From Subsaximicrobium wynnwilliamsii (GTDB lineage: Bacteria > Bacteroidota > Bacteroidia > Flavobacteriales > Flavobacteriaceae): DNA of 64,000 nt. A model generated the notes under the pieces. That model did not search any database, was not told the origin of the DNA, and worked only from the letters and a program-made list of their open reading frames with translations. Location: NCBI RefSeq assembly GCF_007997225.1, contig NZ_VORM01000025.1, forward strand, positions 1-64,000, given 5' to 3'. This document shows, piece after piece, positions 1-64,000 of the stretch (position 1 is its first letter; the number at the start of each line of letters is the position of its first letter). Made by a program: the position numbers and the translations under genes.

Positions 1-30
1 CTATATATATATATATATATATATATATAC
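1..30. repeat. TA dinucleotide microsatellite
   Basis: An almost pure run of TA dinucleotides fills the first 29 bases, downstream of the nqr operon. Such runs vary in length by slippage. The left end is cut by the window edge, so the full length is unknown. Confidence 0.85.
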
Positions 31-35
31 TACAA

Positions 36-55
36 AGACGCGATGAATCGCGTCT
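36..55 (-). terminator. Hairpin downstream of nqrF
   Basis: Perfect 9-bp arms AGACGCGAT and ATCGCGTCT around a two-base centre, 25 bases past the nqrF stop. It is the only strong hairpin after the nqr operon and probably ends or protects its transcript. No clean U-tract follows on the minus strand, so it may instead be a REP-like palindrome. Confidence 0.45.
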
Positions 56-80
56 CTACAAAATTTATTTATAATTATTT

Positions 81-1388
81 TTATCCACCGAAATCATCGA
101 AACGAATGTGCTCATCTGGGATACCAAAATCCTCACCCATTTTTTGAACGGCTTGGTTCATCAATGGTGGTCCACAGAAATACAATTCTATATCTTCTGG
201 TGCATCGTGATGATTCAGATAGTTATCAATCACACAATTGTGAATGAATCCTACAAAACCATCTCCTGGTGCGTCAATATTTTCTTTTACTTTCCAATTA
301 TCTTCTTCCGCAGGTTCAGACAAGGCCAGGTAAAACTTGAAGTTCGGGAAATCGCGTTCCAATTCTCTAAAGTGCTCTAAGTAGAACAACTCTCGTTTTG
401 AACGACCGCCGTACCAGTACGTGACTTTACGACCAGTTTGAAGGGTTTTGAATAAATGATATAAATGTGAACGCATTGGCGCCATACCAGCTCCTCCGCC
501 AACATATAGCATTTCGCTTTCAGACTCATTAATAAAGAACTCACCGTAAGGGCCAGAAATAACCACCTTATCGCCTGGCTTTTGCGCAAAAATAAAAGAA
601 GAGGCAATACCAGGGTTAACGCTCATCCAACCGTTTTTGTTGCGATCAAAGGGAGGCGTTGCGATACGAACATTCAACATGATCTCTCTACCTTCCGCTG
701 GATAGGATGCCATGGAATATGCACGTTCTACCGTTTCAGTATTCTTCATGACCAAAGGCCATAAGGCAAATTTATCCCATTCCGCTTTAAACTTATCAGG
801 TGTTTCGTGCTCTTCAGGGTGCGCGGTGATGTCCATATCCTCAAATTTTATTTCACATTTTGGAATCTCAATTTGAATGTACCCACCAGCTTTATAATTC
901 ATATCTTCAGGAATCTCAATCACAAATTCCTTTATGAACGAAGCCACGTTATAATTCCGTACAACCGTTGCATCCCATTTTTTGATGCCGAAGACTTCTT
1001 CAGGAATGGTAATCTCCATATCCTGTTTCACTTTTACCTGACAAGATAAACGTGCGCCATCTTTCAATTCTTTTCTGCTGAAATGAGGCGTTTCCGTAGG
1101 CAATGCTTCACCACCACCGGAAAGTACGTGACACTCACATTGTATGCAAGTTCCACCACCACCACATGCAGATGGTAAAAATATTTTATTTCCGCTTAAA
1201 GTAGAAAGCAATGTTCCTCCTGAGGAAACCTCTATTTCCTTTTCACCATTAATCTTGATGGTCACGGGACCAGATGGCGATAACTTTTGTTTTACAAATA
1301 GCAACAAACTTACCAACAACAACGTAATCAATAAAAACGCTGCTACTGTTGCTACTACAGTTCCTAATGTTCCTGCTGCTAAAATCAT
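81..1388 (-). CDS. nqrF: Na(+)-translocating NADH:quinone reductase subunit F
   Basis: NADH-oxidising subunit of the sodium-pumping NADH:quinone reductase in the inner membrane; it passes electrons from NADH through FAD to a 2Fe-2S centre. Of 435 residues, 8-32 form one membrane anchor. A ferredoxin domain follows with cluster ligands C75, C81, C84 and C116. Then comes a ferredoxin-reductase module with the FAD motif RAYS (222-225) and the NADH-binding motif GGGAGMAP (297-304). The length fits the family. It is the last gene of nqrABCDEF and starts 2 bases after the nqrE stop, so the two are probably translationally coupled. Identification is secure. Confidence 0.97.
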   Translation of the reverse strand: MILAAGTLGTVVATVAAFLLITLLLVSLLLFVKQKLSPSGPVTIKINGEKEIEVSSGGTLLSTLSGNKIFLPSACGGGGTCIQCECHVLSGGGEALPTETPHFSRKELKDGARLSCQVKVKQDMEITIPEEVFGIKKWDATVVRNYNVASFIKEFVIEIPEDMNYKAGGYIQIEIPKCEIKFEDMDITAHPEEHETPDKFKAEWDKFALWPLVMKNTETVERAYSMASYPAEGREIMLNVRIATPPFDRNKNGWMSVNPGIASSFIFAQKPGDKVVISGPYGEFFINESESEMLYVGGGAGMAPMRSHLYHLFKTLQTGRKVTYWYGGRSKRELFYLEHFRELERDFPNFKFYLALSEPAEEDNWKVKENIDAPGDGFVGFIHNCVIDNYLNHHDAPEDIELYFCGPPLMNQAVQKMGEDFGIPDEHIRFDDFGG

Positions 1389-1390
1389 AA

Positions 1391-2122
1391 TTATTCGTTT
1401 GTTTTGGTGTTATTGGCCAATTCCACTTGTTCTTTAGTAGGTGTATTTTCAACCTTAACTTCTACTGTTTGTGCTTCTGCTTTTGCCGCAGCCTTTTCAT
1501 CGCCTCCTGTTAACATACCGCCAAAGCTCAAAAATCCTATTCCCATTAAACCTGTTATGATGAAGGTAATACCTAAACCTCTCAATGGTGCTGGCACATT
1601 ACTATATCTAATTTTCTCACGTATCGCTGCTATTGCCAAAATGGCCAAAAACCAACCAATACCAGATGAAATACCATAGTTAATTGCTAAGCCCAAAGTT
1701 GGGATCTCGCGAGATTGCATAAACAATGAGCCTCCCAAAATTGCGCAGTTTACTGCAATAAGCGGCAAAAAGATCCCTAAGGAGTTATAAAGCGATGGAG
1801 AGAACTTTTCTACTACAATCTCCACCAACTGCACCATGGTCGCAATAGTTGCTATAAACATAATAAAGGAGAGGAAACTCAAGTCGAAATCGGCATATTC
1901 ATCTCCCATCCAAGTTAAGGCTCCAGGCTGAAGAATATATTGATCCAACAACCAGTTTAAAGGCACGGTTATAGCCAAAACGAATATGACCGCAGCACCT
2001 AAACCGATAGCTGTTGATACCTTTTTGGAAACTGCTAAATAAGAGCACATCCCCAAAAAGACTGCAAATACCATGTTATCTATAAAAATAGACTTGAAAA
2101 ATAACTCGATGTGTTCTAACAT
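1391..2122 (-). CDS. nqrE: Na(+)-translocating NADH:quinone reductase subunit E
   Basis: Integral membrane subunit of Na+-NQR; with NqrD it forms an inverted-topology pair that holds an intramembrane iron centre. The protein is almost entirely hydrophobic, with about six membrane segments, over residues 1-205. The last 35 or so residues form an Ala/Glu/Lys/Thr-rich hydrophilic tail, which makes it 243 residues where most NqrE proteins have about 200. The hydrophobic core aligns with NqrD by character. It lies between nqrD (67-base gap) and nqrF (2-base gap). The tail is real coding sequence: the frame stays open and runs directly up to the nqrF start. Confidence 0.96.
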   Translation of the reverse strand: MLEHIELFFKSIFIDNMVFAVFLGMCSYLAVSKKVSTAIGLGAAVIFVLAITVPLNWLLDQYILQPGALTWMGDEYADFDLSFLSFIMFIATIATMVQLVEIVVEKFSPSLYNSLGIFLPLIAVNCAILGGSLFMQSREIPTLGLAINYGISSGIGWFLAILAIAAIREKIRYSNVPAPLRGLGITFIITGLMGIGFLSFGGMLTGGDEKAAAKAEAQTVEVKVENTPTKEQVELANNTKTNE

Positions 2123-2189
2123 TATCTTATATATTAAAAGTGATGCATCTTTGGATAGTCAATGCCTTTATATTTTCTTCTTGAATGAT

Positions 2190-2834
2190 TTAATCTTCAA
2201 TTAAATTCTTGTTTCTACTACGTTGTATCCAAATAAGAAGACCAACGATGATCAAGGCCATTGGAGGCATGAGCATAAACCCATTATTCTCATAACCTGT
2301 TGAGTACACACCCGTTTTCTCAATAGCATCACCTAAAACAGGGATGCCAAATAAGGTTCCAGAGCCTAATAATTCTCTAAAGAATCCTACGATTACAAGT
2401 ATTACAGCATAGCCAAGTGCGTTTCCAATACCATCCAAGAAAGAGCGCCATGGCCCATTTCCCAATGCAAAAGCTTCAAAACGTCCCATAATGATACAGT
2501 TGGTGATGATCAAGCCCACAAACACAGAGAGTGTTTTACTCAGCTCATAAGCATAGGCCTTTAGCACTTGATCCACAATGATTACCAAAGACGCCACCAC
2601 GATTAATTGTACGATGATCCTTATTTTTGAAGGAATGATATTTCGCATCAACGAAATGACCACATTCCCTACTCCTAAAACAAACAAAACAGCAATCCCC
2701 ATAACCAAGGAGGCTTTCAACTCGGCTGTAATGGCAAGTGCAGAACAAATCCCAAGTACTTGAATGGTAATCGGGTTGTTATCTGCTAACGGATCTGTGA
2801 TTAGCTTCGTATCCTTTTTTGATAGTAGTCCCAT
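2190..2834 (-). CDS. nqrD: Na(+)-translocating NADH:quinone reductase subunit D
   Basis: Integral membrane subunit of Na+-NQR and partner of NqrE. Its 214 residues hold about six hydrophobic segments. A short polar N-terminus contains the NNPITIQVLGICSALA region typical of NqrD and its RnfE homologues. It starts 10 bases after the nqrC stop. Placement in the order C-D-E and its length separate it from RnfE; no rnf genes are nearby. The ATG at 2832-2834 is the only reasonable start. Confidence 0.96.
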   Translation of the reverse strand: MGLLSKKDTKLITDPLADNNPITIQVLGICSALAITAELKASLVMGIAVLFVLGVGNVVISLMRNIIPSKIRIIVQLIVVASLVIIVDQVLKAYAYELSKTLSVFVGLIITNCIIMGRFEAFALGNGPWRSFLDGIGNALGYAVILVIVGFFRELLGSGTLFGIPVLGDAIEKTGVYSTGYENNGFMLMPPMALIIVGLLIWIQRSRNKNLIED

Positions 2835-2844
2835 ATTAGTTTGA

Positions 2845-3633
2845 TTATTTATTTAAGTTCTGAAAAAAAGGCACGTATAGGCCCAAATCGGCTTTGATCA
2901 TTGCAGAAACGCCATCACCAGTAATGGTGGCACCTGCTAGAGCATCTACTTTGTAATCTTCTTTGCGTTCATTTTTTGGATCATTATTTCCCTTTGCTAC
3001 TGCAATGCCTTTAAAAACTCCTTGAGAAGTTAATAGGTGCTCACCGTAAAAATCATCCATAAAGTACCGTTGTTTGATATTGGCTCCCAAACCTGGTGTC
3101 TCACCTGCGTGATCAAAGAATGTCCCTCTCACGATCATGTCCTTGTCCACTGCGATAAAGCCCCAAATAGCATCCCATAAGCCCTTGCCATAAATAGGGG
3201 CAACATAAAGCGTTTCACCATCATGCTCACTTACAAATAGAGGCAACTTTCTTGGGTTTCCTTGTTTGGCTTGCGCTTGTTGTTTTTTGACATCGATAAG
3301 GTAAGGTTCTTGACCATTATTAGCTGCCATGTACTCTTCTCTGGTTTGCTCTTTTATGAGTTTACCATCCTGAACCTCTAATACCAGCTGTTCTTTTACT
3401 ATGGAGGCAAAAAGGCCTGCTACAGTATCTGTAGATACAAAAGCAATTGTATTTTCCTCATTTTCATTGAAGCCCATAGCGTAGAGGATGTTTTGTTGTT
3501 TCTCTATACGCTCATTTTCGGTGATTGCAGGCTTAAGCGAAGAGGCTGTATAAGCCAACAATGATCCCACCACAAATACCATCGCAATGGCAAATAAGAT
3601 GGTGTAAACATTTTTATCTGTTCTTTTTTCCAT
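2845..3633 (-). CDS. nqrC: Na(+)-translocating NADH:quinone reductase subunit C
   Basis: Periplasm-facing subunit of Na+-NQR that carries a covalently bound FMN. Residues 10-32 form an N-terminal membrane helix and the rest is a soluble FMN-binding domain. The flavin-attachment motif reads DALAGATIT (230-238), in which T236 should carry the FMN; the residue two before the conserved Ala-Thr is Ala rather than the common Ser. The motif GETPGLG (177-183) is typical of the FMN-binding fold. An ApbE-type flavin transferase would be needed, and none is in this window. Fourth gene from the 3' end of nqrABCDEF. Confidence 0.96.
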   Translation of the reverse strand: MEKRTDKNVYTILFAIAMVFVVGSLLAYTASSLKPAITENERIEKQQNILYAMGFNENEENTIAFVSTDTVAGLFASIVKEQLVLEVQDGKLIKEQTREEYMAANNGQEPYLIDVKKQQAQAKQGNPRKLPLFVSEHDGETLYVAPIYGKGLWDAIWGFIAVDKDMIVRGTFFDHAGETPGLGANIKQRYFMDDFYGEHLLTSQGVFKGIAVAKGNNDPKNERKEDYKVDALAGATITGDGVSAMIKADLGLYVPFFQNLNK

Positions 3634-3705
3634 AATTATGAAATTATATATTTTAAATTTTAAAGTCTTTTAATGCTGAAAGTTTCAGCATCATCAAACC
3701 AAATT

Positions 3706-4929
3706 TTAAGCAGTTGCTAGTTTTAAACGCTTTCTTCTCTTTTTAACATTGCTCTGGATGACATAATGGTCGATGGTTGGAGCAAACACATTCATCAACA
3801 ATATCGCTAAGAATACGCCTTCTGGATAGGCAGGGTTAAAGACCCTAATCATGATGGACAAAAAACCTATCAAAAATCCATAGATGTATTTTCCTTTATT
3901 GGTTTGTGAGGCAGTGACGGGATCTGTGGCCATGTAGACGGCACCAAATAAAATACTACCAATAATCAGGTGCTGCCAAAACGGCACACTCATCAAGCCG
4001 TAGAACTTACTGGTATCTCCAATCCATCCGGCGTCAACAACACCATTAAATATGAGTCCCATTACCAAGGCACCAACTAGTGTGCTCAAAATAATTCTCC
4101 AGCTCCCCACTTTTGTGAAAATCAAAAATAAGGCACCAAAAATAATGAGCAGTTTCGAGGTTTCCCCAACGGAGCCAGGTATCAACCCAAAGAACATATC
4201 GGCATAACTATAAGCCACATCTTGGCTTTGTGCATAGCTACCCAAAACGGTCTCTCCAGACATGGCATCTAGATTCTGACCAGCAGCAATCGCTTGATCT
4301 CTCTCTACCGCACCATGCACCCAAACTTTATCGCCAGACATCCAAGTTGGATAGGCGAAGAATAAAAAGGCACGAATGGTCAAAGCCGGGTTGAGGATGT
4401 TCATCCCAGTGCCTCCAAAAACTTCTTTACCAATCACTACTCCAAAAACCACAGCAACTGCCAACATCCATAATGGGATATCAACAGGTACGATCAATGG
4501 CACCAACATCCCTGTTACCAAATAGCCTTCTTCAACTTCATGGCCTTTGATAATGGCAAAAACAAATTCTACCGCAAGACCAACGCCATAAGAGACTACC
4601 ACCAAGGGCAGTACTTGCCATAGGCCAACCACTAAGTTGTCTAATGTCCAGAAACTGGATGCGAAGAACCCATGGGAAGCTTCAATTTCGCCCAATGCCA
4701 AATAATGCTGATACCCAGCATTGAACATGCCATAAATCAAACAAGGCACTAGAGCTAGGATTACCGTATTCATCGTACGCTTTAGATCATCTGCAGCTTT
4801 GATATGAGTCCCATTATGGGTGGTTTCATTCGGTAAGTATAAAAAAGTGTGCAATGCGTTAAAGGCAGGTGCCATCTTCTTTCCTTTATACTTTTCCTTT
4901 AATGTGTGTAAGTTATTTTTTAAACCCAT
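3706..4929 (-). CDS. nqrB: Na(+)-translocating NADH:quinone reductase subunit B
   Basis: Large membrane subunit of Na+-NQR; it carries a covalent FMN and riboflavin and forms much of the sodium path. Of 407 residues, an amphipathic N-terminus (1-50) precedes about ten hydrophobic segments. The conserved stretch NILNPALTIRAFLFFAYP occurs near 177-194. The flavinylation site reads DAMSGETVLG (221-230), with T227 the expected FMN-bearing residue; Glu replaces the usual Ala just before it. A C-terminal basic segment closes the protein. It lies 72 bases upstream of nqrC and 84 downstream of nqrA. Confidence 0.96.
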   Translation of the reverse strand: MGLKNNLHTLKEKYKGKKMAPAFNALHTFLYLPNETTHNGTHIKAADDLKRTMNTVILALVPCLIYGMFNAGYQHYLALGEIEASHGFFASSFWTLDNLVVGLWQVLPLVVVSYGVGLAVEFVFAIIKGHEVEEGYLVTGMLVPLIVPVDIPLWMLAVAVVFGVVIGKEVFGGTGMNILNPALTIRAFLFFAYPTWMSGDKVWVHGAVERDQAIAAGQNLDAMSGETVLGSYAQSQDVAYSYADMFFGLIPGSVGETSKLLIIFGALFLIFTKVGSWRIILSTLVGALVMGLIFNGVVDAGWIGDTSKFYGLMSVPFWQHLIIGSILFGAVYMATDPVTASQTNKGKYIYGFLIGFLSIMIRVFNPAYPEGVFLAILLMNVFAPTIDHYVIQSNVKKRRKRLKLATA

Positions 4930-5013
4930 TGTAATTTTATTTCAATTTAGAGGCGGGCTACGCTTCCGTTGTGTTGAGTTATTTGATGTATTTTAACAGA
5001 CGAAGGCTTTGGT

Positions 5014-6363
5014 TTATCCGATTTCCTTCAGCATAAGATCCAAACCGTTTCTAATGATTTGTTGATGGGGTTGTTTTGAAACGCAAACAAATTCCGTTAA
5101 GGCAAAATCCTCTGGTGCCACTTCATACATTCCCAAGGCTTCCATTTCATCTAAATCCTCATACATGCAAGCCTTAAGGATTTGCATCGGGAAAATATCC
5201 AATGGAAAAACATCTTCGTAAATTCCTGTGATCACAAATGCGCGGTGCTCGCCGTTTGTATTGGTATTTAGATCGTATTTTTTGTTGGGCTGCATCCAAG
5301 AAAATGTTAAGGCTCTTGAAGTAGAAACCTTATCAAATACTGGTTTGTTCCATCCAAAAAACTCATAATCATCACCTTCAGGGATCACACTTATCAAATT
5401 GCTATAATATCCCAGGTTACCATCTGGCTTCACTTGTTTCCCGGTTAATACATTACCGGAAATAATACGATCATTCCCATTTTTATCTACACCATTATCA
5501 TAGACCATGGTGGACACTTCGCTACCAATGAGCGTTTTGAAATATCTTGGTTTTTGTACTGAAGATCCAACCAAAGCGACCATACGCTCAGCATTGAACT
5601 TACCGGTCAACAATAATTCGCCCATAATTACCAAATCGGCAGGATTAATGGTCCAAACCGTTTCGCCCTTATTTACCGGGTTGATTTTATTGATGTGGGT
5701 GCCTACATTTCCCGCAGGATGGGGACCTGAAACTTTGTGAACAGTCACTCCTTCTAGACCAGCTAAAGGAGACGTATTGGATTTGACTCCCACGTGAATC
5801 TTTCCTGGAGTCAATTTTGCCAAAGCAGAAACCGCAGCTTGCAATTCGGCTTCTTTGCCACTGAGCGTATAGTCCAGATCGGCTGCCAAGGGTGCGGTGT
5901 CATAACCTGAGATAAAAATCGCCTTAGGCTCACTATCAGGATCGGCAATCACGTCATAAGGCCGCTGTTTGATAAAAGGCCAACATCCCGATGATAAGAG
6001 ATGTGACTTAGTGGTTTCAGCATTTGCGTTGCTATCAAATACCCCAAAATCTTTATGTGATTGTTCCTTATCGGCTAAGATCTTAATGGCGTCGATACGA
6101 CGTTTAGGACCTCTTAAAACTTCTACTACCTTACCAGAGACTGGTGAGACAAATTTGACAGCGTCATAACTCTTGTCGTGAAAGACGACATCTCCAGCCA
6201 TAACCATGTCACCTTCTTTAGCGACCAATTTAGGGGTAACGCTGTGAAAATCCTCAGGTCTAAGAGTACAAAAGTTACTGAAAGTAGCTTGTTCTACTAC
6301 TTTCTCAGCTTCGCCTTGCAATTTTATATCAAGACCCTTTTTAATCTTAATGTCGTTTGACAT
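5014..6363 (-). CDS. nqrA: Na(+)-translocating NADH:quinone reductase subunit A
   Basis: Cytoplasmic subunit of Na+-NQR, with roles in quinone interaction and complex assembly. The 449-residue length is right for the family, and there are no membrane helices. The N-terminal third contains a biotin/lipoyl-like fold, read from the stretch around residues 45-90 with VSPVSGKVVEVLRGPKRR. The SGPHPAGNVGTHI segment (about 212-224) is typical of NqrA. It is the first gene of the operon, transcribed away from the T9SS plug-like gene; the 167-base divergent gap holds its promoter. Confidence 0.97.
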   Translation of the reverse strand: MSNDIKIKKGLDIKLQGEAEKVVEQATFSNFCTLRPEDFHSVTPKLVAKEGDMVMAGDVVFHDKSYDAVKFVSPVSGKVVEVLRGPKRRIDAIKILADKEQSHKDFGVFDSNANAETTKSHLLSSGCWPFIKQRPYDVIADPDSEPKAIFISGYDTAPLAADLDYTLSGKEAELQAAVSALAKLTPGKIHVGVKSNTSPLAGLEGVTVHKVSGPHPAGNVGTHINKINPVNKGETVWTINPADLVIMGELLLTGKFNAERMVALVGSSVQKPRYFKTLIGSEVSTMVYDNGVDKNGNDRIISGNVLTGKQVKPDGNLGYYSNLISVIPEGDDYEFFGWNKPVFDKVSTSRALTFSWMQPNKKYDLNTNTNGEHRAFVITGIYEDVFPLDIFPMQILKACMYEDLDEMEALGMYEVAPEDFALTEFVCVSKQPHQQIIRNGLDLMLKEIG

Positions 6364-6400
6364 ACGTTCTATATTGAAATTAATTGTCTAAAAATCCGTG

Positions 6401-6408
6401 CAAATTTA
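6401..6408 (-). promoter_or_regulatory. Probable -7 element for the nqr operon
   Basis: On the minus strand this reads TAAATTTG, an exact match to the Bacteroidota -7 consensus TAnnTTTG, and it ends 37 bases before the nqrA ATG. A clear -33 TTG at normal spacing was not found, so the call rests on the -7 box and its position. Confidence 0.5.
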
Positions 6409-6530
6409 CGAATTAATTGAGTAATAAAATAGTTAGCCAATCTAAGTTTCTTATTTTTAAACATTCTAAATAAGTCTCAAAACTTAAGGTATGGATTTTG
6501 TTTATATTTACAAAATAAATTCTCTATTCG

Positions 6531-7781
6531 ATGAAACTAACTTTCAAAATTCTCAGTTTAATTCTAATTTTCCCTTTGTTTCTTGCAGCACAGGTATTTG
6601 AAGTTAATCCGCCAGACTTTATCAAAACAATTTCGTTTAGAGGCAATACCCAGGTAAGCAAGTTACCCATTCTCAATTTGGGCGACCCTTTATTCTTGGA
6701 GTTTGATGCATTGAATGGCGAGGAAGCCGACTTCTATTACATCATAGAACATTACAACTTTGACTGGACACCTTCACAACTCGTCAAAATGGAATACTTG
6801 AGTGGCTTCGATAACCAGCGCATTAGGGATTATGAGAATTCCTTTAATACCTTTCAAATTTTCTCACATTATACATTACGTATTCCAAACCAGCAAACCC
6901 GTGGCCTTCTTAAAAGTGGCAATTACTTGATATCCATATATAATGACGATCAAGAATTGATGTTCAGTAGAAAGTTTATGGTGGTTGAAGAACTCGTTGC
7001 CGTTGGCGTGGATATTAAACGGTCAAGGGATGTGAAATTTATAGACGAAAAACAAAGTGTCGATATCATAATCAACACAAACAGTATCAACCTCAACAAT
7101 CCGCAGAATACCATAAAAACGCTACTGGTTCAAAATAATAACCTCAACACTGCCATTGACTACCTCAAGCCGCAATTTATTTTGGGCAATGAGTTGGTGT
7201 ATCGTTACGTTGAGAAATCGACTTTTTGGGGTGGTAATGAGTATTTTTTCTTTGAGAATAAAGATGTGAGAGCCTCCAATGTGAGCGTACAGTTTACCGA
7301 TTTACGCGATCTATACCACAGTTTCCTGTTCGTCAATGGCGCCAGAGCCGATAGACCGTATACTTACAATCCAGATATCAATGGCAATTTCTTGATCAAT
7401 GCGTTAGATGTAGATGACCTTAGGCTTGAGGCCGATTACACGGTTGTGCATTTTGGCCTGCAATATCCAAAGTTTACCGACGGAAGCAATATTTACGTTT
7501 ACGGCAATTTCAATAACTTCGGACTTGAACCCATGAACAAAATGATTTTTAATGCTGCGGAAGGTATTTACGAATCCCAATTCAAATTAAAGCAAGGGTT
7601 TTATAACTATAAATATGTGGTTGTCGATAAAAGTGGTGAATTGAATGAAGGTCACATTAGCGGAAACTTCTGGCAGACCGAAAACAATTATAAAGTATTG
7701 GTTTATTATCGTGATTTGGGCGCGCGCTATGATCGTTTGATTGGTTTTGGGGAAGCCAATTCCATCAATATTTCGAATTAA
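6531..7781 (+). CDS. DUF5103 / type IX secretion system plug-domain protein
   Basis: Secreted or periplasmic protein of 416 residues with a clear signal peptide (1-20, ending LAAQ). The body is beta-rich. Residues about 295-370 look like an E-set or CBM48-type beta-sandwich (YVYGNFNNFG, GFYNYKYVV). The whole matches the Bacteroidota family DUF5103, whose N-terminal part is called the T9SS plug domain. Its role is inferred to be at the cell envelope near the T9SS translocon; no catalytic motif is visible. It is divergent from nqrA, monocistronic by position, and followed by a convergent dioxygenase gene. The T9SS cargo genes elsewhere in the window fit its presence. Confidence 0.82.
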   Translation: MKLTFKILSLILIFPLFLAAQVFEVNPPDFIKTISFRGNTQVSKLPILNLGDPLFLEFDALNGEEADFYYIIEHYNFDWTPSQLVKMEYLSGFDNQRIRDYENSFNTFQIFSHYTLRIPNQQTRGLLKSGNYLISIYNDDQELMFSRKFMVVEELVAVGVDIKRSRDVKFIDEKQSVDIIINTNSINLNNPQNTIKTLLVQNNNLNTAIDYLKPQFILGNELVYRYVEKSTFWGGNEYFFFENKDVRASNVSVQFTDLRDLYHSFLFVNGARADRPYTYNPDINGNFLINALDVDDLRLEADYTVVHFGLQYPKFTDGSNIYVYGNFNNFGLEPMNKMIFNAAEGIYESQFKLKQGFYNYKYVVVDKSGELNEGHISGNFWQTENNYKVLVYYRDLGARYDRLIGFGEANSINISN

Positions 7782-7874
7782 TATTGTGCCGCTGTCTTCA
7801 ATCGAAATTTCAATCTGGAACCGACTTCAAATGTGCTTTAACCACTGCTAGAACGCCGTGAAATCCTTTAAGAT

Positions 7875-8414
7875 TTAAGCCGTCCCCGTCCCATCGAGTA
7901 CATCTTGTTCACTGTCATAACGCAACTCCTTTTTCACAAATTCGCCATTAGCCTCATTGTAACTTCTGCATTGCTCAATGGGTTTCGCGTAAAGATGCAA
8001 GCTCATGCTGCGACCCTCAAAATTATTCTTGAGACGATGCAACGCAATTTCATCATTGATGAAGGTGGTTTCGCTTGCTGTTACGATTTGTGAACGCAGC
8101 AGATTCAAATCCCCTTCGGCATTAAAATCAAAAAACTCCTCCTCGATCTCGCCTTTTAAGATACGCACCCAACAGTCCTCCCCATCGTGATTGTGCACCG
8201 ATGTTTCCTGTCCTTCACACCAACACAATAAAATCAACTCAAAATCGCTGTCGTGGTAAAGGCAATTGCGGGTGTAGCTCTTATCACTCCAACTTGTAAA
8301 GTCCTTAAAATTAACCTCACTAAAGTCAAAAGTATTGAAGATGCCATTATAATCGGCAATCCCCGCTTGTTTCAAAGCATCTATAAAAGCTTGAATCTGT
8401 CTTGGTGTTTTCAA
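7875..8414 (-). CDS. cdo: Cysteine dioxygenase
   Basis: Mononuclear non-haem iron enzyme of the cupin fold that oxidises L-cysteine with O2 to cysteine sulfinate, in the cytoplasm. Of 179 residues, the motif VHNHDGEDCW gives iron ligands H74 and H76, and H126 (in ALHRLKN) is the third. C81 sits five residues after H76, and Y142 lies in SLHLYAKP. These match the Cys-Tyr crosslink pair of mammalian cysteine dioxygenase. The gene is divergent from a PLP-dependent decarboxylase, 95 bases away, which suggests the two form a cysteine-to-hypotaurine route. 3-mercaptopropionate dioxygenase is the main alternative, but the Cys-Tyr pair favours cysteine. Confidence 0.88.
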   Translation of the reverse strand: MKTPRQIQAFIDALKQAGIADYNGIFNTFDFSEVNFKDFTSWSDKSYTRNCLYHDSDFELILLCWCEGQETSVHNHDGEDCWVRILKGEIEEEFFDFNAEGDLNLLRSQIVTASETTFINDEIALHRLKNNFEGRSMSLHLYAKPIEQCRSYNEANGEFVKKELRYDSEQDVLDGTGTA

Positions 8415-8469
8415 TATATCTTAATTTTTAGTATCTTGTTAATTCCTGAATTTTCCAACAAAATAGGGA

Positions 8470-8477
8470 TAAATTTG
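8470..8477 (+). promoter_or_regulatory. Probable -7 element for the PLP decarboxylase
   Basis: TAAATTTG, an exact TAnnTTTG match, lies 32 bases before the decarboxylase ATG in the 95-base gap between it and the divergent dioxygenase gene. No well-spaced TTG was found upstream. Confidence 0.4.
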
Positions 8478-8509
8478 CAGTAGCCAAAACACAGAATGAA
8501 CATTAGCAT

Positions 8510-9916
8510 ATGCTCAACGACTTAAAATTATTTCAAGAGCTTACCGAGATTTTATTAACCGAAGAACGCGAAACACCTGTAGCCAAACCCATACCTTCCC
8601 AACATTTATACGATAGTATCGATTTGAGCTTGCCAGAGGACGCTAGCATTGATAACGATTTCAAGGCCACCTTGACCGAACTCATCAAACGCACTCCCAA
8701 AACCGCTTCCACTTCGTTTTTCAATCAGCTTTTTGGAGGGCGCATCAGCAGAGCCACTTTGGGTGATTTGTTGGCAGTGATGCTCAACAACAGCATGTAC
8801 ACTTATAAGGTTGCAGGCCCGCAAGTTGGCGTTGAGAAAGTCTTGCTTCGAAAAATCTGCGACATGATCGGTTATACAGCAACCAGTGACGGCACCTTTG
8901 CTCCTGGCGGTTCCATGAGCAATTTCATGGCGGTCTTGATGGCACGTGATAAATATAACCCTGAAGCTAAGACGGAAGGAATGAGCCATAAAATGACGCT
9001 TTACACATCAGAATGTTCGCATTATTCTATTGCAAAAAATGCTGCGTTCATTGGTGTGGGCAGAAATCAGGTCAAAGCCATTAAAGTCAATGCCGTGGGC
9101 GAAATGATTCCGTCGGAATTAGATCTTCAGATTAAAAAAGATATTGCCGCTAATTTACAGCCATTTTTCGTCAATGCCACGGCAGGTACTACTGTTTTAG
9201 GCGCTTTTGACGATGTGGAGGCCATAAGTAAAGTTTGTAAGGCTCATGACCTTTGGCTGCATTTGGACGGTGCCTATTGTGGGTCGGTAATTTTTAGTGA
9301 TGCCTATAAACATCTGGTTAAAGGCATAGCACTTACCGATTCGTTTAGCGTAAATGCACACAAAATGTTGGGCACGCCATTGAGTTGCTCCATTATTGTG
9401 GCCAAGGATAAAAAACATCTATACCAATCCTTTTCCAACGATGCCGAATATCTGTACCAAACCAACGACGACGATTACAACCTGGGGAAAACCTCCATTC
9501 AATGCGGGCGACGCAATGACGCCCTAAAACTCTGGACACTCTGGAAATCGGTAGGCAGCAAAGGGCTCGAAAAAATTGTGGCCCACCAGTTCATGATTGC
9601 CGATGTGGCACGCAAATACATCAAAAACCATCCAGATTATACGCTGTATAGTTTTGACGATTCCATTTCGGTGTGTTTCAATTATAAAGATATTCCTGCG
9701 AAAACCTTGTGCACGCAACTCTATGAACAGGCAGCATTGATGGTAGGCTTCGGAAAGTTTAAGGAACAAGAATTTGTGAGGTTGGTAACCATCAACAGTT
9801 TGATTCAAGAGCAAGATATGATTGCTTTTTTCAAAACGATTGAAGCCTTTGAATTTGAGAACAAGCCCGAAAACAAAGAACTCGTTGGAAACTCGCAGGT
9901 CATTGATGAAGAATGA
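8510..9916 (+). CDS. PLP-dependent group II decarboxylase, probably cysteine sulfinate or glutamate/aspartate type
   Basis: A 468-residue cytoplasmic pyridoxal-phosphate enzyme of the glutamate/aromatic amino acid decarboxylase family. The motifs are APGGSMSN (131-138, phosphate binding), H171 in ECSHYS (stacks on PLP), HLDGAYCG (251-258, D253 binds the pyridine nitrogen) and VNAHKMLGTPLSC, with K285 the Schiff-base lysine. The HK-M-G-PL-CS pattern is closer to the glutamate/cysteine sulfinate decarboxylases than to aromatic amino acid decarboxylases. The divergent cysteine dioxygenase neighbour makes cysteine sulfinate, giving hypotaurine, the best guess. Aspartate decarboxylation to beta-alanine cannot be excluded. 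The 297 bases after it hold no gene. Confidence 0.85.
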   Translation: MLNDLKLFQELTEILLTEERETPVAKPIPSQHLYDSIDLSLPEDASIDNDFKATLTELIKRTPKTASTSFFNQLFGGRISRATLGDLLAVMLNNSMYTYKVAGPQVGVEKVLLRKICDMIGYTATSDGTFAPGGSMSNFMAVLMARDKYNPEAKTEGMSHKMTLYTSECSHYSIAKNAAFIGVGRNQVKAIKVNAVGEMIPSELDLQIKKDIAANLQPFFVNATAGTTVLGAFDDVEAISKVCKAHDLWLHLDGAYCGSVIFSDAYKHLVKGIALTDSFSVNAHKMLGTPLSCSIIVAKDKKHLYQSFSNDAEYLYQTNDDDYNLGKTSIQCGRRNDALKLWTLWKSVGSKGLEKIVAHQFMIADVARKYIKNHPDYTLYSFDDSISVCFNYKDIPAKTLCTQLYEQAALMVGFGKFKEQEFVRLVTINSLIQEQDMIAFFKTIEAFEFENKPENKELVGNSQVIDEE

Positions 9917-10213
9917 ACCACGACTTTTAATTTGAAACGAAGATTTGAGATTTATGACGTAGGACTGTTTGACTTAAGACCTAGGATGCAGGGCTCAAAG
10001 CTCAAAGCTCATGACTTAAACGGAACTGAAGCGCTCTTCTTTTGAAGTTCTTCCTGAAATTTTCAAAATGATACAATACGGTCAGAATCAAACATTTGAA
10101 GTTTCCGTCACGATCTCAGCTTCAATCACAGTCTAAAAGTCCTGTTCAACGGAAAAACTTCCCTTGTTTCTCAAAATTCGTTATCTTTACAATTCACGTA
10201 AGCATTCCAAATT

Positions 10214-10600
10214 ATGGTACAACAAGTCACTAGCGGTATAAAAATTTCAGTCGAAACCACTTTTGAAGGCACTTTTTACAAAAACTACAAAGTGCACTTC
10301 GCCTTTGGTTACCGCGTTAGCATAGAAAACCAAAGCAAAGATTCTGTGCAGCTTGCTTCTCGATATTGGACGATTTTGGATGCACTCAATAATGTGGAAA
10401 CCGTTGAAGGCGATGGTGTGATTGGGCAGCAACCCGTATTAGGACCTGGCGCCTCTCACACTTACAGTTCAGGCTGTTTACTCACGTCCCCATTTGGCGC
10501 GATGCAAGGTCACTACAACATGATCAATCTAAATACCCAAGATGATTTCAAGGTTTTTATTCCTTCATTTAAATTGAGTGCGCCTTATGCACTCAATTAA
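10214..10600 (+). CDS. apaG: ApaG family protein
   Basis: A 128-residue single-domain protein with the immunoglobulin-like ApaG (DUF525) fold. It has the family features FAFGYRVSIENQS, SRYWTILDA, the acidic EGDGVIGQQPVLGPG loop and YSSGCLLTSPFG. ApaG was linked genetically to Co2+ and Mg2+ handling in enterobacteria; its biochemical role is not settled. The N-terminus MVQQVTSGIKISVET is typical, so the ATG at 10214 is right. A box reading TATCTTTA about 24 bases upstream resembles the -7 consensus TAnnTTTG. It stands alone between the decarboxylase and pruA. Confidence 0.9.
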   Translation: MVQQVTSGIKISVETTFEGTFYKNYKVHFAFGYRVSIENQSKDSVQLASRYWTILDALNNVETVEGDGVIGQQPVLGPGASHTYSSGCLLTSPFGAMQGHYNMINLNTQDDFKVFIPSFKLSAPYALN

Positions 10601-10626
10601 TTCGCTATTCCTCCATACTTTAAAAA

Positions 10627-10651
10627 AGCGGTTACCCATTTGGCAACCGCT
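10627..10651. terminator. Hairpin after apaG
   Basis: Arms AGCGGTT and AACCGCT enclose an 11-base loop, 27 bases past the apaG stop. A short A-run on the left and an AT-rich right flank mean it could work in both directions. It also sits just beyond the 3' end of a degenerate minus-strand coding remnant. Confidence 0.5.
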
Positions 10652-10657
10652 AACCAT

Positions 10658-10807
10658 TTATTCGTTTAGTGTGAATTCCATAAAAGTGTCATCCTTCCTT
10701 ATGAGTCGTTTATTTTCGATATCATTTGCAATTGACTTATCTTGAAACAGAACCGGATCATAGCTTTCAATAAGAAATAGATTTGTTCTTCCAATTTGAC
10801 TTTGACT
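10658..10807 (-). pseudogene. Possible 3' remnant of a lost gene
   Basis: Reading the minus strand, about 48 codons stay open and end in TAA at 10658, without any usable start; a TGA bounds the frame upstream. The composition is protein-like (for example RTNLFLIESYDPVLFQDKS), and it ends right before a bidirectional-looking hairpin. I do not recognise the family. It could be the C-terminal stub of a deleted gene or a chance open frame. The rest of the gap, 10808-11143, shows only AT-rich sequence and no gene. Confidence 0.3.
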
Positions 10808-11143
10808 TCCAACTCACACAATTTTTTTACTGAAGCATATTCACATTTAAGCCACTATCGCGACTATCTTCACATTCTTAAAAAAAAAGAATTTATTATC
10901 AACAATTAATACGAAAAATGCCCCAGTTAAGGTATTTATCTTTACAATTCGATTGGCTAATTAAAGTTGATTTTGAAGCACCCAATAAGCTAAAAGCTTT
11001 GCTCTGTTTTCATAACGAACAGATTAACTCCAATCCCCAGGCTATTTTAACGCCGATTTAATACCATTCGAAATCGGCAGTTGTCAAAAAATTGTACCTT
11101 TACGATTCAATTTACAATAAACCATAAAAACCTAAAATTTCAC

Positions 11144-12769
11144 ATGGGAAAAGGATTTTTCAACACACCAATAGCCATCAACGAACCCGTAAAAACTTAC
11201 GCTCCCGGAAGTCCGGAACGTGACGAGGTGCTCAAGGCCTATAAAGACATGTTCAATAGCAAAATCGAGATTCCGCTGCATATCAATGGCAAGGATGTCA
11301 AATCGGGCAATACCAAGACGCTTTCTGCACCACACGACCACCAACATGTGGTGGGTTCTTATCATTTAGCTGAAAAATCCCATGTTGAAGACGCTATTTC
11401 CACTGCGATGGAAGCCCGCAAGGCTTGGTCTCAACTCCATTGGGAACAAAGAGCAGGCATATTTTTAAAAGCTGCGGAATTGATTGCAGGTCCATACAGA
11501 GCCAAAATCAATGCTGCTACCATGATCGCGCAATCAAAAACGGTGCATCAAGCTGAAATTGATTCCGCCTGTGAACTCATTGACTTTTTACGCTTCAACG
11601 TGCAGTACATGACCGATATCTACCACGACCAACCGGAAAGTACTTCCGAAGCATGGAACCGTTTGGAATATCGACCATTGGAAGGTTTCACTTATGCCAT
11701 TACACCATTTAATTTCACCGCTATTGCCGGCAATTTACCATCCTGCATGGCATTGATGGGTAATGTTGTAGTCTGGAAACCAAGTGACAGCCAAATATAT
11801 TCAGCAAAAGTGATTATGGATGTGTTTGATGAAGCAGGTGTACCTCCCGGCGTCATCAACGTAGTGTTTGGAGATCCCAAAATGATTACAGATACTATTT
11901 TGGCAAGTCCAGATTTTTCTGGTTTACACTTTACAGGTTCTACCGACGTATTTAAAGCGCTTTGGAAACAAATAGGAAACAATATCGACAATTACAAAAC
12001 TTATCCAAGAATCGTTGGTGAAACTGGTGGTAAGGATTTTATAGTCGCCCATAAAACTGCCGATGCCAAACAAGTTGCAACCGCCATCACGAGAGGTGCT
12101 TTTGAGTTTCAAGGTCAAAAATGTAGCGCGGCTTCAAGAGCTTATGTGCCTTCCAACATTTGGGAAGAAGTCAAAAAATACGTGGTTGCCGATGTCAAAT
12201 CCTTTAAAAAAGGATCACCAGACAATTTAGAAAACTATACAACCGCAGTAATCCACGAAGCCTCTTTTGATAAATTGGCAAAATACATCGACCAAGCCAA
12301 AGCCGATGCTGATGCAGAGATCATTGTAGGCGGCACTTACGATAAAAGCAAGGGTTATTTCATTGACCCAACCGTGATCGTGGCCAAAGATCCTAAATAC
12401 ACCACAATGCATACTGAATTATTTGGCCCAATCATTACGATTTATGTGTATGATGCGGACAAATTTAGCGAAACATTGAAATTGGTGGATGAAACGAGCC
12501 CTTATGCATTAACAGGAGCTATTTTAGCCAAAGACCGTTATGCTATTGCTGAAGCCACTACCGCATTACAAAATGCGGCCGGTAACTTCTATATCAACGA
12601 CAAGCCAACTGGTGCAGTTGTAGGCCATCAGCCATTTGGTGGCGCGAGAGCTTCCGGCACCAATGATAAAGCGGGTAGCGTTCTCAACCTATTGCGTTGG
12701 ATTTCGCCAAGAATGATCAAGGAAACCTTCGTAACACCAACAGATTATCGCTATCCTTACATGAAATAA
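11144..12769 (+). CDS. pruA: L-glutamate gamma-semialdehyde dehydrogenase (1-pyrroline-5-carboxylate dehydrogenase)
   Basis: NAD-dependent aldehyde dehydrogenase that oxidises glutamate gamma-semialdehyde to glutamate, the second step of proline degradation. It has 541 residues from the ATG at 11144; an upstream in-frame start at 11081 adds 21 residues unlike the family and is rejected. The N-terminus MGKGFFNTPIAINEP is typical of the Bacteroidota enzyme. Motifs are AITPFNFTAIAGNLP (cofactor domain), VGETGGKDF, and the catalytic cysteine C327 in FQGQKCSAASR. The C-terminus ends ISPRMIKETFVTPTDY, as in eukaryote-like P5C dehydrogenases. No proline dehydrogenase gene is nearby. A terminator follows directly. 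Confidence 0.95.
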   Translation: MGKGFFNTPIAINEPVKTYAPGSPERDEVLKAYKDMFNSKIEIPLHINGKDVKSGNTKTLSAPHDHQHVVGSYHLAEKSHVEDAISTAMEARKAWSQLHWEQRAGIFLKAAELIAGPYRAKINAATMIAQSKTVHQAEIDSACELIDFLRFNVQYMTDIYHDQPESTSEAWNRLEYRPLEGFTYAITPFNFTAIAGNLPSCMALMGNVVVWKPSDSQIYSAKVIMDVFDEAGVPPGVINVVFGDPKMITDTILASPDFSGLHFTGSTDVFKALWKQIGNNIDNYKTYPRIVGETGGKDFIVAHKTADAKQVATAITRGAFEFQGQKCSAASRAYVPSNIWEEVKKYVVADVKSFKKGSPDNLENYTTAVIHEASFDKLAKYIDQAKADADAEIIVGGTYDKSKGYFIDPTVIVAKDPKYTTMHTELFGPIITIYVYDADKFSETLKLVDETSPYALTGAILAKDRYAIAEATTALQNAAGNFYINDKPTGAVVGHQPFGGARASGTNDKAGSVLNLLRWISPRMIKETFVTPTDYRYPYMK

Positions 12770-12791
12770 AATGTGATGCTTACTTAAAAAT

Positions 12792-12823
12792 AAATCCTCA
12801 AACATTTAGTTGTTTGGGGATTT
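12792..12823 (+). terminator. Intrinsic terminator of pruA
   Basis: Arms AAATCCTCAAACA and TGTTTGGGGATTT pair with one G-T wobble around a short loop, and a T-rich run follows. It begins 23 bases past the pruA stop. Confidence 0.8.
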
Positions 12824-12897
12824 TTGTTGTTCTAAGCCCTTATTCTACAAAATATTACCTTAAATTTATATCTTGTGAGCACATAAAAACCACACCA

Positions 12898-14679
12898 ATG
12901 ATAAAACACTACGCTTTACTACTTTTTGCCTTACCGTTTATAGCCTTCTCCCAAACGGTAGCATTTGAATCCACGATATCTGCAGACCTATCTGCCTATT
13001 CTGGGGCAACCAGCTTTTCAGGTCTTGGCGAGTACGAACTCTTTTTAGACAGCAACGATGGTATTTTAGACAAGCCCATAATTCTATTAGACGGCTTTGA
13101 TCCAGGAGATACGCGAACGATTTCAGGCATTTATGATTTACTCAATTTTACTGATGCCAGCGGCAATCAAAACCTAGGAGACCTCGTTAGAGCCGAAGGG
13201 TTTGATGTGGTCATCCTTAATTTTCCGCGGTATTTGCGATTGGCAGATGCCACTTTGCTGAATCTTTCCGATGTGGCAGACACCAACGGAGACAGCATTA
13301 TTGATGAAAGCGATTTTCCCGCAGGAAGTAGTTTAATTGATGGCGGTGCCGACTTTTTAGAGCGGAATGCCATGCTTTTGCTCGACCTCATCAACACGCT
13401 CAACGCCGATAAGGTTGGCGAGGAAGAGTTGGTAATCATTGGCCCAAGTATGGGCGGCATCATTTCCAAATATACACTCAATTACATGGAGAACCAATCC
13501 ATTGCCCACGAGACCCGATTATGGATTTCTTTTGACGCACCTCATTTGGGCGCCAATGTGCCATTGGGATTTCAGCATCAATTCAACTTCTTGGGCTTTG
13601 GTTTAGGAAACCTCAATATTACCCAATTACAACCCGTAGTCAACGGTCTCCTCAAAGCACCTGCTGCAAGACAGATGTTGATAGACCAATTCGAGACCCA
13701 TTTGGAAACTGGCAGCAATGTGGCATTTGATCCTGCAAAACTATTGCCCGAAGCACATCCATATAAAGCCATTTTTGACTCAAGCGTCAATGGTTTGACC
13801 GCCACAGGTTTTCCTCAAAATACTCGAAACGTGGCCATAGTTAACGGCAGCGGCGTGGGCAACCCTTATCTTTCATCTAATGGCACAGAGGTCACACCTG
13901 GATTTACTGCAATCGATGATACTTTTGCTGTACCTGGCTCGCCATTGCCAACCACTGCACAAATCGGTCTCAATTTAACACCTGCAAGCGCTACAGGTGC
14001 TGCACTCATAAGTAAGATTTTGGTGCAGATCAACTTTATTGGAACCACCACTTTGGTTGACGTAGAAGCCAATGCCCAAGCCAATAGCTATTCTGATGGC
14101 GTGGATGCAGCCTCTGGCGGACTCTTTGATCTCAATGCCTTTACGGAAGGCCTTGGAAACGATGGCATCATTGGCCTATTTTCAAATGCCTTGCAATTGG
14201 ATGAATTCAGTTTTATTCCTTCTGTTAGTGCTATGGCGGTAGAATTTCCCAATAATGAAATCGATTGGTACGATATTGATTTGGGAACGCCCACCAGCCC
14301 AAATGCGACTACACCCTTTGTCAATTGGCATGCACCCACCGAGAATCAACCTCACGTGCAACTCAACGAAGCTAACGTGGCTTTTGCACTTAGTGAAATT
14401 TTACAGGGATCTTTATCCAATGTATCGTTTGAAAATTCAGCAGATGTTCGAATTGCCAGCAATCCTATAAATGATGCACTTGTAATCTTGAGTGACAAGC
14501 TCTTGGGAAGAACCAATTTGAGCATCATTGATATTACCGGAAAACATGTGTACAAGGCCACCAATATGGTTTTAACACAACGGAACCGTATTCCTTTGGA
14601 CTTAGAATCTGGTATGTACATTCTCAACATCGAACCCAAGAATCAAACTCAAATTAGGATTAAGTTTATCGTGAACTAG
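12898..14679 (+). CDS. Secreted alpha/beta-hydrolase (lipase-like) with T9SS type A sorting domain
   Basis: A 593-residue exported protein. The start is the ATG at 12898, which gives a clean signal peptide (MIKHYALLLFALPFIAFSQT); the longer upstream frame runs into the pruA terminator and is rejected. Residues about 60-210 resemble an alpha/beta-hydrolase: PIILLDGFDPGD, then VIIGPSMGGIISKY with nucleophile S184 in a GPSMGG elbow, then SFDAPHLGANVPLG as in lipases and PGAP1-like esterases. The middle part is unassigned. The last 75 or so residues form a T9SS type A sorting domain (SNPINDALVI, ITGKHVYKA, LESGMYILNI), so it is inferred to be surface-bound or released. The substrate is unknown. 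Confidence 0.75.
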   Translation: MIKHYALLLFALPFIAFSQTVAFESTISADLSAYSGATSFSGLGEYELFLDSNDGILDKPIILLDGFDPGDTRTISGIYDLLNFTDASGNQNLGDLVRAEGFDVVILNFPRYLRLADATLLNLSDVADTNGDSIIDESDFPAGSSLIDGGADFLERNAMLLLDLINTLNADKVGEEELVIIGPSMGGIISKYTLNYMENQSIAHETRLWISFDAPHLGANVPLGFQHQFNFLGFGLGNLNITQLQPVVNGLLKAPAARQMLIDQFETHLETGSNVAFDPAKLLPEAHPYKAIFDSSVNGLTATGFPQNTRNVAIVNGSGVGNPYLSSNGTEVTPGFTAIDDTFAVPGSPLPTTAQIGLNLTPASATGAALISKILVQINFIGTTTLVDVEANAQANSYSDGVDAASGGLFDLNAFTEGLGNDGIIGLFSNALQLDEFSFIPSVSAMAVEFPNNEIDWYDIDLGTPTSPNATTPFVNWHAPTENQPHVQLNEANVAFALSEILQGSLSNVSFENSADVRIASNPINDALVILSDKLLGRTNLSIIDITGKHVYKATNMVLTQRNRIPLDLESGMYILNIEPKNQTQIRIKFIVN

Positions 14680-14710
14680 ATTGCTTCCGAAGCAATAAAT
14701 ACATTAAATC

Positions 14711-14736
14711 AAACACCATTACAAACGATGGTGTTT
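14711..14736 (+). terminator. Intrinsic terminator of the lipase-like gene
   Basis: Perfect 9-bp arms AAACACCAT and ATGGTGTTT with an 8-base loop and a run of seven or more T. It also lies just past the stop of the convergent rsmG, for which the A-run makes it usable as a bidirectional terminator. Confidence 0.88.
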
Positions 14737-14738
14737 TT

Positions 14739-15368
14739 TTAAGTGCGGAATTTAATGGGTAGGTGCACCACTTTTTTGGTTTCGAAAAAGGCTTCCTCAA
14801 AATAATCGCTCAGCTCATAGATAGTAGCTGTTTGATAGGTTGCCAATTCTTCAGAAAGATCGCCACCTTTAAGGTATAAGATACCGTTTTTAAGCTCATG
14901 GTTTTGCTTTTTGGCAATTTTACCCTTTACCCAATGCACAAAAGTAGGCATGGCAGCCACTGCCCTACTCACAATAAAATCGAATTGGTCATCAACTTCC
15001 TCAACCCTGCTATTGGTGGTCTTGACGTTTTTTAAATCCAATCCAGCAACAACCTCATCAACCACTTTTAATTTCTTGCCAATACTATCCACCAAATGGA
15101 ACCGAGAATCTGGAAACAAAATGGCCAAGGGAATTCCTGGAAATCCACCTCCAGTGCCCACATCAAGTATTTTAGAGCCTGGCTTAAAAGTGATGACCTT
15201 TGCAATGCCTAGAGAGTGCAAAACATGTCGCAGATACAATTCTTCAATGTCCTTTCTAGAAACCACATTGATCTTAAGATTCCAATCTTGGTAGAGGCGA
15301 TCTAAATCTTGAAATTGCTTGATTTGTTGCTCACTTAAATTAGGGAAATAGCGTTGTATAAGCTCCAT
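14739..15368 (-). CDS. rsmG: 16S rRNA (guanine(527)-N7)-methyltransferase
   Basis: SAM-dependent methyltransferase that adds the N7-methyl group to G527 of 16S rRNA. It has 209 residues from the ATG at 15366-15368 (MELIQRYFPNLSEQQ), which matches the family N-terminus; the frame extends ten codons upstream but the added residues are atypical. The SAM-binding motif ILDVGTGGGFPGIPLAI is complete, and the later SRAVAAMPTFVHW region is typical of RsmG. It is convergent with the lipase-like gene and shares its terminator region. It is not next to gidA or parA-type genes here. Confidence 0.95.
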   Translation of the reverse strand: MELIQRYFPNLSEQQIKQFQDLDRLYQDWNLKINVVSRKDIEELYLRHVLHSLGIAKVITFKPGSKILDVGTGGGFPGIPLAILFPDSRFHLVDSIGKKLKVVDEVVAGLDLKNVKTTNSRVEEVDDQFDFIVSRAVAAMPTFVHWVKGKIAKKQNHELKNGILYLKGGDLSEELATYQTATIYELSDYFEEAFFETKKVVHLPIKFRT

Positions 15369-15425
15369 TGACTTTGGTTTAATTGCAAAAATAGGCATTT
15401 TTCAACCCATATTTTTACATTATAA

Positions 15426-15459
15426 TTGGCAAAATTAGAGCATTTATTAATTATCTTTG
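15426..15459 (+). promoter_or_regulatory. Promoter of the desaturase gene
   Basis: TTG at 15426-15428 and TATCTTTG at 15452-15459 are separated by 23 bases, inside the 17-23 range of the Flavobacterium consensus TTG-N-TAnnTTTG. A start site about 7 bases downstream would leave a leader of roughly 45 bases before the ATG at 15513. Confidence 0.65.
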
Positions 15460-15512
15460 CTATTAAATATGCGGATTGAGCGATTTTCGTTTGATTTCAA
15501 AATATACATTGG

Positions 15513-16613
15513 ATGACTAAGCAAACCCTTTCCTTCTCTCGAGCTGATTCTGCGAAATTTTTCAGGACACTCAACAAACGCGTTAACAACTATTTCAAGG
15601 AAAACAATATTAAACGTACTGGTAATTGGAAGCTCTGGCTGAAGACCATCATTATGTTTACCATTTTCTTATTGCCTTATTTATTGATTCTTACTTTAGA
15701 TATTCCTGGTTGGTTACAACTTTTACTTACTGTTGTAATGGGCATTGGTATGGCTGGCGTGGGGATGAACGTGATGCACGATGGCAATCATGGAGCGTTC
15801 TCCAATAAAGATTGGGTTAACCGCCTTATGGGAAGCAGCATTTACATTTTGGCTGGCAATGTCTACAATTGGAAAGTACAGCATAATGTTTTGCATCATA
15901 CATACACCAACATTCACGGTCATGATGAGGATTTGGAAGCAGGACGCATCTTGAGATTTTCAGAGCATACCAAATGGGCGAAACATCACAAGTTTCAGCA
16001 TTATTATTCAGTATTACTCTACGGATTACTTACCATTAACTGGGCAATTACTACAGATTGGCAGCAAATGACCCGTTACATGAAGCGCAAGCTTTCCTAC
16101 GGAAAAATGCCAAGTCCTATTGCTAACTGGAGTAAACTCGTGATCTCAAAAATTATTTATGTTTCGCTTTGGATTGTTTTGCCTATGCTCGTTTTAGACG
16201 CCGCTTGGTGGAAAATTCTATTAGGCTTCTTCATCATGCATTATGTTGCAGGTCTCATCTTGAGTGTCGTGTTTCAATTGGCACATGTCATGGACGAAGC
16301 AGAAATGCCGCTTCCTGCTGAAAATGGCACCATGAAAAACACTTGGGCCATACATCAATTGGAAACCACAATTAATTTTGGTGCTAAAAGTAAGATCATC
16401 AATTGGTACACTGGCGGCCTCAACCACCAAGTTGAGCATCATATTTTCCCTAATATCAGTCATATTCATTACGGGAAGATCGCTAAAATCGTTAAAGAAA
16501 CAGCTCAAGAATTTAATCTTCCGTATAAAGAATACGAAACTACAAGAAAAGCAATTGTCGCCCATTTTAAATTTTTGAAGACCATGGGCATGAAACCGGC
16601 CGTATCAGCTTAA
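15513..16613 (+). CDS. Membrane fatty acid desaturase (acyl-CoA/acyl-lipid type)
   Basis: Di-iron membrane enzyme that introduces a double bond into a fatty acyl chain, using O2 and a reductant. Its 366 residues have four main hydrophobic segments (about 43-62, 65-88, 225-262). The three histidine boxes are HDGNH (89-93), HNVLHH (124-129) and NHQVEHH (304-310). The Q-x-x-HH form of the third box is typical of front-end and delta-6-like desaturases, but no fused cytochrome b5 domain is present, which also fits the bacterial delta-9 type. Regiospecificity cannot be read from sequence. The aminotransferase gene follows 22 bases later and is probably co-transcribed. Confidence 0.9.
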   Translation: MTKQTLSFSRADSAKFFRTLNKRVNNYFKENNIKRTGNWKLWLKTIIMFTIFLLPYLLILTLDIPGWLQLLLTVVMGIGMAGVGMNVMHDGNHGAFSNKDWVNRLMGSSIYILAGNVYNWKVQHNVLHHTYTNIHGHDEDLEAGRILRFSEHTKWAKHHKFQHYYSVLLYGLLTINWAITTDWQQMTRYMKRKLSYGKMPSPIANWSKLVISKIIYVSLWIVLPMLVLDAAWWKILLGFFIMHYVAGLILSVVFQLAHVMDEAEMPLPAENGTMKNTWAIHQLETTINFGAKSKIINWYTGGLNHQVEHHIFPNISHIHYGKIAKIVKETAQEFNLPYKEYETTRKAIVAHFKFLKTMGMKPAVSA

Positions 16614-16635
16614 AATATCAATCAACTTTAGTGAA

Positions 16636-17823
16636 ATGACACAACTTTCAGAACGCGTATTGAATATGGCGACCTCTGCTACCTTAGCAATGGCCGCCAA
16701 AACAAGAGAATTAAAAGAAGAAGGTAAAGATATTATCGGCCTCAGTTTAGGCGAGCCAGATTTCAATACACCAGATTATATAAAGGAAGCCGCGAAACAA
16801 GCGATTGATGATAATTACAATGGCTATACACCAGTTGATGGTTATACCGAATTGAAGGATGCCATCATTACCAAATTCAAGCGCGACAATCAACTTAATT
16901 ATAAACGTTCTCAAATTGTCGTATCAACCGGCGCCAAGCAATCTTTAGCCAACATTGCTGCGGTACTTTTAAACAAAGGCGATGAAGTGATCTTACCCTG
17001 CCCATATTGGGTAAGTTACAGTGATATTGTAGCCTTGAACGAAGGTGTTCCTGTAGAAGTAAAAACGGCCATTGAAAATGATTTCAAGTTGACACCTGAG
17101 CAACTTAAGGCCGCAATTACCCCTAAAACGAAAATGATTTGGTACAGTTCTCCCTGCAACCCAAGCGGATCGGTTTATAGTAAGGCTGAATTGAGAGCTT
17201 TAGCAGATGTACTTAAAGATTACCCAGAAATCATTATAGTTTCTGATGAAATATACGAGCACATCAATTACTTGGGTGGCGGACACGAAAGCATGGCACA
17301 ATTTGAAGACATGTACGATCGTACAGTTACCGTAAACGGTGTTTCCAAAGCATTTGCGATGACCGGATGGCGCATAGGCTACATTGGGGCTTCAGAACAA
17401 ATCGCGAAAGCCTGCACCAAAATGCAGGGACAAATTACCAGTGGCGCCAATTGTATTGCTCAACGGGCTACTATTACCGCATTGAATGAATCGCCATCGA
17501 AGATTCAATTCATGGTTGACCAATTTAAGGAACGTCGTGATTTGATATTAGATTTGCTTAATGAGGTTGAAGGTTTTAAGACCAATGTACCAGAAGGTGC
17601 TTTTTATGTGTTCCCAGACATCTCCTATTACTTCGGAAAAACGATTAAGGGTCAAACCATAAACAATGCTGAAGAACTTTCACTATTCCTTTTAGAGCAT
17701 GCACTCGTAGCGACGGTTACAGGAGAGGCTTTTGGCAGTCCAAACTGTATTCGCTTGTCTTATGCAGCTTCAAAAGAACAAATTATTGAAGCCATAAAAC
17801 GCATCAAGGAAGCCTTGAGCTAA
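16636..17823 (+). CDS. Class I/II aminotransferase, aspartate aminotransferase type
   Basis: PLP-dependent aminotransferase of fold type I (395 residues, cytoplasmic). The N-terminal LSLGEPDFNTPDYI is typical of the aspartate/prephenate aminotransferase Ib group. STGAKQSLANIAAV binds the cofactor phosphate, NPSGSVYSKAEL contains the substrate-domain Asn, and VSDEIYEHINY holds the Asp and Tyr that contact PLP. The Schiff-base lysine is in NGVSKAFAMTGWRIGY, and the C-terminal Arg in NCIRLSYA binds the substrate carboxylate. The likely reaction is aspartate plus 2-oxoglutarate to oxaloacetate plus glutamate. It is followed by a strong terminator. Confidence 0.9.
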   Translation: MTQLSERVLNMATSATLAMAAKTRELKEEGKDIIGLSLGEPDFNTPDYIKEAAKQAIDDNYNGYTPVDGYTELKDAIITKFKRDNQLNYKRSQIVVSTGAKQSLANIAAVLLNKGDEVILPCPYWVSYSDIVALNEGVPVEVKTAIENDFKLTPEQLKAAITPKTKMIWYSSPCNPSGSVYSKAELRALADVLKDYPEIIIVSDEIYEHINYLGGGHESMAQFEDMYDRTVTVNGVSKAFAMTGWRIGYIGASEQIAKACTKMQGQITSGANCIAQRATITALNESPSKIQFMVDQFKERRDLILDLLNEVEGFKTNVPEGAFYVFPDISYYFGKTIKGQTINNAEELSLFLLEHALVATVTGEAFGSPNCIRLSYAASKEQIIEAIKRIKEALS

Positions 17824-17845
17824 AGCGCAACCAACACGATATTTT

Positions 17846-17873
17846 AAAGCCACTACCTTTTGTTAGTGGCTTT
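17846..17873 (+). terminator. Intrinsic terminator of the aminotransferase gene
   Basis: Perfect 10-bp arms AAAGCCACTA and TAGTGGCTTT around an 8-base loop, with a short T-run. It begins 22 bases past the stop codon. Confidence 0.88.
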
Positions 17874-18336
17874 TATAGTTTACAAATATGACGCTTTATA
17901 GGACTATGGGAAAACAATAATAGAAATCAGTTCTATGGCCTAACCTACTTAATAAAGAGCATGCTTTTGTACCGCCGAAGCTTTCGTTTATAATTTCAAT
18001 TTGCAATTAATAGAATGGATTCTGCTTCAAAGATATATCTGCTTCAAAAATAGAATTGTGTTTCAAATATCTTGCGGAATCAACCATCGCCATCTGCTAT
18101 CGCAAGCCACTAAACCTAATAACTGGCAAAAGATGCCATGGGATTGTAACCCTCACTTTTCAAGATTATGAATCGCCGAGACCATCTTTTAGCTTTTTTG
18201 AACTGCAGCTAACTTGCGAATGGCAACGTAATAAATTTTGACATTCGATTGAATCAAGGTATAGTTAGTATTCAAAGCAGCGTCAATACAGATCAATAAA
18301 CACTTAGACTTGAGACATTAAAACGAAAACTACCAG
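17874..18336. other. Intergenic stretch without recognisable gene
   Basis: About 460 bases between the aminotransferase terminator and the convergent Lrp-type gene. A short plus-strand open frame (18056-18241) has no family resemblance and no promoter. The words CTGCTTCAAA recur near 18010-18050. I see no RNA gene or clear relic. Confidence 0.5.
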
Positions 18337-18780
18337 CTATTTCAAGGGTTTAACCTCATTGTGTTTGATCACGTGGGATAATACGATTTGCGTTTTGGTC
18401 TCACCATAAACAATCAATTGATCGATAAAGGCTTCCAAATGCTTTTGGTTTTTTAAGACCACCTCCATAACAATATTCTCATTGCCAGTAATGCGATAGC
18501 AATTGATTACCTCATCATAAGTCTTCACTTTTTCAAGAAAAGGCTTCAACATGCCCATGAAGGCTCTCAATGTAATTAAAGCCTTCAGTTGATAGCCTAC
18601 CTCAAACGGACTTACCAAGGTATTATAATTTTGAATCACGCCAGCCTCCTCCATCTTTTTTATGCGCTCTGATACTGCCGGCGAACTAATGCCGACCGTT
18701 CTACCAATTTCGGTATTCGATTGCCGTGCATTTAGTTGAAGACACTTTAAAATCTTCCAATTAAGATTGTCTATATGCAT
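18337..18780 (-). CDS. Lrp/AsnC family transcriptional regulator
   Basis: A 147-residue DNA-binding regulator of the leucine-responsive/AsnC class. Residues 1-60 form the helix-turn-helix domain (LNWKILKCLQLNARQSNTEIGR... GISSPAVSERIKKMEEAGVI), and residues about 65-142 the ligand-sensing RAM domain (YRITGNENIVMEV). Such proteins form octamers and respond to amino acids. The target is unknown; the nearest amino-acid gene is the convergent aminotransferase 513 bases away. A divergent small gene starts 120 bases upstream. A -7 box (TATATTTG on the minus strand, 18817-18824) lies 37 bases before the start. Confidence 0.92.
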   Translation of the reverse strand: MHIDNLNWKILKCLQLNARQSNTEIGRTVGISSPAVSERIKKMEEAGVIQNYNTLVSPFEVGYQLKALITLRAFMGMLKPFLEKVKTYDEVINCYRITGNENIVMEVVLKNQKHLEAFIDQLIVYGETKTQIVLSHVIKHNEVKPLK

Positions 18781-18816
18781 TTAAAGTAAATTTTAAAAAT
18801 AACTTAAATCCTAAGG

Positions 18817-18824
18817 CAAATATA
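18817..18824 (-). promoter_or_regulatory. Probable -7 element for the Lrp-type regulator
   Basis: Reads TATATTTG on the minus strand, an exact TAnnTTTG match, 37 bases before the regulator ATG. Lrp-type genes are often self-regulated, so this divergent gap may also hold its own binding site. Confidence 0.45.
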
Positions 18825-18900
18825 CGATTATGGTTTAAATTCTAAAGCGAAGTGTCGATACTTCTCGGTAATTTTGGTGTTACCGATTAAGTAATAACTT

Positions 18901-19296
18901 ATGTATTATAATTTGCCATCTCATTTATCAGATCTTCCTATCTATAGGAAGGCTATGGACATTTTAATGCTTTCGCGGAATATCTCAACATATCTCAGTC
19001 AGGATCTCTCCTATTTAAACCCTGACGGAAGCGAGGATGCGCATATTTACTTTTCAGGAGACATCATCCAACAATCGGAATCTTTGGTGCCAGAAATCGA
19101 GAAGGCACAAGCTGGACGTTATTCCGAAAAAAAAGACCAGCATTTGGCTTCGATCGAGCGGTTGACACAAAGGCTTCACATCAATTGCAATCGGTTGGAG
19201 CGCTGTAATAGCAACGGTAGCGAGTACTTGCCTATTTTACGAAGCGAGTTGAGAAAATTTAGAAAACTGCAACGCCATTGGGTATTGACGCTCTAA
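18901..19296 (+). CDS. Small all-helical protein, possibly of the four-helix (Avd/S23-like) type
   Basis: 131 residues, mostly predicted helix, with no signal peptide or membrane segment. The pattern (LPIYRKAMDILMLSRNIS, then a long central pair of helices, then LRSELRKFRKLQRHW) resembles the bacterial four-helix-bundle family related to 23S rRNA intervening-sequence proteins and Avd. The match is by pattern only. A TAATTTTG box at 18869-18876 lies 24 bases before the ATG. It adjoins the REP/RAYT island on its 3' side, which could mean it is part of the same mobile neighbourhood or just its left neighbour. Confidence 0.6.
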   Translation: MYYNLPSHLSDLPIYRKAMDILMLSRNISTYLSQDLSYLNPDGSEDAHIYFSGDIIQQSESLVPEIEKAQAGRYSEKKDQHLASIERLTQRLHINCNRLERCNSNGSEYLPILRSELRKFRKLQRHWVLTL

Positions 19297-19392
19297 TTCC
19301 ACAATCTAAATTTCATTTCCCATTCATTCCTAATCATTTCCGAAGGAATCATTTCAAGATAAATCGAGCATCAATCTATAAAAGCAATAGAT

Positions 19393-19441
19393 TTGGCATT
19401 TTAATGCCAATTAAAAAAATCAATTTGGCATTTCAATGCCA
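19393..19441. repeat. Twin palindromes around TTGGCATT
   Basis: Two copies of a near-palindrome with arms TTGGCATT and AATGCCAA, at 19393-19410 and 19425-19441, separated by 14 bases. They lie between the helical protein gene and the first REP. They could be a regulator site or part of the REP island. Confidence 0.6.
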
Positions 19442-19454
19442 TCTCATTGCGTAC

Positions 19455-19474
19455 GGACAGGTCGCGACCTGTCC
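19455..19474. repeat. REP palindrome 1 (GGT/ACC arms)
   Basis: A perfect 20-bp palindrome, GGACAGGTCGCGACCTGTCC, the leftmost of nine related palindromes within 1.15 kb around the RAYT gene. Its inner arm bases (AGGT/ACCT) differ from those of the neighbouring units but keep pairing. Confidence 0.9.
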
Positions 19475-19511
19475 CCTCTTACTCAATAAATATTGAAAAA
19501 AATCATGATCA

Positions 19512-19658
19512 AACAGCTCTCGAGCTGTCTCTATGCATGAAATTTATCCTTAATAATTGGGACAGCTCTCGAGCTGTCCCTACGCATAAAATTTATCCTT
19601 AATAATTGGGACAGCTCTCGAGCTGTCCCTACGCATAAAATTTATCATTAATCCACTT
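19512..19658. repeat. Three tandem 49-bp REP units at the RAYT 3' end
   Basis: Units start at 19512, 19561 and 19610, exactly 49 bases apart. Each begins with a palindrome (arms GACAGCT/AGCTGTC, loop CTCG) and continues with 30 or so bases that match the last codons of the RAYT gene, which ends at 19629. The third unit is the gene end itself. The first unit has the most mismatches and is presumably the oldest. Confidence 0.9.
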
Positions 19659-20276
19659 ATTCGGATTTTCGCTTATATAATTCGAAATCATACTATGGGC
19701 CCTATCCTCTTTGATGATACTATCATGAAAGGAACGCTTCCATTTAAAACCTGGAAAATTCAGCTCATGAATCCATTTTGAGGATGTACTCTTGAAAGCT
19801 CCTACCAGCTCTGACAATGATTTGATTTTTATGCCGACCTCAGTAACCAAATGCTTATTGATTTCGATGATGGCATGCACATGATTTGGCATGACCACAT
19901 AATTATGCAAAACAACATATTGATATTGCCCTGCCAACCATTGCAATCGCTCTTCAACAATTTTACCATACGCATTTAACTCCATGACTTTTCTGGATGG
20001 CACTATTGAAAATTCTTTGGATTTTTTTAATTGGGGGTGTACTGCATCTGCACGCCGTGCGGACAGGTCGCGACCTGTCCCTACGGGATTATTTTTCGAA
20101 TCGGAATGAACGGACAAGTCGCGACCTGTCCCTACGGGATGATTTTCATCAATCAAATCTGCATCCACAACCTGACCCAAACAACATTTCATTTGATCCA
20201 CACAAATGGTAACGAAATACAGATTATTTCTTGAATAATCATACCCCTTCATGCGATTACCTTTGCGATTTTTCAT
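19629..20276 (-). CDS. REP-associated tyrosine transposase (RAYT, Y1/IS200-like)
   Basis: A 215-residue single-strand transposase of the HUH/Y1 class that acts on REP palindromes. The start is taken as the ATG at 20274-20276 (MKNRKGNRMKGYDYS), typical of the family; a TTG further upstream is less likely. The HUH pair is H132 and H134 in VMPNHVHAII. The C-terminal NYISENPNKW segment offers a tyrosine in the region where the nucleophile is expected. Residues 45-78 are a foreign insert: two 17-residue copies containing PVGTGRDLS, each encoded by a REP palindrome. The stop codon also lies in REP-flank sequence. It is flanked by REPs on both sides; activity is uncertain because of the insert. Confidence 0.88.
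   Translation of the reverse strand: MKNRKGNRMKGYDYSRNNLYFVTICVDQMKCCLGQVVDADLIDENHPVGTGRDLSVHSDSKNNPVGTGRDLSARRADAVHPQLKKSKEFSIVPSRKVMELNAYGKIVEERLQWLAGQYQYVVLHNYVVMPNHVHAIIEINKHLVTEVGIKIKSLSELVGAFKSTSSKWIHELNFPGFKWKRSFHDSIIKEDRAHSMISNYISENPNKWINDKFYA
20043..20144 (-). repeat. Two 51-bp REP units in frame inside the RAYT gene
   Basis: Two direct units of 51 bases (17 codons) hold palindromes at 20061-20080 and 20112-20131. Read on the coding strand, each encodes PVGTGRDLS. The second palindrome is a hybrid (AAGT left arm, ACCT right arm). Both unit length and insertion point keep the reading frame open. Confidence 0.88.
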
Positions 20277-20468
20277 TTTAATGGATTGAATACCATTAAG
20301 ATATGAAAATATTTGATGCAAATGCAAAACTCTAATTTTTATGATCCCTTTTGATTCCTAAAAAAATGGGATCCTCATATATAAATTCATGAATTGATGA
20401 AAATATGGAAATCTGGAAATTGATATGGAATATTTCAGAATAAAAAATTGCGCCCCGCAATCCGGTAC

Positions 20469-20488
20469 GGACAAGTCGCGACTTGTCC
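20469..20488. repeat. REP palindrome (AAGT/ACTT arms)
   Basis: A perfect 20-bp palindrome with inner arms AAGT and ACTT, a third arm variant of the same family, between the RAYT and icmF genes. The rest of 20328-20524 is AT-rich and shows no gene. Confidence 0.88.
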
Positions 20489-20524
20489 GAGAAAAAAATC
20501 ATGATTGATTACCCCATCATTATC

Positions 20525-20636
20525 GGACAGCTCTCGAGCTGTCCCTACGCATTACATATTTCGCCTATATTGACCACCACGGACAGCTCGCGAGCTGTCC
20601 CTATGCATTACATATTTCGCCTATATTGACCACCAA
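20525..20636. repeat. Two tandem 56-bp REP units at the icmF 3' end
   Basis: Units at 20525-20580 and 20581-20636 each consist of a palindrome (GGACAGCTC core) followed by 30 or so bases nearly identical to the last codons and stop of icmF. The right unit overlaps the living gene end (stop at 20608-20610); the left unit is an extra copy outside the gene. Confidence 0.9.
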
Positions 20637-23600
20637 CCTCAAACAAGGCATTCGTGATTTGGCCTAGGGAACACACTTTGGTGGCTTCCATCAACACTTC
20701 AAAAATATTCTCATTATGAATCGCCGCTTGCTGCACTTTATCTAAGGTCGCTTCAATTTGATCCTCAAAAGCTTTGTGTAGATTCTCCAAGGTTTGGATC
20801 TGCATTTGCTTCTCTTCTTCCGTAGCACGAATGACTTCCGCAGGAACCACCGTTGGCGAGCCTTTTGAACTCAAGAACGTATTCACACCAATTATAGGGA
20901 ACTCCCCATTATGCTTTAGTGTTTCGTAATACAAACTTTCCTCTTGGATTTTGGAGCGTTGGTACATGGTTTCCATAGCACCAAGAACGCCACCACGTTC
21001 GGTAATGCGATCAAATTCAAGCAAAACTGCTTCTTCCACAAGATCTGTAAGTTCTTCGATGATGAACGAACCTTGGATGGGATTTTCATTTTTTGCCAAG
21101 CCCAATTCCTTATTGATAATCAACTGAATCGCCATGGCACGTCTTACCGATTCTTCAGTAGGGGTTGTAATTGCCTCATCGTAAGCGTTTGTGTGCAATG
21201 AGTTGCAGTTGTCATAAATCGCATACAGCGCTTGAAGCGTGGTACGGATATCATTAAAATCGATTTCCTGGGCATGCAAACTTCTTCCAGAAGTCTGAAT
21301 ATGGTATTTCAACATCTGCGCTCTAGAATTGGCACCATATTTATTTTTCAAGGCTTTAGACCAGATTTTACGGGCTACACGACCAATCACTGCATATTCA
21401 GGATCAATTCCGTTAGAGAAAAAGAAGGAGAGGTTAGGCCCAAAGTCATTGATGTCCATGCCTCGCGATAAGTAATATTCCACGTAAGTGAAACCATTTG
21501 ACAAGGTAAAGGCCAACTGCGAAATCGGGTTAGCTCCAGCTTCCGCGATATGGTAACCAGAAATAGAGACCGAATAAAAATTACGCACCTTATTCTCAAT
21601 AAAATATTCCTGAACATCACCCATAAGACGCAGCGCAAATTCCGTAGAGAAAATACACGTGTTTTGCGCTTGATCTTCCTTTAAAATATCGGCTTGAACC
21701 GTACCTCTTACCTGAGCAATGGTTTTCATCTTGATGTCTTCATAGACCGCTTGAGGCAACACCAAATCGCCAGTAATGCCGAGCAGCATTAACCCGAGAC
21801 CGTCATTACCTTCAGGCAATTCGCCATTGTATTTAGGTCTATCGACCCCTTTGGTTTTATAAATTTTTGTAATTTTGGCATCGATTTCCTTTTCAAGACC
21901 ATTTTCCTTGATATAAATCTCGCACTGTTGATCGATGGCAGCATTCATGAAAAAGCCCAACAACATTGGGGCAGGCCCATTGATAGTCATACTTACCGAG
22001 GTCATGGCACTGGCAAGATCAAAACCGGAATATAATTTCTTGGCATCGTCTAAACAACAAATCGAAACACCTGCATTACCAATCTTACCGTAAATATCTG
22101 GTCTAAGGCCTGGATCGTTTCCGTAGAGGGTAACACTATCGAAAGCAGTAGATAAGCGTTTCGCAGGCAGTCCCATGCTCACATAATGAAAACGTCGGTT
22201 GGTTCGTTCTGGGCCACCTTCGCCAGCAAACATACGCGCAGGATCCTCACCGGTACGCTTAAATGGGTATAATCCTGAAGTGTAAGGAAATTCTCCAGGC
22301 ACATTTTCCTGAAGACACCATTTTAAGATATCGCCCCAAGCTTGATATTTTGGCAAGGCCACTTTTGGGATTTTTGAATGCGACAAGGATTCGGTTTGCG
22401 TATCGATCTTTATTTCACGGTCACGGACCTTAAACGTATAGACCGGATTTTTATACCTATTTACTTTCTCATCCCAGCTTGTGATAATCTCCCAGTTATA
22501 GGGGTCGAGATTGAGTTTGACACGGTCAAATTCTGAAACCAATAATTTTACCAGTGGTTTGCTGTCTTCGGAAGTAGCCGCGAGCGAATCACTATCAATC
22601 CCAGCTTTATCCATTGTTGGGGTTTGACCTGAAACGGAAGCCAGCGTTTTGAAGATTCCGTAGAGCGTTTGTGCTACTTCTTGTTGCTCACTCGCGGTTT
22701 TGTCATAAGCGCGATTATTTTCAGCAATTTCAGATAGGTAGCGGGTTCTCGCCGGTGGAATCACAAAAATCTTCTCGCTCATTTCTTCAGAGACATGGAA
22801 AGTCGATTTTAAATCGGTATTGGTTTTTTCGACCAATTTATCCATTACCGCTCGGTATAATTTGTTCATCCCAGGATCATTGAATTGGGAAGCAATCGTT
22901 CCAAAAATGGGCAAATCATCTTGTGGCGTGTCCCACAACTGGTGGTTGCGCATGTACTGTTTTTTCACATCACGCAAGGCATCTAAAGACCCGCGTTTAT
23001 CAAATTTGTTGATGGATACCAAATCGGCAAAATCCAACATATCAATCTTTTCAAGCTGAGTGGCAGCACCAAATTCTGGTGTCATCACATATAAGGCCAC
23101 ATCACTGTGCTCAACGATTTCGGTATCACTTTGACCTATTCCAGATGTTTCAAGGATAATTAAATCATATTCCGCAGCTTTCAAGACCTCTACAGCTTCA
23201 TTCACATATTTTGAAAGTGCTAAATTAGACTGTCTAGTCGCCAAACTGCGCATATAGACCCGAGGGGAATTAATGGCATTCATACGAATGCGATCGCCTA
23301 ATAGAGCGCCGCCAGTTTTTCGTTTTGAAGGATCAACAGATACGATACCGATGGTTTTTTCAGGAAAATCAATGAGGAAGCGTCTTACCAACTCATCCAC
23401 AAGTGAGGATTTCCCAGAGCCTCCAGTCCCTGTGATCCCAAGAACTACGGTTTCATCTTTAGTTTTCGGAAGTTTCTCAATGGAAGAAAAATGTGTCTTA
23501 AATTTATCATGCTGACTTTCAGCAAAAGAAATCAAACGCGCAATGGTAGGCACGTCTTTATCCTTCACAGAAGTTCTAACATCCTTATTCTTCGGAAGGC

Positions 23601-24051
23601 TTAGCGCCGGACTCTCAAAATCAGATTGCTCCACGAGATCGTTGATCATGCCTTGCAACCCCATTTCACGACCATCGTCTGGAGCGTAGATGCGGTCGAT
23701 GCCATAATCCATGAGTTCCTTAATTTCTGAAGGTAAGATGACGCCGCCACCACCACCAAAAATCTTGATGTGACCTGCTCCTTTTTCCTTGAGCAAATCG
23801 TGCATGTACCTAAAGTACTCGTTGTGGCCACCTTGATAAGAGGTTATGCAAATTGCATTCACATCTTCTTGAATGGCAGTATTTACAACCTCTTCCACGC
23901 TACGGTCATGCCCCAAATGGATGACTTCAACACCAGTGCTTTGGATGATGCGACGCATGATATTTATGGAGGCATCGTGCCCATCAAAAAGAGCGGCCGC
24001 GGTTACGATTCTTACATTGTGTTTTGGAGTATAGGGTGTAGCTTGCTTCAT
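20608..24051 (-). CDS. icmF: Fused acyl-CoA mutase IcmF (isobutyryl-CoA mutase type, with G-protein chaperone)
   Basis: Adenosylcobalamin-dependent mutase of 1147 residues that interconverts isobutyryl-CoA and n-butyryl-CoA or a close relative. The order of domains is that of IcmF. First is a B12-binding domain (about 10-140) with DGHDASI (H25 the cobalt ligand) and GGGGGVI. Next is a MeaB-like GTPase (about 185-420) with P-loop GTGGSGKSS (208-216). Last is the TIM-barrel substrate domain (about 560-1130) with [16 protein letters not shown] and [17 protein letters not shown]. The fused GTPase handles cofactor loading and repair. Methylmalonyl-CoA mutase is excluded by the fusion layout. The 3' end abuts duplicated REP units. 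Confidence 0.93.
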
Positions 24052-24145
24052 TCGGAATTTTACTTTGATTTTAAGTCTGCAATTTACGGAATTTTGAAAA
24101 TAACCACCTGCCGATTAAGAATAGTTTAATCATTATTGCTCGAAT

Positions 24146-24159
24146 TTTAAGCGCTTAAA
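24146..24159. promoter_or_regulatory. Palindrome in the icmF / DUF4197 divergent gap
   Basis: A perfect 14-bp palindrome, TTTAAGCGCTTAAA, lies midway in the 159-base gap between the divergent icmF and DUF4197 genes. The position suits an operator acting on one or both promoters; no regulator can be named. Confidence 0.35.
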
Positions 24160-24184
24160 CAAATGCAAATCTGAGCATAAATTC

Positions 24185-24192
24185 TATATTTG
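24185..24192 (+). promoter_or_regulatory. Probable -7 element for the DUF4197 gene
   Basis: TATATTTG, an exact TAnnTTTG match, 18 bases before the ATG at 24211. No matching TTG at good spacing was found. Confidence 0.4.
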
Positions 24193-24210
24193 TAAGAAAC
24201 CCACACTTTT

Positions 24211-24918
24211 ATGTATAAAAAATTTATCCTACTCGTTTGCATTTTCAATCTCACTGCTTGTGCTGAATTACAAAGCGTTGTTGACCAATTACCGCAAGGT
24301 GGTGGCGTGCTAAGCAATGCCGATATCGCCGCAGGGCTTAGACAGGCACTGGATCAAGGCATTGAGCAACAAGTCACAAAACTTACCAAACCCGACGGAT
24401 TTTACAAAAATGATCTGGTTAAGATCCTTTTGCCTGAAGAACTGCAGAAGGTCGATAAAGGCTTGCGCGACATTGGCCTGGGCAGCTTGGCAGATGAAGG
24501 TCTCAAAGTACTCAATAGAGCAGCAGAGGATGCCGTTGGCGAGGCCACACCCATTTTTGTGAATGCGGTAAAGCAGATTAGCTTCAATGATGCCAAGACT
24601 ATTTTGCTGGGGCAGGATGATGCCGCAACCCAATATTTGACTGCAAAAACACAGACCGAGCTTTACAATAAATTTCAGCCCGTAATCAACAATTCATTCA
24701 CAAAAGTGGGTGCCGACCAAATTTGGTCCAATCTCATCACGAAATACAACGCCATCCCCTTCACCAGTGACGTAAATCCAGATTTGACCGATTATGTCAC
24801 AGGCGAGGCACTAAAGGGTGTCTATAAAATGATTGCGGTGGAAGAAAAGGATATACGAACAAAACTTTCCTCACGAGGTACCGACCTATTAAGGAGAGTT
24901 TTCGCATTGCAGGATTAA
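24211..24918 (+). CDS. DUF4197 domain lipoprotein
   Basis: 235 residues with a lipoprotein signal peptide: a Lys-Lys n-region, a hydrophobic core and the lipobox LTAC with C17 the modified cysteine. The mature part is largely helical and matches the DUF4197 pattern (ADIAAGLRQALDQGI, KILLPEEL, YLTAKTQTELYNKFQPVI). The function of the family is unknown; anchoring in the periplasmic or outer membrane leaflet is inferred. The PfkB kinase gene starts 4 bases after the stop, so the two are probably one operon. Confidence 0.85.
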   Translation: MYKKFILLVCIFNLTACAELQSVVDQLPQGGGVLSNADIAAGLRQALDQGIEQQVTKLTKPDGFYKNDLVKILLPEELQKVDKGLRDIGLGSLADEGLKVLNRAAEDAVGEATPIFVNAVKQISFNDAKTILLGQDDAATQYLTAKTQTELYNKFQPVINNSFTKVGADQIWSNLITKYNAIPFTSDVNPDLTDYVTGEALKGVYKMIAVEEKDIRTKLSSRGTDLLRRVFALQD

Positions 24919-24922
24919 GATT

Positions 24923-25897
24923 ATGAATAAAGGATACAAGATAGCAGTTGTTGGTCCCATTCCGCAGGATACCATTATCACGCATAAAAATGAGGTCATT
25001 ACTAAATACGGTTGTGTATCCCACCCAACCATTGCCTTGGCGAAATTATTGGAAGGCAAGGGCGAAGTGATTCCTATCTCTAATATCCACAAAAAAGACC
25101 ATGATGCCATCAATGTTTTGTTTGAACCTTATCCAGCTATTAATAAGAGCGGCATAAATTCAGAAAAAGACCAAGGCACCATAATAGAACTCAATTTTAT
25201 AGATCAAAACAACCGACTTGAAAAGCAGCTTGCAAACATGCATCCCATAACTGCGGAAAGCGTTGCTCCTTTTTTAGATGCCGATTGCTTTGTTTTTGTG
25301 CCCATTACCGATTTTGAGATCGAGTTGGATGCTTTGAAGCATATCAAGAACAATAGCGCCGCCAAAATTATTTTTGATGCGCATGGCACGACGACCTACG
25401 TCGATAATGAGCAAAAACGCCTTAGAAAATATTGGAAAGACCGCGAAGATTGGTTGCCATACATTGACGTTCTTAAAATGAATTTAGAAGAATCGCTCTG
25501 CTGCTGGTTTGAAAAAGATTACAGTGATGTGCATTTTCACGATGAAGACCGCAGAGAGCATCTGGATGATTTTGCAGCCAATGTATTAAACCAAGGTGTT
25601 ACAGTTCTCTATGTGACTTTAGACTCCAAAGGCTGTGCTATTTATTCAAAAAAAGAGGGAACGATACAAAAGGACTTCGTGGCATCGGTACCAGTGAAGG
25701 ATGTCATTGATACCACAGGTTGTGGCGACTCGTTTGCAGGTGGTTTAGCCTTTGGGCTTACGGTTTATAATGACCCAATCAAAGCTGCACATTATGCGAA
25801 TACACTTGGTTCTAGACGCACGCAAGGCAAAGGTTTTGATGTGTTCAAATCACTAGAAGAGACTGAAGCCATAATAAAAGCGCACTATCATAAATGA
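24923..25897 (+). CDS. PfkB family carbohydrate kinase
   Basis: A 324-residue ribokinase-fold kinase. The second PfkB signature DTTGCGDSFAGG (near residue 260) contains the catalytic Asp and the anion hole. The N-terminal signature is weak: the segment IAVVGPIPQDTII replaces the usual G-G-N motif. It phosphorylates a sugar or nucleoside using ATP; the substrate cannot be read. It sits 4 bases after the DUF4197 lipoprotein gene. The 426 bases that follow hold only AT-rich sequence and one terminator hairpin. Confidence 0.88.
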   Translation: MNKGYKIAVVGPIPQDTIITHKNEVITKYGCVSHPTIALAKLLEGKGEVIPISNIHKKDHDAINVLFEPYPAINKSGINSEKDQGTIIELNFIDQNNRLEKQLANMHPITAESVAPFLDADCFVFVPITDFEIELDALKHIKNNSAAKIIFDAHGTTTYVDNEQKRLRKYWKDREDWLPYIDVLKMNLEESLCCWFEKDYSDVHFHDEDRREHLDDFAANVLNQGVTVLYVTLDSKGCAIYSKKEGTIQKDFVASVPVKDVIDTTGCGDSFAGGLAFGLTVYNDPIKAAHYANTLGSRRTQGKGFDVFKSLEETEAIIKAHYHK

Positions 25898-26137
25898 ATT
25901 GAACCAAAGTGGATACAAGAAATGACAAATCTTAATTCTCTAATGTCAAATTTCAAATTCCAAAAATCAAAAGCCATCTATCTACAAAGGCTTATTAATA
26001 CATAAAGTACTTAAAGGGATAAAGTTAATACAAGGCTAATGTTAGCTTAACATAGATTAGACTAAATACTATGATCTTTGCAGTGTTAGTTTAATGAATA
26101 TCCATTCATGCTTTGATTGAATTAGTATGTTAGTCTT

Positions 26138-26171
26138 AAAATCGGTCTTTTATAAGATCGATTTTTTTTTT
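26138..26171 (+). terminator. Strong intrinsic terminator in the PfkB downstream gap
   Basis: Arms AAAATCGGTCTT and AAGATCGATTTT pair with one wobble around a 4-base loop and are followed by ten or more T. It lies 240 bases past the kinase stop with no gene between. It either ends a long kinase 3' UTR or a short untranslated RNA. Confidence 0.8.
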
Positions 26172-26323
26172 GTTTAACAGTTCAGTATGCACAGAAGTGG
26201 CTCTATTGATTTTTTTATTAACGGAATCCAATAAACATGTAAAAATTCTGACGATTTTGTTTTATTTCCTGTTGCTGTTTTACAATATTTTAGATATATT
26301 GAAAATTCAAACCTCACGATGCA

Positions 26324-26524
26324 ATGGACCCTTTTGAACATATTCAAAAACATCAGCAAAAGCTTATGTTCCGTTACAAGCAATTGATGGAACAAGCATA
26401 CAACTTCAGACAGACTGATTCTGCATTAAGTGATATTTCAGAATTTAAGGCCATAAAATTATTATCCAAACTACAAAAGCTAAATTACCTCAACCGCGAA
26501 CCTAAGAAAATTTCCCCCAGATAA
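26324..26524 (+). CDS. Small helical protein, paralog of the next gene
   Basis: 66 residues, charged and helical, with no signal peptide. The segment RYKQLMEQAYN...DSALSD...KLLSKLQKL lines up with KYIKFTEDAYN...DANLSD...KLRDQILNL in the gene at 26602. Both recall small Bacteroidota proteins annotated Lacal_2735/DUF6435-like, with the pattern KY..L.E.A......LSD. Function unknown. Gene status rests on this paralogy; a promoter is not clear. Confidence 0.6.
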   Translation: MDPFEHIQKHQQKLMFRYKQLMEQAYNFRQTDSALSDISEFKAIKLLSKLQKLNYLNREPKKISPR

Positions 26525-26601
26525 AATTGACATAATATTAACTTATAGCCAAAAGCTAAAGCAGTTTTTCGGTCGTATATAAGATTTAAAGATAAGTTAT
26601 T

Positions 26602-26829
26602 ATGAATACACATTTTTGTAAAGTAGGAAACGTAAGACCTAATTTGAGCAAGCGATTTTCGCTTAAGGATCTCGAGGAAAAATACATAAAATTCACTGAA
26701 GATGCTTACAATGCCATGCACAACGATGCTAACTTGAGTGACACCTTATATCATGAGGCTTCCAAGCTTAGAGATCAAATACTCAATTTGAAGGGTACTA
26801 ATCCAAATGATTTTGATGCAGCTTTCTAA
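26602..26829 (+). CDS. Small helical protein, paralog of the previous gene
   Basis: 75 residues; after a short basic N-terminus it carries the segment LEEKYIKFTEDAYN and LSDTLYHEASKLRDQI, shared with the protein encoded at 26324. The 3' end overlaps the 3' end of the convergent binding-protein gene by 32 bases (26798-26829), so transcripts of the two are partly antisense. Function unknown. Confidence 0.65.
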   Translation: MNTHFCKVGNVRPNLSKRFSLKDLEEKYIKFTEDAYNAMHNDANLSDTLYHEASKLRDQILNLKGTNPNDFDAAF

Positions 26830-27586
26830 AGTAGTCAAAGGCCTTCAATAATCGGGAACCATACCAAGAAAAGTACTCGCCATCAACCAATACAATTTTC
26901 GTTTTGGGAAAAATGGCTTCCAAATCTTGCTGGTGATCTTCTTTAAAAGGATAAGGTTCACTCGATAATAGTATGACATCTGGATGGCGCTCCCCAATTT
27001 CAGCCAATTCAATTTCTGGATAGCGCTCAAAATCCTTAAAACTATTCTCAAAATTATTGAGGCTTAACATCTCATCAATGAACGTCTGTTTTGCAACAAC
27101 CATCCATGGTTTTTTCCAAATCAAATAAGCGACTTTATATCTTGGCCGCTCTTTGAGAAATTTCGAGAATTGTTGTTTTTCCTTTTGGATACCTTCAATT
27201 AAATGCTGCGCCTTTTGCGCTGCGGAAAACATTTCCCCATACATTTTAATGAGTTCCAACGCGTCCTCAAAAGTATGGACATCACTAATGTGAACTGGAG
27301 CTATGCTTTTTAACTCCTTGACCATTTCTTCGGTATTCTCCTCTTTATTACACAGAATAACATCTGGTTTTAAGCCTCTTATCTCATCTAAATGCACCTG
27401 CTTTGTGCCCCCAACAATGACCTTGGTATTGCGCAATTCCTCTGGGTGCACACAAAACTTTGTAATCCCGACGAGAGAGGACTCCAAACCCAAATCAACC
27501 AAAAGTTCGGTTTGCGAAGGCACCAAAGACACGATTCTTTTTGGTGTCGATGCTAATTTGAATAGGTTGCCCAATTGGTCTTTCAT
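26798..27586 (-). CDS. BtuF-like helical-backbone metal/cobalamin-binding protein without signal peptide
   Basis: 262 residues of the class III periplasmic-binding fold (helical backbone metal receptor), similar to BtuF and iron-complex binding proteins: RIVSLVPSQTELLVDLGL near the N-terminus, LKPDVILCNKEEN and GERHPDVILLSSEPYPF in the two lobes. No signal peptide is visible from the ATG at 27584-27586 and no upstream start supplies one, which is unusual for this fold but common in a Bacteroidota subgroup. No ABC transporter genes are adjacent. The ligand is unknown; cobalamin is possible, given the B12-dependent mutase 2.7 kb away. Confidence 0.75.
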   Translation of the reverse strand: MKDQLGNLFKLASTPKRIVSLVPSQTELLVDLGLESSLVGITKFCVHPEELRNTKVIVGGTKQVHLDEIRGLKPDVILCNKEENTEEMVKELKSIAPVHISDVHTFEDALELIKMYGEMFSAAQKAQHLIEGIQKEKQQFSKFLKERPRYKVAYLIWKKPWMVVAKQTFIDEMLSLNNFENSFKDFERYPEIELAEIGERHPDVILLSSEPYPFKEDHQQDLEAIFPKTKIVLVDGEYFSWYGSRLLKAFDYFRKLHQNHLD

Positions 27587-27776
27587 GAGTGTTGCTTTTT
27601 TAACTACTATATTGGCCGCTTAAGATTGCGTACTGAAGATTTGCTAACTCTTAAAAAACCGACGCCTACCAAAGTTAATCAAAATTTATCCTAGGCCTTA
27701 GGAGTCCTGATAAACAAACTATGCTTAGAAAAAGTCTTTAGCGGGATTGAGCTCTTGCCACAATTATCAATTGAGA

Positions 27777-28589
27777 TTAGCTCAAAATAGCTGCCATCTC
27801 CTGCTGCAATGCTTCCGCCTTAGTTGCAGCTGCTTGAGCAAAATCAACACCTTCTGAAGCATATATGATGCCTCTTGATGAATTGACCAACAAGCCAATT
27901 TGCGCATTCAATCCATATTTGCAAACGTCTTGCAGATTTCCGCCTTGAGCTCCTACACCCGGCACCAGTAAAAAAGCATCTGGAATGATCTTTCTGATAT
28001 CCTTGAAGTATTCCGCCTTTGTAGCTCCAACCACATACATGAGATTTTTAGCGTTTTTCCATGCTTTTGAAGTTTCTAAAACCTGATTGTAAAGCGATTT
28101 GCCATCTACCAGCTTCGTTTGAAAATCAAAAGCGCCTTCATTGGAAGTGAGTGCCAATAAAATGGTGTGCTTATTTTCAAAAGCCAAAAATGGTTCTACA
28201 GAGTCTCTTCCCATATAAGGTGCCACCGTGACGCTATCAAAACCTAAATCCTCAAAAAACGCCTTAGCATAACGCGTGCTGGTATTGCCAATATCGCCTC
28301 GTTTGGCATCGGCTATTGTAAAGATTTCAGGATGTTTTTCGTTGAGATAATTGACGGTTTTCTCGAGCGCTCTCCAGCCTTTGAGTCCGTAAGCTTCATA
28401 AAAAGCGGTGTTGGGCTTATAGGCAACGCAAAGATTGTGCGTGGCATCGATTATGGCTTTGTTGAAAGCAAAGATAGGATCTTCATCATTTAATAAATGT
28501 TTTGGGATTTTCTCCAAATCCACATCCAATCCAATACAAAGAAAGGATTTCTTTTTTTTTATTTGCGCTATGAGTTCTTGTGTTGTCAT
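27777..28589 (-). CDS. pyrF: Orotidine 5'-phosphate decarboxylase
   Basis: Last step of UMP synthesis: removes CO2 from OMP. At 270 residues it belongs to the longer type 2 group found in Bacteroidota, not the 230-residue E. coli type. The catalytic Lys-Asp array is in [16 protein letters not shown], the N-terminal Asp in [12 protein letters not shown], and the phosphate loop in [10 protein letters not shown]. It is separated from prfA, on the same strand, by a 143-base gap holding a long inverted repeat. Confidence 0.95.
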
Positions 28590-28618
28590 TCCTTCCTTTA
28601 ATTCCTCTCTTAATCACT

Positions 28619-28703
28619 CCAAGGGAGGGAAACTGTTATGGGCCTACTCTAATAATCTTGGGCTTTTGCGCTGTATTATTCCCAACAGTTTCTTTCCCTT
28701 TGG
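28619..28703. repeat. Long imperfect inverted repeat between prfA and pyrF
   Basis: Arms of about 20 bases (28619-28637 and 28684-28703) pair with a few mismatches, and inner AATAAT/ATTATT (28651-28656, 28675-28680) pair as well. On the minus strand it lies after the prfA stop and before the pyrF start, so it could be a terminator, a leader structure for pyrF, or a small non-autonomous mobile element. Confidence 0.55.
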
Positions 28704-28732
28704 GAAAGTTTAAGATTGGGCTTATTTTTGGT

Positions 28733-29809
28733 TTAAATATGGTCATCACTAGCTTTCAACAACTCGGTGTTTTCAGCCAACTGCAATTCATCAATGATTT
28801 TTTGGATGTCGCCGTTGATAATGTTGGAAAGATCATACAGGGTCAAGCCTATTCTATGATCTGTTACCCGACTTTGGGGATAATTATAGGTTCTAATTTT
28901 AGCGCTTCGATCACCAGAACTTACCATACTACCGCGTCTGGCAGAATCTTCGGCCTGCTTTTTGGCCAACTCCATATCGTATAAGCGCGAACGCAACACT
29001 TTAAAAGCCTTCTCTTTATTTTTATGCTGTGATTTTTGATCTTGACATTGGGCCACCAAACCAGTAGGTTCGTGGGTTAATCGCACGGCAGAATAGGTGG
29101 TATTTACCGATTGACCTCCAGGACCAGAAGAACAGAAAAAATCGATGCGCACATCTTTGGGATCGATTTCAATATCAAATTCTTCAGCTTCAGGAAAAAC
29201 CATGCAAGTTGCTGCACTAGTATGCACACGCCCTTGGGTTTCTGTTTGTGGCACACGTTGCACGCGGTGCACACCAGCCTCGAATTTTAGAGTGCCATAC
29301 ACGTCATCACCAGAAACTTCAAATTGAATTTCCTTGAAACCACCATTGGTGCCTTCACTATAATCAACGGTATCCACTTTCCAACCTTTGCTTTCACAAT
29401 ACTTGCTGTACATTCTGTAAAGATCGCCTGCAAATATACTGGCTTCATCACCGCCTGTTCCTGCACGTAGCTCAACAACCGCATTTTTAGAATCTTCGGG
29501 ATCTTTTGGAATCAACATAAAGCGAATCTCTTCTTCCAGTTTCGGGATGCCTTCCTTGGCTTCGTCATATTGCATCCTCGCCATTTCGACCATTTCGGGA
29601 TCACTTCCGTCGGAAATAATCGCTTCCGCTTCCTTGAGATTATCTGTCAACTCAATGTAAGCTTCACGCTTGTCCATAAGCTTTCGCAAATCCTTGTATT
29701 CTTTGTTAAGGGATACATAGCGCTTTTGATTGGTCATGATATCGGGTTGGATGATAAGATCACTCACCTCGTCAAAACGCTGTTTTATTATCTGTAATTT
29801 ATCTAACAT
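28733..29809 (-). CDS. prfA: Peptide chain release factor 1
   Basis: Recognises UAA and UAG stop codons and triggers peptide release. 358 residues, the standard length. The GGQ motif is at 231-233 ([14 protein letters not shown]). The stop-codon reading tripeptide lies at 187-189 and reads PQT, where E. coli has PAT; its context [15 protein letters not shown] is intact. A downstream prmC is absent here; pyrF follows instead. A TATTTTTG box on the minus strand (29830-29837) lies 20 bases before the ATG. Confidence 0.96.
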
Positions 29810-29917
29810 TTATTTTTGAAATTGTAGTTCAAAAATACGATAATTTATGGATTTGTTGGCAGCAGGAAATATTTCCATTGGTAAAATAAAAAGGGATTGC
29901 CTGTCGTTAAGGGCTAC

Positions 29918-30208
29918 ATGAGATATCAATTGCGCTCAATTTTGAATTATTATAAACCGATTGCCCTGTGGTCTTTCATGGCGACTCTTATTCTAATTGT
30001 CATCCAACCAAATTTGATCCTGGCTTTGCTTTGCAAGCTCTGTTTACTTTTAGCATTTTGGTTTGTGATGAGCGACATAAATATGCGACAACGCCTTCAT
30101 TTCTATCGAATCAGCGGCATTTCGAATGTGAGATTTTTTGGGATACTGTATCTTTTTGATGCGTTTTTAACGAGTCTATTTTTTATAGTGGTTCGTGGCT
30201 TCATCTAA
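29918..30208 (+). CDS. Small membrane protein of unknown function
   Basis: 96 residues from the ATG at 29918 (an upstream TTG would add seven). Three hydrophobic segments (about 19-35, 38-55 and 74-92) are separated by short basic loops, with a net positive N-terminus. I do not recognise a family. It is divergent from prfA with a 108-base gap and is followed by a long non-coding stretch, so it stands alone. Confidence 0.55.
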   Translation: MRYQLRSILNYYKPIALWSFMATLILIVIQPNLILALLCKLCLLLAFWFVMSDINMRQRLHFYRISGISNVRFFGILYLFDAFLTSLFFIVVRGFI

Positions 30209-30256
30209 AAAACGATTGATTGATGCGGAAGGAAATGCTGTTTTTTTAAGTTTTAT

Positions 30257-30484
30257 AGGCTCTAGTTCAACCAAGCGTTGATTTTTTGAATTTAATTTAA
30301 AATCCAGATATTTTGAGCGGTCTCAATTCTAGAAGATTCAATTATTCCCTTAAGGGTCAGGGCAAAATTAATTGAATTTTCGGCGTCATGTTCTTGCCCC
30401 TCCTGATGGATATCGGGACTAAAGGGCGACATGATGCCGAAAATTGTGGTGCTCAGTCATAATACCTGTTTTAAACTAGAGCCT
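30257..30484. repeat. Nested inverted-repeat element, MITE-like or structured RNA
   Basis: Outer 11-bp arms AGGCTCTAGTT (30257-30267) and AACTAGAGCCT (30474-30484) bound a 228-base segment with no open frame. Inside, 30375-30390 and 30430-30445 form a 16-bp stem with one wobble, with an inner GCCC/GGGC pair. Terminal inverted repeats with an internal hairpin and no coding capacity suit a miniature mobile element. A folded RNA is the alternative. Confidence 0.5.
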
Positions 30485-30621
30485 TTTTATACAATTTCAT
30501 AAATTTCGGACTAAGGAAAAAAACGCTTACTTTCGTCCAAATGACGCCACTCAAGCTTATGTTGCTATTCCATAAACCGCTTAACCTTAGTCATTAATAA
30601 TCACGGAAATCATTTGGATGA

Positions 30622-30819
30622 TCAATCCAGCTATTTTCGATTGTGAACGATCAAGTTATTTTTTACAAGAATGTTGGTCTCATTACCAACCACCTGAAGG
30701 AGCAGATCATCGAAACTTCAAATGTCTAGTATCTCTTAGAAAATGGTCATCGTAAATTAATCGATGACCTGAAGCTGCTGAAATTTCCCAATCAAGCAAC
30801 CACAGTTACGTTTTCTTAA
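30622..30819 (+). pseudogene. Decayed coding remnant with in-frame TAG
   Basis: 66 codons in one frame from just after a TGA to a TAA at 30817-30819, broken once by TAG at 30727-30729. The conceptual product looks protein-like on both sides of the stop (VGLITNHLKEQIIETSNV, then YLLENGHRKLIDDLKLL). No start codon is present. I cannot name the family. It probably is the 3' end of a lost gene, cut off upstream by insertion or deletion. Confidence 0.4.
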
Positions 30820-30822
30820 ATC

Positions 30823-31764
30823 TTAAAAACCGACCACAACACCAACTCCCAAAAGCTGTTTCCACTGTACCTTGGCACCATTCTCTATAAATTCATCTTC
30901 TACGGCGGTCTCTTCCAAAATCTTGATGTCATTATCATATTTAATGTGTGAGCCCAACGTGGCCTTAACATATTGATTGACTCTAAAATCAAAGACGACC
31001 TCCCAATCCACATCAATGTTTCCGAAGTTATTGATATAATCGGAATACAGGCTCAGATTATGCCTTACCCGAATATTCTCAAAGATTTCCTTCTCATAAA
31101 AGTTGGTGAATAGCACTCCCATTTCGGTTCTTACGCGCTCGCCTTGCTTTATAATATTGCCCTCAGCATCGATTACGGCCGGTGTCACGCCAAATGATCC
31201 TGCGTTAGAAAGGTCTGCATCCAATACAAAGGTGGCTTTGAAGGTCAATGGCGACATGTAAACTGAAAACTTTTCGAGATTTTTGCCGTACTCGGTACCA
31301 CCTCCTAGAAACAAGTATCCTGGCGCCATTAGTTTTGAGATTTCATTGTCCCGATTTGGGTATTGATAACCGTTTGTGAATTGCGTCTTAAAATTGGCAC
31401 GCCCAGAAAAATACCAATTGGTAAGCGTATCGTTTCTAAAGCCAAATGTTGATATCAGTTCCAACTCGTCTTCAGTTTTTCTCAATCTTTGGTTTTCCTG
31501 CTTGTTGATGCCATACCTGAGCTTTGCCGAGTTGCGCCATTTATAGTAGGTGTCTTGGTATCTAAGCTCTGAAAGCACGTTAAGCAATGCGGAAATGGAA
31601 TTGCTCCCACCTGCATTCCAGTTTACAAAAGTAACCTCACTGATATCCAAGTTGGCCTGATTGGTCTGTAACCAGGTGTAATCTTTTGGAACTTCAGGGA
31701 AATTGTTTTGTGAGTAAAAGTGTTGAAATGTGAGCATCAATAAAATGCATACAGCTCTTTTCAT
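30823..31764 (-). CDS. DUF3078 domain protein, probable outer-membrane beta-barrel
   Basis: 313 residues with a signal peptide (1-18, ending FYSQ). The mature protein alternates polar and hydrophobic residues in many short strands (KWRNSAKLRYGINKQEN, WYFSGRANFKTQF, FSVYMSPLTFKATF) and ends in a hydrophobic strand finishing with Phe, as expected of an outer-membrane barrel. It matches DUF3078, a Bacteroidota-specific family of unknown function. It starts 28 bases after purM ends, on the same strand, and is probably co-transcribed with it. Confidence 0.85.
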   Translation of the reverse strand: MKRAVCILLMLTFQHFYSQNNFPEVPKDYTWLQTNQANLDISEVTFVNWNAGGSNSISALLNVLSELRYQDTYYKWRNSAKLRYGINKQENQRLRKTEDELELISTFGFRNDTLTNWYFSGRANFKTQFTNGYQYPNRDNEISKLMAPGYLFLGGGTEYGKNLEKFSVYMSPLTFKATFVLDADLSNAGSFGVTPAVIDAEGNIIKQGERVRTEMGVLFTNFYEKEIFENIRVRHNLSLYSDYINNFGNIDVDWEVVFDFRVNQYVKATLGSHIKYDNDIKILEETAVEDEFIENGAKVQWKQLLGVGVVVGF

Positions 31765-31792
31765 TATAGCGAAAATTTAGGGGAACATGTTC

Positions 31793-32971
31793 TTAATATT
31801 CAAAAACACCAAATTGGCTTTTGATACTCAGTTTTTTTTCTTCGGAAGCTTCCACACGACCAACAATTTGAGCATTGACGTTGAAGCTTTTTGAAATGCC
31901 AATGATTTGCTCAGCAACTTCTGGATTCACATAAAGCTCCATACGGTGGCCACAATTGAAAACTTGGTACATTTCCTTCCAACTGGTTTTGGATTGTTCT
32001 TGGATGAGTTTAAACAACGGTGGAATCTCGAACATATTATCTTTTATGATGTGAAGTTGCTCCACAAAATGAAGAATCTTGGTTTGTGCACCACCAGAAC
32101 AGTGGATCATGCCATGGATGTCTTCCGAAGAAAAAACATCCAGGATTTTCTTGATGATTGGCGCATAAGTCCTGGTTGGCGAAAGCACAAGTTTACCAGC
32201 ATCTATTGGAGCGCCCTCAACCGCATCGGTTAATTTCATGTGGCCAGAATACACGAGCTCCTTTGGTACTGAAGCGTCGTAGCTTTCTGGATATTTTTCA
32301 GCTAAATAGTGACCAAAAACATCATGTCTTGCCGATGTGAGTCCGTTGCTGCCCATACCACCATTATATCCTGTCTCATAAGTGGCTTGGCCAAAACTCT
32401 CAAGCCCAACAATCACATCGCCAGCTTTTATATTGGCATTATCAATCACATGAGATCGTTTAATACGAGCAGTAACGGTAGAGTCCACGATAATTGTTCG
32501 CACCAAATCGCCAACATCGGCAGTCTCACCTCCTGTGGAATGAATGCTTATCCCAAAATTCTTGAGATCTGCAATCAAGGCTTCAGTGCCATTTATAAGT
32601 GCTGAAATGACTTCACCGGGAATCAAATTTTTGTTGCGCCCAATGGTTGATGACAATAGAATATCACTGGTAGCACCAACGCAGATCAAATCGTCAATGT
32701 TCATGATGAGCGCATCTTGTGCAATGCCTTTCCAAACGGAAAGATCGCCGGTTTCTTTCCAATACATGTATGCCAAGGACGATTTTGTACCGGCACCATC
32801 GGCATGCATGATGAGGCAATAATCTTCATCATTGGTTAAATAATCGGGCACAATTTTACAGAATGCCTTAGGGAACAAGCCTTTATCAATGTTTTTTATG
32901 GCATTGTGCACATCTTCCTTTGAGGCCGAAACCCCGCGTTGTGCATATCTTTTACTTGTATCTTCACTCAT
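31793..32971 (-). CDS. purM: Phosphoribosylformylglycinamidine cyclo-ligase (AIR synthase)
   Basis: Fifth step of purine synthesis: ATP-dependent ring closure of FGAM to AIR. At 392 residues it is the longer Bacteroidota form. The N-terminal YAQRGVSASKEDVHNAI, the ATP-site region HADGAGTKSSLAYMYWKETGDL, GETADVGDLVRT and GHRMELYVNPE are all recognisable. It is transcribed on the minus strand, with the DUF3078 gene downstream. On the minus strand a TATTTTTG box (32989-32996) lies 17 bases before the ATG. Confidence 0.93.
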   Translation of the reverse strand: MSEDTSKRYAQRGVSASKEDVHNAIKNIDKGLFPKAFCKIVPDYLTNDEDYCLIMHADGAGTKSSLAYMYWKETGDLSVWKGIAQDALIMNIDDLICVGATSDILLSSTIGRNKNLIPGEVISALINGTEALIADLKNFGISIHSTGGETADVGDLVRTIIVDSTVTARIKRSHVIDNANIKAGDVIVGLESFGQATYETGYNGGMGSNGLTSARHDVFGHYLAEKYPESYDASVPKELVYSGHMKLTDAVEGAPIDAGKLVLSPTRTYAPIIKKILDVFSSEDIHGMIHCSGGAQTKILHFVEQLHIIKDNMFEIPPLFKLIQEQSKTSWKEMYQVFNCGHRMELYVNPEVAEQIIGISKSFNVNAQIVGRVEASEEKKLSIKSQFGVFEY

Positions 32972-33155
32972 GGCATGAAATTAATCGACAAAAATAAGAA
33001 TTGTAAATCATTAAAGTGCTTCCGTAAAGAAAAGTTCTTATTGGCATTTATTGTTGTCTGATAAAAGTAATATATGATTCTGGGAAACCCCATTCTATAT
33101 TCAATCCCTACGGGTCTAGCCTTTGCAGGGATTCTATTGAGTTACCCCTATTAAA

Positions 33156-33211
33156 TGCCTAAGGGCATATTGTCCGCCGCGGCGGACGTTATATGGTGTT
33201 TAACCGGACAA
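33156..33211. repeat. GC-rich palindromes in the glnN-purM gap
   Basis: A perfect 16-bp GC palindrome GTCCGCCGCGGCGGAC (33172-33187) stands out in an AT-rich gap. Its left part also belongs to TATTGTCCG, which can pair instead with CGGACAATA at 33203-33211, so two exclusive hairpins are possible. The gap 32972-33383 holds no gene; the remainder shows only short inverted words and the terminator of glnN. Confidence 0.7.
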
Positions 33212-33332
33212 TACTGATGGGTATTCCTTTATTCAGAAAACACAGCCTTTTGGCCTTGCACTTATTATTTACGAAGTTATTGGCACTATATGTAAAGCCA
33301 AATTGAAATTTCCACGAACACAGTCAGCACAA

Positions 33333-33359
33333 AAAAAAGCCTCACAAGGAGGCTTTTTT
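33333..33359 (-). terminator. Intrinsic terminator of the glutamine synthetase gene
   Basis: GCCTC/GAGGC core with a 5-base loop, flanked by A-runs and T-runs on both sides that extend the stem and supply the U-tract on the minus strand. It starts 25 bases past the glutamine synthetase stop. Confidence 0.88.
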
Positions 33360-33383
33360 GAATTGTCATTAATAATTTCAACT

Positions 33384-35570
33384 TTAATAGGTAAATAAAA
33401 GTTCACGGTATTTGGTCAATGGCCAAAGCTCATCATCTACCAACAACTCCAATTTATCGCAGTTGTAACGAATTTTCTCAAAATAAGGTTTCACCTTATG
33501 GCAGTAGGAATCTGCTTTTTCCTCAATATCCTCTATTTTGTTTGCAGTGCGTCTTTCATCGGTCATTTTTGTGACGTTTGAATTGATGGACTCGATATGG
33601 CCAGAAATTTCCTCAATTAGGTTCATTTGTTCGCTAGCCAGGTTTTTAAAATCATCTCCATAAATATCTTTCAATCCTTTCACATTCTCGATAAGGATAT
33701 TTTGGTAGCGCACTGCGGTTGGCACCACATGGTTCCTTGCAATATCCCCCAAGACACGACCTTCAATTTGGATGCGTAAGGCATACTCGTCCATTTCAAT
33801 TTCATAGCGCGCAATGGTTTCGATCCTATTCATGACCTTTAAATCTTCATATAATTTAACGGTTTTGTCAGATTTCTTGACTTTTAAAGCTTCAGGCGTT
33901 GTTTTGTTATTACTAAGACCGCGTTTTTTAGCTTCTTTTTCCCATTCCTCACCGTAACCATTCCCTTCAAACAGAATGTTTCTGGATTTTTTAATGTATT
34001 CGCGCAGCACGTTGAAGATGGCATCATCCTTCTTCATATCGTCTTTCTTGATAAGCGCATCCACTTGTTTCTTGAAGTCGATCAACTGCTTGGCCACTAT
34101 CGCGTTCAAGACCGTCATTGGATTGGCGCAATTGGCTTGGGAGCCTACTGCCCTAAACTCAAATTTGTTACCGGTAAAGGCAAATGGAGAGGTTCGGTTT
34201 CTATCGGTATTGTCTAATAAAACATCCGGGATTTTCCCAACCACATTTAATTTAAGATCTGTTTTTTCCTCTGGCGACAACTTGCCATCGGTCACATTTT
34301 CCAGTTCATCCAATACTTTAGTGAGTTGCTCACCAATAAATACCGATATGATAGCTGGAGGCGCTTCATTGGCACCCAAACGATGGTCGTTACCAGCAGA
34401 AGCTATGGCTGCACGAAGCAATTCCTCATTATCATGAACCGCTTTAATGGTATTGATGAAAAAGGTTAAAAACTGAAGGTTGCTCATTGGTGTTTTCCCA
34501 GGGCCCAAAAGGTTTACCCCGGTATTGGTAGTTAAGCTCCAGTTATTGTGCTTACCAGAACCATTTACGCCTGCAAAAGGTTTTTCGTGAAAAAGCACTT
34601 TAAGCTTGTGACGCTCGGCAATGCGATCCATTATATCCATCAATAGGGAGTTATGATCTACCGCTAAATTGGCTTCGTCATAAATTGGCGCCAATTCAAA
34701 TTGGTTGGGCGCGACCTCGTTATGTCTCGTTTTCACGGGTATGCCCAACAACATGCACTCGGTTTCCAAATCCCTCATATAGTCCAAGGCTCTATTTGGA
34801 ATGGTTCCAAAATAATGATCATCCAATTGCTGTCCCTTCGCTGGGGAATGTCCCAAAAGGGTTCTTCCTGTAAGTACGATATCTGGTCTGGACATTGCCA
34901 AACCACTATCTATCAAGAAATATTCTTGTTCCCATCCCAAAGAGGCGTTGACCCGCTTCACGTTTTTATCAAAATATTTACAAACTGCCACTGAAGCACT
35001 ATCAACAGCCTGCAAAGCACGTAATAATGGCGTTTTGAAATCCAGTGCCTCACCAGTATAGGACACAAAAACGGTTGGAATGCATAAAGTGGTACCAACA
35101 ATAAATGCCGGAGACGTAGGATCCCAAGCCGTGTAGCCTCTTGCTTCAAACGTATTTCTTATGCCGCCATTTGGGAAACTGGAGGCATCTGGCTCTTGTT
35201 GCACCAATTGCCCTCCGCCAAACTTTTCTATGGCCAATCCGCCACCAATGGTTTCGAAAAAGGCATCGTGTTTTTCGGCAGTGGCTCCAGTTAATGGTTG
35301 AAACCAGTGCGTATAATGCGTTGCACCCTTAGAAATTGCCCACTCCTTCATCCCTGTAGAAATATGATCTGCAACCACACGGTCTATTTTAGAACCGTTC
35401 ACATTGGCATCTATCACACTGTCGTACGCTTCTTTTGTTAAATATTGGCGCATGGTGGACTCTTTGAATACATTGGCTCCAAATATTTCGGAACGTCGAA
35501 CCTTTTCTTCTATGAGAACCGGCTTTAGATTGTAGATCTGTTTTAATGCGTGGAATCTTAATGTTGACAT
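33384..35570 (-). CDS. glnN: Type III glutamine synthetase
   Basis: Makes glutamine from glutamate, ammonia and ATP; acts as a dodecamer in the cytoplasm. The length of 728 residues and the N-terminal extension are those of GSIII, typical of Bacteroidota and cyanobacteria. Motifs: LGWEQEYFLID (metal ligands), VAPNQFELAPIYDEAN, KPFAGVNGSGKHNNWS (ATP site), and RNRTSPFAFTGNKFEFRA near residue 450. It is monocistronic, with its own promoter and terminator, which fits regulation by nitrogen status. Confidence 0.96.
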   Translation of the reverse strand: MSTLRFHALKQIYNLKPVLIEEKVRRSEIFGANVFKESTMRQYLTKEAYDSVIDANVNGSKIDRVVADHISTGMKEWAISKGATHYTHWFQPLTGATAEKHDAFFETIGGGLAIEKFGGGQLVQQEPDASSFPNGGIRNTFEARGYTAWDPTSPAFIVGTTLCIPTVFVSYTGEALDFKTPLLRALQAVDSASVAVCKYFDKNVKRVNASLGWEQEYFLIDSGLAMSRPDIVLTGRTLLGHSPAKGQQLDDHYFGTIPNRALDYMRDLETECMLLGIPVKTRHNEVAPNQFELAPIYDEANLAVDHNSLLMDIMDRIAERHKLKVLFHEKPFAGVNGSGKHNNWSLTTNTGVNLLGPGKTPMSNLQFLTFFINTIKAVHDNEELLRAAIASAGNDHRLGANEAPPAIISVFIGEQLTKVLDELENVTDGKLSPEEKTDLKLNVVGKIPDVLLDNTDRNRTSPFAFTGNKFEFRAVGSQANCANPMTVLNAIVAKQLIDFKKQVDALIKKDDMKKDDAIFNVLREYIKKSRNILFEGNGYGEEWEKEAKKRGLSNNKTTPEALKVKKSDKTVKLYEDLKVMNRIETIARYEIEMDEYALRIQIEGRVLGDIARNHVVPTAVRYQNILIENVKGLKDIYGDDFKNLASEQMNLIEEISGHIESINSNVTKMTDERRTANKIEDIEEKADSYCHKVKPYFEKIRYNCDKLELLVDDELWPLTKYRELLFTY

Positions 35571-35607
35571 GTTGTGGTTTTGTTTTAATTTATTTATTTC
35601 GATAGGG

Positions 35608-35641
35608 CAAATTTAATAAAATTTAAAAACCCATAGGCAAA
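35608..35641 (-). promoter_or_regulatory. Promoter of the glutamine synthetase gene
   Basis: On the minus strand TTTG (35638-35641) and TAAATTTG (35608-35615) are 22 bases apart, a good match to the Bacteroidota consensus. The -7 box ends 37 bases before the ATG. Confidence 0.65.
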
Positions 35642-35787
35642 CACCCTGTATTTTTTAGGGTATGAACTAAAGAAAATATCATATAAGCAGTAACACCCCT
35701 CCATTTTTATCAGATTATTAGCACAAAAATAAAGGTTGGAGTTCAGGAAAGCCGCTTTTGAATAAATGCCGTGGGTAGGGCCATAGA

Positions 35788-35835
35788 ATGCTAAGCACAC
35801 TGTATATCAATAATATACACCGATAGGCTTAGCAT
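35788..35835. terminator. Nested hairpin downstream of the antiporter gene
   Basis: Outer arms ATGCTAAGC and GCTTAGCAT are perfect, and inner TGTATAT and ATATACA pair as well, giving a 48-base two-part hairpin 75 bases past the antiporter stop. No U-tract follows, so a terminator role is a guess. The remaining bases of 35571-35909 hold the glutamine synthetase promoter and no gene. Confidence 0.45.
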
Positions 35836-35909
35836 TTAATAAATCCTACGGCGCAAATAAGTCTAAGCGCTTGGAGATGAAAACAATCCGGACGAAACTA
35901 AATTGATTT

Positions 35910-36851
35910 TTAGCCCTTAAATGCCAAAAAGAGGAAAGCAGCATAACAGGCCACGAGTAAGATGCCTTTGAGACGGCCGATTTCAAATTTCTTCGGAATT
36001 ACAATCAATGGAATCAATACTGCTGAAAAGCCCAACATCCAGAGAATATCAGAGTTTAGGATGGACGGATCGGTTACGGGAATCGCTTTTATGATCGAGG
36101 TCAAGCCCAACACGGAGCCAATATTGAAAATATTCGAACCTATGAGATTCCCCAAAGACAAGGCCTTTTCCTTTTTTACCGCTGCAATAACAGAAGCTGC
36201 CAACTCGGGCACACTGGTGCCAATGGCGATAACCGTTGCTGCGATCACTGCATCGCTAACCCCTAATGAAATGGCCAGTTCCTTAGCACCGTCAACCAAC
36301 CAGACCGAACCAAAATACAAGGCTGCGGCACCAATCAAGAGCCAAGTTGCAATTTTAAAACTGGACACCACCGCTAGGCTGTCATCCACTTCATCTGTTT
36401 CAACGTCTTTTCTTGCGACTTTAATCAAAAAGATCATGAATGCAATCAATCCCAAAAACAAAATACCGCCTTCTATTCGGCTAAGCTCATTATCATTGTA
36501 AAGAAAATAATACAGCGCAATTGAGAACAACATCATTGCTGGCCAATTGATTTTATAGAAGGATTTATCAACACCAATGGCACTTACGATCGCGGTAATG
36601 CCAAGAACCAAACCAATATTGGCAATGTTCGAGCCAATCACATTATTTAATGCTATGGCAGGAGAACCGGTTAATGCAGCATTAAGACTCACTAAAAGCT
36701 CTGGCGCAGAAGTCGCAAAACTCACAACGGTCATCCCAATGACCATTTTGGAAATGTTCATCTTAAATGACAGCGCCACAGAAGCCCTTACCAAAAACTC
36801 ACCGCCAATGACCAAAAGAATTAAGCCTAAAACCAATAAAAGGATACTCAT
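35910..36851 (-). CDS. Calcium/sodium antiporter (YrbG/CaCA family)
   Basis: 313-residue inner-membrane exchanger that exports Ca2+ in exchange for Na+ (possibly K+ dependent). About ten membrane helices form two inverted repeats, each with the alpha-repeat signature: VIGMTVVSFATSAPELLVS (about 37-55) and VIAATVIAIGTSVPELAAS (about 200-218). The Glu in each PEL motif is an ion ligand. Dependence on a sodium gradient fits the sodium-pumping NQR of this organism. It is divergent from the BlaI/BlaR1-type genes with a 575-base gap. Confidence 0.92.
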   Translation of the reverse strand: MSILLLVLGLILLVIGGEFLVRASVALSFKMNISKMVIGMTVVSFATSAPELLVSLNAALTGSPAIALNNVIGSNIANIGLVLGITAIVSAIGVDKSFYKINWPAMMLFSIALYYFLYNDNELSRIEGGILFLGLIAFMIFLIKVARKDVETDEVDDSLAVVSSFKIATWLLIGAAALYFGSVWLVDGAKELAISLGVSDAVIAATVIAIGTSVPELAASVIAAVKKEKALSLGNLIGSNIFNIGSVLGLTSIIKAIPVTDPSILNSDILWMLGFSAVLIPLIVIPKKFEIGRLKGILLVACYAAFLFLAFKG

Positions 36852-37108
36852 AAAATAAGTTTTTGCGAAGATACATTTTTTGGAGTTTCAAGCGTAATCC
36901 GATTTATGAAAAATGAGGGGCGGGCACTCGCTGTTGGACAACAAAAAACCAACTAACACTAACTCAGGCTGGCGTTTTACTGCTTACTATTCCATCTTAC
37001 AACCAAAACCAAACCAAATCATTTAAGACAGTGTTGACAGCGAGCCACCAAGAACCACTTGACATTTGAGCGATACTCAGTAACACTTCTCACATATAAA
37101 GACTGCAG

Positions 37109-37310
37109 AACCATCAACCATCAACCATCAACTATGAGGTTGATGCCAGTTTTTTTTCATCCAACACAACCAACTAAACCAAAAACCCAACCCATCACAC
37201 ACCCACCACCTACGACCTACAACCTAGCACCACACACCTACCTACCACCTACAACCTACAACCCACAACCCCACTCCCAATCCCTAAACCCTAATCCCTA
37301 ATCCCTAATT
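37109..37310. repeat. G-poor low-complexity tract with short tandem words
   Basis: The plus strand is almost free of G over about 150 bases. It holds AACCATC words (37109-37131), ACCTACA-type words (about 37200-37265) and four heptamers of the CCCTAAT type (37282-37309). It lies between divergent genes; the rest of 36852-37320 shows no gene. It looks like slippage-grown sequence. Confidence 0.8.
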
Positions 37311-37332
37311 TAAAACTAAAAAAATAGTCAAA

Positions 37333-37378
37333 CAACTAAAAAAGCAGTTGTATAACTGAAAAAATAGTTGTAGCTTTG
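37333..37378 (+). promoter_or_regulatory. Promoter with overlapping dyads for the BlaI/BlaR1 pair
   Basis: TTG at 37348-37350 and TAGCTTTG at 37371-37378 are 20 bases apart. Two dyads lie over it: CAACT...AGTTG at 37333-37350 and AACT...AGTT at 37354-37369. Two operators of this kind on a promoter upstream of a BlaI-type repressor gene suggest self-repression. The leader to the ATG is about 40 bases. Confidence 0.6.
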
Positions 37379-37426
37379 TGAAGCTGTAATAGTTTTCATT
37401 GCAACAGAAATACAACTCTCAATAAA

Positions 37427-37819
37427 ATGCAAAAACTCACCAATAAAGAAGAAGAAATCATGCACATTCTATGGAAGCTCGAAAACGCTTTTGTCAAGGA
37501 TGTGCTTGCGGAAATCGAGGAAGACAAACCGCATTACAACACGCTTTCAACTATTATTAGAAATTTGGAGGAGAAAGGATTTGTAAGCTACAACGCCTTT
37601 GGCAAAACCCACCAATACTATCCTATTGTGAGCAAGGAAGCCTATAGAGCGCGCTTCATGAGCACTGCCATTGAGCATTATTTCAATAGTTCCTACAAAA
37701 ACCTGGTGTCCTTTTTTGCCAAAGAAGAAAAGATTAGTGTTGATGAGCTCAAGGAGATCATCGCACTCATTGAAACTAAGAATACAGCAGCAAACACTTC
37801 CGAAGACAAAAAACTATAG
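37427..37819 (+). CDS. BlaI/MecI/CopY family transcriptional repressor
   Basis: 130-residue winged-helix repressor. The N-terminus MQKLTNKEEEIMHILWKLEN and the recognition region HYNTLSTIIRNLEEKGFV are typical. The C-terminal half is a dimer domain with the cleavage-prone region of BlaI proteins. In BlaI/BlaR1 systems the membrane metalloprotease inactivates the repressor on sensing a signal. The partner gene starts 4 bases after this stop and is interrupted. Confidence 0.92.
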   Translation: MQKLTNKEEEIMHILWKLENAFVKDVLAEIEEDKPHYNTLSTIIRNLEEKGFVSYNAFGKTHQYYPIVSKEAYRARFMSTAIEHYFNSSYKNLVSFFAKEEKISVDELKEIIALIETKNTAANTSEDKKL

Positions 37820-37823
37820 CAGC

Positions 37824-38078
37824 ATGGATTATCTATTAAAAGCATCGGCAGTACTCATTATATTCTATGTCTGTTATTATTTATTCTTAAGGAGAGAAAC
37901 CTTTTTCCAGACCAATCGCTGGTTTTTATTGGCAGGATTGGTGGTTAGCATTTGCATTCCGTTTTTGGTCATCCCTATGTATATTGAATACGTTCCTCTA
38001 GACCTTACGGGTTTCGCAAACACGACCAGCACAAGGGGCACTACTCCAATAACTCAAGAACCGTTTGACTATGCGTAA
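37824..38078 (+). pseudogene. N-terminal part of a BlaR1-type M56 peptidase, cut by an in-frame TAA
   Basis: 84 codons from the ATG at 37824 encode the first two membrane helices of a Bacteroidota M56 peptidase (DYLLKASAVLIIFYVCYYLF, then WFLLAGLVVSICIPFLVIP). The frame is closed by TAA at 38076-38078. The same frame reopens at once and continues as the rest of the peptidase, so one nonsense change (for example CAA to TAA) explains the split. The two parts together have the usual length. It may be dead or may work as two chains, because an ATG follows 6 bases later. Confidence 0.75.
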
Positions 38079-38084
38079 CTTTTA

Positions 38085-39854
38085 ATGTGGCTCTATATCT
38101 CTGGAATTGTGTTTTTCTTCGGAAAGCTTTGCGTTGAACTGTTCTCGCTTCGGAACCTTTTAAACGCTACCCAATTAAAATCGAATGCAGGCTTTAAGCT
38201 TTTGGAAACTTCTGAAGCCATCACGCCCTTCTCCTTTTTTAATCGCATTGTCTATAATCCCGAACAATTTGATAGTGAGGAATTAAAACACATCATCAAT
38301 CACGAAAAGGTGCACGTATCGCAGTGGCATTCCTTAGATCTTTTGATTGCTCAAATTTGCTGCGTTCTTTTTTGGTTCAATCCGTTTATTTGGGGCTATA
38401 AACGAGCGATACAACAAAATCTGGAATTCATTGCAGATGATGTGGCGCAGGGCACTTCCGAAGAAAACAAGGCTTACCAGACCGTGCTTTTAAAAACCTG
38501 TCTGCAAACGAACCCCTTTCAGCTCACCAATAATTTTTATACCTCATTAATCAAAACACGAATCCTTATGCTACACAAATCAAAATCAAAGCGCTTACAC
38601 AAGTTAAAACTCTTGGTCATTTTACCTTTATTAGCAGGTTTCGTGATGAGTTTCAATACGGAAGCCATCTATGTGGAGACCTCAAATCCATTGGAAAATC
38701 CAAAGACGCGCTCAAGCCTCTTGCAAGACCGTTTGACTGTAACATTCACTCAAGATGCAGAAGAGTCTTATTTTGCACAAGCAAAAGCGTCTCTCGCTAA
38801 AAAGGGCATCACTTTTACCTATAAGGACATCAACCGGAATGGCAGCAATGAGATCACAGCAATCCATGTTACTTTTAAATCGAAAACCCAAACTACCGAA
38901 TATAAGGTCAATGGCAATGAGCCTATCCAACCCTTCATTTTTGAGAGCGGCGCAGATACGTTCAAGGCAAGAACTTTGGTCAAGGGGCAAGACATCATGT
39001 ATGACATACTCACAGATCAATATAACAAGCCCATTACTAGTGATAGCAGCGCTGTTACGAAAGCAGCAAACAACACTAATTTCATCGTAAAAGAAATTGC
39101 TAAGACCCCAACTGATACCACTGAAGCAAAAAAGAATGAGAAAAACACTATTGCTCGTCCTTGGGTGTTGGGAAATACTTTTAAGATAAAAACAGTTGCA
39201 ACCTCAGCATTGAACGACTCGATTGTTTATAATTTTAGTGAGGGCGTTTCTGTCACTGACAATGACAAAGTCATTTCAGATATTATATCTACTAAAACCT
39301 ATAAGCCGCAACCACTTTTTATTATAGACGACAAAATTGTGTCTCTTACGGAATTCAAACGTATTGAACCCAATGATATAGAAATCATGAGTATTTTAAA
39401 AGATAAAGCAACAAGTATTTATGGAGACAAAGCTAAATATGGAGTTATCATAATTGAAACCAAAGAAAGTCATAAATCAAAAATGCTTGCTGGAAACCAC
39501 AGGCTCAATGTAGCTGAAAAAAATGCAAACCAAAGGAGTGTTAGCTTGGCCAAAGTAGAGTACATCGAACACGAAGACCAACTTAAGACTATAGAATTTA
39601 TAGTTACCAAAACATCCTCAGACCCATTTCTAGAAAAACAGAAGAACGATTTGAAAACATATGGTATCGAAGCAAAATTTTCTAAAATCAAAAGAAATGA
39701 TGCAGGTGAGATAACAAGCTTGAAAATCGCACTAAACGATAATAAAGGCAGGAAATCAAGTTCGAGCTGGAACGAAAAAGATCAGGCAATACCTGATATT
39801 GTCATGGGAAAATCCAAAGATGACAAAATGTTTATTAGAGCAATTGGACAATAA
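38085..39854 (+). CDS. BlaR1-type M56 metallopeptidase, C-terminal part with sensor-like extensions
   Basis: 589 residues in the same frame as the fragment upstream. It has membrane helices near 3-17, 92-110 and 183-198 and the zinc-protease motif HEKVH (73-77) in the first cytosolic loop. After the last helix the protein is periplasmic. It has one copy (about 220-300) of a domain with the pattern GI-F-Y-DI-RN-EIT, a TonB-plug-like segment (IEPNDIEIMSILKDKATSIY), and a second, C-terminal copy of the domain (about 500-589). The last 85 or so residues nearly repeat in the protein at 40164. No penicillin-binding sensor domain is present, so the inducing signal is unknown. Confidence 0.75.
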   Translation: MWLYISGIVFFFGKLCVELFSLRNLLNATQLKSNAGFKLLETSEAITPFSFFNRIVYNPEQFDSEELKHIINHEKVHVSQWHSLDLLIAQICCVLFWFNPFIWGYKRAIQQNLEFIADDVAQGTSEENKAYQTVLLKTCLQTNPFQLTNNFYTSLIKTRILMLHKSKSKRLHKLKLLVILPLLAGFVMSFNTEAIYVETSNPLENPKTRSSLLQDRLTVTFTQDAEESYFAQAKASLAKKGITFTYKDINRNGSNEITAIHVTFKSKTQTTEYKVNGNEPIQPFIFESGADTFKARTLVKGQDIMYDILTDQYNKPITSDSSAVTKAANNTNFIVKEIAKTPTDTTEAKKNEKNTIARPWVLGNTFKIKTVATSALNDSIVYNFSEGVSVTDNDKVISDIISTKTYKPQPLFIIDDKIVSLTEFKRIEPNDIEIMSILKDKATSIYGDKAKYGVIIIETKESHKSKMLAGNHRLNVAEKNANQRSVSLAKVEYIEHEDQLKTIEFIVTKTSSDPFLEKQKNDLKTYGIEAKFSKIKRNDAGEITSLKIALNDNKGRKSSSSWNEKDQAIPDIVMGKSKDDKMFIRAIGQ

Positions 39855-39885
39855 GCCACTTTTATTCTAGACCAAAATCAATAAA

Positions 39886-39998
39886 CCCTTCAAGACTTAA
39901 AATCCTGAATGGTTATCAATCGTAATGGCACCCTCCAACCGATTAACCATTTTTCCATAGTTTGCTTTTTTTTCCGAAGGAAAGTGCAACAAACCCAT
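39886..39998. pseudogene. Duplicated terminator and relic of the nuclease gene 3' end
   Basis: Bases 39886-39915 are a worn copy of the terminator at 41048-41079 (CCCTTCA...TCCTGAA). Bases 39940-39998, read on the minus strand, resemble the last 20 codons of the endonuclease gene that ends at 41098 (shared CACTTT, TCGGAAAA and following spacing, with small indels). With the adjacent duplicated coding domain this suggests one segmental duplication. The rest of the gap to 40163 shows no gene. Confidence 0.4.
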
Positions 39999-40163
39999 CC
40001 TTCAACTATTGTGAAAGGTGAAAGAAACTGAAAACCTATTGCTTAAAGATTGGCACTAGCAATCTATAATTTCACTAAATTAGTGAATAGATTAAATTTC
40101 ATAACGCCTTCCAACTTATGTGGGTCATGATTTTTCAACCGATTAACTTAAAATCATTCAGCA

Positions 40164-41024
40164 ATGCATAATTCAAAAATAAAATTGACAGCCTTTTTTG
40201 CACTGGCTATTCTGGCTGTTTCAATGATGGGTTTCAATAAGGAGAACACCCAAATTGTCAAACTAAGCAAATTTAGCCTGTTAGCGCCTGTCATCGTTGG
40301 CCAATCCCACAAAATCACAAAGGAAACAACAGATCTAGAGTTAGAGCGCATCAAATCCCAATTTAAAGCTGAAGGTGTCGATCTGAAATTTCCAAACACA
40401 AAACGAAATGCATTGAACGAAATATTTTCTATCAGCATCGAATTTAAAAAAACCGAAAGGACATTCTTTGAAAAGTGGAACTTTAACACGAAGAGCAACA
40501 CACCCATCAAGCCCTTCTATCTTAAACTAGAGAATGATCTCCTAATACACGCTTCAGAAACTCGCATATGGAACACTTACAATCTTAATGCTCCTCCTGC
40601 AGACGCGCAAAGCAAACCGAGCTTCGTTGTTTTCAATGATCAGAAAAAAACCGACTCGAAAAATACAAAAACTGCAATGTCAAGTGAAGAAACTCAAAGC
40701 GCAAAGCGCTCAAGATCGATTGCGCCATTCAATCCAATTGACAGTTCAGAGGTGAAAACCATAGCGCTTGTAATCACCAAAGATGCTTCAGATGCATTTT
40801 TAGAGAAACAAAAGATCGATTTGAAAACATACGGTATCGAAGCGAAATTTTCTAAAATCGAAAGAAATGATGCAGGAGAAATAACAAGCTTGAAAATCAC
40901 GCTAAACGATAATCAAGGCAGGAAATCAAGTTCGATCTGGAACGAAAAAGAGCAGGCAATACCAGATATTGTCATGGGGAAATCCAAAGATGACACATTG
41001 TTCATTAGCCCAGTTGAACACTAA
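40164..41024 (+). CDS. Membrane-anchored protein with duplicated BlaR1 C-terminal domains
   Basis: 286 residues: a single N-terminal hydrophobic segment (7-23), which is a signal anchor or signal peptide, then two copies of the same domain as in the upstream M56 peptidase. The first copy (about 40-130) contains QFKAEGVDLKFPNTKRNALNEI. The second (about 197-286) contains TYGIEAKFSKIERNDAGEIT and is almost identical to the peptidase C-terminus, at the DNA level too. It has no protease motif. It may compete with or assist the peptidase in sensing. A strong terminator follows. Confidence 0.75.
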   Translation: MHNSKIKLTAFFALAILAVSMMGFNKENTQIVKLSKFSLLAPVIVGQSHKITKETTDLELERIKSQFKAEGVDLKFPNTKRNALNEIFSISIEFKKTERTFFEKWNFNTKSNTPIKPFYLKLENDLLIHASETRIWNTYNLNAPPADAQSKPSFVVFNDQKKTDSKNTKTAMSSEETQSAKRSRSIAPFNPIDSSEVKTIALVITKDASDAFLEKQKIDLKTYGIEAKFSKIERNDAGEITSLKITLNDNQGRKSSSIWNEKEQAIPDIVMGKSKDDTLFISPVEH

Positions 41025-41047
41025 GCTTTTGTCCAAACCAACTAAAA

Positions 41048-41079
41048 AAACCCTTCAGACATCAAATCCTGAAGGGTTT
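41048..41079. terminator. Bidirectional terminator between convergent genes
   Basis: Perfect 11-bp arms AAACCCTTCAG and CTGAAGGGTTT around a 10-base loop, with an A-run on the left. It serves the gene ending at 41024 and, in the other direction, the endonuclease gene ending at 41098. Confidence 0.88.
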
Positions 41080-41097
41080 ACTCTTATAATTGAACTT

Positions 41098-43077
41098 TTA
41101 TTTGATCACTAATTTTTTCACACGTTGCTTGTTTTCCGAATAAAAGTGAAGCAAGTAGATTCCAGGTGGCAAATCCAAATCCAATTTGCAGTTTGCATCC
41201 CTTCGAAAGGTTTTGATCTTTCTACCTTCCATAGAAAAAACAGCAATGGTGGTTTCTGCCACAAGCCCCTTCACATAGATTGAATTGCCTGCAGGATTGG
41301 GATATATGAAGATATTGTTGGCATTAAAATCTGTAACGCCCAACGCTTGACTCCAAAGATCGCCTGTATTATTACCCCAAATATATTCCACCAAATCGGG
41401 CTGATCAATAAACGGATTTCTATTGAATTGCCAGGTCTGGATTAGGTTATTTCGGTTCATTTCAAAATCGTCTGGCGGGTCATTTCTATGCCAATCCAAC
41501 AAAGTCGCGAGATCCCCCATTTGGCCAAGGTTGCCCTCGGGATAGCCATTGACCACCTCCAAGCCGTTGTATCTAATTGCCATGTAAAACACACTGCGCG
41601 CCACATCGCCATAAAAACTGCCTTGCGTACCTGCGGGGCCCGTATACTGCCCGTAGAACTGATTGTTTCGGGTGCTGTTCTCAATACCATCTGCTGCTCT
41701 AAGTGCATGCGCATCAGAGTTTCCGTGGCGCAGTGAATCGGCACTTGTGGTCCAAAACAGGTCCTTCCCATCGGCAATCTCATCTTCCTCAATGCTAAAA
41801 AAACCACCCCTAGAGCGCGGGAAGGTGTGCTCGCGATTCCATTTACCAGTAATTTGATTATTGACCTGAAAATCCAATTTTGGGCGACCTTGCTCGGTAT
41901 AGACCAACCAAACTTGATTGCTGTGCTCTGGATTTTGATCGGCTTCCTTGAGAATATCGATCACATCGGCATAAGACTGCTCGCGCACAATGCTTGGATC
42001 TGCAATGATGTCTTGTAAGGCTTGACGCAAATTGGTATCGCCCAAGGCGTCTAGACTGTTATAATACCCAGAAGGCTGCGTGCTGGACACATTACCGAAG
42101 GTAGGATTGACTGGTGTTCCAAAACCGGAAGCTGTATAGTCGTTATCCACAATACGGATGGCGATGTTATTATTAAGCGCCAAATAACCACTTGGCAAGC
42201 TCTCAAAACGCAATCGGGTCACCTCGTCCCCTTCATCAAGCGCATCGTCAATTAGATTTATGCTGGTCATGGTACTTGTTGTTCCCATTGGGATGCTCAA
42301 CGAGGTGTTTCCGGTAAAATCGTTGGTATCAAAAGTGTCATTATCAAAGAGAATGTTGAAGTCAAGAGTCTCTACAACCGGCGTTTCGGAAGTGAATGTG
42401 ATGTTAAAACTTGCGTCTTCATCGTATTGACGTTGCTCCAGGTCAATGCGAATGCCATTGAGAACAATCCCGCTGCCATCATTGAGCTGCCTAGGCGTTG
42501 GCACTGTGGATGTATAAGTCACATTGCCACTGGCATCTTCAAATCTTTGGATGGAGTTGGTGTTATTACCAGGGCCCTCGTTAATTTGTTCAATGGAAGT
42601 AAATCTGGGATCTGCACTAAAAATGGCGATCATATCTTGATCATCGGGATCGGAGGTGTCATACAGCAACACATCAATCAAATTGTCGATGGTCGCCACC
42701 GTGAATTCTGGAAAATCGAGATCATCGGCCTGATAAATGGCGACCGCATCTGGACCGTTTTGAATGGTGTTGGCTGAAATCAACACTTGAGGCACAGGAC
42801 TCACATCATTGCTGCCAATAAGTAGGAGTCCGTTGACATCACTCACATAACCATCGAGATCCAGCGCAAAATAACTGGAATTGCCACCAGAATTGGAACC
42901 GTTGAAAAACACCAACACATAGCCATCCAATGCCGCTTCTGGCGTGGCGGTCAATAATTCAACAAACTCCCGGTCATCGGTACTTGGGGTGTCGCAATCC
43001 AATTCGTTGATGACCACTTGGGCAAAACTGTAAGGCATAAAAATCAAGGCACTCACAATAAGTAACAATTGTTTCAT
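41098..43077 (-). CDS. Secreted endonuclease I with lamin-tail and Calx-beta-like domains and T9SS type A sorting domain
   Basis: 659 residues from the ATG at 43075-43077, which gives a clean signal peptide (MKQLLLIVSALIFMPYSFAQ); 13 upstream codons are rejected. Residues about 20-190 resemble a lamin-tail domain (VVINELDCDTPSTDDREFVE), and 205-310 a Calx-beta-like sandwich. Residues about 340-560 match the EndA/endonuclease I family: NREHTFPRSRG with the likely catalytic His, then GDVARSVFYMAIRYNG and DWHRNDPPDDFE. The last 75 residues are a T9SS type A sorting domain (YPNPAGNSIYVKGL, LPPGIYLLHFYSENKQ). It is inferred to degrade extracellular DNA or RNA for nutrients. Confidence 0.85.
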   Translation of the reverse strand: MKQLLLIVSALIFMPYSFAQVVINELDCDTPSTDDREFVELLTATPEAALDGYVLVFFNGSNSGGNSSYFALDLDGYVSDVNGLLLIGSNDVSPVPQVLISANTIQNGPDAVAIYQADDLDFPEFTVATIDNLIDVLLYDTSDPDDQDMIAIFSADPRFTSIEQINEGPGNNTNSIQRFEDASGNVTYTSTVPTPRQLNDGSGIVLNGIRIDLEQRQYDEDASFNITFTSETPVVETLDFNILFDNDTFDTNDFTGNTSLSIPMGTTSTMTSINLIDDALDEGDEVTRLRFESLPSGYLALNNNIAIRIVDNDYTASGFGTPVNPTFGNVSSTQPSGYYNSLDALGDTNLRQALQDIIADPSIVREQSYADVIDILKEADQNPEHSNQVWLVYTEQGRPKLDFQVNNQITGKWNREHTFPRSRGGFFSIEEDEIADGKDLFWTTSADSLRHGNSDAHALRAADGIENSTRNNQFYGQYTGPAGTQGSFYGDVARSVFYMAIRYNGLEVVNGYPEGNLGQMGDLATLLDWHRNDPPDDFEMNRNNLIQTWQFNRNPFIDQPDLVEYIWGNNTGDLWSQALGVTDFNANNIFIYPNPAGNSIYVKGLVAETTIAVFSMEGRKIKTFRRDANCKLDLDLPPGIYLLHFYSENKQRVKKLVIK

Positions 43078-43522
43078 CTGGTCATTTAGTTTTAGTAAAA
43101 ATAAGCAGCATTTCAATATAACGCATTCAAAATGAGCTAATTCTTCAAAAATCTAATGCCGATCACACAGAAGCCAAGAAAAACCGCTCCAACTTAGCGC
43201 GTGGAAGCCGCAGCAAAAAGACAAAACGAAGCAAATTGGCGGTTTTTGTAATGAAAGTGGCCTAGAAATTTAGAAAAAGGTTTAAAACAGCCCTTGATTA
43301 GTTACATTTAGAGCCTAAAACATAAATTCATATTACAAAATGTTCCCTTTTATAGATAACTTATTTCATACTGAAATACTATCTGTCATTTTAGTTATAC
43401 TATCGCATTCAGTTTGATAGAATTTGCTTGAAACGTTTGGAAGATGCCTTGCTACTTTTATATATTGAAAATTCTTCCGAGACATCGGGAGGAATAAAAT
43501 GCAATTTAACCCACTAAAATCA

Positions 43523-43582
43523 ATGATTATGATGACCCTAACAAAAGTAGCAATCGCCATTATTTTTTCAATTCTGTTTTAA
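43523..43582 (+). other. Mini-ORF for a 19-residue hydrophobic peptide
   Basis: ATG to TAA encodes MIMMTLTKVAIAIIFSILF. It looks like the signal-peptide start of a GIN-type (DUF2807) protein, but the frame closes at once and no continuation follows. A hairpin stands 27 bases later. Either a small membrane peptide or a truncated gene start; the flanks 43078-43522 and 43643-43774 hold nothing else I can support. Confidence 0.35.
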
Positions 43583-43608
43583 TTCAGCAGAAAAAATGAC
43601 AGTATTAA

Positions 43609-43642
43609 AATGTAAAACTCAGTCTAGAATGGGTTTTACATT
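43609..43642 (+). terminator. Hairpin after the mini-ORF
   Basis: Arms AATGTAAAACTC and GGGTTTTACATT pair over 12 positions with one wobble or mismatch around a 10-base loop. The right flank is AT-rich but not a pure T-run. Confidence 0.5.
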
Positions 43643-43774
43643 ATTCATCCAATTAAGTCAGTTTTTAGAACTGATAATCAAATGATCACGGAACAAAGCA
43701 TGTGATTTAATTGCTTGCTTTTATCAAAAGGCTTACTTTTACCCTAGATCAATTTTCAAGACTACTTGAGACCC

Positions 43775-43927
43775 ATGAAGCATAACTTCTTTAAACTACT
43801 AGCCAAACTCAACAAGTTGGTATTGCCGAGCTACTCCAAACAAGAATTGGACCTCAGCAAGGCCTCAAAATTTCAAATGGCGCTAATCGGGTGGCGGGTT
43901 TTTGTGACCAAACGCGCCTTGGATTAG
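43775..43927 (+). CDS. Conserved 50-residue flavobacterial protein
   Basis: ATG at 43775 to TAG at 43927. The protein is basic and probably helical, beginning MKHNFFKLLAKLNKLVLPSY, with DLSKASKFQMALIGWR in the middle and VTKRALD at the end. This matches a very short protein present in many Flavobacteriaceae, often mislabelled SsrA-binding protein in databases, from memory. Its function is unknown. It precedes the giant-protein cluster by 393 bases, a stretch in which I see no gene. Confidence 0.75.
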   Translation: MKHNFFKLLAKLNKLVLPSYSKQELDLSKASKFQMALIGWRVFVTKRALD

Positions 43928-44320
43928 GAGCTCTGCCAGCACAACCCATCAATAGGTTTACTAAGACCATCGCAGATTGCCGATTTTTTATTCCTCAACT
44001 AACTGATTGTCAGAATACTTACCACATTAAATTTAGTTATAAAATCTACTTGAGCAAGGCATCTGTAATGCTTTCACAAGCTGGAGCCTCCTAAAAAAAT
44101 ATAAAATATTGGCTTTCAGCATCACAAGCAATTGTTAATTAGTATTCTTTTTCTTACAATAAACGCAATTTAAACCTTAAGATGTTAAATAAAAATGTAA
44201 TTCATCGTATTATTATGTATTTTACCTGTTAAATCAAATAAATTTTATCACATTTGTTCTTCAAGAGGTTCTCAGTCCCAAACATTTGAGCCTTTCTCTA
44301 ATGAACTTAACCGCTTTAAT

Positions 44321-47300
44321 ATGGTATTTCTAAAAAAAACCCTCATTGCGCTTATATGCCTTTACGGTAGCGCGTCCCTCGCCCAACAAATTACCGTGGA
44401 TAACTCGTTTACTGCCGAAGCGCTTATAACCAATAACCTAGTTGTAGGTTGCGTAGAAACCTCAAATGTGGTATCCGATTTTAATGGAAGCGTCAACGGA
44501 TTCAACAGTTATGCTTATTTTGAAAAAGGCAGTTCTGAATTTCCGTTTGAAAATGGCATCATGCTTTCCACAGGAAATCCAATGTCTGGCGGCAACACCT
44601 TAAACAATACCATTCTCAACGAAGGCAATGACGACTGGATTGCAGATCCAGATTTAGAATCGGCTTTGGGAATTTCAAATACGCTCAATGCCACCTCCAT
44701 TTCATTCAACTTTACCTCCATAACCGATCGCATTCAGTTCAATTATATTTTAGCTTCCGAAGAATACTTTGGGAACTTTCCCTGCGAATATTCCGATGGT
44801 TTTGCATTTTTGATCAAAGAAGCGGGTTCAAGCGATCCCTATGTGAACATTGCGGTCATCCCAGGAACCACAACCGCCGTAAACACCAACACCATACATG
44901 ACGAGATTGTGGGCTATTGTCCTGCCTCAAATGCAGCCTATTTTGAAGGCTTTAATGTTGGCGACACAAATTACAACGGGCGTACCACCGTAATGAGTGC
45001 CACTGCCGCCATCACGCCTTACACCCAATATAGCATCAAGTTGGTTATTGCCGACCAGACCGATAAAAACTACGATTCCGCAGTATTCATTGAAGGCAAC
45101 AGTTTCAATTCCAACGTCGATTTGGGGGAAGACATCACCACCTGCGCGAGCAATGTGACTTTGGAAGGTGATATTTCAAACCCACAGGCTACCTATGCCT
45201 GGTATTTGGATGACGTTTTGATTCCTGGTGAAATTACAAGCACGATACAAGCCATCGCCTCTGGAATTTATAAAATTGAAATCCAAATCCCATTGGCCGG
45301 ATCCAATTGTGTGATTGAAGATAGTGTTGCGATTTCTTTAAGCTCTACCCAATCTGCCGAAGCCATTACCGATTATCAATTATGTGACGACAATGGAAAC
45401 AGTAGGGAAATTTTTGATCTGTCCATCAAGGATGCGGAGGTGCTGGATGCAGTTCCCAATTCCAGCTATGTGATATCGTATCACTACACTTCTGCAAGTG
45501 CAGAAAACAATAGTAACCCTATTGTGACACCTATCGAGAATACGTCCAATCCACAATCCATTTTTGTGAGAATTGAAGACAGTTTGAATGGATGTTTGGC
45601 CTATTCCTCCTTTCAACTCAAAGTCAATGCCTTGCCAGTTGTTACTACACCAACCGTATTCGTGGCTTGTGCCGAAGTAGATGCTGGCGGTTCTGCCATA
45701 ATTGATTTATCAGAAAAAGACGAAGAAATCACTGGTGGTAATCCAGATTTGAACGTGACTTATTATTTGGACCCCCTAGATGCAGAAAATGGTGTGAATG
45801 CCATCCCACTGCCTTACGTTAACAGCAATGCCAACGAACAAGTGTACGTGCGTGTGACCAATACGGTTACGGGTTGCGTGAGCACAACAACACTAACGAT
45901 TGAAGTGATCAACAAACCCGTGATCAATGCCGGTTTGCATATGATTGATGCCTGTGACCAAGACCATGATGGCTTTGCGTTTTTTGACCTTACCACGATC
46001 ACTGATGATGTGCTTCAAGGTTTGACAGGCGTTAACGTGACCTTCCACCAAACCCTTGAAGATGCCAATCTCGGCGCCAATGCCATTGCAGATGCCACTA
46101 ACTACGCCAATGTGGTTGCCGATGACAGCGTCGTTTTCATAAGAGTTGAAGACCAAAATACAGGCTGTGCCGCGATCACTGCCATTGAAATACACACGAA
46201 CTTACTTTTAACAGGGACAGATATAAAAAAGGTCACGCAATGTGACATCGATAACGATGGCCAAGAATCTTTTGATCTTGGGGGCATTGCACTGGATATC
46301 ATTAATGGTTTGGAAGATGTGACTATTGATTTTTACCTTACTGAAGAGGATCGCGACACCAACACAAACCCTTTAGACCCTACGGTCAGTTTTGTGCCAA
46401 CTTCCAATCCGCAATTCTTGTACATCACGCTTAGCAATCCAACCTGTAGCGAAGTCGCTGCGATCGAGTTGATCATCAACCCTGTTATTGAAGGCGTTGC
46501 CATAGGCTCCCAATTGGTATGCGATGAAGATCAAGACGGATTCACCTCCTTAAACCTCAACCAGTTCAACGATGTGATTACTGCTGGCCAACCTGGTTTT
46601 AATGTAAAATACTACCTTACCGAAGAAGACGCCATCAACAACTCAGGTGCCGTACCATCAAGTTATACCAACATTAGCAACCCGCAGCTCTTTTATTACC
46701 GGGCACGATTCAATCAAACCGGTTGTGCCGATGTCAAGGCTTTTGAAGTCACCGTACTAGAAGCGCCAATTAGTGCCGCACCTACAGGCATCATTATTTG
46801 TGATGCCGATCAAGATGGATTTTCTATTGTGAATCTCAATGCGAAAATTCCAGAAGTGATTAGCAATACCGCCAACCGAGCGGTAACGTTTCATACCAGT
46901 GTTGCAGATGCTGAAACAGATAGCAATCCAATTTTGGACGCCTCAAATTTCAATGCACAAACCCAAGATCTAACCGTACGAATTGAAAATGTCTCTACAG
47001 GTTGCTATAGCCTTCAGAATCTTGAAATCATAGTGAATACCTTACCCGTGATCAACCCAATAAGCGTATATAAGTTTTGCGAAGTTGGCGATGATGGTTT
47101 TGGGGAGTTTGTATTCTCATCACAAGATGCCGATATTCTAGAGGCTCAGACAGGTAAAGTGGTATTTTACTATGAAACTGCCATGGATGCCGAAAACAAT
47201 ACCAATGCCATTGATAAGAACGACGTCTACGTCAATTCCTCCAACCCACAAACCATTCACATAAGAATTGAAAACATTAGTGACCCAAGTTGCTATGCAG

Positions 47301-49144
47301 TTTCCTCCTTTCCTATTGAAGTGGGCACCAATCCTGATTTCAACGAAGCCACCGATATTTTTGTGTGTGATGACATTACCAATGATGGCAGCGTTATGTT
47401 TGACCTCAGCATTCAAATGGGCGAAATCACTGCCGGTATTCAAGACATTGAGGAAGTGACCTTACATGCTTCGCAGCAGGATGCAATCAATAACGTGAAT
47501 CCGTTACCTTTGGATTTTGAGAACAATGTCAACCCGCAACAAATTTATGCACGTATCAATAACGGCTCTATTTGTGAATCTTACACCTCCTTTGTACTCA
47601 ACGTGATTGCAGCACCAGACGTTAACATTCCTGATCCCCTGGAGCAATGTGATGCCGATTATGATGGCATTACCAGCTTTGACCTCACACTATCCACATT
47701 GGATATCTTAGATGTAAGACAGGACAATATTGAAGTCGGGTATTATAGAACCCAAGCTGATGCCGTCTTGGAAAGCAATGAAATAACCGATCCAGCGAAT
47801 TTTACAAATACCTCAAACCCACAAACCGTTTATGTGCGCGTGAGCAACACCATCTCAAACTGTTTTGTGAACGTCCCAGTCGGGTTAATTGTAAATCGCC
47901 CACCAACTATTAATTTTATTGACAATTACAACATTTGCGCTACTGAAGATCAACGTACCGATCTAACCGAAATCAACAGCAGCTTATTAGACCAAACGGC
48001 GAATGTGCTGGTCAATTATTATGCTTCGGAAGAAGATGCACGCAATCAAACAAACGTGTTGGATAACAACTATAATTACCAAAGCAACAACGACCTGTTA
48101 TTTGCCCGTGTCGAGTTTTCTACCACACACTGTTTTATCATCCACGATTTCAACTTAAAAGTCAATGCTTTGCCAGTTGCGAATCAACCGAGTGACATGG
48201 CCGCTTGTGATGATGATTTTGATGGCTTTTTGAACTTTGACCTTAGCACACAGAATAGCAGTATTCTAGGTGGTCAGAACCCAAATAATTTTGAAATCAC
48301 TTTTTATACCGATGTGGTATTTGCCCAAGAAGGTGTTGCCGATATCGGTACGATCTATGAAGGCATCAACAACGAAATCATCTACGCTAGACTGGAGAAT
48401 AAATTCACCGATTGTTATGAAATCACGCAGTTTACACTCATCATCTATGAGCGACCAATCGTAAACATTGATAACCAAGTGATTTGTTTAGAAAACCTAC
48501 CCTTAGTGGTAAGCGCCAACACCAACATTACTGGCGACTCTTATTTATGGTCTACCAATGCCTCCACTCCAGAAATTGAGATTACTGAGGTGGGCAGCTA
48601 CTCTGTAACCGTGACCTCTGCTTTTGGTTGTGAGACTACGCAAGTGTTTTCTGTTATAGAATCTGAGGCCGCCAACATTGAAGTTACTGAAGTGATTGAT
48701 TTTTCGGACCCAAACAACGTGACGGTTACCGTAAGTGGTATTGGGAATTATCTTTACCAAATCGACGATCTTGAGCCACAGGAATCCAACTTTTTTGAAT
48801 CTGTGCCTTTAGGCTATCACATCTTGACCATTATCGACCTCAACGGTTGTTCACGTGTGAGCAAGGAAATTGTTGTGATTGACGCACCCAAATTCATGAC
48901 CCCAAATGGCGATGGTTATTTTGACAGCTGGCACATCACTGGTGTGGAAACCTTGCAAGGCACCGTCATTTTCATCTATGATAGATATGGCAAGCTACTC
49001 ACAAAACTAACCGCCAATTCTGAAGGCTGGGATGGCTATTACAACGGTCAGAAAATGCCGGCTGCAGATTACTGGTATCTCGCGCAAGTGAAGAAGAACA
49101 GCATCGAGTTTGAAGTCAAGGGCCACTTTGCAATAAGACATTGA
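44321..49144 (+). CDS. Giant choice-of-anchor-L protein with eleven repeats and T9SS type B sorting domain (paralog 1)
   Basis: 1607 residues. Signal peptide 1-22. A choice-of-anchor-L domain follows to about 268 (FPFENGIMLSTGNP, FNYILASEEYFGN, YDSAVFIEGNSF). An Ig-like domain runs to about 345. Eleven repeats of about 94 residues span 352-1386. A typical unit opens with CD-x-D-x-DG and FDL, continues with a VTFY...DA...NP core and NTSNPQ-(I/V)YVR, and has a second Cys in TGC. An Ig-like segment (YLWSTNASTPEIEI) leads to the type B sorting domain (1522-1607; FMTPNGDGYFD, GWDGYYNGQKMP). It is exported by T9SS and surface-attached or released. The DxDxDG loops suggest calcium binding. First of four tandem paralogs. 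Confidence 0.88.
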   Translation: MVFLKKTLIALICLYGSASLAQQITVDNSFTAEALITNNLVVGCVETSNVVSDFNGSVNGFNSYAYFEKGSSEFPFENGIMLSTGNPMSGGNTLNNTILNEGNDDWIADPDLESALGISNTLNATSISFNFTSITDRIQFNYILASEEYFGNFPCEYSDGFAFLIKEAGSSDPYVNIAVIPGTTTAVNTNTIHDEIVGYCPASNAAYFEGFNVGDTNYNGRTTVMSATAAITPYTQYSIKLVIADQTDKNYDSAVFIEGNSFNSNVDLGEDITTCASNVTLEGDISNPQATYAWYLDDVLIPGEITSTIQAIASGIYKIEIQIPLAGSNCVIEDSVAISLSSTQSAEAITDYQLCDDNGNSREIFDLSIKDAEVLDAVPNSSYVISYHYTSASAENNSNPIVTPIENTSNPQSIFVRIEDSLNGCLAYSSFQLKVNALPVVTTPTVFVACAEVDAGGSAIIDLSEKDEEITGGNPDLNVTYYLDPLDAENGVNAIPLPYVNSNANEQVYVRVTNTVTGCVSTTTLTIEVINKPVINAGLHMIDACDQDHDGFAFFDLTTITDDVLQGLTGVNVTFHQTLEDANLGANAIADATNYANVVADDSVVFIRVEDQNTGCAAITAIEIHTNLLLTGTDIKKVTQCDIDNDGQESFDLGGIALDIINGLEDVTIDFYLTEEDRDTNTNPLDPTVSFVPTSNPQFLYITLSNPTCSEVAAIELIINPVIEGVAIGSQLVCDEDQDGFTSLNLNQFNDVITAGQPGFNVKYYLTEEDAINNSGAVPSSYTNISNPQLFYYRARFNQTGCADVKAFEVTVLEAPISAAPTGIIICDADQDGFSIVNLNAKIPEVISNTANRAVTFHTSVADAETDSNPILDASNFNAQTQDLTVRIENVSTGCYSLQNLEIIVNTLPVINPISVYKFCEVGDDGFGEFVFSSQDADILEAQTGKVVFYYETAMDAENNTNAIDKNDVYVNSSNPQTIHIRIENISDPSCYAVSSFPIEVGTNPDFNEATDIFVCDDITNDGSVMFDLSIQMGEITAGIQDIEEVTLHASQQDAINNVNPLPLDFENNVNPQQIYARINNGSICESYTSFVLNVIAAPDVNIPDPLEQCDADYDGITSFDLTLSTLDILDVRQDNIEVGYYRTQADAVLESNEITDPANFTNTSNPQTVYVRVSNTISNCFVNVPVGLIVNRPPTINFIDNYNICATEDQRTDLTEINSSLLDQTANVLVNYYASEEDARNQTNVLDNNYNYQSNNDLLFARVEFSTTHCFIIHDFNLKVNALPVANQPSDMAACDDDFDGFLNFDLSTQNSSILGGQNPNNFEITFYTDVVFAQEGVADIGTIYEGINNEIIYARLENKFTDCYEITQFTLIIYERPIVNIDNQVICLENLPLVVSANTNITGDSYLWSTNASTPEIEITEVGSYSVTVTSAFGCETTQVFSVIESEAANIEVTEVIDFSDPNNVTVTVSGIGNYLYQIDDLEPQESNFFESVPLGYHILTIIDLNGCSRVSKEIVVIDAPKFMTPNGDGYFDSWHITGVETLQGTVIFIYDRYGKLLTKLTANSEGWDGYYNGQKMPAADYWYLAQVKKNSIEFEVKGHFAIRH

Positions 49145-49301
49145 TATAGGGGCAGGATTTTAATCGAATACTTCCATTTTAGCTATACAGCTAAGAAATG
49201 AGTAGTTACATCTTTTAAATCACAGTTACTTAAGTTTTTTCGTTAATTTTGATGTCCCAACCATTTACAGAATACTTAACTTAACCCCAATTATCGATCT
49301 T

Positions 49302-52300
49302 GTGTTAAAATTCAACAAAAGTTGTTTCCTATACGCGGTATTGTTCTTTTCACTTTGCCATTCCGTGAGGGCGCAACAACTCAGCACCAACACTAATTCG
49401 TCCTTGACTGATCTCGTCCAAAACAGTTTGGGCCAAGGCTGTGTTGAGATTTCCAACGTGTCTTCAGCTGTGAACGGAAGCAGCACCGGCATAGATAGTT
49501 ATGGACAATTTCAGCAAGTAAATTCCAATTTTCCTTTTGTTGATGGCTTGATACTTTCTACAGGCAGTATCGCTTCCGCAGCAAATACGTTCAACGCCAC
49601 CACCTTGAGTGAAGGCGACGCTAGCTGGCAAACCGATAGTGACCTCGAAACCGTTTTAGGCTTAAGCAATACCTTGAATGCGACTTCTATAGAATTTGAT
49701 TTCATTTCAGCAAACAACACCGTTGAATTCAATTACATTTTGGCTTCTGAAGAATATTTTGGCACCAACCCCTGTAATGAGTCTGATGCTTTTGTGATCT
49801 TAATCAAGGAAGTTGGCAGCACTGGCCCTTATACCAATCTTGCTTTAGTGCCTGGCACCACCCTCCCAACAAATTCGCAGAACATAAGACAAGAAATATT
49901 TGGGTTTTGTGAAGCACAAAATCCTGAATTTTTTGAAGGTTACAGTATTGGCGACACCAATTTTAACGGTCGCACCACCGTATTGACTGCCACTGCCAAC
50001 ATTAATCGCAATGTGTCCTATCACATTAAATTTGCGATTGCCGATAAACAAGATTCCTTTTTTGACAGTGCGGTCTTTATTCAAGGCAGTAGTTTTGAGG
50101 CTTCCGTAGATTTGGGCGAGGATATTACCACCTGTGCAGAATCGTTGACCATTGACGGCAGTTTTCCAAATAACGCAGCCATTTACAGTTGGTTCAAAGA
50201 TGGTACGCTTATCCCGGGAGAGACCAATCCCAATTTAACGGTAACCGAATCTGGAACTTATTCCGTAGCAATCAATATTCCTTTTTTGAGCTCCAGCTGC
50301 AGCATAACAGATGCGGTTGAAATCGTTTTAAACGCCGAGCAATCTGCGGGTGTGATCTCCGATTTCATCAAATGCGATGATCCTTCAGGCGATGGCGTGG
50401 AGGTTTTTGACCTATCCACTAAAACTGATGAAGCACTGGCTGCCGTGCCAGACTCCAATTACACGATTTCCTATCATGCTTCTGCAGCAGATGCGAGCAA
50501 TAATATCAATCCGCTTCCAGATAATTACACCAGCCTTTCAAATCCACAAACCATTTATGTGGCCATCAAAGACGTCTTCAGTGGGTGTTTGGCCTTTAGC
50601 ACCTTCGATTTGGTATTGATAAGTCCGCCAGTGGTTAGTGCACCAACTCCAATAGTAGTTTGTGATAAAGATGCTCCCGACGGAAGAACGCGCATAGATT
50701 TGGACGACAGTACTGCGGAAATTCTTGGTAGCAATCCTAATTTCACGTTGACGTATCACAACTCCTATGTAAGAGCGCTAAGCGGAAGCAATCCCATAAA
50801 TTCGCCTTACAATACCAGACCCTTTAATGATGTGCTTTACATAAGAGTGACCGATAGCGAAACCGGCTGTTCCGCTGTGACCACTTTAGACATTACGATA
50901 CTTGAAAAACCAACGCTAGACAGCAGCATTACCCATTATATCAATGCCTGCCTCTCTGACGGAAGCCAATTTGCCGACTTCAATTTAAATTCCGTTACCG
51001 CCGCTGTTCTTGACGGCTTAACAGGTGTGGACGTAAGCTTCCACGAACTGGAAACAGAGGCTGAAACTGGCGCAAACCCAATAACAAATAGCAGCAATTA
51101 CCAAAACACAAATGCCAATTTTCAAACGGTTTATATGCGGGTTGTGGATAATACCATTGGCTGCCCTTCCGTAGAACCCATTGAATTGCATACCAATATT
51201 TTCAATACCGGTCTCAACCTCAACACGGCGTTTGAATGTGACGATGCTTCTTTAGATGGCATTGTGGATTTTGATCTTACTGAAGTTGAAGCAGATATCG
51301 TTGGTGATTTGGAAGGTTTCAATCTTATATTTTACGAATCACAAAGCGATCAAGACAGCAATAGCAATGCAATCGATACATCGGTGCCCTATACTATAAG
51401 CACAGCGCCCCAAGCCATTTATGTGAGTGTTTCCAATGGATCCTGTTCGGGAGAGGTGGTTTTGGATTTAGGGATCAATCCGCCAATTGAAATTCAAGCT
51501 TTTGGCACCGTGGATTATTGTGACAACGATCAAGACGGCATTACCAACATCTCCTTGCCCAGCTTTAATGCCATCGTGAATGTAGGGATTAGTTCACCTT
51601 CAGTTAGATATTATTTAACCGAAACTGATGCGCTCAACGACGAGAACAATCTCGGCAACAACTTTACTAATACTGCAAATCCCCAACTGCTCTACGTGAG
51701 AGTGACCAACAATGCCACAAGCTGCTTTGATGTCGCCCCGTTGACGATTGATATCCACCCGGCTCCGGTAACTTCAGAACCAAGTCCGATTATTATCTGC
51801 GATAACGATCAAGATGGATTCTTTACCGTAAATCTGAGCAGTAAGATTTCAGAAATTGTAAGCAGCACTGCCAATCTGGAGATAAAGTTTTACGAAAGCC
51901 AAATCAATGCCGAAAATGAAGAAGCTCCTATTTTGAGCCCAAGCAGTTATAATGCAAGCACACAAACCATTTACACACGAGTAACTATTGGGGCCACGGG
52001 ATGTTTTAGCGTTGTTGAATTACCAATCTTTATAAATACCACCCCCGTATTTGGCGATATTGCCGATTTTGAAAACTGTGAGCCCGATGGCTCGGTAGTT
52101 TCAGAATTCTTCTTCAACCTTAAAGATGAGGATGTTTTAGATGGCCAGACCGGGAAAGACGTGCTTTATTTTGAAAGCGAACAAGACGCCATAGACCGTG
52201 TGAATGCTATCGATAAATTTAGTGCTTATACGAGCATTTCCATTCCACAAACCATTTATGTGCGGGTCGAGAGCATTACGGATGTGACTTGTTTTGGCAC

Positions 52301-54146
52301 TTCCGAATTTGATTTGGCGATTGGTTTTTTACCTAATTTCAATGAACCCACAGATCTTTTTATCTGCGATGACATTAGTAATGACGGGATTACCAGCATC
52401 GATTTGAATGACAAGCTTATAGAAATTACCAGTGGGATCACCGATGATTTGAACATTGCGTTTTATGAGTCTAAAGCTGATGCCATAAATCAAGTGAACC
52501 AATTACCGTTGAATTATACCACTTCAAATAATCCCCAGCAAGTTTTCGCCAGGATTGATGAAGGCGAAAGTTGCTTCTCGCTAGTGGATATCTTGGTCAA
52601 CGTAATTCCTGTACCTAGTTTAAACCCATCTTATGAACTCGTACAATGCGATGTTGATTACGACGGTTTAGTCAACTGGGACATTACCAGTGTAGTAACG
52701 CAAATCACAGAAGTGCGTTTTAGCGACGTGGATATAACCTATCACCTGAGCCTTGAAGGTGCTGAAACCGATACTCAAATCATACCCACAGCCACGGATT
52801 TTGACAATACCGTCAACCCACAAACCATTTATTTAAAAGTAAACAACATCCTGTCCAATTGTGCAGCGATTGTTCCCGTGGCGCTTATAGCCAACGGCCC
52901 ACCCGCTTTGAGTGCTATTGATACTGTTGAGATATGCAGCAATGATGAAGGCAGCACCCAACTTTCTAGCTTCAATCAGCAATTATTGGAGCAAACGGCT
53001 AATGTACTGGTAAGTTATTATGCTTCGGAAAGCGATGCAATAAATCAAATAAATGTCTTAGACGACACCTATTTTTATGCAAGCAATAACGATACCTTGT
53101 TTGCAAGGGTGCAGTTCTCAACCACGCAATGTTTATTCATCAAGGAATTTAATCTGAAAGTAAACCCAACGCCAATAGCCAGCCCACCCATGGATCTTGA
53201 AGCCTGTGATGATGATTACGATGGGCTTTTGGCTTTTGACCTAAACCAACAAAATGCCAGCATTTTAGGAAGTGCAAACCCGAGCGATTTCTTTATCTAT
53301 TATTACAACGATTTGGTTTTTGCGCAAGAAGGTTTTGATCCTATTACTTACGTAAGTTATGCAGCCTCAAATAATGAGACGCTCTATGCCCGCTTAGAAC
53401 ATAAATTTACCGGTTGTTATGACATCACATCCTTTACGGTGTTTGTCAATCCGTTGCCAGTGGTCAATATTGATGATCAAATCCTCTGTCTGGAAACCTC
53501 CCCTTTATTGGTTAGCGCAAATACAAACATACCTGGAGACAGCTACCTTTGGTCCACTACGGCAACCACTCCCGAAATTGAAATAAGCAGCATTGGCAAT
53601 TATAGCGTTACCGTGACTTCTGCTTTAGGTTGTGCCACCACCAGAAGTTTTGAGGTAACAGAATCTGAAATTGCCTCCATAGAATTCACAGAAGTCATCA
53701 ATTTTGACGACCCCAACAATGTGACGGTGACCGTGACAGGTAGTGGTGATTACCTCTATCAATTGGACAACTTGCCACCACAGCAATTTAATGTTTTTCA
53801 GAATGTGCCCTTAGGTTACCATACCATTACCATCATAGATCAAAATGGTTGTGGGGAAGTCAGCCGAGAGATTGTGGTCATGGATACGCCAAAATTCATG
53901 ACACCCAATGGCGATACTTATTTTGATACCTGGCATATCACAGGTGTTGAAAATTTACCTGGAACGATCATAAATATCTACGATCGCTATGGCAAATTAT
54001 TGAAACAGCTTTCAGCCTTTTCCAGAGGTTGGGATGGCACTTACAATGGTCAAGCGATGCCAGCTTCAGATTATTGGTATGTAGCTAAAGTAAGACAGGG
54101 CGACCAAGTATTTGAATTGAAGGGCCATTTTACATTAAGAAGATAA
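49302..54146 (+). CDS. Giant choice-of-anchor-L protein with eleven repeats and T9SS type B sorting domain (paralog 2)
   Basis: 1614 residues with a GTG start, chosen because it directly opens a signal peptide (MLKFNKSCFLYAVLFFSLCH) and no ATG is available. The domain order equals that of paralog 1: anchor-L (FPFVDGLILSTGSI, YILASEEYFGT), an Ig-like domain, eleven repeats (about 355-1390), an Ig-like segment and the type B sorting domain (about 1529-1614, GWDGTYNGQAMP). Canonical DxDxDG loops are in units 5, 6, 9 and 11. Unit for unit it matches paralogs 1 and 3. It begins 157 bases after paralog 1; a TAATTTTG box (49244-49251) may give it its own promoter. Confidence 0.87.
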   Translation: MLKFNKSCFLYAVLFFSLCHSVRAQQLSTNTNSSLTDLVQNSLGQGCVEISNVSSAVNGSSTGIDSYGQFQQVNSNFPFVDGLILSTGSIASAANTFNATTLSEGDASWQTDSDLETVLGLSNTLNATSIEFDFISANNTVEFNYILASEEYFGTNPCNESDAFVILIKEVGSTGPYTNLALVPGTTLPTNSQNIRQEIFGFCEAQNPEFFEGYSIGDTNFNGRTTVLTATANINRNVSYHIKFAIADKQDSFFDSAVFIQGSSFEASVDLGEDITTCAESLTIDGSFPNNAAIYSWFKDGTLIPGETNPNLTVTESGTYSVAINIPFLSSSCSITDAVEIVLNAEQSAGVISDFIKCDDPSGDGVEVFDLSTKTDEALAAVPDSNYTISYHASAADASNNINPLPDNYTSLSNPQTIYVAIKDVFSGCLAFSTFDLVLISPPVVSAPTPIVVCDKDAPDGRTRIDLDDSTAEILGSNPNFTLTYHNSYVRALSGSNPINSPYNTRPFNDVLYIRVTDSETGCSAVTTLDITILEKPTLDSSITHYINACLSDGSQFADFNLNSVTAAVLDGLTGVDVSFHELETEAETGANPITNSSNYQNTNANFQTVYMRVVDNTIGCPSVEPIELHTNIFNTGLNLNTAFECDDASLDGIVDFDLTEVEADIVGDLEGFNLIFYESQSDQDSNSNAIDTSVPYTISTAPQAIYVSVSNGSCSGEVVLDLGINPPIEIQAFGTVDYCDNDQDGITNISLPSFNAIVNVGISSPSVRYYLTETDALNDENNLGNNFTNTANPQLLYVRVTNNATSCFDVAPLTIDIHPAPVTSEPSPIIICDNDQDGFFTVNLSSKISEIVSSTANLEIKFYESQINAENEEAPILSPSSYNASTQTIYTRVTIGATGCFSVVELPIFINTTPVFGDIADFENCEPDGSVVSEFFFNLKDEDVLDGQTGKDVLYFESEQDAIDRVNAIDKFSAYTSISIPQTIYVRVESITDVTCFGTSEFDLAIGFLPNFNEPTDLFICDDISNDGITSIDLNDKLIEITSGITDDLNIAFYESKADAINQVNQLPLNYTTSNNPQQVFARIDEGESCFSLVDILVNVIPVPSLNPSYELVQCDVDYDGLVNWDITSVVTQITEVRFSDVDITYHLSLEGAETDTQIIPTATDFDNTVNPQTIYLKVNNILSNCAAIVPVALIANGPPALSAIDTVEICSNDEGSTQLSSFNQQLLEQTANVLVSYYASESDAINQINVLDDTYFYASNNDTLFARVQFSTTQCLFIKEFNLKVNPTPIASPPMDLEACDDDYDGLLAFDLNQQNASILGSANPSDFFIYYYNDLVFAQEGFDPITYVSYAASNNETLYARLEHKFTGCYDITSFTVFVNPLPVVNIDDQILCLETSPLLVSANTNIPGDSYLWSTTATTPEIEISSIGNYSVTVTSALGCATTRSFEVTESEIASIEFTEVINFDDPNNVTVTVTGSGDYLYQLDNLPPQQFNVFQNVPLGYHTITIIDQNGCGEVSREIVVMDTPKFMTPNGDTYFDTWHITGVENLPGTIINIYDRYGKLLKQLSAFSRGWDGTYNGQAMPASDYWYVAKVRQGDQVFELKGHFTLRR

Positions 54147-54320
54147 ATAGTTTCCTGACCCTGCTTGAACCTTTATATTTGCGATACAACTAATAAAATG
54201 GATTTTTTGGTGCAAAAATCTTTTTACCATAGATTTTTTCATAGTTTCAAAAATTGTAATTTTACAACTCCCTAAATTCTATCAAAACTAATAACCTCAT
54301 TTGTGGCAACCACTGCTATT

Positions 54321-57300
54321 ATGATGAGAATGAGAGACTCTGTGTTGTTCCTAATACTTTTAGGGAGCTGCTACCTTGTATTTGCCCAGCAAATTACAAC
54401 GGACGCTTCCATCCCGCTTGAGGCGCTTATTCAGCAAAATCTGGGGCAAGGTTGTGTGGAGATAACCAACATTTCCTCAACCGTGAATGGGCAAGCCAGT
54501 GGCATTGATAGTTATGGCTCGTTCAATCGGGCATCTTCCGATTTCCCTTTTCAAAGCGGGATTATCTTAAGCACCGGGACGATTTCTTCCGCAGGAAATG
54601 TTTTAAACACCAATCCTTTAAATGAAGGCGATGATAATTGGGGCACAGATCCTGATCTTGAGACTGCGCTTGGGATTTCAGATGTAATGAACGCTACTTC
54701 CGTAGAATTCGACTTTACCACAGCGGCGAACCAAATTGAATTCAATTATCTGTTGGCATCTGAAGAATATCTGGATGCGAATCCCTGTTCTTATTCTGAT
54801 GGATTTGCCTTTTTAATCCGTCCTGTTGGATCCAGTCAACCTTACACCAATATTGCCTTGATCCCTGGCACTAATATTCCTGTAAACACCAATACCATTC
54901 ATAACGAGATTGTAGAGTTTTGTCCGGCTTCAAACCCTGAATACTTTGCAGGCTACAATCTTGGCGACACCAATTATAATGGTCGTACCACAATTCTAGC
55001 CGCAACTGCTGCAGTGCAACCCAATGTGAAGTACCGTATCAAATTGGTTATTGCAGATCAAGGTGATAAATTCTACGATTCCGCAGTATTTATAGAAAGC
55101 AACAGTTTTCAACCCTCGGCGGATTTAGGACCAGATATTGTGACCTGTGCCAATTTCTACCAACTCAACGCAGATATTGAAAACAGCTTGGCCACCTATG
55201 AGTGGTTTTTAAATGGGATGCCCATTGCTGGAGAAACCAATCCCAGCTTGCAGGCAAATGCTTCCGGTAATTATCAGGTGCAAATCAGTATTCAGCTCAA
55301 CGAAACGTCCTGTGTGATTCAAGATAGCGTTTTGGTTACCCTTAATTCAGAAGCAAGTTTAGCGCCTATATCCGATTATATATTGTGCGATGATAGCTCC
55401 AATAATGCCATAGAATCCTTCGAATTAGACTCCAAAGATGCAGAAGTGCTCAATGCTCTGACTCCCTCCACGTACCTATTGACCTATCATCTTTCTCAAC
55501 AAGATGCGGAAAATAACCTAAATCCCTTGCCTAGCCCCTATCAAAACACGGCTTCCCCGCAAACCATTTATGTTAGAAGCATAGATGCATTGAATGGCTG
55601 TATTGTTTTCACAAGCTTCAATTTAGTGGTCAACCCATTGCCAGAGGCCAACCCTCCCACTGCAATCACTGTTTGCGATGACGGTCTTCCAGATGGCATT
55701 ACCCAAATCGATCTTAGCAACACCAACGATCAACTCACTGGAGGAGACCCTAATCTTTTTGTGAGTTATCACTATACACTGCAGGACGCAAAATCTGGTC
55801 AAAACCCGTTGTATTCCCCGTACACCAACATCAATCCAAACGAAACGCTATACATAAGGGTTTTTGACGCCACAACTGGATGTTCCAATACAACTTCTGT
55901 AGAGATAAGCGTTCAAGACAGTCCAATCGTAAACCCTGAGAGCACAGCTCACATCAATGCCTGTGAACAGGATGGCGACGGTACCGAGGCCTTTGACCTC
56001 AGTTCAATTATTGGCGAGATTCTGCAAGGTCTAACTGGTGTTACGGTAAGCTTCCATGCCCAATTGGCAGAAGCCCAAACTGGCAACAATCCCATTGCCA
56101 ATGCCAATAACTATCAAAACGTAGTGGCAGGCTTACAAACAGTTTATATAAGAATCGTGGACGATACCACCGGCTGTTTTGTGATTTTGCCCTTAGAATT
56201 GCATGCCGACATTACCATCACTGGCTTTAGTACGATCCCGTTCTATCTTTGTGATGACGCTTCGGAAGATGGCATAGAAAATTTCGACCTCAATCAAGTG
56301 GAACTCTATCTTACCAACGGCTATGAGACCTACGGGATTCTATTTTATGAATCTGAAGAGGATCTAAATGCTGGCAGCAATCCTTTAAATAAAGAGCTGC
56401 CCTATTCGGTAAGTAATTCTAAGACATTGTATGTAACGGTCATAGACGATGAGTGCGAAACTTCAACAACCATCGTGCTTGACGTTGTACCGCCAATCAA
56501 CATTCAAGGGCTTGCCGATGTGAATTACTGTGATAACGATACCGATGGATTTACATCCATAGCACTGGACAGTTTCAACACCCAAGTGGCAGCTGGAGTC
56601 AATGGCGCCAGCGTTTCCTATTATCTCACAGAAATGGATGCCATAGCTCAAGACAATGAATTGCCTCCATTTTACTACAATCTTGAAAACCCACAACAAG
56701 TTTGGGTTCGCGTGGAGAGTTCCCTTTCCAATTGCTTTGACATTGCTCCCTTAACCATCAACGTTTTAAATTCGCCTGTTGCCAATACACCATCAAATCT
56801 TATTGTGTGTGACGACGATCAAGATGGGATTTATACGATTGATCTGGAAAGCAAAATCCCCGAAATCACTACCGATACCACAGGAATCGCGTTTTCTTTC
56901 CATACCGATTACGATGAAGCACTTAGCGCCTCCAATGCCATTGACACTCCGGAAAATTATGATTCCATCTCCCAATTTATTTATGTGCGTGTTGAGGATG
57001 AGACGACCAGCTGCTTTAGCGTGGTGTCCTTTTATGCTGATATCAATACCTTACCCGTATTTGAAGCCATCGCAGACTTTGAAAACTGTGAGGCCGATGG
57101 TAATGCCATAGCAGATTTCTTTTTTTATCTGAAGGATCAAGACATTCTAAACGACCAAACCGGGAAGCAGGTGCTCTATTTTGAAACCGCTCAAGACGCC
57201 ATTGATCGGGTTGATATCATTGATAAATATGTTGCTTATCAAAATCTATCCAGCCCCCAAACCATTCACGTTCGGGTTGAAAGCATTACTGATGAAGGCT

Positions 57301-59153
57301 GTTTTGGCACCTCCTCTTTTGTGGTTTTGGTTGGGGCTTTACCCATTTTCAATGCACCCACCAGTGTTTTTCTTTGTGACGACATAAGCAATGATGCCGT
57401 TGAGACCTATGACCTCAGCCAAAAAGTTGACGAAATCATTGCAGGTTCGCCACAAGATCTGGACGTCTCCTTTCACGAGTCTCAATATGATGCGCAAAAC
57501 AATTTAAACCCGGTGCCCTTAAATTACACAAACAGCACCAATCCACAGGCGATTTACGCACGTATCGATGATGGCACCTATTGCCGAGCAGTGGCGACTT
57601 TTGAGATCAGTATCATTCAAGTGCCGTCGGTGGGAACGCCCTCAGATTTAAGGCAGTGTGACACAGATTATGATGGATTGGTACCTTTTGACATCAGTGT
57701 TGTGGAAATAGAGATTTTAGATGTGCGGCAAGACAATATCGTGGTCACGTATCACGAATCCTTTGAAGGTGCCGAGACCGATGCCGAAATCATTTCAGAT
57801 CCAGAAAACTATACCAATACCTCCAATCCGCAAACGGTTTACATCAAGATCAATAACACCATCTCTAATTGCTACGTTACGCTGCCCATAAATCTTTCGG
57901 TGAATCTTCCGCCCGCGCTCAATGACTTTCAAAGCTACGTAATTTGCGAAAATGAGACCAACAGTTTTGATTTAAGCACAATAAATTCCGTAGTAAGTGA
58001 GACGACTTCAGGTATGACTTTCAGCTATTTCCTTTCCGAAGAAGATGCTGAAGCCAATGAAAACGCCATCAACACCGATTACACCTACAACAGCACCAAC
58101 GATACCCTTTTTATAAGAATCGCAAATAACAGCACCGGTTGCTGGACCACATACGACTTTGATTTGATCATCAACCCCTTGCCTATCGCCAACCAACCTG
58201 ACGCCCTTGAAGCTTGTGACGATGACTTTGATGGGTTTTTCGATTTTGATTTCGAGTCACAAACCACTTTCATTCTAGGTTCCCAAAACGCGAACAATTT
58301 TGAGCTGAGTTTTTATACTTCCGCGGAAAATGCCTTTCAAGGCAGCAATGCATTGCCAGAAAATTATGAGTCCGCTTCTGGACAAACCATTTATGTGCGC
58401 GTCCAAAATATGGATACCGGTTGTTTTAGCAGCACCCAATTCCAGACCATCGTTTTCCTTAAACCACAAGTGGCGATCCCAGACCAAGTCATCTGTTTGG
58501 AGAATTTACCCTTACTGGTAAGCGCCAACACCAACAATCCCGACGACACTTACCTTTGGTCCACCAACCAAAGCAGCCCCGAAATTGAAATCGATGAGAT
58601 TGGCAGCTATGCCGTGACCGTTACCTCGATTTTTGGCTGTGCAATTACCAGTGTTTTTGAAGTCACTGAATCTGAGGCAGCGACAATAGAGATCACAGAA
58701 ACCGTCGATTTTTCAGACCCCAATAATATTACCATTACCATAAGTGGTATTGGCAACTACCTGTATCAACTCGATGCGAATGTGCCCCAGGAATCCAACG
58801 TGTTTGAAAATGTGAGTTTGGGCTACCACACCATAACCGTTATTGACCTCAATGGCTGCTCTGAAGTGAGCAAGGAAGTCGTGGTTATTGACACCCCAAA
58901 ATTTGTGACTCCAAATGGTGACGGATATTTTGACACTTGGCATATTACCGGTGTGGAAACGCTCACAGGCACCATCGTCTATATTTTTGACCGCTACGGA
59001 AAACTACTTAAAACCCTAACTTATAATGGCCCCGGCTGGAATGGAACCTACAACGGCAATCTCATGCCAGCAACCGATTACTGGTTTGTCGCCAAAGTGC
59101 GCAAAGGTGATATTGCCTTTGAAGTAAAAGGCCATTTTGCCTTGCGCTTGTAA
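54321..59153 (+). CDS. Giant choice-of-anchor-L protein with eleven repeats and T9SS type B sorting domain (paralog 3)
   Basis: 1610 residues from the ATG at 54321; a GTG at 54303 and ATGs at 54324 and 54330 are also possible. The signal peptide ends LVFAQQ. Architecture as in paralogs 1 and 2: anchor-L (FPFQSGIILSTGTI, FNYLLASEEYLDA), Ig-like, eleven repeats (about 352-1388), Ig-like segment, type B sorting domain (about 1525-1610, GWNGTYNGNLMP). Canonical or near-canonical DxDxDG loops are in units 3, 5, 6, 9 and 11. The repeat array is the same length (about 3.1 kb) as in the other two. It starts 174 bases after paralog 2. Confidence 0.87.
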   Translation: MMRMRDSVLFLILLGSCYLVFAQQITTDASIPLEALIQQNLGQGCVEITNISSTVNGQASGIDSYGSFNRASSDFPFQSGIILSTGTISSAGNVLNTNPLNEGDDNWGTDPDLETALGISDVMNATSVEFDFTTAANQIEFNYLLASEEYLDANPCSYSDGFAFLIRPVGSSQPYTNIALIPGTNIPVNTNTIHNEIVEFCPASNPEYFAGYNLGDTNYNGRTTILAATAAVQPNVKYRIKLVIADQGDKFYDSAVFIESNSFQPSADLGPDIVTCANFYQLNADIENSLATYEWFLNGMPIAGETNPSLQANASGNYQVQISIQLNETSCVIQDSVLVTLNSEASLAPISDYILCDDSSNNAIESFELDSKDAEVLNALTPSTYLLTYHLSQQDAENNLNPLPSPYQNTASPQTIYVRSIDALNGCIVFTSFNLVVNPLPEANPPTAITVCDDGLPDGITQIDLSNTNDQLTGGDPNLFVSYHYTLQDAKSGQNPLYSPYTNINPNETLYIRVFDATTGCSNTTSVEISVQDSPIVNPESTAHINACEQDGDGTEAFDLSSIIGEILQGLTGVTVSFHAQLAEAQTGNNPIANANNYQNVVAGLQTVYIRIVDDTTGCFVILPLELHADITITGFSTIPFYLCDDASEDGIENFDLNQVELYLTNGYETYGILFYESEEDLNAGSNPLNKELPYSVSNSKTLYVTVIDDECETSTTIVLDVVPPINIQGLADVNYCDNDTDGFTSIALDSFNTQVAAGVNGASVSYYLTEMDAIAQDNELPPFYYNLENPQQVWVRVESSLSNCFDIAPLTINVLNSPVANTPSNLIVCDDDQDGIYTIDLESKIPEITTDTTGIAFSFHTDYDEALSASNAIDTPENYDSISQFIYVRVEDETTSCFSVVSFYADINTLPVFEAIADFENCEADGNAIADFFFYLKDQDILNDQTGKQVLYFETAQDAIDRVDIIDKYVAYQNLSSPQTIHVRVESITDEGCFGTSSFVVLVGALPIFNAPTSVFLCDDISNDAVETYDLSQKVDEIIAGSPQDLDVSFHESQYDAQNNLNPVPLNYTNSTNPQAIYARIDDGTYCRAVATFEISIIQVPSVGTPSDLRQCDTDYDGLVPFDISVVEIEILDVRQDNIVVTYHESFEGAETDAEIISDPENYTNTSNPQTVYIKINNTISNCYVTLPINLSVNLPPALNDFQSYVICENETNSFDLSTINSVVSETTSGMTFSYFLSEEDAEANENAINTDYTYNSTNDTLFIRIANNSTGCWTTYDFDLIINPLPIANQPDALEACDDDFDGFFDFDFESQTTFILGSQNANNFELSFYTSAENAFQGSNALPENYESASGQTIYVRVQNMDTGCFSSTQFQTIVFLKPQVAIPDQVICLENLPLLVSANTNNPDDTYLWSTNQSSPEIEIDEIGSYAVTVTSIFGCAITSVFEVTESEAATIEITETVDFSDPNNITITISGIGNYLYQLDANVPQESNVFENVSLGYHTITVIDLNGCSEVSKEVVVIDTPKFVTPNGDGYFDTWHITGVETLTGTIVYIFDRYGKLLKTLTYNGPGWNGTYNGNLMPATDYWFVAKVRKGDIAFEVKGHFALRL

Positions 59154-59222
59154 GTCAAATCCCAACAATTTTAACGGGAATGGACCATTTGCTTTGTATC
59201 TTTGTCCGCTCAAAAAAATCAA

Positions 59223-61553
59223 ATGAAGGCGTTTCCTCAAATTTTATGCGGTCTACTCACGGCATGTTCTTTTGGTCAAAATATCCAAGTGGATAGCCAA
59301 ACCTACACCCCGCAACAGTTGGTGGAAAACATACTCATTGATAGTGATTGCATTGACAACGTTGAAGTGACCTATGTCCTTGGAGGCGATTTTGGCACTA
59401 CAGACCGCAGTTACGGCTATTTTGAAGCCGCAGGCTCCTCGTTTCCCTTTGAAAGTGGCATCGTCTTAAGCACTGGTAAATTAGCAAATGTAAGAGGTCC
59501 AAACAGCAGTTTGAGCGATGACAATGCGACCAATTGGGCAGGAGATGCCGATTTAGAAGCGGTCTTGAACGAGAACAATACCACAAATGCAACCATCATA
59601 GCCTTTGATTTTACCTCAGCCGCATCACAAATTAGCTTTAGATATATTTTTGCTTCGGAAGAATATCAGGAAGGCAACCCAAATACTTGTCAGTACTCCG
59701 ATTTGTTTGGGTTTTTGATCCGACCGGCAAATGAGCAAACCTATCAGAACATTGCCTTGGTGCCAGACACCCAAATCCCTGTGAAGGTAACCACCGTACA
59801 CCCAACAATCCCAGGGGCTTGTGAGGCGCAAAATGAAGCCTATTTTGAGAGTTTCAACGGGCAAGATGCACCAATTAATTTCAACGGACAAACAAAAATC
59901 CTTACAGCCACCGCAACCTTGGTACCCAATCAAACCTACCATGTCAAGCTGGTAATTGCCGATGAACAAAATTACCGCTATGATTCTGCTGTGTTTTTGG
60001 AAGCTGGCAGTTTTAAATTATCAACAGATTTGGGACCAAACCGTCTCATAGATTCGGCAAACAGCTTGTGTGAAGGCGAAAGCATTGCACTGGATGCCAG
60101 CGCCTCAAACGCCAACAGCTACAAATGGTTCAAGAACAACACGCTACTCCCTATGGAAACCAGCCAGACGCTGAATGTTGCCGAAGCCGGAATTTACACC
60201 GTGGAAATCACATTAGACAATAGCTGCATCTCTTTTGGTAAAGTCATCGTAGAAGTTTCTCCAAAACCCACACCAACCAACTCCGTTTTGATTGCATGTG
60301 ACCAAAACCAAGACGGTCTTACGTATTATAATCTTTTTGATGCGGAAGAATCCATCGTCAACCAAAGCCCCAACAGCGTTGTGTCAAATTTTTATTTGAC
60401 GCAAAATGATGCCTTTGAAGCTGAAAATTACATCGCCAATGCCACGAGCTTTGAGAATACCAGTCCTTCGCAAATTGTTTTCGCCCGCGTTCAAAATAGT
60501 GCAGGTTGCATTGAAGTTGCCGAGCTCGAACTCCAGATTTCGAATACTAGTTTAAACATTGCCACGCTAGAAGCCTGCGATGGAGAGATGGTAGATGGCA
60601 TAGCCGATTTCAATTTAAATGAGATCACAGCTTCCTTTGAAAGTCAGATCCCAACAAATGCTTCCGTATCCTATTACCTTACTGAAGAAGATGCTTTTTC
60701 AGAAAACAATCCGTTAGACACAAATTTCCAAAACGATGTAGTCGATTTCCAAACCCTCTTTGTGAAAGTAGAAAGCAACAATCAATGCTTCGCCATTTCC
60801 GAAGTAAATCTCAAAGTATTGGGCACGCCAATTGTGGAGGCAGACGAAACCGTTTATTATTGTAGCAGTGATTTCCCAGAAACCGTAACACTTGAGGGAG
60901 GTGTTTTAAATGACCTTCCCAGTAACTATTATTACGAGTGGCAATTTAATGGCAATGCCAGCAGCGTGAACACCTCTTTTTTTGAGGCCAATCAAGCTGG
61001 AGTTTATACCGTGACCCTTACCGATCCCAATGGCTGTGCCACGAGTAGAACGATTACTGTGGAAGCATCCACCCTCCCGATTATTGAAGATATCCTGATC
61101 ACTGAAGGCAGCCAAAACAACAGCATAACCGTGATCACGAGTACGCCAAGGAATTACGGCTATGCCTTGGATGACCCCAACGGTTCCTTTCAAGGCAGTG
61201 AGACGTTTACCAATGTTGCGCCAGGATTCCACAAGGTTTATGTGCGAGACAGTCATGGGTGTGGGATTGCTGAAAAATTAATTTCGGTGCTGGGATTTCC
61301 TAGGTTTTTCACACCAAACGGCGACACGTTCAACGAACGCTGGCAGCTGTATGGCGTAAATTCTGATTTTAATCAAGGGATAGAAATCCAAATTTTCAAC
61401 CGCTACGGAAAACGGATCACACAGCTCAACAATACCAGCGCCGGCTGGGACGGCACCTTAAACGGCCAAGCACTGCCAAGCGACGATTATTGGTTCTTGG
61501 CAACACTGATTGACGGAAGGACTTTCACTGGGCATTTTGCTTTGAAGCGCTAG
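59223..61553 (+). CDS. Short choice-of-anchor-L protein with two repeats and T9SS type B sorting domain (paralog 4)
   Basis: 776 residues from the ATG at 59223 (an upstream TTG is rejected because the ATG opens the signal peptide MKAFPQILCGLLTACSFGQ). Anchor-L domain to about 270 (FPFESGIVLSTGKL, FRYIFASEEYQEG, YDSAVFLEAGSF), an Ig-like domain to about 350, then only two repeats (CDQNQDG near 358; CDGEMVDG near 450), a second Ig-like domain (YYEWQFNGNASS) and a type B sorting domain (about 694-776, FFTPNGDTFNERW). A TATCTTTG box (59197-59204) lies just upstream. It is more divergent than paralogs 1-3 and may represent the ancestral short form or a contracted copy. Confidence 0.85.
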   Translation: MKAFPQILCGLLTACSFGQNIQVDSQTYTPQQLVENILIDSDCIDNVEVTYVLGGDFGTTDRSYGYFEAAGSSFPFESGIVLSTGKLANVRGPNSSLSDDNATNWAGDADLEAVLNENNTTNATIIAFDFTSAASQISFRYIFASEEYQEGNPNTCQYSDLFGFLIRPANEQTYQNIALVPDTQIPVKVTTVHPTIPGACEAQNEAYFESFNGQDAPINFNGQTKILTATATLVPNQTYHVKLVIADEQNYRYDSAVFLEAGSFKLSTDLGPNRLIDSANSLCEGESIALDASASNANSYKWFKNNTLLPMETSQTLNVAEAGIYTVEITLDNSCISFGKVIVEVSPKPTPTNSVLIACDQNQDGLTYYNLFDAEESIVNQSPNSVVSNFYLTQNDAFEAENYIANATSFENTSPSQIVFARVQNSAGCIEVAELELQISNTSLNIATLEACDGEMVDGIADFNLNEITASFESQIPTNASVSYYLTEEDAFSENNPLDTNFQNDVVDFQTLFVKVESNNQCFAISEVNLKVLGTPIVEADETVYYCSSDFPETVTLEGGVLNDLPSNYYYEWQFNGNASSVNTSFFEANQAGVYTVTLTDPNGCATSRTITVEASTLPIIEDILITEGSQNNSITVITSTPRNYGYALDDPNGSFQGSETFTNVAPGFHKVYVRDSHGCGIAEKLISVLGFPRFFTPNGDTFNERWQLYGVNSDFNQGIEIQIFNRYGKRITQLNNTSAGWDGTLNGQALPSDDYWFLATLIDGRTFTGHFALKR

Positions 61554-61561
61554 ATACAGCG

Positions 61562-61607
61562 ACCCCATGCGAGCCGGGAGCACTTATGAGCACGACTGTT
61601 ATGGGGT
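61562..61607. terminator. Hairpin between convergent genes
   Basis: Arms ACCCCAT and ATGGGGT enclose 32 bases, between the last giant gene and the convergent flippase gene. The loop is long and no T-run follows, so it is a weak terminator candidate. Confidence 0.35.
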
Positions 61608-61630
61608 GGTTTATAGCATTCTAAAACCAC

Positions 61631-62887
61631 TCAAAACATCGAAAAAACTTGTTTCCTACTTTCGGTATCCAAAAACACATAGGCAATATTCGTTATAAAA
61701 TGACTTATTAAAACGGCTATTGCCGCACCATTTACGCCCCAAACGGGAATCAACAGATAACATAAAATAAGGTTAGATAAGCAACCTAAACCAAATCGGT
61801 ACACGTTTTTTTGTAAGGCTTCGGTGTTGATCAAATGTTTTTCATAAACCATCCCTAAGAATATAAAAAGCGGCGCCCAGCTAAAAATCAATAAGGGCGT
61901 TTTTGCTTCTTTATAAGTTTCAGAAAAGAAAGTTTCCAAAATGGTGTTTCCGAAAATCGTATAAAAACCGCCTATCGCCACCCCCAAGAAAAGCATGATC
62001 TTTAAAAGCGCTTTGATCTTCTTTCGGTAGAGCGCGGTGTTTACCTGGAAGGATTCAGCCAAGGAAGGGTATAAAGCATTGATGATGGAAAAGCCTATAT
62101 TCCAACTCAAGCCAATGACTAGAAACTGAACGCTGGCAAAGATTCCGTTTTCATGATCGCCATAAAAATACTTTAGAAACAGCTCATCAATTGCGATGTA
62201 AAACATGACCAAGCCATTAGATAGTATTAAAGGAAAAGACATTCTTAATAGGGATGCGCCTAGCTTCCAAGAAAACTTCCATTGCTTAAAATCCAATTGC
62301 TTTTTATGTTTTAAAATAATGGCATAAATCAGCCCCTGAATACAGAAATCAAGCACAATGAGTTTGGCAAAATAATACACATCAAACTGATTTTTAACGC
62401 CATAGTATTGCAAGGCCACAATGATACACAGACTGGAAATCTTAGAGATGAATATGATTTTTGTCCATTTTTTTGCCAGCAAATAATATTCAAAAACATC
62501 GGTCAGTTTAAACAGGTAACTGCAAGCGATTATGAGGTACAAGCCGCTTAAGGCAGTCCCTTCAGCCAAACCAAAATAGATTAGAATGCCAATAAACACA
62601 ACACTCCAACTTATCATTCGCAGATAAAAGGCAGTCGCCAAAATAAGCTGATCCCGTTTTGGATGAAATACAAGTTCCCGAATACAAATTGCAGATAAGC
62701 CCAGAAAAAAAAGCGGCGTCAACAGCCCCAAAACCGATTCAACAAATTTGAGTTTACCGATATCTATGCTGCCCAGAGCACTGAATATTTGCGGAACGAT
62801 GAAAACGCCAGCAATAAGTTGGATTATTTTTTCGAGCGCAAACCATTTGGTGGCAATAAAATCGCTCTTAGTAAAAACTGAAGTCAT
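61631..62887 (-). CDS. Oligosaccharide flippase family protein (Wzx-like)
   Basis: 418 residues from the ATG at 62885-62887; a TTG 21 bases upstream is less likely. Twelve or more hydrophobic segments fill the protein in the pattern of the polysaccharide-transport/MATE-like superfamily. The N-terminus SDFIATKWFALEKIIQLIAG and the C-terminal IPVWGVNGAAIAVLISHF are typical. Such proteins move lipid-linked sugars across the inner membrane for capsule, O-antigen or exopolysaccharide. No glycosyltransferase genes are visible in the window, so its cargo is unknown. It is divergent from the WYL regulator with an 89-base gap. Confidence 0.85.
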   Translation of the reverse strand: MTSVFTKSDFIATKWFALEKIIQLIAGVFIVPQIFSALGSIDIGKLKFVESVLGLLTPLFFLGLSAICIRELVFHPKRDQLILATAFYLRMISWSVVFIGILIYFGLAEGTALSGLYLIIACSYLFKLTDVFEYYLLAKKWTKIIFISKISSLCIIVALQYYGVKNQFDVYYFAKLIVLDFCIQGLIYAIILKHKKQLDFKQWKFSWKLGASLLRMSFPLILSNGLVMFYIAIDELFLKYFYGDHENGIFASVQFLVIGLSWNIGFSIINALYPSLAESFQVNTALYRKKIKALLKIMLFLGVAIGGFYTIFGNTILETFFSETYKEAKTPLLIFSWAPLFIFLGMVYEKHLINTEALQKNVYRFGLGCLSNLILCYLLIPVWGVNGAAIAVLISHFITNIAYVFLDTESRKQVFSMF

Positions 62888-62976
62888 CAATGGCAGTTGG
62901 GTGCTCAAATATATAAAAACAGATTCCTTTTAGCCGTTTGAAAGTTTATTATTACATTCGTTTTTCAAATACTACC

Positions 62977-63957
62977 ATGACCCCCGAATTTCTTCGTCGC
63001 TATTACATCTTACGCGTTATTTCCAATTCCAAAGTCTATGGGATTGAAAAGAACGGCTTCGTGCCGCTTTCAGATTTGCGAAATGTACTCGATCAATTAC
63101 GCTTGGATAATATTGACGATCCGCTTTATGATAAATTGAACCAGTACAGTCAAAAAACCATAAAGCGCGATCTGGAAAAGATAAAATCCTATTATCAGGC
63201 TGTGATTTTGCACAAACGTAATTATGGCTATTATATCGAGGCTTATGAAGTCAGTGAAGCGCTCAAGGACGTTTATGAAAAAACCGAAATCTACCTTCTC
63301 CATCACCACGCCCATGCTTGGAAAGCCCATGTGACCACGTCGCGCAGTTCATTGAGTTCGCAGGTGGATTTGGTACCTCTCATTCATGCGATAGAGCAAC
63401 AATTTTTTATTGAATTGGAATATCAAGGTTGGTACGATGATGATGGCTTTCAAACCATTGCCGGTTTTTTCCAGCCTTTGCATCTCAAGGAAATTAACAA
63501 GGCTTGGTACTTGATGGCGCATAACGAGCAGCATGGCGTTTATACCTTTTGTCTGGATGACCGCATCAAAAGCCTAAAAATCAACAAGCAGCCAACGAAG
63601 CAACCTATCACTTTCAATCCGTTTGAACATTTTAAAAATACCATTGGTGTTTTGAAAACCGGGATGCCAGCAGAGTGGATCCATATTCAAGTGGCGAATC
63701 ATCATTTTAAGTACCTCACTAATAATCCGCTACATCATTCCCAAAAAATTGTAGCCCGCCCCAAGGCAATCGATACAGATGATTTAGACTATGGCAATCC
63801 AGACATTTGGGGCGAAATCAAAGTCTATTTGGAGCCTAATTACGAGTTTCTAATGGAAATCTTAAAGTATAATCTTTGGGTGAAAGTGATTAGTCCATTG
63901 CATGCTAGAGATTTTGTGAAGCAGCATTTAGACCTGATGATGGGCTATTACAACTGA
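62977..63957 (+). CDS. WYL domain transcriptional regulator
   Basis: 326 residues from the ATG at 62977 (TPEFLRRYYILRVI); a TTG at 62938 adds 13 atypical residues. The N-terminal 90 residues form a winged-helix domain (SQKTIKRDLEKIKSYYQA). The middle holds the WYL domain, with the signature KAWYLMAHNEQHGVYTF and the DDRIKSL that follows. A C-terminal WCX-like extension ends the protein. WYL regulators bind nucleotide or nucleic-acid ligands and control defence or stress genes in other bacteria; no defence genes are seen here. The gene is complete; 43 bases remain to the window end. Confidence 0.88.
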   Translation: MTPEFLRRYYILRVISNSKVYGIEKNGFVPLSDLRNVLDQLRLDNIDDPLYDKLNQYSQKTIKRDLEKIKSYYQAVILHKRNYGYYIEAYEVSEALKDVYEKTEIYLLHHHAHAWKAHVTTSRSSLSSQVDLVPLIHAIEQQFFIELEYQGWYDDDGFQTIAGFFQPLHLKEINKAWYLMAHNEQHGVYTFCLDDRIKSLKINKQPTKQPITFNPFEHFKNTIGVLKTGMPAEWIHIQVANHHFKYLTNNPLHHSQKIVARPKAIDTDDLDYGNPDIWGEIKVYLEPNYEFLMEILKYNLWVKVISPLHARDFVKQHLDLMMGYYN

Positions 63958-64000
63958 TTTCATTATTAGGTTAACCTATGAATTTCCGGTTTACGCCACA

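Follow-up and report, generated by a model that had tools for sequence, protein, structure and literature searches.

Bacterial stalk proteins are usually viewed as interchangeable repeats that grow and shrink freely. A stretch of 64,000 nucleotides from Subsaximicrobium wynnwilliamsii (hereafter the window, located on contig C51 of our assembly numbering) carries three long tandem genes with repeat arrays and raises the question of whether the units of such an array can keep their individuality and order, and how the array would then change its length. Following up a preliminary description of these genes, we find that the positional order of the units is well supported and broader than first claimed, and that the evolutionary story told for them needs correction.

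Three tandem genes with eleven-unit arrays

The long genes are tandem open reading frames on the + strand, called here copy 1 (P0001; 44321-49144), copy 2 (P0002; 49302-54146), and copy 3 (P0003; 54303-59153), which encode proteins of 1607, 1614, and 1616 aa, respectively. Copy 3 starts with GTG, and an ATG a few codons downstream is a possible alternative start. All three share the same full-length layout, i.e., a choice-of-anchor L head, an Ig-like domain, eleven units, a second Ig-like stretch, and a type B sorting domain, with the stretch after the units and the signal peptide judged by eye. Hydrophobic N-terminal starts are visible by eye in these proteins as well as in the product of a fourth gene (P0004, 783 aa; 59202-61553, + strand), which combines the same head and sorting domain with two units only. 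The heads of copies 1 to 3 (NF038133) map to 44429-45106 (E 1.6e-39), 49413-50096 (E 3.6e-39), and 54426-55109 (E 7.9e-47), all on the + strand, and this domain reaches 134-167 bits in all four genes against a cut-off of 27. The sorting domains (TIGR04131 / CHU_C C-terminal), again on the + strand, lie at 48878-49138 (E 1.3e-30), 53883-54143 (E 2.6e-32), and 58887-59147 (E 1.6e-30) and score 105-111 bits in P0001-P0004 against a cut-off of 35; the Pfam search likewise placed PF13585 at the C-terminus above its curated cut-off. Judged by their domain content, copies 1 to 3 are type B cargo of the type IX secretion system (T9SS). Six PorP/SprF genes (PF11751) were found in the genome, none of them on the window's contig, so that these proteins would be orphan type B cargo as PMC12618676 uses the term.

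The preliminary description had reported three tandem proteins with eleven units of about 94 residues over 3.1 kb, and both the reading frames and the arrays were found in this form. Unit detection placed the arrays on the + strand at 45356-48448 (copy 1, a span of 3.1 kb), 50346-53450 (copy 2), and 55359-58457 (copy 3), with units of 90-96 residues that contain two cysteines each and with a conserved tail of 231 residues after unit 11. Every unit of these three arrays has a net charge of -5 to -17, i.e., all are acidic. No consistent Pfam match was found for the repeat unit, and the SprB repeat family was not among the Pfam matches at E <= 0.1.

Units match by position across sister proteins

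The central claim of the preliminary description, that unit n of one protein is closest to unit n of its sister proteins, was borne out for all 33 units, each of which ranks its two same-position counterparts first and second (with one tie after rounding for the second rank, unit 4 of copy 1). Mean identity among copies 1 to 3 is 44% at the same position (33 pairs), compared to 26% between differing positions both within a protein (165 pairs) and between proteins (330 pairs). We also built the tree of all 35 units that had been proposed, comprising the 33 units of copies 1 to 3 and the two units of the fourth gene. All 11 position groups form clades with bootstrap values of 85-100, and clustering by protein is not seen, with the units of each protein needing 11 changes on this tree. 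For comparison beyond the window, we used a set of named relatives fetched by patterns in the head (the best 80 of 355, at 78 loci). Position profiles built from 95 eleven-unit proteins of these named loci assigned 33/33 window units correctly in a held-out test.

Several short motifs had been quoted as always marking particular units. They are present in all three window proteins but are not always kept across relatives, in which QCD-x-DYDG occurs at position 9 in 14 of 95 proteins (0/950 at other positions), CDDI-x-ND at position 8 in 43/95 (6/950 elsewhere), QTGK at position 7 in 48/95 (0/950 elsewhere), and the SYY/NYY/SYF type at position 10 in 55/95 (125/950 elsewhere). Going by these counts on and off position, the first three motifs are position-bound and the motif of unit 10 is weakly bound.

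Several units have an identity of their own

From the position-wise clustering it had been argued that each unit has its own role. Clustering is no proof of separate roles because gene duplication alone predicts the same pattern, and position-wise matching is seen also in a separate 14-unit choice-of-anchor L paralog, in which it holds for 164 of 168 units between species (four genomes). However, there is separate evidence for unit identity. Position-bound motifs and residues give several units an identity of their own at the level of sequence, most strongly units 7, 9, 11, and 8. Unit 7 has 10 position-specific residues, unit 9 has 6, unit 11 has 5, and unit 8 has 4, followed by 2 in each of units 1, 2, 3, and 10 and 1 in each of units 5 and 6, while none was found in unit 4. 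As examples, alignment columns K60 and Q36 are conserved in 100% of unit 7 (versus 1% and 12% elsewhere) and column R35 in 98% of unit 9 (versus 0% elsewhere). The motif CDxDxDG is found at positions 3, 4, 5, 6, 9, and 11 in 45, 19, 76, 75, 79, and 78 of 109 proteins, respectively, and in 0/109 proteins at positions 1, 2, 7, 8, and 10. Unit-specific lengths are kept within a few residues across relatives.

Other features are shared by all units. The 22 unit cysteines are invariant in 88/88 aligned arrays, and 1193 of 1199 units from 109 proteins contain exactly two cysteines. Omega ranges from 0 to 0.30 for each unit with estimable dS in 11 close pairs, for which some dS values are saturated, with a single exception of 0.39 at a dS of 0.03.

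Distribution and genomic surroundings

A genome survey in which five candidates per genome were scored gave, among the matches listed, a match over at least 1200 of 1616 residues in at least 21 of the 22 further genomes of the window's genus and at least 12 of 35 genomes of other genera in the same family, and in 0 of 39 genomes from other families of the order. In three genomes of the window's genus, proteins were identical to ones of Psychroserpens damuponensis, P. mesophilus, and P. jangbogonensis, which makes Psychroserpens in a broad sense the probable genus of the window. The named relatives are mostly marine Flavobacteriaceae and include members of Gelidibacter, Psychroserpens, Winogradskyella, Bizionia, Hanstruepera, Xanthomarina, Mangrovimonas, Olleya, Lacinutrix, and Algibacter.

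In many of their loci a counterpart of the fourth gene comes after the long genes, and four-unit type B genes are common upstream. Across 79 loci including the window, the neighbors beside long genes include a one-unit type B gene (56 loci), uvrB (51), and two ABC transporter genes (48 each), all named after one example locus. In the window's genome, contig C47 carries uvrB and contig C56 the one-unit gene, and in G002 and G003, both single-contig genomes, uvrB and the long genes are far apart, so that the locus has been split up in some members of the genus. Just upstream of the long genes, the product of a - strand gene at 41098-43116 has a type A sorting domain and weakly matches deoxyribonuclease I; in many relatives this place is taken by type B genes. 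At one of the relatives' loci, a further type B gene with TIG and Lamin Tail Domain (L098:17259-20027) follows the short gene and belongs to a cluster of 8 members at 7 loci.

Longer relatives repeat a block of three units

The 132 distinct long proteins comprise 109 with 11 units, 18 with 14, and four with 17; the remaining one is truncated by a contig end after 15 units. Two of the 18 fourteen-unit proteins (L120_21047 and L142_15731) extend up to where the fetched locus stops, so that their true length may exceed 14 units. For eight of the named eleven-unit proteins, ten units were detected and a double-length gap was counted as the eleventh, in agreement with their cysteine counts. Since the search patterns lay in the head and the best 80 of 355 relatives were kept, other unit numbers may occur among less similar relatives.

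The longer proteins (n = 23, of which 20 are complete and three stop at a contig or locus end, with 14, 14, and 15 units) all consist of units 1-8 followed by repeated sets of units 9-10-11, with one L150 unit that scores best as position 2 as the sole deviation. Steps in length are therefore whole 9-10-11 blocks in 20/20 complete longer proteins, and the three cut ones fit; in copy 1, the corresponding block lies at 47618-48448 on the + strand. In the two genes that reach the end of their locus (L120:21047-26029 and L142:15731-20717), unit 14 groups with internal and not with terminal units 11, so that these genes may have at least 17 units.

On the tree of first halves, the state of eleven or more units changes at least 11 times. 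Identity among the triad copies within one protein is now 32-57%, at which recombination among them would be hard. In a smaller unit set, the internal copies of unit 9 form a clade of their own (98) and those of unit 11 a weaker one (83), which would favor a single origin of the 9-10-11 block, with putative later losses and transfers, over repeated gain. The internal-copy groups need more changes in the larger unit set, on whose tree few branches are starred.

Unit number was also considered as a unique property of these proteins and rejected, since most neighbor genes carry 1, 2, or 4 units (6 and 9 being among the exceptions) and the other choice-of-anchor L paralog has 14 units in 4/4 single-contig genomes (L161-L164). 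The register of this paralog differs from that of copies 1 to 3. It runs off the contig in all 11 draft assemblies fetched (L165-L175), including that of the window's genome (L170, G000:C41:1-3500), a hint that these genomes contain long near-identical stretches of DNA at other places.

History of the three copies

In a tree of the first halves of the long genes, copy 1 and most single-copy genes fall into an alpha lineage and second copies into a beta lineage, while Winogradskyella has a group of its own, gamma; L124 was excluded from the trees (short N-terminus), and some joins of long branches were flagged in the first-half trees. The lineage of copy 1 is old and was seen within a single family, and copies 2 and 3 resemble the second lineage. 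Copy 3 is placed in beta, and the beta-like first half of copy 2 is inside the beta clade in the first tree and outside the narrow beta definition in the larger one. The same three-gene block, which the preliminary description had suggested to look for in relatives, is present in genome G003 in the same order (L144:2161-18637) with 11, 14, and 14 units, and the first halves of copies 1, 2, and 3 pair with its genes one, two, and three (supports 100, 100, and 98).

The array was proposed to have been fixed with eleven units before the genes were duplicated. It is indeed older than the duplications, but its fixation at eleven is not supported: 16 of 26 beta members in the larger first-half tree are longer, as are two genes of the G003 block. 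Similarly, the view that the units have not been homogenized since is right within arrays (26-30% identity within proteins) but overlooks a likely exchange between genes, of which unit 11 and the tail of copy 2 are the example given below.

Units 9-11 of the longer proteins fall into first types and last types, to which we compared the eleven-unit copies using 11 longer proteins from the window's genus and near relatives, one of which (L144_7989) is outside the narrow beta clade in the larger tree. Units 9 and 10 of copy 3 are nearer to the first type and its unit 11 is nearer to the last type in 11/11 comparisons each. Copy 1 and its ortholog L144_13814 have the types first, last, and last, and so does copy 2. 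Both copy 2 and copy 3 probably went back to eleven units, each on its own. In copy 3, a first-type unit 10 adjoins a last-type unit 11, which points to a return by a joint at 10|11. The case for copy 2 is weaker and draws on its 14-unit sister gene in G003 and on its unit 10, which falls into a clade (support 95) where 9 of the 11 units are last-type. Its joint types were rejected as proof of such a return, given that first|last|last is also found in the eleven-unit lineage of copy 1.

The trees of the two ends of copy 2 disagree. Its unit 11 and tail group with copy 1 and the ortholog of copy 1 (99/89; 97 in an earlier tree), whereas its first half groups with the second gene of G003 (100). 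An AU test does not reject a placement of the tail with the first-half ortholog (p 0.085), and we regard the case for a 3' exchange between copy 2 and copy 1 as good but not conclusive. Tails of neighboring genes pair likewise in Mangrovimonas L105 (100/99).

Predicted structure and a model of stepwise length change

The mean pLDDT of the AlphaFold2 models was 88.9 over the 11 units and 87.6 from the head to unit 1. The array model contains eleven folded units and has a pTM of 0.36, so that the overall path of the rod is not fixed by it. Matches to solved structures are mostly chains of tandem Ig-like domains and scarcely extend into the head (model residues 1-247).

Any account of these genes has to accommodate their architecture, the positional identity of their units, the three-unit steps, and the disagreeing half-gene trees of copy 2. 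The reading that we lean towards, with somewhat better than even confidence, is that the proteins are T9SS-exported stalks on the cell surface that become longer or shorter by three domains at a time through register-keeping recombination between sister genes. By analogy to published type B cargo, the type B domain and the 231-residue tail would take each protein through the translocon, and an unlinked PorP/SprF-type shuttle would receive it and keep it at the outer membrane. The eleven Ig-like units may then form a stalk that holds the N-terminal choice-of-anchor L head, probably a domain for adhesion or binding, off the cell. Each unit is probably closed by one disulfide, several have an acidic loop of the type that could bind calcium, and the number of domains would set the reach of the head. 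The array would have arisen once, after which the units diverged, and their order and number may have become frozen because diverged units hardly recombine with their neighbors. Later change would come from recombination between tandem sister genes, which would keep the register because it pairs like units, shifting lengths among 11, 14, and 17 by whole 9-10-11 blocks and exchanging 3' parts.

A more austere explanation stops at the freezing, i.e., order and number are constant solely since the units are too diverged to recombine, and neither length nor unit identity matters beyond folding. The identity of about 26-30% between units within proteins speaks for it, as do the mostly constant unit numbers of the neighbor genes and of the 14-unit paralog with its 164/168 position matches. 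Against it stand the position-bound residues of units 7 (K60, Q36) and 9 (R35), five positions that lack CDxDxDG in 109/109 proteins, and unit-specific lengths conserved within a few residues, and we consider it a serious contender that is nonetheless improbable. Going further than the register-keeping stalk that we prefer, the units might carry an address, with each position and the 9-10-11 block fitting a particular structural surrounding (such as a single turn of a superhelical fiber or lateral contacts with sister stalks), with lengths of 8 + 3n only, and with the sister genes as a recombination reservoir that switches among 11, 14, and 17 units in register; we offer this as a speculative and rather unlikely extension.

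Similarly unlikely in our view is a ruler or scaffold encoded in the register, in which units or three-unit blocks contact a set partner or neighbor so that only three-unit steps are allowed. The whole 9-10-11 blocks added in 20/20 complete longer proteins (and fitting the three cut ones) are as expected for such a device, as are the internal clades of units 9 (98) and 11 (83), which look as if fitted to the 11-to-9 joint. Yet the same steps arise from one block origin and register-keeping recombination, the internal-copy groups are less clean in the larger unit set, the other 14-unit paralog has a different register, and there is no known partner. A different function altogether is suggested by structural matches. 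Aureispira belongs to the Bacteroidota, and chains of its grappling hook protein GhpA are the top Foldseek matches of both the head model (E 6.4e-8) and the array model (E 4.2e-27). The window proteins could on this basis be relatives of GhpA, acting as released or surface-bound hooks that catch prey, which we think very improbable. GhpA (PDB 9flp and 9fly; PMC11205867) shares with them type IX secretion, which is predicted for the window proteins, but is about three times longer and a heptamer, and we found no sequence similarity between the two.

Comparison with known systems

Among the papers listed on choice-of-anchor proteins, type B sorting, T9SS repeats and SprB, titin super-repeats, grappling hooks, periscope proteins, and exoproteomes, none describes this family, and none came up that combines choice-of-anchor L with type B sorting. 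The closest frame is that of type B cargo as presented in PMC9143113, with which the window proteins share a TIGR04131 domain above the cut-off and a long repetitive build. Export of such cargo is reported to need up to 235 residues, which is close to the 231 residues of the window tail. Orphan type B cargo likewise has no linked sprF-like gene. Compared to SprB, the window proteins show no SprB repeat among their Pfam matches and have 11 diverged units in a fixed order, their secretion, shuttle, and location are putative, and no sprF-like gene is adjacent to them on contig C51.

A likeness outside bacteria is found in the super-repeats of the titin A-band. The titin super-repeats are proposed to contact set partners on the thick filament. 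Comparable positions of their different blocks resemble each other more closely than their neighbors, and position-specific residues are concentrated in few positions, both as in the window arrays (PMC10665226). However, titin is a protein of the eukaryotic sarcomere that is built of Ig and FnIII domains and has its blocks within one chain, whereas the window has separate bacterial genes and no known partner filament.

Bacterial surface proteins offer two further comparisons. Fibrillar adhesins (PMC8286594) resemble the window proteins in the position of an adhesive-type head and in a stalk of repeated domains, although adhesion by the window's head is putative; tandem folded domains between head and anchor, as in the stalk of fibrillar adhesins, are predicted by the AlphaFold2 models.

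The repeats of Periscope proteins are nearly identical and vary freely in number. In these surface proteins (PMC8201768), the length of the gene sets how far a ligand-binding domain projects, to which the window's stalk may be likened, but its units are about 26% identical and their number moves in threes. Individually recognizable domains keep their order here across many genera of one family, with length changing only in threes and apparently via exchange between neighboring genes, and these proteins provide a testable case of how a bacterium could adjust how far a surface protein extends and still leave the order of its array intact.
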